From assembly GCA_964006375.1 (NCBI GenBank), contig OZ023265.1:166186118-166250117 (forward strand): a stretch of 64,000 nucleotides of DNA. Direction: 5' to 3'. Both the position numbers and the translations under genes were made by a program. Positions 1-64,000 of this stretch are shown here, piece after piece. A model generated the notes under the pieces. That model was not told the DNA's origin. It worked only from the letters and a program-made list of their open reading frames with translations, and searched no databases. Positions within the stretch are counted from its first letter, which is position 1. Each line of letters opens with the position of its first letter. The stretch is from Tillus elongatus (Eukaryota; Arthropoda; Insecta; Coleoptera; Cleridae).

Positions 1-800
1 GTGGGACTGGGACCGGCGTTTACTCTGACGGACCGAGAATATATCACAGTATTTCTCTCGGGGCTCACTCAACGATCTTTCAGGCCGAAATGTACGCAAT
101 ACTGCACTGCGTACGAGATAACAAAAGGAGGGACTACACCAACAAGCGCATCTTCATAGCCATAGACAGCTAGGCAGCCCTTAAGGCTCTAAGGAGCCCA
201 CGGGTAAACTCCAGACTGGTTAGTGAATGCAGAGACAAGATGAGTGACCTGGCTGGGCAGAATGAGGCTAGGGTGCCGGGCCACTCGGTGGTGAAAGGCA
301 ATGAAGAGACTGACAGTTTCGTGAAGAGAGGATCAGCAGAACCATTTATGTATGGTACCAGAACCGATCCTGGGCGTTACGAAGAGCACTGCCAGGGAGT
401 CAATTAAGTCCTGGGTCTTAAAGCAACATAAGACGTACTGGGCAGACTGTCCAGGGCTTAGACATGGGAAGTCAGTAATTGGGGAACCCAATTCAAAGAA
501 AGCTCTGCAGAGCTGCTAAATTTTAGCAGAAGACTGCTCAGGAACATAACAGGACTCTTGACGGGTCACATGGCTGTCATGAAACACCTTCACGGTTCGA
601 GGGGGACCTGGCATGCAAACTTTGCGACAAAAGGAAGAATCAGCGCAGCACATCTTGTGCGAGTGTAAAGCTCTGGACCGCTAAAGACAACTGATCTACG
701 GACAGCCTAGACCGGAGACAGAGCAATTTAAAACTTGGCGCCACCAAATGCGGCGCAGACTGGTTCAAGGCACAGCGATCCTCGAATGGGTATAGTAGAA
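1..800 (+). pseudogene. I/R1-type LINE ORF2 remnant (RNase H and C-terminal CCHC region)
   Basis: Decayed 3' part of a non-LTR retrotransposon polyprotein. From about position 81 one frame reads QAEMYAILHCVRDNK, then IAIDS followed by a stop at 171-173, then AALKAL, and further on VPGHSVVKGNEETD. These are the Glu, Asp and final Asp blocks of an RNase H domain as found in I/R1-clade LINEs. Around 550-680 follow LLTGHMAVMKHLH and a split cysteine motif: CKLC in one frame and HILCEC in another, showing a frameshift. The typical order RNase H, then LTGH, then Cys-His is kept. The copy begins outside the window and is broken by at least one stop and one frameshift, so it is not functional. The family call rests on motif order; the exact clade is uncertain. 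Confidence 0.75.
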
Positions 801-932
801 AAGGCATAGGGTATGCACAATAAGCCAAAGGATGCGGTGCTACCGGGGCGGTAATCGGGGACGGGCCCTTAGTCGTTATTCGAATAAACCGATTAGCCGA
901 CGTTATTCAGCTAGTCGACTATCCGACTAGGC

Positions 933-1835
933 CAGTGGTGTATTTACACTAGGGCCATGGGGGCCATAGCCCGGGGCGGCCTGCCCTTCGCGCTCAGCTG
1001 TGGGCGCCATTTATAATTGTTACATATCTAATATTTTTTTGCTTTAGTCTACCTTGACTAAGTCTAAGAATGTAACCGTGCAAAACTTGTCACATACGCG
1101 ATGGTCAGCCAGGGACGATGTCTGTGCTAGCCTTAATAAGGACTGGAACCAAATAATAGCGGCTCTTGAGAAGAAGTGACTCACACCAAAAAGCTTCAGG
1201 ACTATTCTATTGGCTCAACTAAATTTCCTAGAAACTGCCATATTGTCAGAATTTTGGGTATCTATGTTCAAACAATTTAATAGAGTTTCCAAAATTCTAC
1301 AAAGTGCCGACACAGACGTAGAGGTAGTTTCCAGGCTCTATGAGTCACTCATTACTTCCGTAGACAATAAACGTGAAACTTTTGATGCTTTTCAAGAGGC
1401 GGGTAACAACACCCCAGCAGGAGAATACAGAAGCGGTCTGAAGAGACTTATTAAGAGAAAGAAACGGGACGATGCGTGTGGCGAGGGAAAGTGTTGCTAC
1501 AAAGACGTGACCATTTCAGGGTTAATACCTACTTCCCAATATGCGACCAATTGTTGGACGAGTTGAGGAGGTGCAAATTTTCGTATGACGCAATAACCGA
1601 AAATTTTGCATTTTTATGCAAATTGGATAAAATGTCTGAAGCGGAAGTTAAGAATTAAACGTTAACTCTTTTATAACGATAAAACTCCAAAAATTATACC
1701 CGAATGATCTGGCGGATGATATACAAGAAGAATGTGTTATTTTAAAACAATTACATGACGTCCCAGCCAACACAATTGCAAAATTCACATCGCTGAGATG
1801 TTATTTTTAAGTTACCAATGCGACATTATCTTGAT
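933..1835 (+). mobile_element. 5' part of a hAT element (left terminus plus transposase remnant)
   Basis: Position 933 begins CAGTGGTGTATTTACACTA, a typical hAT terminal start (CAGNG), followed by a GC-rich stretch and then the transposase remnant from 1087. I could not find the matching right terminus, so the 3' part is probably deleted or replaced. The right boundary given is only where recognisable coding sequence ends. Confidence 0.55.
1087..1810 (+). pseudogene. hAT transposase remnant, ZMYM1/DUF4371-like
   Basis: The frame starting at 1087 reads LSHTRWSARDDVCASLNKDW, a stop at 1177-1179, then AQLNFLETAILSEFW, FNRVSKILQSAD and LYESLITSVDNKRETFD. A frameshift near 1500 moves the match to RDHFRVNTYFPICDQLLDEL and FAFLCKLDKMSEAE. 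A further stop follows at about 1656, and the last readable piece is ILKQLHDVPANTIAKF. This order (TRW-S-AR, LDFLET-I, a Lys/Arg-rich linker, then the DKFRVETFLPI-D-L block) is that of the ZMYM1-like, DUF4371-containing hAT transposases that are common in insects. The N-terminal zinc finger and the C-terminal hAT dimerisation domain are not present. Several stops and a frameshift make it a dead fragment. Confidence 0.75.
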
Positions 1836-2172
1836 ACATGTTTCTGTGATTGTCTTCTGTTACCTATGATTTTGCGCTTACACTGGTACATGCTAGCGAT
1901 GTTAGCTGTTACTTTTGAGATACATGGCTAACCTTTACATGCCAAGTATTTAATAACGACATAGCAATAATTTACATTTCAGAAGTTAATTTTAATGATA
2001 TGCAGGCGGTTTAAAAACAGTATATAAACTATATTGCTGTTACTTAAGAGAAAATAGCACGCTAAGCATGTAATTAACACATGAAAACCGTTACTTTATA
2101 GATTCAAAGTTCATATTCACGCCACACCGTTTGTCATCGCTGGAACCGTATTGACGCTTCGTTATTTTAACT
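1836..2172. other. AT-rich stretch without recognised feature
   Basis: I see no coding motif, RNA gene or clear repeat boundary here. It may be the decayed interior of the preceding hAT element. Confidence 0.4.
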
Positions 2173-2305
2173 TTTAGTGAATTGTCTTAAAAAAAATTCA
2201 CTAATGAGGAGATCTCGACTTTTGAATTTTTAAAAATTTTTCTTCAAATGAGCGCGAACTAGGCCCCCTAGAACACATATCCGAGGTCAGTTTCAATTTG
2301 CATAT

Positions 2306-2964
<659 letters not shown>

Positions 2965-3044
<80 letters not shown>
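2965..3044. repeat. (TA)n microsatellite
   Basis: About 80 bp of TA dinucleotides. It is the right half of the TA core of dispersed repeat copy 1, beyond the Penelope-like insertion. Confidence 0.97.
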
Positions 3045-3048
<4 letters not shown>

Positions 3049-3535
3049 ACCGATAACTCAAAAAATAAAGGGCCGGTTTTGATAAAATTTGGTGAAAAAA
3101 TTCTTTTTGCAAGTGGCTTGGATAAGTTAGTTACCCAGGAAAATCGGACTAGTTTTCCAGGAAAATTTTACGTTCTTTTCTGGAAAAAATTCATATCTTC
3201 GGAAATAAGAAAGCTATAGCAAACACATTCGGCAAGCTAGTTTATGTTGTAAAAGCCAAATACTGTACCAACACTTAGGTCTCTATGTTGAAAGTAAAAA
3301 AAGTTATAGGCACTTAATACAGCAAAATTTTAGTGACAGTAAAAGTTAGAGAACACGCAATATCAAAATATTATATGTCATATTGTATAAAATATATTAG
3401 AATGTTTTAGATTTATGCTTCACTTCTCATTTATTAAAATAGTTGCAAAATCTGCCTCTAAAGACCTTAAATATTACAAATAAATAATTTAAGACCATTA
3501 TCGGTTATCTACATGTCTTTATTGCAGTTTGCCAG

Positions 3536-3612
3536 AGGCCCTAAGTAGTCTAATGGTTAGCATCCCCATCTGATGAGCGCAGACACGCGGGCTCAAATCT
3601 CACCGGTAACTG
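3536..3612 (+). pseudogene. tRNA-like sequence, probable SINE head or tRNA pseudogene
   Basis: TAGTCTAATGGTTAGCAT resembles a polymerase III A box with the D-loop, and GGGCTCAAATCT about 35 bp later resembles a degenerate B box (GGTTCAAATCC). Spacing is tRNA-like. The arms do not close into a clean cloverleaf, and a T-rich tract follows at once, so a tRNA-derived SINE head or decayed tRNA is more likely than a working gene. Confidence 0.5.
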
Positions 3613-3989
3613 AATTTCTCTTTTAACTTTTTCTTTACTTTTTTTTCTACTTTGATTCCATTTTAACGTTATCTGATCAGATTGTGTAATTCCAATATAT
3701 TTTTAGCGACTTTTTGTCGAAAAGGAAAAATACTCACTTTTAAGACTTAATTCAAGTTTAATAGTAGCTGTTGTCGCCCTTAATTGGTAAAACCGTGCCA
3801 CAGTTAACATAGACGTAGAGATTTGTGACATGAGAAGAGGTTGTTTTCTCCTTTACAACCGGATTCAATTTTTACAGCATCCACAAGCAAAATAATTTTT
3901 TCTGTGGAGACACAGAAAAAGTATCTAGTTCTGTATTTAGATCAGATTTTCAGTATTTTTTAAATTTATTTCTATTTCTATTCGTTAAT
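3613..3989. other. AT-rich stretch without recognised feature
   Basis: It begins with T-rich runs directly behind the tRNA-like segment, which could be the tail of a SINE. Nothing else is recognisable. Confidence 0.4.
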
Positions 3990-4500
<511 letters not shown>

Positions 4501-4746
4501 ATTGACTTGTCCAAGTGTGTTTCTTTTAAGTTCACCTGTATAAAGATATTCCTATTATTCCAAACGTTATGACCACATATCTACAACAAACAATTTGTAT
4601 CTGAGCGGTATAATTTATGTTCATATTAATTAAATTATGGTTTTTGTAAAAAAAACTGTAAAACCTGAAATGCCGGTGTGTTTACACAGTCAAAATCAAA
4701 ACTAAACCCTCTCCATTGGAAAGCGTACGCCATAAATATGTGACAT

Positions 4747-4754
4747 AGTAGGGA
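4747..4754. repeat. Left target-site duplication AGTAGGGA
   Basis: The same 8 bp recurs directly after the right terminus at 6320-6327. An 8-bp duplication is the hallmark of hAT insertion. Confidence 0.85.
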
Positions 4755-5235
4755 TAGTGATGGGAAAAACAGTTATTTTCTGTTAACAGTTGAAGCCGTT
4801 ACGTTATTTAATAATAACCGTTGAAAATAACGGCTTCAGTTATTTTAAACTGGACAGTCGATCGATAGTATCCTACATTCCCAAAGCTGTGAGTGAGAGC
4901 GAGCACACTAGTATAAATGCATTGTATTTTTACCCCGTTATTTCACGTAGTGTATAAATCTCAAATTTTGTCGATATGAAAAGGAAACAAAGGGTTAAGA
5001 AATTATAATAAGCGTGTCGTAAATCTTTTGCCACTCTGAAGTGAAACTTTTAGAAATCAGAAAGGAGTCTTATATTAGTATTTACTTAGATGTTTTAGGA
5101 ATTATAAACTAGTCATTTCTAACAAATTTATTTTATGAGTGGTCTTTACGTAAATGTCAATGCCACAGCAAAAATCAATAAATATCATTATTTATCACGT
5201 CTTGGGACGTTAGACGTTAGAACTTTTATTGCTAC

Positions 5236-5522
5236 ACAGGGTGTGATTCTAAGAACTCCATAACATAACGCAGCTAATAAAATTTCGGTAAAGAAACAGT
5301 ATAAAAAATTGAGTTTGAGTTTTAAAAAAAATTGGAAGATATATAGTATTAATTGTTTATTTGCTTATTTTAATATTCGTTGTTTTAAAATTAGTTTCAA
5401 AAATTTCAAAGGGCTGTAACTTGGAGGAGAAGGGGTTTCAAGAAAAACTTAATAAAAAGACACCCCTTATTTTTCGCCAAAGAATCACCCTGTAAAATTT
5501 TTCGCATCAATTTGGAAACACC

Positions 5523-5526
<4 letters not shown>
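5236..5526. mobile_element. Short CAGGGTGT-type MITE copy nested in the hAT-like element
   Basis: The right ~130 bp (GGGCTGTAACTTGGAGGAG ... GGAAACACCCTG) is nearly identical to the right arm of the foldback MITE at 27,499-28,372. The left end reads CAGGGTGTGATTC. The copy is much shorter than the 874-bp version, and a TA microsatellite has grown directly at its right end. Confidence 0.6.

Positions 5527-5604
<78 letters not shown>
5525..5604. repeat. (TA)n microsatellite
   Basis: About 80 bp of TA dinucleotides abutting the MITE terminus. Confidence 0.97.
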
Positions 5605-5607
<3 letters not shown>

Positions 5608-6319
5608 TTTAATTTTTTATATTGAAATGTATATAGATATTAAAATATGTTGTATCATTATTTTTTTAAAATCAATTTGATAACTATTATCAGACAAACG
5701 AATATGACGTGTTAACTGTTTTCTTAGGTAATGTATATAAATTTAAATAAATAAGTACTTTAATTTCACGTGAAATAACCCTACGTTGCGTTGTCTATAG
5801 TGAAAGTAATAACACGTTTTTACAGAAATTCATCTTTTCACCCAACATTTTTATTATTAAATATTTGGCTTTACACACTAGTGGGAAACTCAACTGTTTC
5901 AAAAATAACAGCTTCTCAGTTTAACAGAATAACTCTGTGTAGTAGTGTCCGTATGCCGTATCCCCATCAACAACTGGTTAAAGTTAAAATTAAAATTAAA
6001 CCGTTTTATTGTACCGAAAATCCTACGTTCCTAAAGTTGTTAGCGAGAGCGAGCACACAGTATAAATAACGTGTTTAGCATTCCCAATCTCAAGGCTATT
6101 CATCCCGTTAAATAGTTAAATAAACAGTTGCCGATGAAAACTGATGTTTATTCATCGAAGCCGAACTAGTTGTCGTAGAACTGAAACAGACACGACTCCG
6201 AAATCTAGTTTAGCGTAAAAAGCGTTTTTTTTAAGCTGCTATTTTTATAAATCCATAACTGGTGGTTACCGTTACGGCTCGGTAAAAATAGCTGACAGTT
6301 AAATAACGACCCATCACTA

Positions 6320-6327
6320 AGTAGGGA
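6320..6327. repeat. Right target-site duplication AGTAGGGA
   Basis: Perfect direct copy of 4747-4754. Confidence 0.85.

Positions 6328-7110
<783 letters not shown>

Positions 7111-7195
<85 letters not shown>
7111..7195. repeat. (TA)n microsatellite
   Basis: About 85 bp of TA dinucleotides between the two heads of the CTGACCCGGC element. Confidence 0.97.
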
Positions 7196-7196
<1 letters not shown>

Positions 7197-8749
7197 TAGC
7201 TGACCCGGCCACGCGTTGCTGTGGCTAAAGTTTTTGTTATATTACATTATAGTAAACAATCTAAGAGGAACAATAAGAGAACATCAGTCACGGAGTCCAC
7301 TATGCTTTTTCACACAGATGGTATTTGTAAAAAAATATGGTGATCTCCTTATTTGACTTTCTACTACTATAACCCTTTAGTACAATGAAATTATTTACGA
7401 ACAAAGACGAAAATGTTTATGTTGGTATACAAATTCACTGGATTGAGATTTGAAGGGGAAGTACGTTGAACACAATTAATTAAAATGTTCTTACACTTGA
7501 TATTAAGCAGAAATCAATAGGTACAAAATAAAAAATTATCAGATTTATTATTTCCATTTAATTTTATAACAAATATAAGTATATTACAGTATAATACAGT
7601 AAATAACATGTGACGCTTAAACTCATGAATGAGGTAGGCAAGGCAGACAGTCTTAAACTTACATACATATATTTAAATTAAATTATAAAGTTTTGATCAA
7701 TGAAGCACAAATAAGTAAAAAACAGGATTAATTTCACTGTATTATCTTCATTATAATATGAATGCTGTTCAAATCTCCCGCCTGACGCTCCATTACCGAC
7801 CGCAGCTTCCAACCTATAATCTAGGCGGCGGGTCAGTGGACTTAATCATCGCTCTCTCTCACTCCTCACCTCTCACTCAAGCTTACGTATCTGCCCGCCA
7901 TATTGTGCACATGGGCTTGTGTATAGACAACAATATCTAATCGCCTATTAATTAACACATCGATGAATTAATATAACAATCATCTTATCTTATCGAATCT
8001 TATCGCATCTCTCTATAAATATCAGTGTGTTTCAGTGATCTGTTTCAGTGAACCAGTCCTCGCAATCCAGTTTTTCTCCATCGGACCCAAGGACCGCATG
8101 GTTTTTCCTGGATAACCTTATATCTATATATACTGTAAAAACGTGACTGTGATATACTTAATACTCAACTCGTGATAATAAATTATGAACTTATACCAGC
8201 GAATGAGTGTTTTACATTTATAATTAGCATTGAATACCCAAAGTCCCAGTATCATCTATCTATCTATCTAGTATCTAACAAATGCAATTTACTCTTCAGT
8301 CTAAGTAACACGTGGCCGGCTATGCTAACACCAAAAATTTAAAAAGTGGAAATAATTGAATTATACGGTATTTCGTTCACTACAAAATAAATTTCATTAA
8401 TTTTATAGCGTCAACAACACGTGGTAATTATGCTGTTAAAATGTAGCTTATATGACACGTTCGTAGATTTACCATAGCAGCGCCATCTATTGATTACTTA
8501 CTCAACCCAGTCGAAAGGTATCGACATCTGTTAGAATCATTTGGAGTTAACAGATAATTGCGACTGTCAAATAATAACAGACAAATAATTAGCAATAAAT
8601 TAAAATTGCGACTATAATTTGAGATTTAAACTATCCTATCTCTCAAGTTGGATCGAACTGCACATGGTGTGCGAATTTTATTATAATCGGTTAAGTGGTT
8701 TAGGAGTCCATTGAGGACAAACATTGTGACACGAGATTTATATATATTA

Positions 8750-8751
<2 letters not shown>
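7196..8751 (+). mobile_element. Insect dispersed element with CTGACCCGGC head and TATATATATTAAGA tail
   Basis: It starts CTAGCTGACCCGGCCACGCG and ends with ATAATCGGTTAAGTGGTTTA, TTTATATATATTAAGA and then (TA)n. Heads and tails of this kind are widespread in insect genomes. The ~1.55-kb interior shows no RT, transposase or other domain I can recognise, and open frames are all under 65 codons. Left and right boundaries merge into TA arrays, so a target duplication cannot be read. Whether it is a non-autonomous retroelement or DNA element is unresolved. Confidence 0.55.

Positions 8752-8831
<80 letters not shown>
8752..8831. repeat. (TA)n microsatellite
   Basis: About 80 bp of TA dinucleotides forming the tail of the preceding element. 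Confidence 0.97.
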
Positions 8832-8834
<3 letters not shown>

Positions 8835-9030
8835 TTCACTTCTATTCTAGCGAGTGATATAATTCAATGCCCGCTGCGGTAATAGACAGGGGAGTAATTG
8901 TTTTCTCTCGATATTTTTCTTCCCACAGCTTCCTTCTTGCTCTATTGCTCTATTGTGTGTACGTGGAGCTGCTATGGAAGCCTAGGAAACCGTCACAACA
9001 CCAGAGATGACGCTTTGAGCTATTCTCCAT

Positions 9031-9032
<2 letters not shown>

Positions 9033-9112
<80 letters not shown>
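9033..9112. repeat. (TA)n microsatellite
   Basis: About 80 bp of TA dinucleotides directly left of the mariner remnant. Mariner elements target TA. Confidence 0.97.
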
Positions 9113-9113
<1 letters not shown>

Positions 9114-10010
9114 GAGAGCGGGTCAATAGGTCCGTGATTTTTTGAATTTCCCGCCTCTTCACAGGAAGGGCAACACTGCTCCTGTCAACAAGCATCTCTC
9201 AGTTGACTTCTGTAAGATTTGGAACAAGCTGCGTCATTTAGTTTGTGTTAGATAGCCATTGAAAGCAGACAACCTCTTGAGTTATAACGAAGATGGAAAA
9301 AGTTAATTTCGTGTGCTCATAAAACATCATTTTTTTGCGGAAAAAAACATCATTGAAACCAAGGCTAAGCTCTGCATCATCAATTTCCATAGTAAAAAAG
9401 TGGTTTACTGAATTTTGTTGCGGCCTTACAAGCACAAATGACGCCGAACGTTCTCGACGCCCAGTTGAGGTCGCTACACCCGAAACAATTAAAAATTCAC
9501 GATATGGTGTTGGCCGATCGGAGATTGAAAGTGCGGGAGATTGTGGAAGCCATATGCATATCACATGGCTCAGTGGTTTCGATTTTGCATGATCACTTGG
9601 GTATGAGAAAGCTATCCGCAAGATGGGTGCCGCGTTTTCTCACAATCGACCACAAACGCAATTGTGTGACAACTTCGAAGGAGTGTTTGGTGTTGTTCAA
9701 CCGCAATAGGGACGAGTTTTTGCGTCAATTCGTAACCGTGGACGAAACTTGGATTCACCACAACACATCAGACACCAAGTAGCAGCCAAAACAGTGGGTT
9801 TATCCGTGCGAATCGACGCCGAAGGCTAAGGTGGGTTTGTTAGCCAATAAAGCCATGGCGACCGCTTTTGGGACGCACGCAGTACAATCCACATTGATTA
9901 CCTTCAAAACTGAAGGACAATTAATGGCGAATATTATACCAACTTATTGGATCGATTCAATGACGATTTGAAGAAAAAACGACCGCATTTGGCCAAGAAG
10001 AAAATTTCTC
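9111..10010 (+). mobile_element. mariner element remnant (left end and most of transposase)
   Basis: The left end reads TACGAGAGCGGGTCAATAGG directly after TA dinucleotides, in keeping with a Tc1/mariner terminus at a TA target. About 180 bp of 5' leader precede the transposase remnant. The 3' end is lost: coding similarity fades near 9990 and no matching inverted terminus is visible before the next repeat at 10,272. Confidence 0.7.
9292..9990 (+). pseudogene. mariner transposase, frameshifted and truncated
   Basis: The candidate start is ATGGAAAAAGTTAATTTCG at 9292 but the frame breaks within ten codons. Further on, SISIVKKWFTEF and DAERSRRPVEVATPETIKN match the mariner DNA-binding region. 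After a frameshift near 9490 follow VLADRRLKVREIVEAI, GSVVSILHDHLGMRKLSARW and VPRFLTIDHK (the usual WVPRxL linker). Then comes FVTVDETWIHH with the first catalytic Asp. A stop follows at 9780. Later pieces (WVYPCESTPKAK, GQLMANIIPTYWID) are degenerate, and the second and third catalytic Asp are missing. The element is dead. Confidence 0.85.
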
Positions 10011-10271
10011 TATTTTTTCTTTCCAGTTCTCTATGCCATAATCTACTTCAGTTTTAAAAATATCGCCAGTCACCCATTATATCGTTGTGTGCAAGTGAAT
10101 GGAGAACATTTTGAACACATATATAAGAAAGGGACGTTTTTATTAAGTTTATTTTAGAAGTTTGAATTTCATGGTAAACGGTTTAGTTTTAATATTTCGG
10201 TATTAAATTTCCACCCTGTATTGAAAACTGTAATATTAGACCATACATATGGGGTATCTCCGTATTCAGAA

Positions 10272-11600
<1,329 letters not shown>

Positions 11601-11766
11601 AAATGTGATCCATCGAATTGTGATGAAAAAATGTAGGGTTGCTATTTAAAAAAATTGATAAAGTGGTGGGGGTAAAATTGTGGGGGTTTAATTTCTTTAA
11701 CTATGATTATAAGATAATGTTCGACAAATACGTGTCTCAGCGTTTTCTACAAAAAGTATTTTTTGC

Positions 11767-11845
<79 letters not shown>

Positions 11846-11902
11846 TATATATATGTATAGTGTATATATATGTATGTATCCGAGCGATAACTCAAAAAAA
11901 CA
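11601..11902. other. Short unannotated stretch containing a (TA)n array
   Basis: The only feature is (TA)n at 11,769-11,842 followed by a duplicated TAGTGTATATATATG motif. It lies between two copies of the TA-cored family. Confidence 0.6.
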
Positions 11903-12662
<760 letters not shown>

Positions 12663-13575
12663 AATACTAAACTGATTTCAATCAAACTTGGCAAACCGAG
12701 GTCGAGTTCGTTAATCAGCCTTTATGCTAAAAACTTTTTGAAAACGCTATATTTTTCTAAGTATCAGAGTGGATGAAAATTTACTAAAAATACGACTTCT
12801 GGATAAGTCATAATCCATTAACAAAACAAACTATTTGCAGGAAGATTTATCTGAGAAGAGATGCGTGGGTGGACGTAACACTCGTCAACAAGTGTATAAA
12901 CAAACCATTAATATACGCCTGCACATATTTCGCATCTAACCTCATTTACTGACAAAACTGAGCTAAAACGTGTTAGTAAAATAAAATCGAAAAACATCAA
13001 AACATGTGGAACAAACATATCATTAAACTTCTCGACACTGTATGTATCTACAATACTTAATTATCGACGTCTAGATGTTTCATTTATAGATGATGGTACG
13101 TCTGTCTATGTTTGATGAGTTTATAACTTCCGCCATGCTATTTTAAACAAAATATTCACTGATTTATTTGCCAACCAAATCGAAACACAGGAAGAACAAA
13201 CGAAAAACAATGCAATTAAAATACTATTCTGTCTAGGCGATTGGAATAGACACAAGAATTACGTGGAGAAACCTGAAAAATACGGATTCCTACTACATAG
13301 ATTCTTCGGATTGCTTTAGACGATTTATCTGGCACGAATTTTGTTTGCCAACAACAACTCAAACGTTTCTTAAAATGTTTACTTTGTAAATTTAAACTGT
13401 TAGAAATCTATTTCTATTTTCAGAAAAGTTTCGTAAAAAATGCTATTAGAGAGGTCAGGATTTTCTCAATTTCAAACTATTTTCTTAAATAACCGCGCTT
13501 CTAGAGTGATATATTAAATAAAATCTGGCAAAGCAATTGACATGTGATAATTATATAATTGTAAATCTTACATTG
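12663..13575. other. AT-rich stretch without recognised feature
   Basis: I checked both strands by eye and found no protein motif, terminal repeat or RNA gene. Confidence 0.4.
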
Positions 13576-13650
13576 CAGCCTTGGTGGTCCAGGGGTAAGA
13601 ACACGTGCCTCTGGACCCAAAGGTCGCAGGTTCAATTTCCAGTAGAAATT
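13576..13650 (+). pseudogene. tRNA-like sequence, probable SINE head
   Basis: TGGTCCAGGGGTAAGAAC resembles an A box and D-loop, and GGTTCAATTTCC resembles a B box at tRNA-like spacing. The T arm pairs poorly and an AT-rich tail follows. I read it as a tRNA-derived SINE head unrelated in sequence to the one at 3536. Confidence 0.5.
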
Positions 13651-13667
13651 CAAATTATTTTTCAATA

Positions 13668-15345
13668 CATTTTTTAAATTATTTCAACAACACACCACGA
13701 TACAATACTAGCCTAAACAGCCTAAATACTATCGTACCGTGGGTGTCGACAAGGAGGAAAGAGGCAACTTGTTAATTCTGGACTTGAAGGTTTGGAAGTT
13801 CGGAGCAGAAGGAAAAACATGTGCCGGCAAAGAATTCCACAACTTGGAATTCAGGACAAAAGAGCGGGCATATCAAGATGTTCTATGTCTGGTGACCTGG
13901 ATAGTAAAAGGGTGCATTCGCTCTGTTCCCCTGGTGGATCTGTTGGGGGCAGCAGGTGGAGTAACTTTGGAAGAAAGCTCCTCTGAGCAGTACCCGTGCA
14001 GATATCTATACAAGAGAGAGAGAGAGAGAGATCACCAACGGCACGTCGTTGGGCAAGGAATGGCAGCCTTTGGGTGGGGGTTGGGTCACCGATGAGACGT
14101 ATAGCTCTCTTCTGAATCGAGTCCAGGATAGCGAGTGTAGAAGCGGCAGCGGCACCCCAGATGTGGGAGCAGTATTAGAGGTTTGGCTTTATTTATGAAG
14201 TATATAAGGTATAGAGATTAGCTGGTGAAAAGTATTTGCGAGCCTGGAAGAGGAAATCTAATTTCTTAGCAGACGCTTCCGCAATTGATGTGACATGTTG
14301 GTGCCAATTGAGATTTCGATCCACAGAAATGCCAACAAGTGAAAAGGACTCATTACTTTGAATAACTTGGTTGTTCATTGTGATGGGTCTAGGGCTGGTG
14401 TATCTCTTATGAGATAGAAAGCAAGACTGAGATTTGGTGGAGTTGAATTGTACAAGATTTTTACTTTCCCAGTCTAATATTTTTTTGAGATCCACAGAGA
14501 CCGAATCCTCCATAAGTCTGCGATCCTCATCTAATTGGGCTAAAGAGACAGGCTTAGAATATTGTATATTTTAGTGAAGGGTGCTGTCGTCCGCGTAACT
14601 GTGAACTGGGTTGGATGTGCTAGAGAGGAGGTCATTGATGTGAAGAAGGAACAAAGTAGGGATTAAAGGTGAACCTTGAGAGACTCCTGCATTAATTGGA
14701 TACAATTTAGAGGAATGGGCATCCACGACAACAGAAATGCTCCGGTTGGAGAGGAAATTTGCTATCCAAGTACAGAGTTTTGGTGGTATGCCATAGGCCG
14801 GAAGTTTATTAAACACCGCTGCGTGCCAGACCTGGTCGAATGCTTTGGATATGTCTAGAGAGACAATTTGGGATTCACCGTGTAGTTTCATAGACTTGTG
14901 CCAAGAATGGGTGACAAAGGAACGGAGGTTGGCAGTTGATCTGCGCTGACAGAATCCATAATGCCTGTCGTGGATTAGACTGTGTTTTTCAGGAACTTTT
15001 AGCAATTCGGTGTTTATATGCTTTTCCATCACTTTAGAGACGACCGAAAGGAGAGAAATAGGCCTGTAGTTGCTAGGAAGCGCTTTGGATCCTTTCTTGG
15101 GGACGGGTTGTACTCGAGCAGTTTTCCAGTTACTAGGGAATATGCCTCTATTGTAAGATGTCATATATACTGGTGTTTGAACAAATGTCTTCAGAGAGGG
15201 GGGTTAATCCGTTGGTTCCGTGTACTGCGCGATGTTGGAAACGTTAAAGATTTCTGCCCTCCTTACAGCAACGAAGGGATTCGGAAAAATTTCCACGATA
15301 GTGAGGTGAAACTGCTCGCTGGCGTCGATTTTTGGCAATAGTCGA
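13668..15345 (-). pseudogene. Jockey-type LINE, reverse transcriptase and C-terminal region
   Basis: Reading the minus strand from 15,345: FHLTIVEIFPNPFVAVRRAE, then YNRGIFPSNWKTARVQPVPKKG, SNYRPISLLSVVSKVMEKHI (RT block 1), YGFCQRRSTA, LDISKAFDQVWH (first Asp block), NAGVSQGSPLIPTLFLLHIND, and HSYADDSTLH with the catalytic YADD at about 14,590. A stop follows directly after STLH. The open frame resumes as LMEDSVSVDLKKILDW and then VDRNLNWHQHV, and the tail region (QKRAIRLIGDPTPTQRL) continues to about 13,760. The 3' end is near 13,670, where the plus strand has a T-rich run. The endonuclease part is absent (5' truncated). A second copy at 21,126-22,147 shares the 3' end, which supports the boundary. 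Confidence 0.85.
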
Positions 15346-17597
15346 GATACAGGCTGGCCCACCACATACGCCACGGTGAAAAATAAGGTTCACGTACTCC
15401 AATGATCCTTATACTTATCTATTACGGTTTCCCAGATATCTTGATTTGTCGACGAATGTAAGGTTTTCGAAAAAAAATCCTATCTCCATTGTCAGATGAT
15501 ATCGTAAAAAAACTCACTAGCTTTTGATGCGCGAATTGCGATATCTCCGCGAAACGTATTCCTGTTGGTCTATTTAAAATAATATCGTAAAACTGTTGTT
15601 TTTTATTAGATTTTATAAATGTATTTTATTAGTTTTTGTGTCCACCCAGTTAGACACGCTCTAAATGTCTTCTCTACTTTTAAGTTTGTGTAGCCCCAAT
15701 GTTAAGTAAGCCCCCCCCCCCCCCCTTATTATACTCACTTAGAATGTGGTTATATATGTAATATGAAAATTAAAAAGAAGTGAAACAGCAAGTGAATTTA
15801 TTTACTTTGGTGCTGTATTCGATATTATCTGAAAAAGAAATTATAGGCGACGAAGTGGAATGTAATTCGGTAAATTTACAGTTTACTACACAGAGGGTTT
15901 TTAGAAATTTTCTTTCAGAAACATGCTTAGAACCCTCCTTGGATGCACAAGCCGCAAGGAAAATTTGTTGCAAACTACCCGCAAGGAAGTTAAGGAACCA
16001 AGAATGCATAGGGGTGTTGGGCAGGGAGGAAATATGAGCGGAAAATGCCATTTAGTCGGACTTTGAAGAGATGCGTTTTTCACATTTTTCAGCAATACCT
16101 CATTTAAACCCTGTCTGCCCCGAATAACACCCATATTCGCCCAGGTCCAGTAACTTTCTTGGAGGTTGCTCTCAAGAAATTTTTCTTGTGCTTTATGTTT
16201 TGAAAGTAGTTGTATGCATGTATAAGAGGAAGGAGAACCCCCCGCGTTTTTGAGTGAGGGGACAGAAACCTTCTTTGCCCTGGGGGTTCTTCTTCCCCTT
16301 CTGCATGCATACAATCACCCTCAATGCATGAACCACGTATATTTTTTTATGTTTAGCTTTCTGGTGTATTTTTTGTTGAGTATATTTCCTGCTTATCAAT
16401 TGTTTTGTTTGAGTTTTGTATCGAAATGACTGTATAAATATTTATGTTAGAGATCATGTTTTTACTTGCCCTTCTTTGCCCTATTTTTTACTGTTCCTAA
16501 TTAAATAAAGTATTGTTTTATAACTTTTAATATAAGGCTAAATCACGATAATATATTATTCTTATGAAATTCGCTACCATAACGTACTTGCCGGGTCCCG
16601 AACATTTCTTTATTTTATTTTGACATTTGGAGAAACAATAGTGCACAGATTTCCTACGTTTTGAACAAGATCTCATTTTTGTTTAAAACGCCTGAATAAC
16701 TTTGTCACCTTTGAGTCTGAAATTATACTTTTCAGCAGACATTTTAGCGAATTTTTATCAAAAAAAAATCGACAATAGAGAGGTATCGATGGTGAGCCTT
16801 TGCAAATTTTTTTGCTAAGCTGCAAATTTACCGAAAATTTAATTTTTATTTACAAACGGAATGCATCTATGAAATGATAGGTGGCAGGTAAGTATTTTTC
16901 CAATTAATCGCTTGAATGATCGGTTTTAATCAACTCAATCGAATCAGTTTCTGCAAACAAAATAACAAAAAAGGTTTTTTAAAACAAATTTGTAATTATC
17001 TGTGAAGCTCATTGTGTTTATTTTTAAATTTAGTATCCACGCTGCTTTTATATAGGTTTTACTATGTTTCAAAACTGAAGATTATAATTTAATGGGAAAT
17101 TGGATTATCAACATTTTAGATATTTTTATGAAAATTCGCTACCATAACGCTCTTAAACTCTTTTCAACACCTATTTACTATTGATGTATCCATACTTTTT
17201 GAAAATGAAATAAATATAAATACAAAATTTTGAAATTAAAATGTTAATAATTTAACCTAAACATCTGTTTATATAATTTTAACTATGTATGTACTTTGTA
17301 GTACCTACCTAGATACTATGAGTACTTACGGTATTAATTTGAGGTAGGTATATTTCTTGTAATAGCTACCAGTGATTCTGTATAGAGTTCACTAGGTAAT
17401 ACATACCATACAATCTACATGCCGTTTACCTATCACTTTCACATTTGTTTGATTGAATGTTACAATCATAATATACTACTACAGTCATTTTGTTCAAGTT
17501 AAGTTAGAATTAAAAGTTGGGATATTCTTTACGTACTATTTATATTAACCTTAGAATATAGGTAACCAGTTGTTTCATATCATAAGATCCTAATAAG
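15346..17597. other. Unannotated AT-rich interval with minor repeats
   Basis: No protein domain seen. It contains a run of 15 C residues (15,711-15,725), an imperfect ~100-bp hairpin (16,212-16,312) and fragments of the TA-cored family: TTCGCTACCATAACG at 16,569 and 17,130, and GGTATCGATGGTGAG near 16,785. Confidence 0.5.
16212..16312. repeat. Imperfect inverted repeat (hairpin)
   Basis: The left arm TGTATGCATG ... AGGAAGGAGAACCCCCC pairs with the right arm GGGGGTTCTTCTTCCCC ... GCATGCATACA around a ~35-nt loop. It could fold into a ~30-bp stem. No gene context explains it. Confidence 0.5.
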
Positions 17598-17605
17598 GTA
17601 TTAGC
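17598..17605. repeat. Left target-site duplication GTATTAGC
   Basis: The same 8 bp recurs at 18,417-18,424 immediately after the element. Confidence 0.8.
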
Positions 17606-18416
17606 TAGTGCTGTGAGAATACGTAATAAAATATTCGTCGAATCCGAGTATTGGAATATTCGTACTAATCCGAATATCTCTGGCAGCCTAATATGTAATA
17701 CCAAGTCGTATATAGTAAATAGAGTGTACATGTACGATACAAAATTTTTATGATACGTAATACGGAATCTTGTATAGTAAACAGAGTGTATGTGTACGAT
17801 AAAAAATCTCTATAAGCTATAAGCCGAATGACGTATACTGCAGGGTCAGCCAGCCAATAACAGCAATAACAGAATAAAACGGATTCGGTATTCGTAAACC
17901 TGCTTAACCTCTACGTACCCCGTCCCCGCAATATTGTATAAGGGTAATCTAACTTTTTCTTATATTCCTGGATTGAGATGTATTCTATTCCGCTATATCC
18001 TGCTTATCTATTTTTAATTTTGTCAATTAAAAATAGAAGTTGAATTTAAAACAAATGTTTTTTGCTGATGCATACATTTTTATTAATAAAAGTGAAACAA
18101 TGAACACCACATAATCTTTTTGGTTTAGTTATTGGTCACCATTATATTTTATTAATTACAAAATACTTATCCTATATATTTGTAAAAATACCTTGGTATT
18201 CCCTGGAAAATAATAATAAAACAAAGTTATATTTAGCACGTGTACGTTATTATTATTACTTATTACTATACATCTACGACTCAATCCCATACCACGCTAG
18301 ATATAAATATAACATACCCTTTTTAATGTGAAAACGTAATCGGCTGATTAATCCGAATATTATTTTATATGAGTCCGTATCATCCGAATATCAAAATCCG
18401 AATGTTTACAACGCTG
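17606..18416. mobile_element. hAT-like non-autonomous element, 811 bp, with 8-bp target duplication
   Basis: Left end TAGTGCTGTGAGAATA. The right end read inward is CAGCGTTGTAAACATT. The two match at most positions (CAGNG-like start) and are flanked by perfect GTATTAGC duplications. Subterminal regions carry repeated AATATTCG/CGAATATT motifs on both sides, which looks like clustered binding sites. No transposase reading frame is visible. Confidence 0.75.
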
Positions 18417-18424
18417 GTATTAGC
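18417..18424. repeat. Right target-site duplication GTATTAGC
   Basis: Perfect direct copy of 17,598-17,605. Confidence 0.8.
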
Positions 18425-18517
18425 AATTAGTATCAGCTGAGTCGATTTCCAGATTATGCGATGCGCAGAGCGTGCACGCTTCTCTGTGACAAATAGCTAC
18501 GTGTGGTCAGACTAAAC

Positions 18518-18568
<51 letters not shown>

Positions 18569-19029
18569 TTTTAATTTTAAATACCGTGAACGTGAAGAAT
18601 GGGAAGCTTTATATTTATACATAATGAAACGTCGTTCTAGACTGCTTTTAAACAAATTGAATCACTGTCATTAAATATTTTATTTATTAGTATACATTCT
18701 CATCTTAATATTTAGCGCTTTTGGACGCAAACTCTGTCCCGGTATTGGGAAATAAGTGGTCCAAGGTTGACAGTTTAGAAAATTGTTAGTTAACCAGCTC
18801 TATCTATAAAATTTTGTGTAAACTAGAGTTGTTGTGACAACATACTATCTAGTCCTGCACCGAGATGGCGTCCCTGTCGTATCTCTCACAATGTCAGACT
18901 TTTTGTAATAACTTCCATTATTTAGATTTTTATCTACGATTTATTTAAATAGCAGAGCAGTACACATAACGTCATATGTCTTTGTCCAACATTGTAGATA
19001 TTGCATTAAAGATTCTGAAGTGATGTCGA
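18425..19029. other. Unannotated interval with a (GA)n microsatellite
   Basis: Contains ~44 bp of GA dinucleotides at 18,521-18,564. Nothing else is recognisable. Confidence 0.5.
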
Positions 19030-19540
<511 letters not shown>

Positions 19541-20344
19541 AAATAATGTGCAGGTGCAAAAATCTTGATGGCTATAGCTAATAAGTATATGTTTTAATAT
19601 CAAACGAGATCGCAAATAGGTGTAATTTCTAAATTCTGTAGTAGCATTGTGTAAAATTAGCATAACGTGAACGTGTTTTAGAGCAAAAAAAAACCTTCGT
19701 AACATTGCGACCGTAGTGTAACAAAAGGTAAACCAAATGCCGGCGTGTCCCAGACAGAAGAAAGGGGACAGGGGAATGAATGTGTGAAACAGCTGAAAAC
19801 TCACTTAATTCCAGAGTTTTAGTCACTTTATGTCTCTTCGGCTTCGTCAGGTTTACACACACAACGTAGAGATAGGTCAGTGTGGATTTATTTTTGTGTC
19901 TCGCTAATGTTGAACCGTCTGTGCCTCTGTTTCTATAAATTTCTAAACTGGAATTGAGTTCCACATATCTCACATAATCCTAGGTTAGGTCGTTGCCACT
20001 AACAAGATCATGATTACGTTCCCGGTTATTTTAGTTTAACAGTAAACAGAAAATACAACAGAGGTGTCTAAAAATATGGGGGTTCCCTATTGTTTCATCT
20101 AATATAAAGAAATACCATTAAGTACTGGTGAACATTTTATTAAAAACTTCTGGACGTAGCAAGTGCATTATAACAGTGAATTTTCACAAGAATTGTACAC
20201 TATTAGTAACGTATATTATTAAAACTAATTATTTAAATTTAAATGAACCTTGGAGATCGGTTTTAGAGATCCCAGTAAGCAATGATTTAAGGAAATTTCT
20301 ATTTTCTATGGAGATAGAAAATTAAAATTTGGTACATATATGTA
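19541..20344. other. Unannotated interval; fragment of TA-cored family end module at 20,141-20,200
   Basis: No domain recognised on either strand. CTGGACGTAGCAAGTGCATT at about 20,148 is the end module of the TA-cored family, truncated. Confidence 0.45.
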
Positions 20345-21125
20345 AGTGTCCGATGTCCCCTGTGGGTCCGGGAACTAACTAAAAGAATAGGCCTAAGGTA
20401 ACTCCTGCCTGTCGTACGAGGCGAGTAATCGGCGTCAAGCAGGTAGGTGGTAGTGGACTTTTCCGTTACGTGATGGTAAATGATTTTTTCACGCCCGAGG
20501 AGGTACCACCGCTTACATCAAGGGGGCGCCGGCATCAAGATTTAACATATCCTTCTCGAATATATGTGTCCTAAATTCTAACCTGAACTTCGTCTACCAT
20601 TTCCTCCAGGCTAATAGGCCCCAACTCCTCTTCCTCGCCGAAACCCAAATTAGTGGCAAAACAGCCACTAATCACCTTAATTTTCCGGGGTATGAGCTCC
20701 TTACTTCCATTAGATTGCATGGAGGCGTGTGCGCATACGTCCGTAGCAATCTAACCTGTATCAGACTCCCCAATTTAGAAGCTGGAAGAATATACATATT
20801 TTACATTACATTACTCTTTCTCAGGGCTGCAACTAAATTCATCTATTGCATTTACCGGTCACCTTCTGACAACAACTTTGTCCAGCTCTTCGACTACCTT
20901 TCTGAAAAAACCGACCATCTGATTTCTGGATATGCTTCCTTCGAGGTCACTATTCTTGGTGACTTCAATGTCCATAATAAGGAATGGTTAGGATCTTCAA
21001 AAACCTATCCACCAGGGAGAGCAGCGGAGGCCTTTGCGGTCAGTAATTCTAAATGGATTTTCATTTAGGAGGCTAGCTGCATGTACTGGTTTCCCTCATT
21101 TAAATTACTCAGTCACATGCCCTTT
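20345..21125 (+). pseudogene. Jockey-type LINE 5' fragment: leader and AP-like endonuclease
   Basis: The leader CTAAGGTAACTCCTGCCTGT is a common LINE 5' untranslated sequence in insects. From about 20,575 the frame reads LNFVYHFLQANRPQLLFLAE, then YELLTSIRLHGGVCAYVRSN, FIYCIYRSPSDNN and ILGDFNVHNKEWLGSS. GDFN-H-W and YRSP are endonuclease/exonuclease/phosphatase-fold motifs of LINE ORF2. The frame ends at 21,068, and sequence similarity stops at about 21,125, where another LINE 3' end abuts in the opposite direction. No RT part follows. Confidence 0.75.
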
Positions 21126-22147
21126 TTTATATTTCAACAACACACCACGAGGGTTTACTGCCTAAATTATATCGTACCGTGGGTGTCGACAAGGAGGAAA
21201 GAGGTAACTTGTTAGGTTAGATTGTGAGTGGTCCATATCGGTCCCTCCACCGCGACCATAAGGTCTATTGTGGCAACTTGTTAATTCTGGACTTGAACGT
21301 TTGGAGGTTCGAAGGAGAAGGAGAAACATGTGCCGGTAAGGAAATCCACAACTTGGAACTCATCGGAACAAAAGAGCGGCATAACAGCATGTTCCATGTC
21401 TGGTGACCTGGACAGTAAAAGGGTGCATTCGCTCTGTTCCCCTGGTAGATCTGTTGGGGGCAGCAGGTGGAGGAACTATGGAAGAAAGCTCCTCTGAGCA
21501 GTGCCCGTGCAGATACCTATAAAAAAGCGAGAGGTCACCAACGGCACGTCGGTGGACAATGGATGGCAACCTTTGGGTGAGGCTAGGGTCACCGATGAGA
21601 TGTATAGCTCTCTTCTGAATTAAGTTCAAAATACCGAGTGTAGAAGTGGCAGCGGCACCCCAGATGTAGGAGAAATATTCGAGGTTTGGCCTTATTTGTG
21701 AAGTATATAAAGTATAGAGATTAGCTGGTGAAAATAGTTGCGAGCCCGGAAGAGGAAACCTAATTTCTTAGCAGCCGCTTCTGCAATTGATGTGACATGT
21801 TGGTGCCAATTGAGATTTCGATCCACAGAAATGCCAACAAGTGAAAAGGACTCATTACTTTGAATCACTTGGTTGTTCATTGTGATAGGTCTAGGGCTGG
21901 TGTATCTCTTATGAGATAGAAAGCAAGACTGAGATTTAGTGGAGATGAATTGTCCAAGATTTCTACTTCCCCAGTCTAATATTTTTTGGAGATACACAGT
22001 GATAGAACCCTCCATGAGTCTGCGATCCTCATTTAATTGGGCTAAAGAGACAGGCTTAGAATATTGTATATTTGAGTGGAGGGTGCTGTCGTCCGCGTAA
22101 CTGTGAACTGGGTTGGATGTGCTAGAGAGGAGGTCATTGATGTGAAT
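21126..22147 (-). pseudogene. Jockey-type LINE 3' fragment (post-YADD C-terminal region)
   Basis: A second copy of the element at 13,668-15,345, 5' truncated just upstream of HSYADDSTLH (about 22,110-22,140 on the minus strand). It keeps SNIQYSKPVSLAQLNEDRRL in frame, where copy 1 has a stop, then LMEGSITVYLQKILDW, VDRNLNWHQHV and a C-terminal stretch QKRAIHLIGDPSLTQRL. The two copies are very similar over ~900 bp. At 21,207-21,275 this copy carries ~60 extra bp bounded by repeated AACTTGTTA. The 3' end coincides with a T-rich run at 21,122-21,130. Confidence 0.8.
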
Positions 22148-22788
22148 CAGTTTTTTATGACAGTTCTATAACTCGTCATCTGTTTTTTCTTGGGAATCAT
22201 CAATACCTTCTGTCACCTGATTCCTCAGGGTCCGATGTTTTTACACAAATTTGTCGTTTCAAAAAAGTTACAGCGTTCTCACAAGCAGATGCATCTTTAA
22301 AATGCATCTGCTTAAAACGAGGATCGAGGCAACTCCATGTTTCTAACAGGAAATATTTTTCAATTTGAAAAAATCTTTTTGCAAATCCAGTTATTAATAC
22401 TTTTTAAGGTGTTTCCCTAGATCCGAGGCTGGACTTATTTGGTCATACTAAGCGCTTAAGCAGTGTAACATCGAAATGACCTTACGAACTGTGATGTACT
22501 TTTTCCCACTTACGTCTCTTGTGATTTTTTCAAGTGGCCTTAGAAGTGGCACGACTTCTTTTCAATTTTCAATTTTTTGGGGTGTCAACATTTCAGGAGC
22601 ATTAATATTATTATTAAATGTAATATTTGTAATTAGAGGTGAAACTTCAATAAATCTTTCAGCCATGTAACATGTGGAATTCCACCTTGTTGATACATCT
22701 AAAATAGGCTTTCTTATATTTCCTTCCAGAATTACTTTCTCTCTTTGTTGCTTGCGTAGCTCGCCAGCTGCTTGTTCATTGATAAAAA
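22148..22788 (-). pseudogene. hAT transposase fragment, BED/ZBED type
   Basis: Read on the minus strand from 22,788: NEQAAGELRKQQRERVILEG, then PILDVSTRWNSTCYMAERFI, INAPEMLTPQKIENWKEVV, LLRPLEKITRDVSGKKYITV and KVISMLHCLS. These are the central blocks of BED-finger hAT transposases (DVSTRWNSTYYM and LRPLE-TR-SGE-Y-TVSKVIP). After HCLS an in-frame stop appears and later parts (SPASDLGKHLKK) are decayed. The zinc finger and dimerisation domain are missing: the right side is cut by a TA-cored repeat and the left side by a LINE. Confidence 0.8.
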
Positions 22789-23860
22789 ACTATGGACGCA
22801 GCAAGTGCGTTATGGAAGTGAATTTTCATAAAAATGTTTTTAATTACAAATATATCTCTCTAATGTGAGCATGCATCAATTTGGTTACCGGTATAACCTA
22901 TATAGTAGGAACAATGTAACCTATTTGATCAAAATAATTATTTGAAAATGTACAAAATTTTTCCGAAAATAAACTTTAAATCTTTTCGAGGAAACTGGTC
23001 TTCTAGCCAATGAACCTTAGGTTAATAGCAATTGAGTTATTGAAATTTGATACATTTAATGAAAATTCGCAACCAAAACGCCATTGCTGCGTTCATGCAA
23101 AAATTTTCCGAAAATAAAGTTAAATGTTGGTTTCCTAACCAACAAAACTTACGTTAGTAGCAAATTGAGTTATTGAAATTTGAAGGATTTAATGAAAATT
23201 TGCTACCAAAACGCACTTATTGCATCCAGTTTTTTCTTCTTACAAACATGCATCATATTTCGATAAAAAATGTTAAAATGCAGTAACGAATTTGTTCTAC
23301 GAAAATTAGCTAAAAATTATAGACCGTTAAACCATAAACTTCACCAAACCTACAGCGAAAGCATCAACTTAACTAAACCGACAGCCTAAGCATAACAGAA
23401 AAGGTCTATTTGAAATGAATTTTCTGTAAATATTTTAGTAAAAAACTTAAAGGTTCGCAGAACACTCTTCTTGCAAGATTTTCTTTTCACAATCCGTATT
23501 TGTTTCACGCTCTTAGCCTAAACATTGCCAATTTTGACGTTTTAAATTGCGAGTTTGACTTTTTGAGGAAAACTCCAAAATTTGTTTCTTTAGCTGCCCG
23601 TAACTTTTTTGTCCTTCAACTTAGAGATCTAGATTTTGGTACATGGTTCACTCTTTATAATACAAATAGGCATACCAAATTTGGTTCCCCTAACTTTGTT
23701 TTTCGGAGATATAAATTTTTTTAGAAAATAAAACACAAAATTTTCCGGAAAAACCTGGTCCGATTTTCCTGGCTAACAAATTTATCCAAGCCACTTGCAA
23801 AAGGAAGGTACTCACCAAATTTCATCAAGATCGGTCTATTATTTATTTTTTGAGTTATTG

Positions 23861-23865
<5 letters not shown>

Positions 23866-23933
<68 letters not shown>
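23866..23933. repeat. (TA)n microsatellite
   Basis: About 68 bp of TA dinucleotides, the core of copy 4a. Confidence 0.97.
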
Positions 23934-23939
<6 letters not shown>

Positions 23940-24518
23940 TGTAGACAATTTGTTTTCGTATCTTGCATAATAACAGATATATTGAACTTTAAAGATTTTT
24001 TACGAAAATTCGACAAAAATGATATACCATTAACCGATAAACTCTATAGCCAACACTACCGCCACAGTATCAGAGAAAGGGTCTATTTGAAATGAATTTT
24101 CTGGGAATATTTTAGTAAAATGAAGGACATTGACGATTGAAACTACGACTTCAGGGTTTGTAAAACATTAGTTTCAGGTTCATTGCCTAAATATTACCAA
24201 TTTGGACATTTTAAATCGCGACTTTGACGTTTTTAGGAAAACCGACATTTAATTTTCTTCAAATGCCTGTAACTTTTTTGTCCTTTAGCTTACAAAGCTA
24301 AATTTTGGTAGGTAACTTACATATAATATAAACCTGCGCACCACCCTTACTTTGTTAATTCCGGAGATATAATTTTTTTTCGAAAGAAAACACAAAATTT
24401 TTCGGGAAAACCTCGGCGGATTTTCCTAGCTAACGAACTTATCCAAGCCACTTGCGAAATGAAGGTACTGACCAAGTTTAATCAAAATCGGTCCATTATT
24501 TTTTTAGTTATAGGTGTG

Positions 24519-24522
<4 letters not shown>

Positions 24523-24583
<61 letters not shown>
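24523..24583. repeat. (TA)n microsatellite
   Basis: About 60 bp of TA dinucleotides, the core of copy 4b. Confidence 0.97.
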
Positions 24584-24586
<3 letters not shown>

Positions 24587-24715
24587 ATATAAAGTCTGAA
24601 ACCGACCTCGGATTTGGGTTCCAGGAGTCCTAAATAGCGCTCATTTGAGGAATTTTTTTCAAAATTCAAAAGTCGGGATTTCCTCATTAGTGATTTTTTT
24701 AAAAGAAAATTCACT

Positions 24716-27309
<2,594 letters not shown>

Positions 27310-27382
<73 letters not shown>
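27310..27382. repeat. (TA)n microsatellite
   Basis: About 73 bp of TA dinucleotides, the right flank of the hAT element. Confidence 0.97.
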
Positions 27383-27387
<5 letters not shown>

Positions 27388-28496
27388 TAGCTGTTGCCCG
27401 CGACTTCGTCGTCGTGGAATTCAGTAATAAGAACCATATTTTTCAGGCTGTATAGGCCTACTATAGTCATAAATACGTTACAAACTGACATACATATACA
27501 GGGTGTTTCCAATTGATGCGAAAAATTTCACAGGGTGTTGCTTTGGCGAAAAATAAGGGGTGTCTTTTTTATAAAGTTTTTCTTGAAACCCCTTCTCCTC
27601 TAAGTTACCGCCCTTTGAAATTTTGGCAAAAAAATTGTTTTCATTAAATGTCTCCGTTATGGAATAAATTAAAAAAAACGAAATTTTGCAGATGCATAAG
27701 GCTAACAAAATGACAGTTTTAAAAGGATTTTATAACCCTATAATGTTATCACAAGAGGGTGAAAAAAAACTACCCTTACATTATTTTTTATCAGTACTTT
27801 ATTGTGTACCCTTTTCTATTAAAAAAAAAGATTTACAAAGAAGGGATCATTTAGAACCTTTTTTATGTCTCGACATTTTCTCATAAAATTGTTAGTTTCA
27901 TCACAAAAAAATAAAATATTACTCAGATCGATGTCACATGAATTTACAGAGTTATTTTATGTTTTTGTGATGAAACTAACAATTGTATGAGAAAATGTTA
28001 AGATATAAAAAAGTTGCTAAATGAATCCTTCTTTCTTAATCATTTCTTTTAATAGAAAATGGTTACACAATAAAAAGTACTGATAAAAAATAATGTAAGG
28101 GTAGGTTTTTTCATCCTCTTGTGATAACATTATAGGGTTATAAAATCCTTTTCAAACTGTCATTTTGTTAGCCTTATGCATCTGCAAAATTTTGTTTTTT
28201 TAAATTATTCCATAACGGAGAAATTTAATGAAAACTTTTTTTGCCAAAATTTCAAAGGGCTGTAACTTGGAGGAGAAGGGGTTTTAAGAAAAACTTTATA
28301 GAAAAGACACCCCTTATTTTTCTCCATAGAATCACCCTGTAAAATTTTTCGCATCAATTTAGAAACACCCTGTATAAACTAAATATAAAACCACGGTTAA
28401 TATTGCAGAAGAAGCAACTCAAAATTTCAGGTCAGCGGTGAAAAAAATATGAAAAAACTAACAAAATATTTTTAATAATATATCTATATATACGTT
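27383..28496 (+). mobile_element. Insect dispersed element fragment with GCTGTTGCCCGCGACTTCGT head, split by a MITE
   Basis: The head (27,388-27,420) is of the same widespread insect type as the element at 7196. The foldback MITE at 27,499-28,372 interrupts it, and only ~120 bp (28,375-28,496) continue beyond. No coding potential. Confidence 0.45.
27499..28372. mobile_element. Foldback MITE, 874 bp, TA target duplication
   Basis: It begins CAGGGTGTTTCCAATTGATG and ends with the inverse TCAATTTAGAAACACCCTG. TA precedes and follows. The arms are complementary over ~400 bp each (for example ATGCATAAGGCTAACAAAATG at ~27,690 against CATTTTGTTAGCCTTATGCAT at ~28,160), with a ~40-bp loop near 27,935. 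The arm-to-arm match is high. A TA duplication suggests Tc1/mariner-type mobilisation. There is no transposase inside. A shorter relative lies at 5236-5526. Confidence 0.85.
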
Positions 28497-28552
28497 TTGA
28501 GTGAATTTTCTTAAAAAAAATCATTAATGAGGAGATCCAGACTTTTGAAAAA

Positions 28553-28644
<92 letters not shown>

Positions 28645-29690
28645 CACACCGATATCCAAAATAAAGGGCTGATATTGATAAAATTTGGCGAATATCTTCC
28701 TTTTGCAAGTGGCTTGGATAAGTTCGTAGGTAGAAAAATCGGCCCAGGTTTTTCCGGAAAATTTTGTGTTTTCTTTCTAAAAAAAATTTACATCTTCGTA
28801 AATAACAAAGTAAGGGCAACCAAATTTGGTACACTGGTTTATATCATTATATGTAAATTACCCTCCTAGCTCTGTACGTTAAAAGACAAGAAGTGAGAGG
28901 CATTAAAAAAAAAAGAGTTTTCCTCAAAACGTCAAGGTCGCGATTTAAAACGTCAAAATTGGCAACATTTAGGCAAAGAACTTGAAACCAATACGGGCTA
29001 TGGAAACAAAATGTCTCAAAAAGAATGTTTTGTAAACCCTGAAGTCTTAGCTTTAACCGTCATTGTCCTTCATTATACTAAAATATTTCCAGAAAATTCA
29101 TTTCAAATAGACCCTTTCTCTGATGCTTTGGCAGTAGTCTTAGCTATAGAGTTTATCGTTTATTGGTATATAGTTTTTATCGAATTTTCGTAAAAAATCA
29201 ATAAATCTCAATATATACGTTATTATACAAGATACGAAAAAAATTATATACATTAATTATAGGGTGTCTTGAGCTACATCTTCAAAAAATATTTTTACAA
29301 TCACAGCGTGGCCCATAAGTCGTTGGTGATACACAATTTCTTTTTTTTTTAATCGAACACGCCTTATGTTATTGCATTTTTCATCGAAATATAATGCATG
29401 CTTGTAAGAAAAGAAATTCTGCACACAGAAAGTGCGTTATGATAGCGAATTTTCATTAAATGCTTCAGATTTGAATAGCTCAATTTGCTATTAACCTATA
29501 AGGTTGACCAAGAAATCAGTTTTTTTCCGGAACACTTTAAGTTTGCCTTGGGAAATTGTTGTATATTTTCAAACACAAAAGTTATGACACATTGTTTCTA
29601 CTATATAGGTTTACTGGTAACCAAATATTAAAAAAAACATTTTAATGAAAATTCACTACCATAACGCACTTGCTGCGTCTAGACTTTTTA
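28497..29690 (+). mobile_element. TA-cored dispersed repeat, copy 5 (full length, 1.2 kb)
   Basis: The best reference copy of the family. It holds the left palindrome, left block, TA core, central block with CACACCGATATCCAAAATAA and AGGGCAACCAAATTTGGTAC, then AAACGTCAAAATTGGCAACA (28,950), CTTGAAACCAATACGGGC, GTGTCTTGAGCTACATC, and an end module with ~40-bp inverted ends (29,427-29,686). The segment at 28,950 is the uninterrupted counterpart of the site occupied by the 23-kb foldback. Its right end abuts the last codons of the helicase ORF, so the repeat inserted into or next to the helicase element at an A/T run. Confidence 0.8.
28556..28640. repeat. (TA)n microsatellite
   Basis: About 85 bp of TA dinucleotides, the core of copy 5. 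Confidence 0.97.
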
Positions 29691-29968
29691 CTATTTTAGA
29701 GGGCGGTGTTAGTAAAATCAGGCTATGGGCTGAGTTCACACGCGAACACGCTACGTAAAATTGGCCATGGGAGAAACAGTCCTGTATTAAGTCAACTTCT
29801 GCGAATTTTAGAGTTTGCCCCTGTGACTTATTAATTGTCACAACAAAGCGTACTTTCAGGGGAAACTGCGGTCGCTTGAATTCAAAAGGGAATCAAAGGG
29901 ATACGCCGAATAATGACAATTTCTCCTTGAGCAGACCCAGTTATAATAGTCGCCTCTACTACAGTACC

Positions 29969-29980
29969 ATGCAAAGCTTT
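29969..29980. repeat. Left 12-bp target duplication ATGCAAAGCTTT
   Basis: Identical to 31,172-31,183. It lies inside a helicase codon stretch (K-A-L-H on the minus strand). Confidence 0.85.
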
Positions 29981-30004
29981 TTAAGACTATATGCATTCTC
30001 GCAA

Positions 30005-30065
30005 CAATTAGAACCGTAGACCGGTTTCGCTCTCATTAGAGCTCTTCAGTACGTCATACTAATTG
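30005..30065 (-). ncRNA. Hammerhead-ribozyme-like core, element 1, minus-strand copy
   Basis: Reverse complement reads CAATTAG, CTGAAGA, the GCTCT/AGAGC hairpin, GAAA, the ACCG/CGGT hairpin, then CTAATTG. All conserved boxes are present. See 30,612-30,672 for the detailed reading. Confidence 0.55.
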
Positions 30066-30611
30066 CAGCAAAAATGCACCAAAAATAACACGGCTATCGT
30101 ATAGACAGTCTTAAAACACTAAGTGAGTGGTGAACGTGTCGCCACCTAGTTCGGAACCAAGTACTATGTTGTCACGCCCGCTCCAAATAACACAGAGTGT
30201 TAAAAATAGAGACGGTATACAACTAACTAACAATTTAACAAATTGTTAGCCCTGGCCCATTTCTACCCCAATATAGGGACAAAGTATGTAAGACTAGATG
30301 CATTCTCGCAACAATTAGAACCGTAGACCGCTTTCGCTCTCATTATAGCTCTTCAGTTCTAATTGTTGCGAGAATGCATCTAGTCTTACATACTTTGTCC
30401 CTATATTGGGGTAGAAATGGGCCAGGGCTAACAATTTGTTAAATTGTTAGTTAGTTGTATACCGTCTCTATTTTAAACACTCTGTGTTATTTGGAGCGGG
30501 CGTGACAACATAGTACTTGGTTCCGAACTAGGTGGCGACACGTTCACCACTCACTTAGTGTCTTAAGACTGGCTATACGATAGCCGTGTTATTTTTGGTG
30601 CATTTTTGCTG

Positions 30612-30672
30612 CAATTAGTATGCCATACTGAAGAGCTCTAATGAGAGCGAAACCGGTCTACGGTTCTAATTG
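30612..30672 (+). ncRNA. Hammerhead-ribozyme-like core, element 1, copy 2
   Basis: Reading 5' to 3': CAATTAG (30,612-618), a 9-nt insert TATGCCATA able to form a mini hairpin, then the catalytic box CTGAAGA (30,628-634, matching CUGANGA). Helix II is GCTCT-AATG-AGAGC (30,635-648), followed by GAAA (30,649-652). Helix III is A-CCG-GTCTA-CGG-T, giving a G-U-U cleavage triplet ending at 30,665. CTAATTG (30,666-672) can close helix I with the first heptamer. Every invariant core position of a type I hammerhead is present. The unusual feature is that helix I is set off from the core by the 9-nt insert on one strand, so activity is uncertain. Confidence 0.6.
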
Positions 30673-30918
30673 TTGCGAGAATGCATCTAGTCTTACATAC
30701 TTTGTCCCTATATTGGGGTAGAAATGGGCCAGGGCTAACAATTTGTTAAATTGTTAGTTAGTTGTATACCGTCTCTATTTTAAACACCCTGTGTTATTTG
30801 GAGCGGGCGTGACAACATAGTACTTGGTTCCGAACTAGGTGGCGACACGTTCACCACTCACTTAGTGTTTTAAGACTGGCTATACGATAGCCGTGTTATT
30901 TTTGGTGCATTTATGCTG

Positions 30919-30979
30919 CAATTAGTATGCCGTACTGAAGAGCTCTAATGAGAGCGAAACCGGTCTACGGTTCTAATTG
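30919..30979 (+). ncRNA. Hammerhead-ribozyme-like core, element 1, copy 3
   Basis: Same arrangement as at 30,612-30,672, with CTGAAGA at 30,935-941. It differs only in the 9-nt insert (TATGCCGTA). Confidence 0.55.
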
Positions 30980-31171
30980 TTGCGAGAATGCATCTAGTCT
31001 TACGTACTTTGTCCCTATATTGGGGTAGAAATGGGCCAGGGCTAACAATTTGTTAAATTGTTAGTTAGTTGTATACCGTCTCTATTTTAAACACTCTGTG
31101 TTATTTGAAGCGGGCGTGACAACATAGTACTTGGTTCCGAACTAGGTGGCGACACGTTCACCACTCACTTA

Positions 31172-31183
31172 ATGCAAAGCTTT
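31172..31183. repeat. Right 12-bp target duplication ATGCAAAGCTTT
   Basis: Perfect direct copy of 29,969-29,980. Confidence 0.85.
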
Positions 31184-31439
31184 GACATGTAGCCTAGTAC
31201 CATTACAAACTTCGGGTGATTTTAAATTTCTAAGCAACTTTACGGGTGTACCCACACGTAACAATAGCCGATGGTATGGAAGACCGGGTGGGTTTAGAGT
31301 GTTAAAAATTACACTGGATAATGAACGGCGTCGTCCTTATTTACTACAGGGTCTATGGAACTGTAAATCTTTTCCCCCCTTCAAATGCTTGCAGTAACAT
31401 ATAATTAATAGTCGCTGCTTGCTCGTTTTTGTGGTTTTT

Positions 31440-31552
31440 TTTATTCAGTAATGAGGAGATCCGGATTTGTGAATTTTGAAAAAAACTTCTTCAAACGAAC
31501 GCGAAGTAGGCCCCCTAGAACCCATATCCGAGGTCACCTTGAATTTTTATTG

Positions 31553-31641
<89 letters not shown>

Positions 31642-32052
31642 TTTATATATGTGCGTGTGTGTGTATCACACCGATAACTCAAAAAATAATGAGCCGATTT
31701 TGATTAAATTTGGTGAGTACCTTCTTTTTGCAAGGCTTAGATAACTTCGTTAGCCAGGAAAATCGGCGTAGGTTTTTGCGGCAAATTTTGTGTCTCATTT
31801 CGGAAAAAAAATATTTCTCCGGAAGTAAGGAAGTAAGGGCAACCAAATTTGGTACTCGTATTTTCACTATAAAGAGTGAGCTACGTACCTAAATATGGGT
31901 CTGTAAGTTTAAAGAGAAAAAAGTTATGGGCATTAAAAAGAGTTTTCTCAAAGCGTCAAAGTCGCGATATGACAGATTGATGTCTGCTTGAATTAGATAG
32001 ACACATTTATGAAATTTCACTTCCATAACGCACTTGCTGCGTCCAGACTTTT
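31440..32052 (+). mobile_element. TA-cored dispersed repeat, copy 6 (internally deleted)
   Basis: It has the left block (GAGGAGATCCGGATTTGTGA), a TA core, and the central block through TTCTCAAAGCGTCAAAGTCG. It then jumps directly to the closing sequence CCATAACGCACTTGCTGCGT and a T-run. About 550 bp present in copy 5 are missing. Confidence 0.75.
31554..31640. repeat. (TA)n microsatellite
   Basis: About 87 bp of TA dinucleotides, the core of copy 6. Confidence 0.97.
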
Positions 32053-32586
32053 TATATATTAACACCTATATACCCAATACCCATCTTATATGTCTAAACT
32101 ATTTACCAATTTAAATACCTATACTATAATAAATAATAATATTGGGTTTAAGTGTGAAAAGTGTAAATTGTGGTATCGAGAAGCTTCTGCCAACATTTTG
32201 AAATTTTCACACCGATATTTATGCAACTATTGTAATATCTAATGGTTTAGTTATCCAATGGTCCATACTAGAGAATGTTTTATAATTACCCCTTTTTAAT
32301 TTATTTTGTTTTGATCTGTAAATGTGTTTTTCCTAAACTGACTGATGTTTTATTATAGTTCTTGTAGATAAGAAGTCCTTCTGTAAGTAATAAGTACTAG
32401 TACATAGAAAATATTTGTCGTATTTCCTAGAATTTGAAAAATCCTCAAAGGTATCAATACTGCCAAATTTTCCCCTAAAAAATTAGTCACGAATGCACGT
32501 TTCGTGACACGTGAACTTCAAGTGTCATGTTGATACATAAACTTTTGGTGGTACTGCCAGCTGCATTGTAGGAAAATTGTCTATAC

Positions 32587-32670
<84 letters not shown>

Positions 32671-32675
32671 CAAAA

Positions 32676-32740
<65 letters not shown>

Positions 32741-32890
32741 CATCTGAACACCACTTAACTTTACGGTTAAGACGTTTTACTTTTTAAACAATTTATTTAC
32801 TCTTTAAACAATTAATAATTAATGCAAAAATTAATAATATAAAATAAGGATAAATATGACTATCAACATACAAGTGATATAAAGTCTAGC
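32053..32890. other. AT-rich interval with two (TA)n arrays
   Basis: (TA)n at 32,587-32,669 and 32,679-32,738, separated by CAAAATATT. A short frame near 32,140-32,240 reads FKCEKCKLWYREA and LCNYCN, a possible zinc-finger scrap, but it is too short to assign. Confidence 0.5.
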
Positions 32891-33368
32891 ACGCGATGTG
32901 CAGAGTCTATTAACTCGGAACAAGAATGAACGGTTGTATCCTTGTGAGCCGTCTATTAATACGCGTGGCAATATTGTCTCTAGAGGTGACTTTGGATCTG
33001 CTGATGTAGATTCTCACGAGTGATATTCCGTCCAACTTGCTAGTCTGAGCCTGCATACTTGCAGGTGCCTCCAATTCTACTGCTGACTCGGCTGTCTTGA
33101 CTGTAGGCAGGTGACTTTGTAGCATAAGGGCCCATTGTTGGGGCTCCATTTATCTCGCCTGTCACCGGCTTGTGTCGCTAATCTTTCTCTTGCGCATAGG
33201 TCAATTTCACTTGTAAGATTTGAGATATTGCAAACACAGGTCCTCCGCGTACCTATATAATTATGTATCTATGCTGCCATGACGCTTCTGTGTGTAATTT
33301 TGCGTTCATTTTTCTGTACATACTAATTTTTCTCCAAACTTAATGTATGCACAGAATGAAGAACAAAC
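32891..33368 (-). other. Unassigned, less AT-rich stretch, possible LINE 5' remnant
   Basis: A minus-strand open frame (33,149-32,910) reads QQWALMLQSHLPTVKTAESA and later SRDNIATRINRRLTRIQPFI. I do not recognise the family. Its position next to three R4/Dong copies and its similar base composition suggest an N-terminal piece of such an element, but this is a guess. Confidence 0.3.
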
Positions 33369-34763
33369 ATTATTATTATGACTTTTGCCTTAAGAGCTGT
33401 CATAATCCCGCAAAGGCGAACATTCACTCATCCCAAGTATCTCGGGTACCAGAGGGATTGAGCTCAAATGGAGCCGTTTCCAAGTTATCAGGCCCCGAAC
33501 GACATTGCGACACATCCTCATTTCCCAGAAATCCCTGCACAGTGGAAGCAGCTGCAAAAATTACCGTTTTCTGCATAACCCTACAAAGGTGCTCTCCAAG
33601 GCCCAGTCTCTTAATGTTCTTTCGAAGATTCTTGGGAGCCACACCAGTTGACAACGTGACTATCGGGATTACTGGGACACTATCTGCCCTCCAATGTCTC
33701 TTTACTTGCATCTCGAGATCTCTGTACTTAATGATCTTCTCGTTGTACTTTGTTTCTAGATTATTGGTATTCGGAATGGCCACATCAATCAGCGTCACTT
33801 GCTTGCAGGACGCATCCACTATTATTATCTCTGGCTTGTTGTGGGCAACTCGCTGGTCTGTAAGTGCGGTCACATCCTAGTACAACATGTATTCCGAGTT
33901 TTCTAGTGCAGGCACAGGAGTGTGTATATAGTAGCCACTCTTGAGCCTGTTCTGGAGGTAAGGTCTCACTTACTGAGATTTAGAGGTCCTATTTTTAGAG
34001 GCAGTTTCTGACGAAGTATTCGCGCAACTGCGTCGTGCCTCTCATTGTACTCTGTTGCAGCAAATGCTTGACATCTTCCGGTGACGTGCTAGATAGTCTC
34101 TGATGATGACTGACACCCAAATCTGCATTTGTCATCTTGGACCGAATTATCTCCAACTATATACTTTAAGTAGTTTCTTGTTGGGGCGACCTGATCTTGT
34201 ACGGCCAGCAAAAACCCTCATCTCTGTGAAAACATCTGTCCTGGCACATACCAGTAATTCGACGTCGATTTGTCGACATGTGCCCGGGAGGTCACATTCA
34301 ATGTGGCCCATGGAGAGGCCATCCAAGACTGCAGCTTGTTCTGACCAGTCCGATGATGATTTTGTATTTCACTTTCTGTTAATTATAGCGGTGTTGAATC
34401 ATCTACCTTGCATATGACAAGGTGTAATTCAGAAGTAAGCGCCTGCTGATGGAAATATCTACGCAGGTTCAATATCTGCTGGTCCAACTATTTACCAATA
34501 TTCATCACGCCTCTTCCACTTTGGTGTCTAGGTAGGGTTACGTTCAATGGCCGTACGGGGGTATGCTTTATGGATTTTGTTCGGAGTATTCGTACCTTCC
34601 GTTGTAGATTTTCGATGTCTGTTTTACGTCAGTTCACAATCCCAAATGTAGCTAAGTGCCGAAGATTCATATGTATTAAGAACTTTAAGTCAGGTTCTTC
34701 CTGTTGAGATGTGCTCGCACTACCTGCTTTACTTGTTTCGTAAACACATTTGTCAGTATTATC

Positions 34764-34764
<1 letters not shown>
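33369..34764 (-). pseudogene. R4/Dong-type LINE copy A, C-terminal zinc finger and restriction-like endonuclease
   Basis: On the minus strand from about 34,720: IVNW-like TDIENLQRKV, TPVRPLNVTLPRHQSGRGVM and LRRYFHQQALTSELHLV, then a degenerate Cys-His region (CRFGCQ near 34,120). The open frame 33,873-33,424 reads DQRVAHNKPEIIIVDASCKQ, VTLIDVAIPNTNNLETKYNE and LEMQVKRHWRADSVPVIPIV. KPE/D-x12-D is the restriction-like endonuclease of R4/R2-type LINEs. Here the first Asp is Glu. The 3' end meets a short (TTA)n at 33,369-33,378, and the 5' side starts at the (ATT)n at 34,765. 5' truncated: no RT. Confidence 0.8.

Positions 34765-34803
<39 letters not shown>
34765..34803. repeat. (TTA)n microsatellite between R4/Dong copies
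   Basis: About 13 TTA units, reading TAA on the coding strand of the LINEs. Dong elements are known for TAA-repeat target sites and 3' ends. Confidence 0.95.
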
Positions 34804-34804
<1 letters not shown>

Positions 34805-36010
34805 TTGTTCACACTTCCTTTAAACAAGTGAGCATAAAGCAATGACACATCGGTTCAGGACAAGTTGGCCAGCTTGAATGTATGTATTAAAACTACTGAT
34901 GCGTGTCCCCCATTACCCGCCGGAAGAGACTGCAAGCATCCAGTACAACCGATTTCTGAATGGGTAGATATAATTCCCATTCTAGGCCCAGTTGTTCAAG
35001 TCTCCCCTTCAGGCTTTTTGGTATTTCGCCTGTGGCGCCGACAACAATGGGGAGCACCATAACCGTATCCATATGCCACATCTGGCGAACCTCATCACAC
35101 AGTGGTAAATACTTATTAATTTTCTCCGTGTGTGTTTTTTGGATGTTACCAGAGAGTGGTATCGCAAAGTCCACCAAAAACGTCTTTTTGTATTTTTTCA
35201 ACGTCAGAACGAGATCAGGCTTATTGTTTGGGATTGGTCGATCTGTTTGTGTTTTCCTGTTCCAATAAAGACGGAATTCTTCATCTTCGCAGACGTTTGG
35301 CATATCATAATGGTAATATGGAACTGTATTTGTATGTATTTCACCCGCAACTCTGTTGTGTCGATCCAGGTAGGGTTGGAGCAGCCTGCAAGGATGTGGT
35401 CCATCTCCTCCATCTTGTCACACATGCGACATTTGACGTTTTCCAACCTTTCTCCCAGAACTCGTCTTCTATATGCCCTTGTTGGGATTACTTGGTCTTG
35501 TATAGCTGATATGAGGCCTTCGGTTTCAACATTAAGGCTACCCCAGCGTAAATAAGACGTAGACGCTTGTGTGTGCATGATCTCTCCCTCCATCACAGCC
35601 AAGTGTTTCCCATGAAGTGGCTTACTTCTCCACTGTTGCAGCTGTTGTTCGGGGGTCGTGGACTCGGCGAGAGGACTGTAGGTCTTATCGGCTAGTCTTA
35701 ATGGCGTGACTCTACTATCAGCTTTGGTAACAGCTAAATGTAGATCGCTGGTTTCTGCCTTTTCATAGAAATAATTTCTTGGGTTTTCCAGTTGCTTATG
35801 GTGTCTTACACTCACATCCGGATTTCCCCTGCCTCCGAACTTTTGGGGAAGATGGAATCTTGCAGTAGAGGATCTTGGATGATGAGCCATGTGGTTTCTA
35901 AATTCCTTTCTTGTTTTTATGTTCAGTTCATTTAGTTCGGTGTTTGTCCATTTTATAATACCAAAGCTCTAGGTTATGGCAGATGTGGCATAGGTGTTGA
36001 CTGCTTTTGC

Positions 36011-36012
<2 letters not shown>
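34804..36012 (-). pseudogene. R4/Dong-type LINE copy B, zinc finger and restriction-like endonuclease (distinct subfamily)
   Basis: On the minus strand from 36,005: AKAVNTYATSAIT, a stop, then FGIIKWTNTELNELNIKTRK, MAHHPRSSTARFHLPQKFGG and a long open frame to 35,204. That frame includes the CCHC finger CRMCDKMEEMDHILAGC. A frameshift near 35,300 continues as MPNVCEDEEFRLYWNRK, NNKPDLVLTLKKYKKTFLVD and FAIPLSGNIQK, with an intact PD-x12-D catalytic pattern of the restriction-like endonuclease. It ends GLEWELYLPIQKSVVLDACS and a stop at 34,893. It is clearly diverged from copies A and C. 5' truncated after the RT domain. Confidence 0.82.
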
Positions 36013-36058
<46 letters not shown>

Positions 36059-36084
36059 GACTTTAGCCTGAAGGACTTTCAAGC

Positions 36085-36140
<56 letters not shown>

Positions 36141-36155
36141 GTTATTATTATTATT
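36012..36155. repeat. (TTA)n tracts with a 27-bp LINE 3' end between them
   Basis: (TTA)n at 36,012-36,058 and 36,085-36,155 flank GACTTTAGCCTGAAGGACTT, the same 3' tail that ends copies A and C (compare GACTTTAACCTGACGGGCTT at 36,156). This marks an extra, extremely truncated insertion that left only its 3' tail and TAA repeats. Confidence 0.75.
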
Positions 36156-38050
36156 CGACTTTAACCTGACGGGCTTTCACAGTCCCTCAAAGGGGAACAG
36201 TCACCCATCCCAGGTATCTCAGATTTCAAAGGACCTGTGCTCAGATGGAGCCCTTTCCAAGTTATCGGGTTCTGAACAACCACGCAACACATCCTCATTT
36301 CCCAGAAATATATCCACGGTGTGGGCAGTTGCAAGTATTACCGCCTTCTGCATAACCTTATAAAGATGCTCTTCAAGACCCAGGCTCTTAATGTTCTCTC
36401 GAAGATACTTTTGAATCACAACAGTTGACGACATGACTATTGGAATCACTCGGACACTATCTGACCTCCACTGTCTCTTAACTTGTATCTCGAGGTCTCT
36501 GTACTTAATGATATTCCCGTTGTACTTTATCTCTAGATTATTAGTATTCGGGATGTCCACATTAATCAGCGTCACTTGGTTGCAGGACTTATCCACTATT
36601 ATTACGAGGATATCTGGCCGGTTGTGGGCAACTCGTTGGTCTGTGAGCAGGGTTCGATCCCAGTACAACCTGTGTCATAAGTTCTCTAGACCAGGCTCTG
36701 GAGTGTATCTATAGTAGGGCACCTTACTAAGATTTAAAAGTCCCAGTTTTAGAGCCAAAGTATATTTGCAACTGCGTCGTGCCTCTCTTTATACTCTGTT
36801 GCAGCAAACGCTTAACATTCTCCGGTGACGTCTTGGATAGTCTCTGATGACTAACACCCAAATCTACATTTGGCATCTTGGACCGAATTATCTCCAACTA
36901 TATATTTCAGGTAGTTTCTTGTTGAGATGACCTGATTTTGTATGGCCAGCAAAAATCTCTCTGTCTCTGGAAACATCTGTCCGGACACCAACCAGTAGTT
37001 CGACGCCAATTTGTCGACATGTGTCTGGGAGGTCTCATTCAAATGTCGCCCATGGAGACGCTTCTGCATTCTGATCAGTCCGATGGTGACTTTGTATTTC
37101 GCTTTCTTTTAATTGTAGTGGTGTTGAATTATCTGCCTCGTATGTGGCATAGTGAAGTTCAGAAGTAACCACCCGCTGGTGGAAACATGTACGTAGGTTC
37201 TGTATCTGGTCTAACTGTTTACCAATATCCAACATTCCTCTTCCGCCTTGGTGTCTCGGTAGGGTCACTCGCTCAATAGCGCTACGGGGGTGGTGCTTTT
37301 TGGATTTTGTTAGGAGTGTTCGCACTTCCGTTATAGATTTTCGATGTCCGTTTTACTCCAGTTCACAATCCCAAAAGAATAGGTAAGTGCAGAACATGCA
37401 CATGTACTTAGAGCTTTAGTCAGGTTCTTGCCGTTGAGAGATGTAATCACACCACTTGCTTTACTAGTTTCATAAGCTCATTTGCCAGATCGTTCTTCAT
37501 TACCGAGTGGTTTATTTTCCTCGCTGGCTATATTGTCAGGTGTTTATAACATTCCTCCACATCCATCGAGGCAATTTGCTGGCCGTTCTGCATACACTGG
37601 GTTGTATCTTCCCCCTGACAATATATAAAGTGCGACATTTGCCAAGCCCAAATTGCATGTCAATATCTATGAAAAACCCTTCCGCCATTTTAAGGAGTTA
37701 TTCCAGGTGGTTCTTTAAGAAGGCCATCAGCTTAAGATCATCTATATACAACAGATGAGTTAGCTTCATTTGTTCCCTGCCATTGCTTTTTATATTGAAG
37801 CCATATCTGCGTGAGTTAAGGCGGTTTGACAGTAGATTCAATGCGAGGCAGAACCACAATGGGCTTAGCGAGTCGCCTTGAAAAATACCTCTTCTAATTG
37901 GTATCGTGCTAGTTACGATGTTATTACCCGTTTGTACCTGTAACTGAATTTTTGTTTTCCGGTTAGACATTCTGTGTCCTCAGTATATGAGTATCGATCT
38001 TATAGATCTTTAGCACACTTATAAGCCATTCGTGTGGAATTAAATCAAAT
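36156..38050 (-). pseudogene. R4/Dong-type LINE copy C, 3' segment: RT to endonuclease
   Basis: On the minus strand from 38,050: KKAFDLIPHEWLI, then MSNRKTKIQLQVQTGNNIVT, IPIRRGIFQGDSLSPLWFCL (RT block) and LTHLLYIDDLKLMAFLKNHL with the catalytic YIDD. Next is the linker (SFGIVNWSKTDIENL), PRSAIERVTLPRHQGGRGML, and the degenerate CCHC region near 36,860. The endonuclease at 36,668-36,219 reads DQRVAHNRPDILVIIVDKSC and VTLINVDIPNTNNLEIKYNG. The second catalytic Asp has become Asn (LINV against LIDV in copy A). The upstream half of this same LINE continues at 62,541, beyond a 24.5-kb nested insertion. The 3' end is at the TAA tract. Confidence 0.85.
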
Positions 38051-38187
38051 GCCTTTTTAGTGAATTTTCTTAAAAAAAATTCACTAATGAGGAGATCCCG
38101 ACTTTTGAATTTTGAAAAAAATTCTTCAAGTGAGCGCTAATTAGGCCTCCCAGAACACATATCCGGGGTCAGTTTCAATTTTTATAT

Positions 38188-38307
<120 letters not shown>

Positions 38308-38633
38308 CACACCGATAACTCAAAAAATAATGGGCCGATTTTCATCAAATTTGGTGAATACCTTCCTTTTGCAAATGGCTTGGACAAGTTCGTTAGTCAG
38401 GAAAATCGGCCCAAGTTTTCCCGGAAAATTTTGGGTTTTCCTTCAAAAAAAATTATATCTCCGGAATTAACAAAGTAAGGGCAACCAAATTTAGTACGCT
38501 GGTTTATGTCATTAAAGGTGAGGTGTGTACCAAAATTTAGCTCTGTAGGTCAAAAGACAAAAAAGTTATGGGCATTTAAAGAAAAATAAATTGGAGGTTT
38601 CCTCAAAACGTCAAAGTGACAATTTAAAACGTC

Positions 38634-38642
38634 GAAATTCGC
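38634..38642. repeat. Left 9-bp target duplication GAAATTCGC of the foldback
   Basis: Identical to 61,759-61,767. The paralogous site in copy 5 (near 28,953) has a single AAAATTGGC here. Confidence 0.88.
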
Positions 38643-41600
38643 ACCGGCGTGAAGTTAGCAGCTAAATTCCAGCGGCTAAAATTTCCAGCGGCTAATTTAT
38701 AAAATTCACATATATATTAGAAATAATATTAATTTCGACCTTAAAAACTTCAGTTGCATGTTTGCCGCCTCAATGACAAAAAATCGAAAAAAAATTAATA
38801 ATAATTTCACCATATACAAAAGAAAACATAATTGAGGCCAAATATGACCAAAACGAAAATAAAGTGCCAAGGTATTATTGAGTAATAATCAAAAGTTTTA
38901 AGTATATTTAGGTAGCAACCCTGTACTAACATTTCAAACGCTTGCTTGTCGTCTTATATGGTGAAATATGCACGCAAATATAGACACAATTTTAAATGAG
39001 TAAAAAATTGGAAAAAAAACGCCTTTTTAGCCAAGACAAAAATGGGGTGCCAAGATATGTGACGATAATATTGAAAGCATGTTTACATAGCAACCTTGTG
39101 CAAAAATTTCAACCCCTTGCTTGCCGTCCTTCGTAGTAAAGTCAGCACCCAAATTGAAAGATTGATTCACCCAAATTGAAAGATTGATTTTAATTTACAT
39201 GAAAAGTGAAATAAAATGGCTTTTTTAGCCAAGACAAAAATGTGGTGCCAAGATAAGTGATGATAACACTGAAAGCATATTAACATAGTAACCTTGCGAA
39301 AAAATTTCAACCCCTTGCTTGCCGTCCTTCATGGTGAAGTCGGCGCCCAAATATAGAAATTGATTTTAATTAACATGAAAAGTGCTATAAAATGGCTTTT
39401 TTAGCTAAGACAAAAATGGGGTGCCAAGATATGTGATAATAATATTGAAAGCATATTAACATAGCAACCTTGCGCAAAAATTTCAACCCCTTGCTTGCCG
39501 TCCTTCATGGTGAAGTCGGCGCCCAAATATAGAAATTGATTTTAATTAACATGAAAAGTGTTATAAAATGGCTTTTTAAGCTAAGACAAAAATAGAGTGC
39601 CAAGCCAGGTGATAATAATATCGAAATCATATTAACATAGCAACCTTGTGCAAAAATTGTAACCCCTTGCTCGCCGTCCTTCATAGTGAAGTCGGCGCCC
39701 AAATAGAGAAGTTGATTTTAATTCACATGAAAAGTGTTATAAAATGGCTTCTTTAGCCAAGACAAAAATGAGGTGCCAAGATAAGTGATAATAATACTGA
39801 AAGCATATTAACATAGTAACCTTGCGCAAAAATTTCAACCCCTCGCTTGCCGTCCTTCATGGTGAAGTCGGCGCCCAAATATAGAAATTGATTTTAATTA
39901 ACATGAAAAGTGCTATAAAATGGCTTTTTTAGCTAAGACAAAAAATGGGGTGCCAAGATAAGTGATAATAATATTAAAAGCATATTAACATAGCAACCTT
40001 GCGCAAAAATTTCAACCCCTTGCTCGCCGTCCTTCATAGTGAAGTCGGCGCCCAAATAGAGGAATTGACTTTAATTAACATGAAAAGTGTTATAAAAAGG
40101 CTTTTTTTTAGCTAAGACAAAAATGGAGTGCCAAGATAAGTGATAATAATATTGAAAGCATATTAACATAGCAACCTTGTGCAGAAATTTCAACGCCTTG
40201 CTCGCCGTCCTTCATGGTGAAGTCGGCGCCCAAATAGAGAAATTGATTTTAATTAACATGAAAAGTGTTATAAAATGGCTTTTTTAGCCAAGACAAAAAT
40301 GTGGTGCCACGATAAGTGATAATAATACTGAAAGCATATTAACATAGCAACCTTGCGCAAAAATTTCAACCCCTTGCTTGCCGTCCTTCATGGTGAAGTC
40401 GGCGCCCAAATATAGAAATTGATTTTAATTAACATGAAAAGTGTTATAGAATGGCTTTTTAAGCTAAGACAAAAATAGAGTGCCAAGCCAGGTGATAATA
40501 ATATCGAAATCATATTAACATAGCAACCTTGTGCAAAAATTGTAACCCCTTGCTCGCCGTCCTTCATAGTGAAGTCGGCGCCCAAATAGAGAAGTTGATT
40601 TTAATTCACATGAAAAGTGTTATAAAATGGCTTCTTTAGCCAAGACAAAAATGAGGTGCCAAGATAAGTGATAATAATACTGAAAGCATATTAACATAGT
40701 AACCTTGCGCAAAAATTTCTACCCCTCGCTTGCCGTCCTTCATGGTGAAGTCGGCGCCCAAATATAGAAATTGATTTTAATTAACATGAAAAGTGCTATA
40801 AAATGGTTTTTTTAGCTAAGACAAAAAATGGGGTGCCAAGATAAGTGATAATAATATTAAAAGCATATTAACATAGCAACCTTGCGCAAAAATTTCAACC
40901 CCTTGCTCGCCGTCCTTCATAGTGAAGTCGGCGCCCAAATAGAGGAATTGACTTTAATTAACATGAAAAGTGTTATAAAAAGGCTTTTTTTTAGCTAAGA
41001 CAAAAATGGAGTGCCAAGATAAGTGATAATAATATTGAAAGCATATTAACATAGCAACCTTGTGCAGAAATTTCAACGCCTGGCTCGCCGTCCTTCATGG
41101 TGAAGTCGGCGCCCAAATAGAGAAATTGATTTTAATTAACATGAAAAGTGTTATAAAATGGCTTTTTTAGCCAAGACAAAAATGTGGTGCCACGATAAGT
41201 GATAATAATACTGAAAGCATATTAACATAGCAACCTTACGCAAAAATTTCAACCCCTTGCTAGCCGTCCTTCATGGTGAAGTCGGCGCCCAAATAGAGAA
41301 ATTGAATTTAATTCACATGAAAAGTCTTAAAAAAAGGCTTATTTAGCTAAGACAAAAATAGGGTGCCAAGATAAGTGATAATAATATTGAAAGCATATTA
41401 ACATAGCAACCTTGTGCAAAAATTTCAACCCCTTGCTTGCCGTCCTTCATGGTGAAGTCGGCGCCCAAATATAGAAATTGATTTTAATTAACATGAAAAG
41501 TGTTATAGAATGGCTTTTTAAGCTAAGACAAAAATAGAGTGCCAAGCCAGGTGATAATAATATCGAAATCATATTAACATAGCAACCTTGTGCAAAAATT

Positions 41601-44600
41601 GTAACCCCTTGCTCGCCGTCCTTCATAGTGAAGTCGGCGCCCAAATAGAGAAGTTGATTTTAATTCACATGAAAAGTGTTATAAAATGGCTTCTTTAGCC
41701 AAGACAAAAATGAGGTGCCAAGATAAGTGATAATAATACTGAAAGCATATTAACATAGTAACCTTGCGCAAAAATTTCTACCCCTCGCTTGCCGTCCTTC
41801 ATGGTGAAGTCGGCGCCCAAATATAGAAATTGATTTTAATTAACATGAAAAGTGCTATAAAATGGTTTTTTTAGCTAAGACAAAAAATGGGGTGCCAAGA
41901 TAAGTGATAATAATATTAAAAGCATATTAACATAGCAACCTTGCGCAAAAATTTCAACCCCTTGCTCGCCGTCCTTCATAGTGAAGTCGGCGCCCAAATA
42001 GAGGAATTGACTTTAATTAACATGAAAAGTGTTATAAAAAGGCTTTTTTTTAGCTAAGACAAAAATGGAGTGCCAAGATAAGTGATAATAATATTGAAAG
42101 CATATTAACATAGCAACCTTGTGCAGAAATTTCAACGCCTGGCTCGCCGTCCTTCATGGTGAAGTCGGCGCCCAAATAGAGAAATTGATTTTAATTAACA
42201 TGAAAAGTGTTATAAAATGGCTTTTTTAGCCAAGACAAAAATGTGGTGCCACGATAAGTGATAATAATACTGAAAGCATATTAACATAGCAACCTTACGC
42301 AAAAATTTCAACCCCTTGCTAGCCGTCCTTCATGGTGAAGTCGGCGCCCAAATAGAGAAATTGAATTTAATTCACATGAAAAGTCTTAAAAAAAGGCTTA
42401 TTTAGCTAAGACAAAAATAGGGTGCCAAGATAAGTGATAATAATATTGAAAGCATATTAACATAGCAACCTTGTGCAAAAATTTCAACCCCTTGCTTGCC
42501 GTCCTTCATGGTGAAGTCGGCGCCCAAAGAGAAATTGAAATTAATTTACATGAAAAGTGTTATAAAAAGGCTTTTTTAGCTAAGACAAAAATGGGGTGCC
42601 AAGATAAGTGGTAAATGTGTTGAAAGCATATTTTCGTAGTACCATTCTGCAAAAATTTCAACCCCTTGCTCGCCGTCCTTCATGGTGAAGTCGGCGCCCA
42701 AAGAGAAATGGAATTTAATTCACATGAAAAGTGTTATAAAAAGGCTTTTTTAGCTAAGACAAAAATGTGGTGCCAAGATAAGTGATAATAATACTGAAAG
42801 CATATTCACATAGCAACGTTGTGCAAAAATTTCAACCCCTTGCTCGCCGTCCTTCATGGTGAAGTCGGCGCCCAAATAGAGAAATTGAATTTAATTCACA
42901 TGAAAAGTGTTATAAAATGGCTTTTTTTAGCCAAGACAAAAATGTGGTGCCAAGATAAGTGATAATAATACTGAAAGCATATTAACATAGCAACCTTACG
43001 CAAAAATTTCAACCCCTTGCTTGCCGTCCTTCATGGTGAAGTCGGCGCCCAAATATAGAAATTGGTTTTAATTAACATGAAAAGTGCTATAAAATTGCTT
43101 TTTTAGCTAAGACAAAAATGTGGTGCCAAGACAAGTGCTAAAAATATTGAATGCATATTAACATAGCAACCTTGTGCAACAATTTCAACCCCTTGCTCGC
43201 CGTCCTTCATGGTGAAGTCGGCGCCCAAATAAAGAAATTGATTTTAATTAACATGAAAAGTGCTATAAAATGGCTTTTTTAGCTAAGACAAAAATGGGGT
43301 GCCAAGATAAGTGATAATAATATTGAAAGCATATTAACATAGTAACCTTGCGAAAAAATTTCAACCCCTTGCACGCCGTCCTTCATAGTGAAGTCGGCGC
43401 CCAAATAGAGGAATTAACTTTAATTAACATGAAAAGTGTTATAAAAAGGCTTTTTTAGCTAAGACAAAAATGAGGTGCCAAGATAAGTGATATTAATATT
43501 GAAAGCATATTAACATAGCAACCTTGTGCAACAATTTCAACCCCTTGCTCGCCGTCCTTCATGGTGAAGTCGGCGCCCAAATAAAGAAATTGATTTTAAT
43601 TAACATGAAAAGTGCTATAAAATGGCTTTTTTAGCTAAGACAAAAATGGGGTGCCAAGATAAGTGATAATAATATTGAAAGCATATTAAAATAGCAACGT
43701 TGTGCAGAAATTTCAACGCCTTGCTCGCCGTCCTTCATGGTGAAGTCGGCGCCCAAATAGAGGAATTGACTTTAATTAACATGAAAAGTCTTAAAAAAGG
43801 CTTTTTTAGCTAAGACAAAAATGGGGTGCCAAGATAAGTGATAATAATATTGAAAGCATAATAAAATAGAAACCTTGGGCAAAAATTTCAACCCCTTGCT
43901 CTCCGTCCTTCATGGTGAAGTCGGCGCCTAAATAGAGAAATTGAATTTAATTCACATGAAAAGTGTTATAAAATGGCTTTTTTAGCTAAGACAGAAATGG
44001 GGTGCCAAGATAAGTGACAATAATATTAAAAGCATATTAACATAGCAACCTTGCGCAAAAATTTCAACCCCTTGCTTGCCGTCCTTCATGGTGAAGTCGG
44101 CGCCCAAAGAGAAATTGAAATTAATTTACATGAAAAGTGTTATAAAAAGGCTTTTTTAGCTAAGACAAAAATGGGGTGCCAAAATAAGTGGTAAATGTAT
44201 TGAAAGCATATTTTCGTAGTACCATTCTGCAAAAATTTCAACCCCTTGCTCGCCGTCCTTCATTGTGAAGTCGGCGCCCAAAGAGAAATGGAATTTAATT
44301 CACATGGAAAGTGTTATAAAAAGGCTTTTTTAGCTAAGACAAAAATGTGGTGCCAAGATAAGTGATATTAATACTGAAAGCATATTCACATAGCAACGTT
44401 GTGCAAAAATTTCAACCCCTTGCTCGCCGTCCTTCATGGTGAACTCGGCGCCCAAATAGAGAAATTGATTTTAATTAACATGAAAAGTGTTATAAAATGG
44501 CTTTTTTAGCCAAGACAAAAATGTGGTGCCAAGATAAGTGATAATAATACTGAAAGCATATTAACATAGCAACCTTGCGCAAAAATTTCAACCCCTTGCT

Positions 44601-47600
44601 CGCCGTCCTTCATAGTGAAGTCGGCGCCCAAATAGAGGAATTGACTTTAATTAACATGAAAAGTGTTATAAAAAGGCTTTTTTTTAGCTAAGACAAAAAT
44701 GGAGTGCCAAGATAAGTGATAATAATATTGAAAGCATATTAACATAGCAACCTTGTGCAGAAATTTCAACGCCTTGCTCGCCGTCCTTCATGGTGAAGTC
44801 GGCGCCCAAATAGAGGAATTGACTTTAATTAACATGAAAAGTCTTAAAACAATGCTTTTTTAGCTAAGACAAAAATGTGGTGCCAAGATAAGTGATAATA
44901 ATACTGAAAGCATATTAACATAGCAACCTTACGCAAAAATTTCAACCCCTTGCTTGCCGTCCTTCATGGTGAAGTCGGCGCCCAAATATAGAAATTGGTT
45001 TTAATTAACATGATAAGTGCTAGAAAATGGCTTTTTTAGCTAAGACAAAAATGGGGTGCCAAGATAAGTGATAATAATATTAAAAGCATATTAACATAGC
45101 AACCTTGTGCAAAAATTTCAACCCCTTGCTTGCCGTCCTTCATGGTGAAGTCGGCGCCCAAAGAGAAATTGAAATTAATTTACATGAAAAGTGTTATAAA
45201 AAGGCTCTTTTAGCTAAGACAAAAATGAGGTGCCAAGATAAGTGGTAAATGTGTTGAAAGCATATTTTCGTAGTACCATTCTGCAAAAATTTCAACCCCT
45301 TGCTCGCCGTCCTTCATGGTGAAGTCGGCGCCCAAAGAGAAATGGAATTTAATTCACATGAAATGTGTTATAAAAAGGCTTTTTTAGGTAAGACGAAAAT
45401 GTGGTGCCAAGATAAGTGATAATAATACTGAAAGCATATTCACATAGCAACGCTGTGCAAAAATTTCAACCCCTTGCTCGCCGTCCTTCATGGTGAAGTC
45501 GGCGCCCAAATAGAGAAATTGAATTTAATTCACATGAAAAGTGTTATAAAATGGCTTTTTTAGCCAAGACAAAAATGTGGTGCCAAGATAAGTGATAATA
45601 ATACTGAAAGCATATTAACATAGCAACCTTACGCCAAAATTTCAACCCCTTGCTTGCCGTCCTTCATGGTGAAGTCGGCGCCCAAATATAGAAATTGGTT
45701 TTAATTAACATGAGAAGTGCTATAAAATTGCTTTTTTAGCTAAGACAAAAATGGGGTGCCAAGATAAGTAATAATAGCGTTGAAAGCATATTAATATAGC
45801 AATCCTGTGCAAAAATTTCAACTCCTTGCTTGCCGTCCTTCATGATGAAGTCGGCGCCCAAATAGAGGAACTGACTTTAATTCACATGAAAAGTGTTATA
45901 AAAAGGCTTTTTTAGCTAAGACAAAAATGGGGTGCCAAGATAAGTGGTAAATATATTGAAATCATATTTTCGTAGTACCCTTCTGCAAAAATTTTAACCC
46001 CTTGCTCGCCGTCCTTCATGGTGAAGTCGGCGGCCAAAGAGAAATTGAATTTAATTCACATGAAAAATGTTATAAAAAGGCTTTTCTAGGTAAGACAAAA
46101 ATGGAGTGCCAAGATAAGTGATAATAATATTGAATGGATATTAACATAGCAACCTTGTGCAACAATTTCAACCCCTTGCTCGCCGTCCTTCATGGTGAAG
46201 TCGGCGCCCAAATAAAGAAATTGATTTTAATTAACATGAAAAGTGCTATAAAATGGCTTTTTTTAGCTAAGACACAAATGGGGTGCCAAGATAAGTGATA
46301 ATAATATTGAAAGCATATTAACATAGCAACCTTGTGCAAAAATTTCAACCCCTTGCTTGCCGTCCTTCATGGTGTAGTCGGCGCCCAAAGAGAAATTGAA
46401 ATTAATTTACATGAAAAGTGTTATAAAAAGGCTGTTTTAGCTAAGACAAAAATGGGGTGCCAAGATAAGTGGTAAATGTATTGAAAGCATATTTTCGTAG
46501 TACCATTCTGCAAAAATTTCAACCCCTTGCTCGCCGTCCTTCATGGTGAAGTCGGCGCCCAAAGAGAAATGGAATTTAATTCACATGAAAAGTGTTATAA
46601 AAAGGCTTTTTTAGCTAAGACAAAAATGTGGTGCCAAGATAAGTGATAATAATACTGAAAGCATATTCACATAGCAACGTTGTGCAAAAATTTCAACCCC
46701 TTCCTCGCCGTCCTTCATGGTGAAGTGGGCGCCCAAATAGAGAAATTGAATTTAATTCACATGAAAAGTCTTAAAAAAAGGCTTTTTTAGCTAAGACAAA
46801 AATGGGGTGCCAAGATAAGTGATAATAATATGAAAAGCATTATAAAATAGCAACGTTGTGCAAAAATTTCAACCTCTTGCTCGCCGTCCTTCATGGTGAA
46901 GTCGGCGCCCAAATATAGAAATTAATTTTAATTAACATGAAAAGTGTTATAAAATGGCTTTTTTAGCTAAGACAAAAATGGGGTGCCAAGATAAGTGATA
47001 ATAATATTGAAAGCATATTAATATAGCAACCTTGTGCAAAAATTTCAACCCCTTGCTTTCCGTCTTTCATGGTGAAGTCGGCGCCCAAATATAGAAATTG
47101 GTTTTAATTAACATGAAAAGTGCTATAAGATGGCTTTTTTAGCTAAGACAAAAATGGGGTGCCAAGATAAGTGATAATAATATTGAAAGCATATTAACAT
47201 AGCAACCTTGTGCAAAAATTTCAACCCCTTGCTTGCCGTCCTTCATGGTGTAGTCGGCACCCAAAGAGAAATTGAAATTAATTTACATGAAAAGTGTTAT
47301 AAAAAGGCTTTTTTAGCTAAGACAAAAATGGGGTGCCAAGATAAGTGGTAAATGTATTGAAAGCATATTTTCGTAGTACCATTCTGCAAAAATTTCAACC
47401 CCTAGCTCGCCGTCCTTCATGGTGAAGTCGGCGCCCAAATAGAGAAATTGAATTTAATTCACATGAAAAGTGTTATAAAATGGCTTTTTTAGCCAAGACA
47501 AAAATGTGGTGCCAAGATAAGTGATAATAATACTGAAAGCATATTAACATAGCAACGTTGTGCAAAAATTTCAACCCCTTGCTCGCCGTCCTTCATAGTG

Positions 47601-48327
47601 AAGTCGACGCCCAAATAGAGGAATTGACTTTAATTGACATGAAAACTGTTATAAAAAGGCTTTTTTTTAGCTAAGACAAAAATGGAGTGCCAAGATAAGT
47701 GATAATAATATTGAAAGCATATTAACATAACAACCTTGTGCAGAAATTTCAACCCCTTGCTCGCCGTCCTTCATGGTGAAGTCGGCGCCCAAATAGAGGA
47801 ATTGACTTTAATTAACATGAAAAGTCTTTAAAAAATGCTTTTTTAACTAAGACAAAAATTGGGTGCCAAGATAAGTGATAATAATATTGAAAGCATATTA
47901 AAATAGCAACGTTGTGCAAAAATTTCAACCCCTTGCTCGCCGTCCTTCATGGTGAATTCGGCGCCCAAATAGAGAAATTGAATTTAATTCACATGAAAAG
48001 TCTTATAAAATGGCTTTTTTAGCCAAGACAAAAATGTGGTGCCAAGATAAGTGATAATAATACTGAAAGCATATTAACATAGCAACCTTGCGCAAAAAAT
48101 TTAGCCCTTGCTCGTTGTCCTTCATAGTGAAGTTGTCGCCCAAATAGATAAATTGAATTGAATTCACATGAAAAGTATTATAAAATGGCTTTTTTAGCTA
48201 AGACAAAAATTGGGTGCCAAGATAAGTGATAATAATATTAAAAGCATATTAACAGCGCAACCTTCTGCAAAAATTTCAACCCCTTGCTCGCTGTCCTTCA
48301 TGGTGAAGTCGGCGCCCAAATAGAGAT
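38643..48327 (-). repeat. Left foldback arm: ~176-bp tandem satellite array
   Basis: The tip (to ~38,860) is non-satellite: subrepeats of AGCGGCTAAA-type, then GTTGCATGTTTGCCGCCTC. From ~38,860 monomers recur every 176-178 bp, with a shorter ~173-bp variant (CCCAAAGAGAAATGG). Landmarks per monomer are GCCGTCCTTCATGGTGAAGT, TCGGCGCCCAAA, AACATGAAAAGTG, TTAGCTAAGACAAAAATGGG and GCAACCTTG. The first two or three monomers at the tip are clearly diverged and inner ones are nearly identical. I estimate about 53 monomers. A 1,059-bp (six-monomer) block is duplicated in tandem (40.3-41.4 and 41.4-42.4 kb). Short open frames of 60-65 codons inside monomers are by-products of the repeat. Confidence 0.92.
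39151..39194. repeat. 22-bp tandem duplication in the left arm
   Basis: CACCCAAATTGAAAGATTGA occurs twice in direct succession. The mirror position in the right arm (near 61,240) has one copy, which accounts for the 22-bp length difference between the two tips up to the first shared landmark. Confidence 0.8.
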
Positions 48328-48345
48328 TGACTTCACATATCTTGG
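48315..48345. other. Symmetry centre of the foldback
   Basis: On the left the monomer breaks off after CAAATAGAGATTGA. On the right the opposite orientation begins with CACATATCTTGGCACCCC. No foreign spacer lies between them. Confidence 0.8.
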
Positions 48346-51300
48346 CACCCCATTTTTGTCTTGGCTAAAAAAGCCATTTTATTTCACTTTCTATGTGAAT
48401 AAAATTAAATTTCTCTATTTGGGCGCCGACTTCACTATGAAGGACGGCGAGCAAGGGGTTGAAATTTTTGCAGAAGGCTAATACGAAAATATGCTTTCAA
48501 TACTATTATCACTTATCTTGGCACCCCATTTTTGTCTTAGCTAAAAAAGCCATTTTATAACAGTTTTCATGTTAATTAAAACCAATTTCTATATTTGGGC
48601 GCCGACTTCACCATGAAAGACGGCAAGCAAGGGGTTGAAATTTTTGCACAAGGTTGCTATATTAATATGCTTTCAATATTATTATCACTTATCTTGGCAC
48701 CCCATTTTTGTCTTAGCTAAAAAGGCCATTTTATAACACTTTTCATGTTAATTAAAATTAATTTCTATATTTGGGCGCCGACTTCACCATGAAGGACGGC
48801 GAGCAAGGGGTTGAAATTTTTGCACAACGTTGCTATTTTAATATGATTTTCATATTATTATCACTTATCTTGGCACCCCATTTTTGTCTTAGCTAAAAAA
48901 GCCTTTTTTTAAGACTTTTCATGTGAATTAATTTCAATTTCTCTATTTGGGCGCCGACTTCACCATGAAGGACGGCGAGCAAGGGGTTGAAATTTTTGCG
49001 TAAGGTTGCTATGTTAATATGCTTTCAGTATTATTATCACTTATCTTGGCATCACATTTTTGTCTTGGCTAAAAAAGCCATTTTATAACACTTTTCATGT
49101 GAATTAAATTCAATTTCTCTATTTGGGCGCCGACTTCACCATGAAGGACGGCGAGCAAGGGGTTGAAATTTTTGCGTAAGGTTGCTATGTTAATATGCTT
49201 TCAGTATTATTATCACTTATCTTGGCATAACATTTTTGTCTTGGCTAAAAAAGCCATTTTATAACACTTTTCATGTGAATTAAATTCAATTTCTCTATTT
49301 GGGCGCCGACTTCACCATGAAGGACGGCGAGCAAGGGGTTGAAATTTTTGCAGAATGGTACTACGAAAATATGCTTTCAATACATTTACCACTTATCTTG
49401 GCACCACATTTTTGTCTTAGCTAAAAGCCTTTTTATAACACTGTTCATGTGAATTAAATTCCATTTCTCTTTGGGCGCCGACTTCACCATGAAGGACGGC
49501 GAGCAAGGGGTTGAAATTTTTGCAGAATGGTACTACGAAAATATGCTTTCAATACATTTACCACTTATCTTGGCACCCCATTTTTGTTTTAGCTAAAAAA
49601 GCCTTTTTATAACACTTTTCATGTAAATTAATTTCAATTTCTCTTTGGGCGCCGACTTCACCATGAAGGACGGCAAGCAAGGGGTTGAAATTTTTGCACA
49701 AGGTTGCTATGTTAATATGCTTTCAATATTATTATCACTTATCTTGGCACCCCATTTTTGTCTTAGCTAAAAAAGCCATTTTATAGCACTTTTCATGTTA
49801 ATTAAAACCAATTTCTATATTTGGGCGCCGACTTCACCATGAAGGACGGCAAGCAAGGGGTTGAAATTTTTGCACAAGGTTGCTATGTTAATATGATTTC
49901 AATATTATTATCACTTATCTTGGCACCCCATTTTTGTCTTAGCTAAAAAAGCCATTTTATAGCACTTTTCATGTTAATTAAAATTAATTTCTATATTTGG
50001 GCGCCGACTTCACCATGAAGGACGGCGAGCAAGGGGTTGAAATTTTTGCACAACGTTGCTATTTTAATATGCTTTCCATATTATTATCACTTATCTTGGC
50101 ACCCCATTTTTGTCTTAGCTAAAAAAGCCTTTTTTTAAGACTTTTCATGTGAATTAAATTGAATTTCACTATTTGGGCGCCGACTTCACCATGAAGGACG
50201 GCGAGCAAGGGGTTGAATTTTTTGCACAAAGTTGCTATGTTAATATGCTTTGAATATTATTATCACTTATCTTGGCACCTCATTTTTGTCTTAGCTAAAA
50301 AGCCTTTTTATAACACTTTTCATGTTAATTAAAGTTAATTCCTCTATTTGGGCGCCGACTTCACTATGAAGGACGGCGTGCAAGGGGTTGAAATTATTTC
50401 GCAAGGTTACTATGTTAATATGCTTTCAATATTATTATCACTTATCTTGGCACCTCATTTTTGTCTTAGCTAAAAAAGCCTTTTTATAACACTTTTAATG
50501 TTAATTAAAATTAATTTCTATATTTGGGCGCCGACTTCACCATGAAGGACGGCGAGCAAGGGGTTGAAATTTTTGCACAACGTTGCTATTTTAATATGCT
50601 TTTCATATTATTATCACTTATCTTGGCACCCCATTTTTGTCTTAGCTAAAAAAGCCTTTGTTTAAGACTTTTCATGTGAATTAAATTCAATTTCTCTATT
50701 TGGGCGCCGACTTCACCATGAAGGACGGCAAGCAAGGGGTTGAAATTTTTGCGTAAGGTTGCTATGTTAATATGCTTTCAGTATTATTATCACTTATCGT
50801 GGCACCACATTTTTGTCTTGGCTAAAAAAGCCATTTTATAACACTTTTCATGTTCATTAAAATCAATTTCTCTATTTGGGCGCCGACTTCACCATGAAGG
50901 ACGGCGAGCAAGGGGTTGAAATTTTTGCACAACGTTGCTATGTGAATGTGCTTTCAGTATTATTATCACTTATCTTGGCACCACATTTTTGTCTTAGCTA
51001 AAAAAGCCTTTTTATAACACTTTTCATGTGAATTAAATTCCATTTCTCTTTGGGCGCCGACTTCACCATGAAGGACGGCGAGCAAGGGGTTGAAATTTTT
51101 GCAGAATGGTACTACGAAAATATGCTTACAATACATTTACCACTTATCTTGGCACCCCATTTTTGTCGTAGATAAAAAAGCCTTTTTATAACACTTTTCA
51201 TGTAAATTAATTTCAATTTCTCTTTGGGCGCCGACTTCACCATGAAGGACGGCAAGCAAGGGGTTGAAATTTTTGCACAAGCTTGCTATGTTAATATGCT

Positions 51301-54300
51301 TTCAACATTATTATCACTTATCTTGGCACAACATTTTTGTCTTTTTATATATGCCATTTTATAGCACTTTTCATGTTAATTAAAATTAATTTCTATATTT
51401 GGGCGCCGACTTCACCATGAAGGACGGCGAGCAAGGGGTTGAAATTTTTGCACAACGTTGCTATTTTAATATGCTTTCCATATTATTATCACTTATCTTG
51501 GCACCCCATTTTTGTCTTAGCTAAAAAAGCCTTTTTTTAAGACTTTTCATGTGAATTAAATTCAATTTCACTATTTGGGCGCCGACTTCACCATGAAGGA
51601 CGGCGAGCAAGGGGTTGAATTGTTTGCACAAGGTTGCTTACTTTTCATGTAAATTAATTTCAATTTCTGTTTGGGCGCCGACTTCACCATGAAGGACGGC
51701 AAGCAAGGGGTTGAAATTTGTGCACAAGGTTGCTATGTTAATATTCTTTCAATATTATTATCACTTATCTTGGCACCCCATTTTTGTCTTAGCTAAAAAA
51801 GCCATTTTATAGCACTTTTCATGTTAATTAAAATTAATTTCTATATTTGGGCGCCGAGTTCACCATGAAGGACGGCGAGCAAGGGGTTGAAATTTTTGCA
51901 CAACGTTGCTATTTTAATATGCTTTTCATATTATTATCACTTATCTTGGCACCCCATTTTTGTCTTAGCTAAAAAAGCCTTTTTTTAAGACTTTTCATGT
52001 GAATTAATTTCAATTTCTCTTTGGGCGCCGACTTCACCATGAAGGACGGCAAGCAAGGGGTTGAAATTTTTGCACAAGGTTGCTATGTTAATATGCTTTC
52101 AATATTATTATCACTTATCTTGGCACCCCATTTCTGTCTTAGCTATGAAGGACGGCGAGCAAGGGGTTGAATTTTTTGCACAAGGTTGCTATGTTAATAT
52201 GCTTTCAATATTATTATCACTTATCTTGGCACCTCATTTTTGTCTTAGCTAAAAAAGCCTTTTTATAACACTTTTCATGTAAATTAATTTCAATTTCTCT
52301 TTGGGCGCCGACTTCACCATGCAGGACGGCAAGCAAGGGGTTGAAATTTGTGCACAAGGTTGCTATGTTAATATTCTTTCAATATTATTATCACTTATCT
52401 TGGCACCACATTTTTGTCTTGGCTAAAAAAGCCATTTTATAATACTTTTCATGTGAATTCAATTCAATTTATCTATTTGGGCGACAACTTCACTATGAAG
52501 GACAACGAGCAAGGGCTAAATTTTTTGCGCAAGGTTGCTATGTTAATATGCTTTCAGTATTATTATCACTTATCTTGGCACCACATTTTTGTCTTGGCTA
52601 AAAAAGCCATTTTATAACACTTTTCATGTGAATTAAATTCAATTTCTCTATTTGGGCGCCGACTTCACCATGAAGGACGGCGAGCAAGGGGTTGAAATTT
52701 TTGCAGAATGGTACTACGAAAATATGCTTTCAATACATTTACCACTTATCTTGGCACCCCATTTTTGTCTTAGCTAAAAAAGCCTTTTTATAACACTTTT
52801 CATGTAAATTAATTTCAATTTCTCTTTGGGTGCCGACTTCACCATGAAGGACGGTAAGCAAGGGGTTGAAATTTTTGCACAAGGTTGCTATGTTAAAATG
52901 CTTTCAATATTATTATCACTTATCTTGGCACCCCATTTTTGTCTTAGCTAAAAAAGCCATTTTATAGCACTTTTCATGTTAATTAAAACCAATTTCTATA
53001 TTTGGGCGCCGAATTCACCATGAAGGACGGCAAGCAAGGGGTTGAAATTTTTGCACAAGGTTGCTATGTTAATATGCTTTCAATATTATTATCACTTATC
53101 TTGGCACCACATTTTTGTCTTGGCTAAAAAAGCCATTTTAAAATACTTTTCATGTGAATTCAATTCAATTTATCTATTTGGGCGACAACTTCACTATGAA
53201 GGACAACGAGCAAGGGCTAAATTTTTTGCGCAAGGTTGCTATGTGAATATGCTTTCAGTATTATTATCACTTATCTTGGCACCACATTTTTGTCTTAGCT
53301 AAAAAAGCCTTTTTATAACACTTTTCATGTGAATTAAATTCCATTTCTCTTTGGGCGCCGACTTCACAATGAAGGACGGCGAGCAAGGGGTTGAAATTTT
53401 TGCACAACGTTGCTATTTTAATATGCTTTCCATATTATTATCACTTATCTTGGCACCCCATTTTTGTCTTAGCTAAAAAAGCCTTTTTTTAAGACTTTTC
53501 ATGTGAATTAAATTCAATTTCACTATTTGGGCGCCGACTTCACCATGAAGGACGGCGAGCAAGGGGTTGAATTGTTTGCACAAGGTTGCTTACTTTTCAT
53601 GTAAATTAATTTCAATTTCTGTTTGGGCGCCGACTTCACCATGAAGGACGGCAAGCAAGGGGTTGAAATTTGTGCACAAGGTTGCTATGTTACTATTCTT
53701 TCAATATTATTATCACTTATCTTGGCACCCCATTTTTGTCTTAGCTAAAAAAGCCATTTTATAGCACTTTTCATGTTAATTAAAATTAATTTCTATATTT
53801 GGGCGCCGACTTCACCATGAAGGACGGCGAGCAAGGGGTTGAAATTTTTGCACAACGTTGCTATTTTAATATGCTTTTCATATTATTATCACTTATCTTT
53901 GCACCCCATTTTTGTCTTAGCTAAAAAAGCCTTTTTTTAAGACTTTTCATGTGAATTAATTTCAATTTCTCTTTGGGCGCCGACTTCACCATGAAGGACG
54001 GCAAGCAAGGGGTTGAAATTTTTGCACAAGGTTGCTATGTTAATATGCTTTCAATATTATTATCACTTATCTTGGCACCCCATTTCTGTCTTAGCTATGA
54101 AGGACGGCGAGCAAGGGGTTGAATTTTTTGCACAAGGTTGCTATGTTAATATGCTTTCAATATTATTATCACTTATCTTGGCACCTCATTTTTGTCTTAG
54201 CTAAAAAAGCCTTTTTATAACACTTTTCATGTAAATTAATTTCAATTTCTCTTTGGGCGCCGACTTCACCATGCAGGACGGCAAGCAAGGGGTTGAAATT

Positions 54301-55969
54301 TGTGCACAAGGTTGCTATGTTAATATTCTTTCAATATTATTATCACTTATCTTGGCACCACATTTTTGTCTTGGCTAAAAAAGCCATTTTATAATACTTT
54401 TCATGTGAATTCAATTCAATTTATCTATTTGGGCGACAACTTCACTATGAAGGACAACGAGCAAGGGCTAAATTTTTTGCGCAAGGTTGCTATGTTAATA
54501 TGCTTTCAGTATTATTATCACTTATCTTGGCACCACATTTTTGTCTTAGCTAAAAAAGCCTTTTTATAACACTTTTCATGTGAATTAAATTCCATTTCTC
54601 TTTGGGCGCCGACTTCACAATGAAGGACGGCGAGCAAGGGGTTGAAATTTTTGCAGAATGGTACTACGAAAATATGCTTTCAATACATTTACCACTTATC
54701 TTGGCACCCCATTTTTGTCTTAGATAAAAAAGCCTTTTTATAACACTTTTCATGTAAATTAATTTCAATTTCTCTTTGGGCGCCGACTTCACCATGAAGG
54801 ACGGTAAGCAAGGGGTTGAAATTTTTGCACAAGGTTGCTATGTTAAAATGCTTTCAATATTATTATCACTTATCTTGGCACCCCATTTTTGTCTTAGCTA
54901 AAAAAGCCATTTTATAGCACTTTTCATGTTAATTAAAACCAATTTCTATATTTGGGCGCCGAATTCACCATGAAGGACGGCAAGCAAGGGGTTGAAATTT
55001 TTGCACAAGGTTGCTATGTTAATATGCTTTCAATATTATTATCACTTACCTTGGCACCCCATTTCTGTCTTAACTAAAAAAGCCATTTTATAGCACTTTT
55101 TATGTTAATTAAAATTAATTTCTATATTTAGGCGCCGACTTCACCATGAAGGACGGCGAGCAAGGGGTTGAAATTTTTGCACAACGTTGCTATTTTAATA
55201 TGCTTTCAATATTATTATCACTTATCTTGGCACCCCATTTTTGTCTTAGCTAAAAAAGCCTTTTTATAACACTTTTCATGTGAATTAAATTCCATTTCTC
55301 TTTGGGCGCCGACTTCACCATGAAGGACGGCGAGCAAGGGGTTGAAATTTTTGCAGAATGGTACTACGAAAATATGCTTTCAACACATTTACCACTTATC
55401 TTGGCACCCCATTTTTGTCTTAGCTAAAAAAGCCTTTTTATAACACTTTTCATGTAAATTAATTTCAATTTCTCTTTGGGCGCCGACTTCACTATGAAGG
55501 ACGGCAAGCAAGGGGTTGAAATTTTTGCACAAGGTTGCTATGTTAATATGCTTTTAATATTATTATCACTTATCTTGGCACCCCATTTTTGTCTTAGCTA
55601 AAAAAGCCATTTTCTAGCACTTTTCATGTTAATTAAAACCAATTTCTATATTTGGGCGCCGACTTCACCATGAAGGACGGCAAGCAAGGGGTTGAAATTT
55701 TTGCACAACGTTGCTATTTTAATATGCTTTCAATATTATTAACACTTATCTTGGCACCTCATTTTTGTCTTAGCTAAAAAAGCATTTTTTTAAGACTTTT
55801 CATGTTAATTAAAGTCAATTCCTCTATTTGGGCGCCGACTTCACCATGAAGGACGGCGAGCAAGGCGTTGAAATTTCTGCACAAGGTTGCTATGTTAATA
55901 TGCTTTCAATATTATTATCACTTATCTTGGCACTCCATTTTTGTCTTAGCTAAAAAAAAGCCTTTTTAT

Positions 55970-55981
55970 AACACTTTTCAT
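55970..55981. repeat. Left 12-bp target duplication AACACTTTTCAT
   Basis: Identical to 58,400-58,411. In every neighbouring satellite monomer this sequence occurs once, so the duplication was made by the insertion. Confidence 0.88.
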
Positions 55982-56175
55982 CACTAAGTGAGTAGCGAAC
56001 GTGTCGCCACCTAGTTCGGAACCAAGTACTTGTTGTCACGTCCGCTCCAAATAATACAGAGTATTAAAAATAGAGACGGTATACAACTAACTAACAATTT
56101 AAAAAATTGTTAGCCCTGGCCCATTTCTACCCCAATATAGGGACAAAGTATGTAAGACTAGATGCATTCTCGCAA

Positions 56176-56236
56176 CAATTAGAACCGTAGACCGGTTTCG
56201 CTCTCATTAGAGCTCTTCAGTACGGCATACTAATTG
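56176..56236 (-). ncRNA. Hammerhead-like core, element 2, unit 1
   Basis: Minus-strand reading: CAATTAG, TATGCCGTA, CTGAAGA, GCTCT-AATG-AGAGC, GAAA, CCG-GTCTA-CGG-TT, CTAATTG. Same core as in element 1. Confidence 0.55.
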
Positions 56237-56481
56237 CAGCAAAAATGCACCAAAAATAACACGGCTAACGTATAGCCAGTCATAAAACACTAAGTCAGTA
56301 GCGAACGTGTCGCCACCTAGTTCGGAACCAAGTACTTGTTGTCACGTCCGCTCCAAATAATACAGAGTATTAAAAATAGAGACGGTATACAACTAACTAA
56401 CAATTTAAAAAATTGTTAGCCCTGGCCCATTTCTACCCCAATATAGGGACAAAGTATGTAAGACTAGATGCATTCTCGCAA

Positions 56482-56542
56482 CAATTAGAACCGTAGACCG
56501 GTTTCGCTCTCATTAGAGCTCTTCAGTACGGCATACTAATTG
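56482..56542 (-). ncRNA. Hammerhead-like core, element 2, unit 2
   Basis: Identical arrangement to 56,176-56,236, one 306-bp period later. Confidence 0.55.
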
Positions 56543-56940
56543 CAGCAAAAATGCACCAAAAATAACACGGCTAACGTATAGCCAGTCTTAAAACACTAAG
56601 TGAGTAGCGAACGTGTCGCCACCTAGTTCGGAACCAAGTACTTGTTGTCACGTCCGCTCCAAATAATACAGAGTATTAAAAATAGAGACGGTATACAACT
56701 AACTAACAATTTAAAAAATTGTTAGCCCTGGCCCATTTCTACCCCAATATAAGTGAGTAGCGAACGTGTCGCCACCTAGTTCGGAACCAAGTACTTGTTG
56801 TCACGTCCGCTCCAAATAATACAGAGTATTAAAAATAGAGACGGTATACAACTAACTAACAATTTAAAAAATTGTTAGCCCTGGCCCATTTCTACCCCAA
56901 TATAGGGACAAAGTATGTAAGACTAGATGCATTCTCGCAA

Positions 56941-57001
56941 CAATTAGAACCGTAGACCGGTTTCGCTCTCATTAGAGCTCTTCAGTACGGCATACTAATT
57001 G
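56941..57001 (-). ncRNA. Hammerhead-like core, element 2, unit 4
   Basis: Same core. The preceding, shortened unit (around 56,750) has lost its copy. Confidence 0.55.
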
Positions 57002-57246
57002 CAGCAAAAATGCACCAAAAATAACACGGCTAACGTATAGCCAGTCTTAAAACACTAAGTGAGTAGCGAACGTGTCGCCACCTAGTTCAGAACCAAGTAC
57101 TTGTTGTCACGTCCGCTCCAAATAATACAGAGTATTAAAAATAGAGACGGTATACAACTAACTAACAATTTAAAAAATTGTTAGCCCTGGCCCATTTCTA
57201 CCCCAATATAGGGACAAAGTATGTAAGACTAGATGCATTCTCGCAA

Positions 57247-57307
57247 CAATTAGAACCGTAGACCGGTTTCGCTCTCATTAGAGCTCTTCAGTACGGCATA
57301 CTAATTG
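57247..57307 (-). ncRNA. Hammerhead-like core, element 2, unit 5
   Basis: Same core. The unit carries a small change just outside it (CAAATTTGCACC instead of CAAAAATGCACC). Confidence 0.55.
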
Positions 57308-57552
57308 CAGCAAATTTGCACCAAAAATAACACGGCTAACGTATAGCCAGTCTTAAAACACTAAGTGGGTAGCGAACGTGTCGCCACCTAGTTCGGAACC
57401 AAGTACTTGTTGTCACGTCCGCTCCAAATAATACAGAGTATTAAAAATAGAGACGGTATACAACTAACTAACAATTTAAAAAATTGTTAGCCCTGGCCCA
57501 TTTCTACCCCAATATAGGGACAAAGTATGTAAGACTAGATGCATTCTCGCAA

Positions 57553-57613
57553 CAATTAGAACCGTAGACCGGTTTCGCTCTCATTAGAGCTCTTCAGTAC
57601 GGCATACTAATTG
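57553..57613 (-). ncRNA. Hammerhead-like core, element 2, unit 6
   Basis: Same core as the other units. Confidence 0.55.
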
Positions 57614-57858
57614 CAGCAAAAATGCACCAAAAATAACACGGCTAACGTATAGCCAGTCTTAAAACACTAAGTGAGTAGCGAACGTGTCGCCACCTAGTTC
57701 GGAACCAAGTACTTGTTGTCACGTCCGCTCCAAATAATACAGAGTATTAAAAATAGAGACGGTATACAACTAACTAACAATTTAAAAAATTGTTAGCCCT
57801 GGCCCATTTCTACCCCAATATAGGGACAAAGTATGTAAGACTAGATGCATTCTCGCAA

Positions 57859-57919
57859 CAATTAGAACCGTAGACCGGTTTCGCTCTCATTAGAGCTCTT
57901 CAGTACGGCATACTAATTG
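57859..57919 (-). ncRNA. Hammerhead-like core, element 2, unit 7
   Basis: Same core as the other units. The next unit is cut by the orientation switch. Confidence 0.55.
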
Positions 57920-58303
57920 CAGCAAAAATGCACCAAAAATAACACGGCTAACGTATAGCCAGTCTTAAAACACTAAGTGAGTAGCGAACGTGTCGCCACC
58001 TAGTTCGGAACCAAGTACTTGTTGTCACGTCCGCTCCAAATAATACAGAGTATTAAAAATAGAGACGGTATACAACTAACTAACAATTTAAAAAATTGTT
58101 AGCCCTGGCCCATTTCTACCCCAATATAGGGACAAAGTATGTAAGACTAGATGCATTCTCGCAACAATTAGAACCGTAGACCGGTTGGAGCGGACGTGAC
58201 AACAAGTACTTGGTTCCGAACTAGGTGGCGACACGTTCGCTACTCACTTAGTGTTTTAAGACTGGCTATACGTTAGCCGTGTTATTTTTGGTGCATTTTT
58301 GCT

Positions 58304-58364
58304 GCAATTAGTATGCCGTACTGAAGAGCTCTAATGAGAGCGAAACCGGTCTACGGTTCTAATT
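58304..58364 (+). ncRNA. Hammerhead-like core, element 2, inverted terminal unit
   Basis: Same core on the plus strand, in the inverted partial unit that closes the element. Confidence 0.55.
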
Positions 58365-58399
58365 GTTGCGAGAATGCATCTAGTCTTACATACCTTTTA

Positions 58400-58411
58400 A
58401 ACACTTTTCAT
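58400..58411. repeat. Right 12-bp target duplication AACACTTTTCAT
   Basis: Perfect direct copy of 55,970-55,981. Confidence 0.88.
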
Positions 58412-61400
58412 GTTAATTAAAGTCAATTCCTCTATTTGGGCGCCGACTTCACCATGAAGGACGGCGAGCAAGGGGTTGAAATTTTTGCACAACGTTGCTA
58501 TGTGAATATGCTTTCAGTATTATTATCACTTATCTTGGCACCACATTTTTGTCTTAGCTAAAAAAGCCTTTTTATAACACTTTTCATGTAAATTAATTTC
58601 AATTTCTCTTTGGGCGCCGACTTCACCATGAAGGACGGCAAGCAAGGGGTTGAAATTTTTGCACAAGGTTGCTATGTTAATATGCTTTCAATATTATTAT
58701 CACTTATCTTGGCACCCCATTTCTGTCTTAGCTAAAAAAGCCATTTTATAGCACTTTTTATGTTAATTAAAATTAATTTCTATATTTAGGCGCCGACTTC
58801 ACCATGAAGGACGGCGAGCAAGGGGTTGAAATTTTTGCACAACGTTGCTATTTTAATATGCTTTCAATATTATTATCACTTATCTTGGCACCCCATTTTT
58901 GTCTTAGCTAAAAAAGCCTTTTTTTTTTACTTTTCATGTGAATTAAATTCAATTTCACTATTTGGGCGCCGACTTCACCATGAAGGACGGCGAGCAAGGG
59001 GTTGAATTTTTTGCACAAGGTTGCTATGTTAATATGCTTTCAATATTATTATCACTTATCTTGGCACCCCATTTTTGTCTTAGCTAAAAAAGCCATTTTA
59101 TAGCACTTTTCATGTTAATTAAAATCAATTTCTTTATTTGGGCGCCGACTTCACCATGAAGGACGGCGAGCAAGGGGTTGAAATTGTTGCACAAGGTTGC
59201 TATGTTGATATGCTTTCAATATTAATATCACTTATCTTGGCACCTCATTTTTGTCTTAGCTAAAAAAGCCTTTTTATAACACTTTTCATGTTAATTAAAG
59301 TTAATTCCTCTATTTGGGCGCCGACTTCACTATGAAGGACGGCGTGCAAGGGGTTGAAATTATTTCGCAAGGTTACTATGTTAATATGCTTTCAATATTA
59401 TTATCACTTATCTTGGCACCCCATTTTTGTCTTAGCTAAAAAAGCCATTTTATAGCACTTTTCATGTTAATTAAAATCAATTTCTTTATTTGGGCGCCGA
59501 CTTCACCATGAAGGACGGCGAGCAAGGGGTTGAAATTGTTGCACAAGGTTGCTATGTTAATATGCATTCAATATTATTATCACTTATCTTGGCACCACAT
59601 TTTTGTCTTAGCTAAAAAAGCAATTTTATAGCACTTTTCATGTTAATTAAAACCAATTTCTATATTTGGGCGCCGACTTCATCATGAAGGACGGCGAGCA
59701 AGGGGTTGAAATTTTTGCGTAAGGTTGCTATGTTAATATGCTTACAGTATTATTATCACTTATCTTGGCACCACATTTTTGTCTTGGCTAAAAAAGCCAT
59801 TTTATAACACTTTTCATGTGAATTAAATTCAATTTCTCTATTTGGGCGCCGACTTCACCATGAAGGACGGCGAGCAAGGGGTTGAAATTTTTGCACAACG
59901 TTGCTATTTTAATATGCTTTCAATATTATTATCACTTATCTTGGCACCCCATTTGTGTCTTAGCTAAAAAAGCCTTTTTATACCACTTTTCATGTGAATT
60001 AAATTCCATTTCTCTTTGGGCGCCGACTTCACCATGAAGGACGGCGAGCAAGGGGTTGAAATTTTTGCAGAATGGTACTACGAAAATATGCTTTCAACAC
60101 ATTTACCACTTATCTTGGCACCCCATTTTTGTCTTAGCTAAAAAAGCCTTTTTATAACACTTTTCATGTAAATTAATTTCAATTTCTCTTTGGGCGCCGA
60201 CTTCACCATGAAGGACGGCAAGCAAGGGGTTGAAATTTTTGCACAAGGTTGCTATATTAATATGATTTTAATATTATTATCACTTATCTTGGCACCCCAT
60301 TTTTGTCTTAGCTAATAAAGCCATTTTCTAGCACTTTTCATGTTAATTAAAACCAATTTCTATATTTGGGCGCCGACTTCACCATGAAGGACGGTAAGCA
60401 AGGGGTTGAAATTTTTGCACAACGTTGCTATTTTAATATGCTTTCAATATTATTAACACTTATCTTGGCACCTCATTTTTGTCTTAGCTAAAAAAGCATT
60501 TTTTTTAAGACTTTTCATGTTAATTAAAGTCAATTCCTCTATTTGGGCGCCGACTTCACCATGAAGGACGGCGAGCAAGGCGTTGAAATTTCTGCACAAG
60601 GTTGCTATGTTAATATGCTTTCAATATTATTATCACTTATCTTGGCACTCCATTTTTGTCTTAGCTAAAAAAAAGCCTTTTTATAACACTTTTCATGTTA
60701 ATTAAAGTCAATTCCTCTATTTGGGCGCCGACTTCACTATGAAGGACGGCGAGCAAGGGGTTACAATTTTTGCACAAGGTTGCTATGTTAATATGATTTC
60801 GATATTATTATCACCTGGCTTGGCACTCTATTTTTGTCTTAGCTTAAAAAGCCATTTTATAACACTTTTCATGTTAATTAAAATCAATTTCTATATTTGG
60901 GCGCCGACTTCACCATGAAGGACGGCAAGCAAGGGGTTGAAATTTTTGCGCAAGGTTGCTATGTTAATATGCTTTCAATATTATTATCACATATCTTGGC
61001 ACCCCATTTTTGTCTTAGCTAAAAAAGCCATTTTATAGCACTTTTCATGTTAATTAAAATCAATTTCTATATTTGGGCGCCGACTTCACTATGAAGGACG
61101 GCAAGCAAGGGGTTGAAATTTTTTCGCAAGGTTACTATGTTAATATGCTTTCAGTGTTATCATCACTTATCTTGGCACCACATTTTTGTCTTGGCTAAAA
61201 AAGCCATTTTATTTCACTTTTCATGTAAATTAAAATCAATCTTTCAATTTGGGTGCTGACTTTACTACGAAGGACGGCAAGCAAGGGGTTGAAATTTTTG
61301 CACAAGGTTGCTATGTAAACATGCTTTCAATATTATCGTCACATATCTTGGCACCCCATTTTTGTCTTTGCTAAAAAGGCGTTTTTTTTCCAATTTTTTA

Positions 61401-61758
61401 CTCATTTAAAATTGTGTCTATATTTGCGTGCATATTTCACCATATAGGACGACAAGCAAGCGTTTGAAATGTTAGTACAGGGTTGCTACCTAAATATACT
61501 TAAAACTTTTGATTATTACTCAATAATACCTTGGCACTTTATTTTCGTTTTGGTTATATTTGGCCTCAATTATGTTTTCTTTTGTATATGGTGAAATTAT
61601 TATTAATTTTTTTTCGATTTTTTGCCATTGAGGCGGGAAACATGCAACTGAAGTTTTTAAGGTCGAAATTAATATTATTTCTAATATATTAGTGAATTTT
61701 ATAAATTAGCCGCTGGAAATTTTAGCCGCTGGAATTTAGCTGCTAACTTCACGCCGGT

Positions 61759-61767
61759 GAAATTCGC
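61759..61767. repeat. Right 9-bp target duplication GAAATTCGC of the foldback
   Basis: Perfect direct copy of 38,634-38,642. Confidence 0.88.
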
Positions 61768-62540
61768 AACATTTAGGCAAAGAACTTGAATCTAATACGG
61801 GCTCTGGAAAGAAATGTCTTAAGAAGAATGTTTTACAAACCCTGAAGTCTTAGTTTCAACCGTCATCGTCCTTCATTTTACTAAAATATTTCCAGAAAAT
61901 TCATTTGAAATAGACCCTTTCTCTGATGCTTGGCAGTAGCCTTAGCTATAGAATTTATCGTTTAATGGTATATAATTTTTGTAGAATTTTCGTAAAAAAA
62001 TCAATAAAGCTCAATATCTCCGTTATTATACAAGATATGAAAAAATATTGTATACATTAATTATACGGTGTCTTGAGCTACACCTTAAAAAATTATTGCT
62101 ACCATCACAGGGTGGCCCATAAGTCGTTGGTGATACAAATAATATTTTTTTTAGTGGAAAACGCCTTATGTTTTTGCATTTTCCATCGAGCTATAATGCA
62201 TGTTTGTAAGTTAAGAAATTCTGGACGCAGCAAGTGCGTTATAGTATCGAATTTTGATTAAATGCTTCATATTTGAAAAGCTCAATTTGCTATTAACCTA
62301 TAAGGTTGACCAAGAAACGGATTTTTTCGGTTACATTTTAAGTTTACTTTCGGAAATTTATGTACGTGTTCAAACAATAAAGTTATTTTGATGAAACATG
62401 GCACATTGTTTTTACTATATAGGTTATACTGGTAACCAAATTTGATGCCTGCTTTTTGAAAAAAAAAAAACATATTTGCTATTAAAAATATTTTTATGAA
62501 AATTCACTACCATAACGCACTTGCTGCGTCCAGAGTTTTT
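61759..62540 (+). mobile_element. TA-cored dispersed repeat, copy 7, right part
   Basis: Continues exactly where the left part stopped: AACATTTAGGCAAAGAACTT, GTGTCTTGAGCTACACC, the end module (62,214-62,536) with ~40-bp inverted ends, and the closing CACTTGCTGCGTCCAGAG. It then meets LINE codons (minus strand Y-V-D-Y-K-K). Together with the left part it forms a ~1.37-kb copy matching copy 5. Confidence 0.85.
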
Positions 62541-63600
62541 TGTAATCCACGTAGGTAGCAAAGAGATTTCCTCATCCATTGTAAGCCTGCTTGCACACAA
62601 CCGAATCAATTATTAGCTGTTCTTTGCATCCCATAGATATTTTGGCACACTTTTTTGCTGGCTCGGAATTATGTTGTTTCGTTCGCAGTGCTTATTTGCG
62701 TTTCTCAAGGCAGGATGTAATCAACTTCTACAGGGTCGGGAGACAAGTTATTGGTCGGTATCTGGCGGAGTCTGCAGAACACTGTTGGTCCTTTGGCAGA
62801 AGGTACATATCCCCTTCTGTAAAAAACAATGGCATCTTGTTTGGGTCAAGTATAACATCATTTATTAACACCGCCAATAGATGATGTGTACATCCAAATT
62901 TCTTCAGCCAGAAGTTTTGGACGCCTTCAGGCCAGGGTGCCTTCCAATTATGCAGCTAATAACCTCGGAGACTTCATATGTGGTAAGCGGCTCATGATGC
63001 ATCTGTTCATAACTCTGACAAGCTCGGTGTTCTTCGTTTACCCAGTTGGTGCCAATATTGCAGGAGGCTGTTGTGGCTAATTGACTTTTACAGAACTCTT
63101 CAATTTTTTCCTTATTTGGAAAAGTGTCGGTGGCTCCTTTCGCAGCTGAATTAAGCTGACGGTAAAAAGTCCTTTCAGAGCGTTCAAACATTGCATTGTC
63201 GCACTTCCTATTGTTGCTCGCTTTATATCTCCTCAAGCGTTCTGCATATACAGAAAGCTTCTGTTTTAAAGTATCCAAACATTCTTGTGCAGTGTGGTCG
63301 ACTGGATCTTGTGCTGAGTGTTGTCGAACTCGTTTCCTCTACTTGTTTCTGCAATTTTCTTGTCTGTACTCCCCCAATGTATTGCGTCAGTTGTCCAGTT
63401 TCTTTTGGAAGTGTTTCCACTCTAATTATCAACCTTTTTACCACGGGGGCACTCTTTGACGCGAGTCTCTGTGATTGGACTTTCGATCAGAAATCTTAAT
63501 GCCTAGAGTTTTAATTGCTGCAGTTGCTGCATAGTAAATCAGCGTATGCATGTGCTCCAATGTGTTGATCTCTAGAAGGTGCGACGAAAAATGATTCTGT
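62541..63600 (-). pseudogene. R4/Dong-type LINE copy C, 5' segment: N-terminal region and start of RT
   Basis: On the minus strand from ~63,560: HMHTLIYYAATAAIKTLGIK, then LIIRVETLPKETGQLTQYIG (after a frameshift), MDTLKQKLSVYAERLRRYKA, ERSERTFYRQLNS and YEQMHHEPLTTYEVSEVISC. Further on come WLKKFGCT, then VLLPKDQQ-like and ARYRPITCLP-type RT sequence, and at 62,650-62,545 MGCKEQLIIDSVV followed by LFATYVDYKK. This joins in sense and register class with KKAFDLIPHEWLI at 38,050, so both segments are one element interrupted by the nested insertion. Frameshifts and stops show it is dead. Confidence 0.82.
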
Positions 63601-63628
63601 TCAAAAGTTCCAATATAATAATTGCCAT

Positions 63629-63698
63629 CTTATTATTATTATTATTATTGTTATTATTATTATTATTATTATTAGTAGTAGTAGTAGCAGTAGTAGTT
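63629..63698. repeat. (TTA)n/(GTA)n microsatellite
   Basis: About 70 bp of TTA units changing to GTA units. It lies just upstream (5' side) of LINE copy C, mirroring the TAA tract at its 3' end. Confidence 0.95.
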
Positions 63699-64000
63699 TA
63701 TTTAAAAAAAAGGACGTTGGCCACCCGCAGGTGGCTCAAGAGGCCCTTACGAACCGCCCCCACACCCTGGAACGATCCGTCAGGATATATCTTCACGGAT
63801 GGTGTCTTATCCAACCTCCTAGAACCTATATCTCCCCTCCACAGCTGGGTAATGTTGCTGGGATTAGGAGTTCGGTGTTGCTCGTGCTGTTAATCAGATC
63901 TCTCTCCTCCATCCTTTTCTTTTCCAGAACTTTCCTAACAAAACTGGATATGTTGCCCCAGTTCTTCTCTTCGCCCACCATTAGAGATGCCACATTTTGT
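63699..64000 (-). pseudogene. Possible I/R1-type LINE C-terminal remnant
   Basis: On the minus strand a frame reads ASLMVGEEKNWGNISSFVRK and VLEKKRMEERDLI, which resembles the last part of I/R1-clade ORF2 proteins downstream of the RNase H domain. It runs off the window edge, so I cannot confirm it. Confidence 0.3.

Follow-up and report, generated by a model that had tools for sequence, protein, structure and literature searches.

Known foldback elements with repetitive arms

Tetris, from Drosophila virilis, is described as a non-autonomous foldback element with 8-10-bp target duplications and tandem repeats of ~220 bp in its inverted arms, repeats that also occur as kilobase arrays, and its authors suggested that arrays of greater size may have interfered with transposition (PMC4079207). 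Rehavkus elements are reported with 9-bp duplications (PMC6446971), and in the account of Rehavkus-1_TC from Tribolium castaneum the 164-bp satellite TCsat23 lies in the inverted termini, mostly as five and eight monomers; whether long satellite arrays came first, or transposons carrying a few repeats, is presented there as an open question (PMC10218199). Composite inverted arms with internal repeats are also described for the Tm1 Mutator/Foldback elements of root-knot nematodes, in which 45 of 53 elements have 8-10-bp duplications, most often of 9 bp (PMC3169594), and arthropod MULEs, members of the Mutator superfamily, are reported to vary in the length of their inverted repeats (PMC13359780).

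The element studied here lies in a 64,000-nucleotide stretch of DNA from the beetle Tillus elongatus (the window). It is closest to Tetris and Rehavkus-1_TC and differs from both as they are described. With Tetris it shares, by description, the foldback form, the non-autonomous character and the tandem repeats in the inverted arms, and with Rehavkus, again by description, the 9-bp target duplication and the satellite repeats in the termini. However, the published account gives Tetris a variable middle domain and arms of up to 1,735 bp (PMC4079207), whereas complete elements found here, their duplications intact, hold more than 100 monomers, arranged about a single inherited centre that has no spacer. 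Rehavkus-1_TC is described as 9.5 kb long with short arrays, and the Rehavkus class as having a PHD-finger transposase; in the present family the arms hold from ~4 to 61 monomers, and a middle domain was absent at all 20 centres read. We do not file the element as a Rehavkus member; the longest stop-to-stop frame in eight scanned elements was 121 aa. Tm1 differs in its internal repeats of ~14 bp, the ~1 kb of the copies described and the transposase that some of them are said to encode (PMC3169594), and the arthropod MULEs in their reported lengths of 1.4-10.0 kb and inverted repeats of 13-1,193 bp (PMC13359780), whereas arms here reach 13.4 kb. No middle-less family of this kind was found in the literature searched, a body that left Repbase and most subscription papers outside.

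We consider it probable that the element is a non-autonomous foldback DNA transposon moved by a Mutator-group (MULE/Rehavkus) transposase, with one inherited palindrome and exchange between its arms. It consists of two short conserved tips and two head-to-head 176-bp satellite arrays without a middle domain, and has one inherited inversion point; a Mutator-group transposase made elsewhere would move it. A MULE or Rehavkus transposase is the probable mover, given the 9-bp length of the duplication and the architectures described that come closest. Tetris and Rehavkus-1_TC are nearer comparisons than Phantom, which the original prediction had named. The same foldback transposon might instead depend on a mover outside the Mutator group, for example one of the Merlin or P-related kind. 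The foldback form is known from different lineages, and the target duplication of Galileo is shorter than 9 bp. Although no transposase was recognised here and Galileo, which is foldback-like, is assigned to the P superfamily (PMC4079207), the constant 9-bp duplication (exact in 15 of 18 copies) fits the Mutator group, as do the reports of 9 bp with minisatellite in Rehavkus (PMC6446971) and of satellite in the inverted termini of Rehavkus-1_TC (PMC10218199), and a mover from outside that group seems to us improbable.

The element in the window

The foldback element occupies positions 38643-61758 of the window (23.1 kb). Its terminal inverted sequence, ACCGGCGTGAAGTTAGCAG, starts at 38643 on the plus strand and has its reverse complement at 61740-61758, and an alignment of the outer ~750 bp of left and right arm has 727 matching positions, 8 mismatches and 22 gap columns, so that the matching inverted tips originally predicted are confirmed. 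Each tip comprises 207 bp without recognisable satellite, the left lying at 38643-38849 (plus strand) and being common to the 40 scored places in the genome, the right lying at 61552-61758 (minus strand). The predicted 9-bp target duplication was also found: GAAATTCGC stands on both flanks, at 38634-38642 and 61759-61767 (unstranded matches), and occurs at one further place in the window, at 16566. The chance that two 9-mers of flanking DNA, neither of A/T only, agree is ~2e-5. Helitrons and Helentrons are not known to have target duplications or terminal inverted repeats, and membership of that group is ruled out by the inverted tips and 9-bp duplications.

An empty site inside the window had likewise been proposed, and four copies of the host repeat do run through the join. 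With one duplicate kept, the joined flanks align across it to 28735-29398 (plus strand) at 85% over 680 bp; this empty-site paralogue has the target counterpart AAAATTGGC at 28955-28963. The join is also spanned by the copies 24425-23931 (78.6% over 542), 11121-10693 (80.4% over 429) and 23768-23370 (74.3% over 428).

The satellite has a period of 176 bp; the left arm contains 53 anchors and the right arm 61. The left arm ('Y' by centre orientation) lies at 38850-48326 on the plus strand and the right ('X') at 48333-61551 on the minus strand, and the orientation flips at ~48326-48333 with a spacer of at most a few bases, as had been read near 48,327. The arms are unequal, ~9.7 kb on the left against 13.4 kb on the right, or 11.0 kb without a nested insertion that breaks the latter. 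This insertion consists of 306-bp repeats (55982-58399, unstranded; 2.4 kb), sits within one satellite monomer and is flanked by the 12-bp duplication AACACTTTTCAT at 55970-55981 and 58400-58411 (sequence matches, unstranded); it is not part of the foldback element proper. The description of the interior as ~176-bp monomers therefore applies to both arms but not to this insertion, which had been missed, nor to the 207 bp of each tip. Bases 200-330 from the tip are a clearly decayed monomer (score 94; 0 of 300 shuffles as good). For bases 1-216 the same origin was rejected, the in-phase match to the consensus being weak (equalled by 25 of 1,000 shuffles) and the matches to the neighbouring decayed unit and the first monomer being equalled by 263 and 92 of 1,000, respectively. 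Scanning the window for Rfam families and tRNAs produced no matches. One reverse-transcriptase frame had 433 matches; among the best 120, nearly all of those with an organism name belong to arthropods (Callosobruchus, Gonioctena, Armadillidium, Euphydryas, Pararge), in keeping with an arthropod host, and two labelled Bacteroidota and Klebsiella were taken for contamination.

Dispersed copies and their common centre

A search of the beetle's own genome with the tip gave 148 candidates, of which 40 were scored and the best-scoring tips examined. These 40, at 95-100% identity, include 14 head-to-head pairs by position and orientation (28 of 40) and resolve into 26 elements, 18 of them with both tips. 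Among the 18, the 9-bp duplication is exact in 15, has one mismatch in two and is absent in one (L015), while in a crossed-flank control none of 306 pairs agreed within one mismatch; the duplicated sequence differs from target to target. Further copies with the same tips and duplications thus exist, the lack of which was to have refuted the original prediction, and the idea of a spacer-less foldback family with satellite arms is supported. Measured sizes range from 3.95 to 25.7 kb, and 'very large' can be upheld for the window copy in relative terms only, as the second largest of the 18. Eleven of these exceed 8.8 kb, which, together with the 15 exact duplications, contrasts with the suggested disruption of transposition by larger arrays.

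All eight scanned elements have the layout tip, plus array, minus array, tip, and are ~85-95% satellite; inverted termini of tandem repeats are also present in L032, L034, L036, L038 and C9e. In the non-satellite stretches of four copies (L037, L041, L039 and L029) no transposase was recognised, and among the elements examined there was neither a transposase nor an autonomous element carrying these tips, so that the trans-mobilisation originally proposed stands as an inference. By eye, L037 and L041 contain retroelement-like frames in these stretches; L039 and L029 have no frame of at least 90 aa. Outside the beetle, a 20-mer of the tip had one match in GTDB genome contigs (Cedecea) and a 17-mer one in viral contigs, but in both the similarity ends at the pattern and neither is a copy; one monomer pattern and one pattern of the 306-bp repeat had no matches in viral contigs.

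The centre was read in 20 of the 26 elements, and in 16 it is one identical, asymmetric, spacer-less junction. Its 12-base core, at 48326-48337 (minus strand) in the window copy and common to 15 other elements, was found 16 times over 321,402 bases, each element having it once, and the variants on its two sides are linked in 16 of 16. The palindrome therefore formed once and then dispersed; the family spread in this palindromic form, and arm length changed from copy to copy. Even L011 (4.9 kb) and the window copy, which have a 2-bp centre deletion in common, differ four- to five-fold in arm length, L011 having arms of 2.8 and 2.1 kb against 13.4 and 9.7 kb. Four centres deviate (L030, L031, L036 and L040) and might be later deletions across the middle.

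Two other readings dispense with a spreading palindrome. Long inverted arrays are difficult to assemble, and within the right arm a block of 1,952 bp is repeated at 98.9-100%, both of which would suit a fold-back read or assembly artefact. Such an artefact, however, would make the arms symmetric at the centre, where those of the window copy in fact break off at two different points of the monomer. Given one asymmetric centre in 16 copies that differ in locus and in target duplication, an artefact is very unlikely, with a probability we take to be close to nil. The second reading is an ordinary satellite array that inverted without any transposon. The macro-dyads of Tribolium, in which inverted arrays of satellite extend over tens of kilobases, are likewise head to head with conserved inversion sites, but they are described as a (peri)centromeric satellite organisation, and the account as available mentions no target duplications (PMC13081366). 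Such an origin is contradicted by conserved tips with 9-bp duplications in 15 of 18 pairs at differing targets, as well as by the empty-site paralogues, and is in our view highly improbable.

Monomer order within and between elements

If the foldback transposon has this history, the satellite may itself be the body of the transposon: one spacer-less palindrome, formed once, would spread kilobase arms by transposition while its arms rewrite each other, so that dispersal and homogenisation of its satellite would both be the work of one non-coding element. We lean towards this view, though not strongly. A mobile family made almost wholly of mirror-image satellite arrays bears on how satellite DNA spreads, and since its centre can be identified, its tips compared and its monomer order read, array transposition, growth in place and arm exchange can be separated copy by copy.

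Growth in place would mean that elements insert small and the array then enlarges at its own locus, whole arms never jumping. Recent block duplications within each arm of the window copy point that way, as do the best monomer matches of the window copy and C9e, which fall inside the same element, and the cross-element arm pairs, of which 65 of 221 beat all 20 shuffles and most are not collinear; whole-arm transposition is consequently visible directly in few pairs only. Against it, monomers are about as alike between elements as within one (identity 0.89), and for 325 of 501 the nearest relative lies in a different element, so that homogenisation in place is partial. Moreover, L014 and the window copy have in common a tip-anchored chain of 16 monomers in the same order (mean identity 97.0%; score 29.2 against 13.7 in the best of 20 shuffles), although ectopic conversion could mimic collinearity between elements. 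Growth in place alone is thus possible but rather doubtful. These counts, and those of own-arm collinearity, exclude monomers outside 165-185 bp, and L036, which is without the common centre, was left out of the arm analyses.

For the palindrome spread by transposition, arm length may have changed by unequal exchange, and the arms of one palindrome may convert each other. Collinearity between an element's own arms summed to 196.5 over ten elements against a permuted mean of 70.3, a sum reached in 0 of 10,000 permutations, or in 9 of 10,000 once the two strongest elements are set aside; L013 and L038, with fewer than five usable monomers in one arm, were left out of this test. Four of the ten (L011, L012, L014 and L032) were at background. 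This own-arm excess in monomer order suggests exchange from arm to arm. The tips differ slightly in the same direction, with identity of 97.8% within an element and 97.1% between elements (p 0.01, the between-element pairs not being independent).

Insertion of the element and the family to which it belongs

The foldback element extends from 38643 to 61758 in the window. Its outermost tip sequences are exact inverted copies of each other, and GAAATTCGC is present at both flanks as a 9-bp target duplication. An alignment of the outer ~750 bp of its two arms has 727 agreeing positions, 8 mismatches and 22 gap columns. The element lies within a dispersed host repeat, found also at 3139-3317, 10693-11121, 23370-23768, 23931-24425, 28735-29398 and 31758-31962, and four of these copies are uninterrupted across the insertion point. 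The flanks, joined with one duplicate kept, align across the join to four other host-repeat copies in the window, the best empty-site match being 28735-29398 (85% over 680 bp).

Using the opening 218 bp of this copy as query against the assembly that contains the window (30 contigs, 1.72 Gb), we obtained 148 first-look candidates. The 40 best-scoring tips had 95-100% identity; taking these alone under-samples stand-alone arrays as well as copies that are old, divergent or autonomous. From their position and orientation we read the 40 tips as 26 elements: 14 pairs facing head-to-head and 12 tips on their own. The partner was located for four of the single tips by fetching 10 kb inward, and so both tips are known for 18 elements, of 3,950 to 25,732 bp; five of these (C5:157.8, C8:68.77, C4:56.01, C3:133.35 and C1:58.82 Mb) were read in the outer 4 kb per side only. 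The 9-bp duplication is exact in 15 of the 18, has one mismatch in two (L013 and the C8 element) and five in one (L015). In crossed comparisons, in which the left and right flanks came from different elements, 0 of 306 came within one mismatch, the minimum being 3. The exact duplications show a weak A/T-rich preference, roughly (C/T)AAATTT at the start, in what is a small sample without a control.

A common anatomy and an inherited centre

The interior of the window copy is a 176-bp satellite arranged head-to-head (53 anchors left, 61 right). Satellite makes up 88% of the element; a 2.4-kb stretch of the right arm and 207 bp at each tip are not covered by it. All eight elements scanned, the window copy and seven others, have the order tip, plus-strand array, minus-strand array, tip, and their longest stop-to-stop frame is 121 aa. 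Arm lengths within elements are unequal and the longer arm is not consistently the same one; array lengths are assembly-dependent.

Centres were read in 20 of the 26 elements, and in all 20 the arrays abut with no middle domain between them. One asymmetric junction is common to 16. Its 12-base core appears once in each of these elements and nowhere else in the 321,402 bases examined (16 occurrences), and the variants on either side of it are linked with each other in every one of the 16. One variant set is carried by L012, L013, L015, L016, L032, L033, L038 and L043 (the 10.8-kb C9 element), the other by L011, L014, L017, L023, L034, L035, L039 and the window copy. A 2-bp deletion at the centre is further shared by L011, whose arms measure 2.8 and 2.1 kb, and the window copy, whose arms measure 13.4 kb (~11.0 once the nested insertion is discounted) and 9.7 kb. 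The centres of L030, L031, L036 and L040 are unlike the shared junction and unlike one another, and probably represent later deletions across the middle; L036 has an exact target duplication. These data show that the family inserts with duplication of 9 bp, is present in many copies and inherits its centre while its arms change in length. Two copies are interrupted or truncated by frames that appear retroelement-like by eye (L037, 336-4644; L041, 3843-10000).

Relationships among monomers and arms

We compared 501 monomers (165-185 bp) drawn from the 12 complete elements that have the shared centre; identity was ~0.89 both within and between elements. The nearest relative lay in another element for 325 monomers and in the same element for 176, where chance expectation is ~10%. 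It follows from these counts and the near-equal identities that elements have much of their monomer diversity in common, and that some arrays have also grown in place, most visibly in the window copy. In its right arm (51542-54203) a block is repeated after 1,952 bp with monomers 98.9-100% identical, reflecting either recent array growth or assembly duplication.

The two arms of the window copy are collinear from tip to centre (chain score 40.3; 200-shuffle maximum 14.4; reversed order 8.9). Across ten elements, collinearity between an element's own arms exceeded that between X and Y arms (named by the orientation of the shared centre) of different elements, with a sum of 196.5 against a permuted mean of 70.3 (reached by 0 of 10,000 permutations, and by 9 of 10,000 if the two strongest elements are excluded), and was at background in four of the ten. 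When arms of different elements were paired, 65 of 221 pairs scored above all 20 shuffles, mean chains being short. The clearest example is given by L014 and the window copy, which share 16 monomers in tip-anchored order, at 97.0% mean identity, and differ in locus and duplication; the simplest reading of this alignment is that an arm transposed as a block, although conversion between loci may instead have produced the chain. Tips of the same element were 97.8% identical versus 97.1% for different elements (p 0.01, pairs non-independent), and for 8 of 36 tips the own partner was nearest or co-nearest, ~1 being expected. The elements are probably moved in trans by a Mutator-group transposase, with arm length probably altered by unequal exchange and conversion probably taking place between the two arms of a palindrome.

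Known systems and other mobile DNA in the window

As far as the published descriptions go, Tetris is a foldback element with a middle domain, whose arms contain ~220-bp repeats and whose target duplications are 8-10 bp long (PMC4079207), and in Tm1 a Mutator-like transposase goes together with foldback form and duplications of 9 bp (PMC3169594). Our family works like Tetris and the Rehavkus termini, and is not placed in Rehavkus as a member. It differs from what is described for those systems in having no middle and a single inherited, spacer-less centre, and in reaching ~61 monomers in one arm with the duplication intact. The macro-dyad satellites of Tribolium are inverted arrays of similar scale, in that account described as (peri)centromeric (PMC13081366).

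The 2.4 kb in the right arm is a separate 306-bp-repeat insertion within one monomer (55970-58411), with a perfect 12-bp duplication, AACACTTTTCAT. A second, at 29969-31183, is bounded by ATGCAAAGCTTT, likewise perfect and of 12 bp; both contain inverted units and their ends fall at similar unit positions. They would constitute a second mobile element that carries satellite, with a duplication of unusual length. Positions 18728-18847 have ~68% similarity to part of the 306-bp unit and are perhaps an old relative. The organisms named among the database matches to one reverse-transcriptase frame indicate an arthropod host. Non-LTR retrotransposon fragments lie at 14571-15203 (-) and 20484-21068 (+), with a reverse transcriptase match (RVT_1, E 3e-29) and, below the curated cut-off, weak similarity to an endonuclease.
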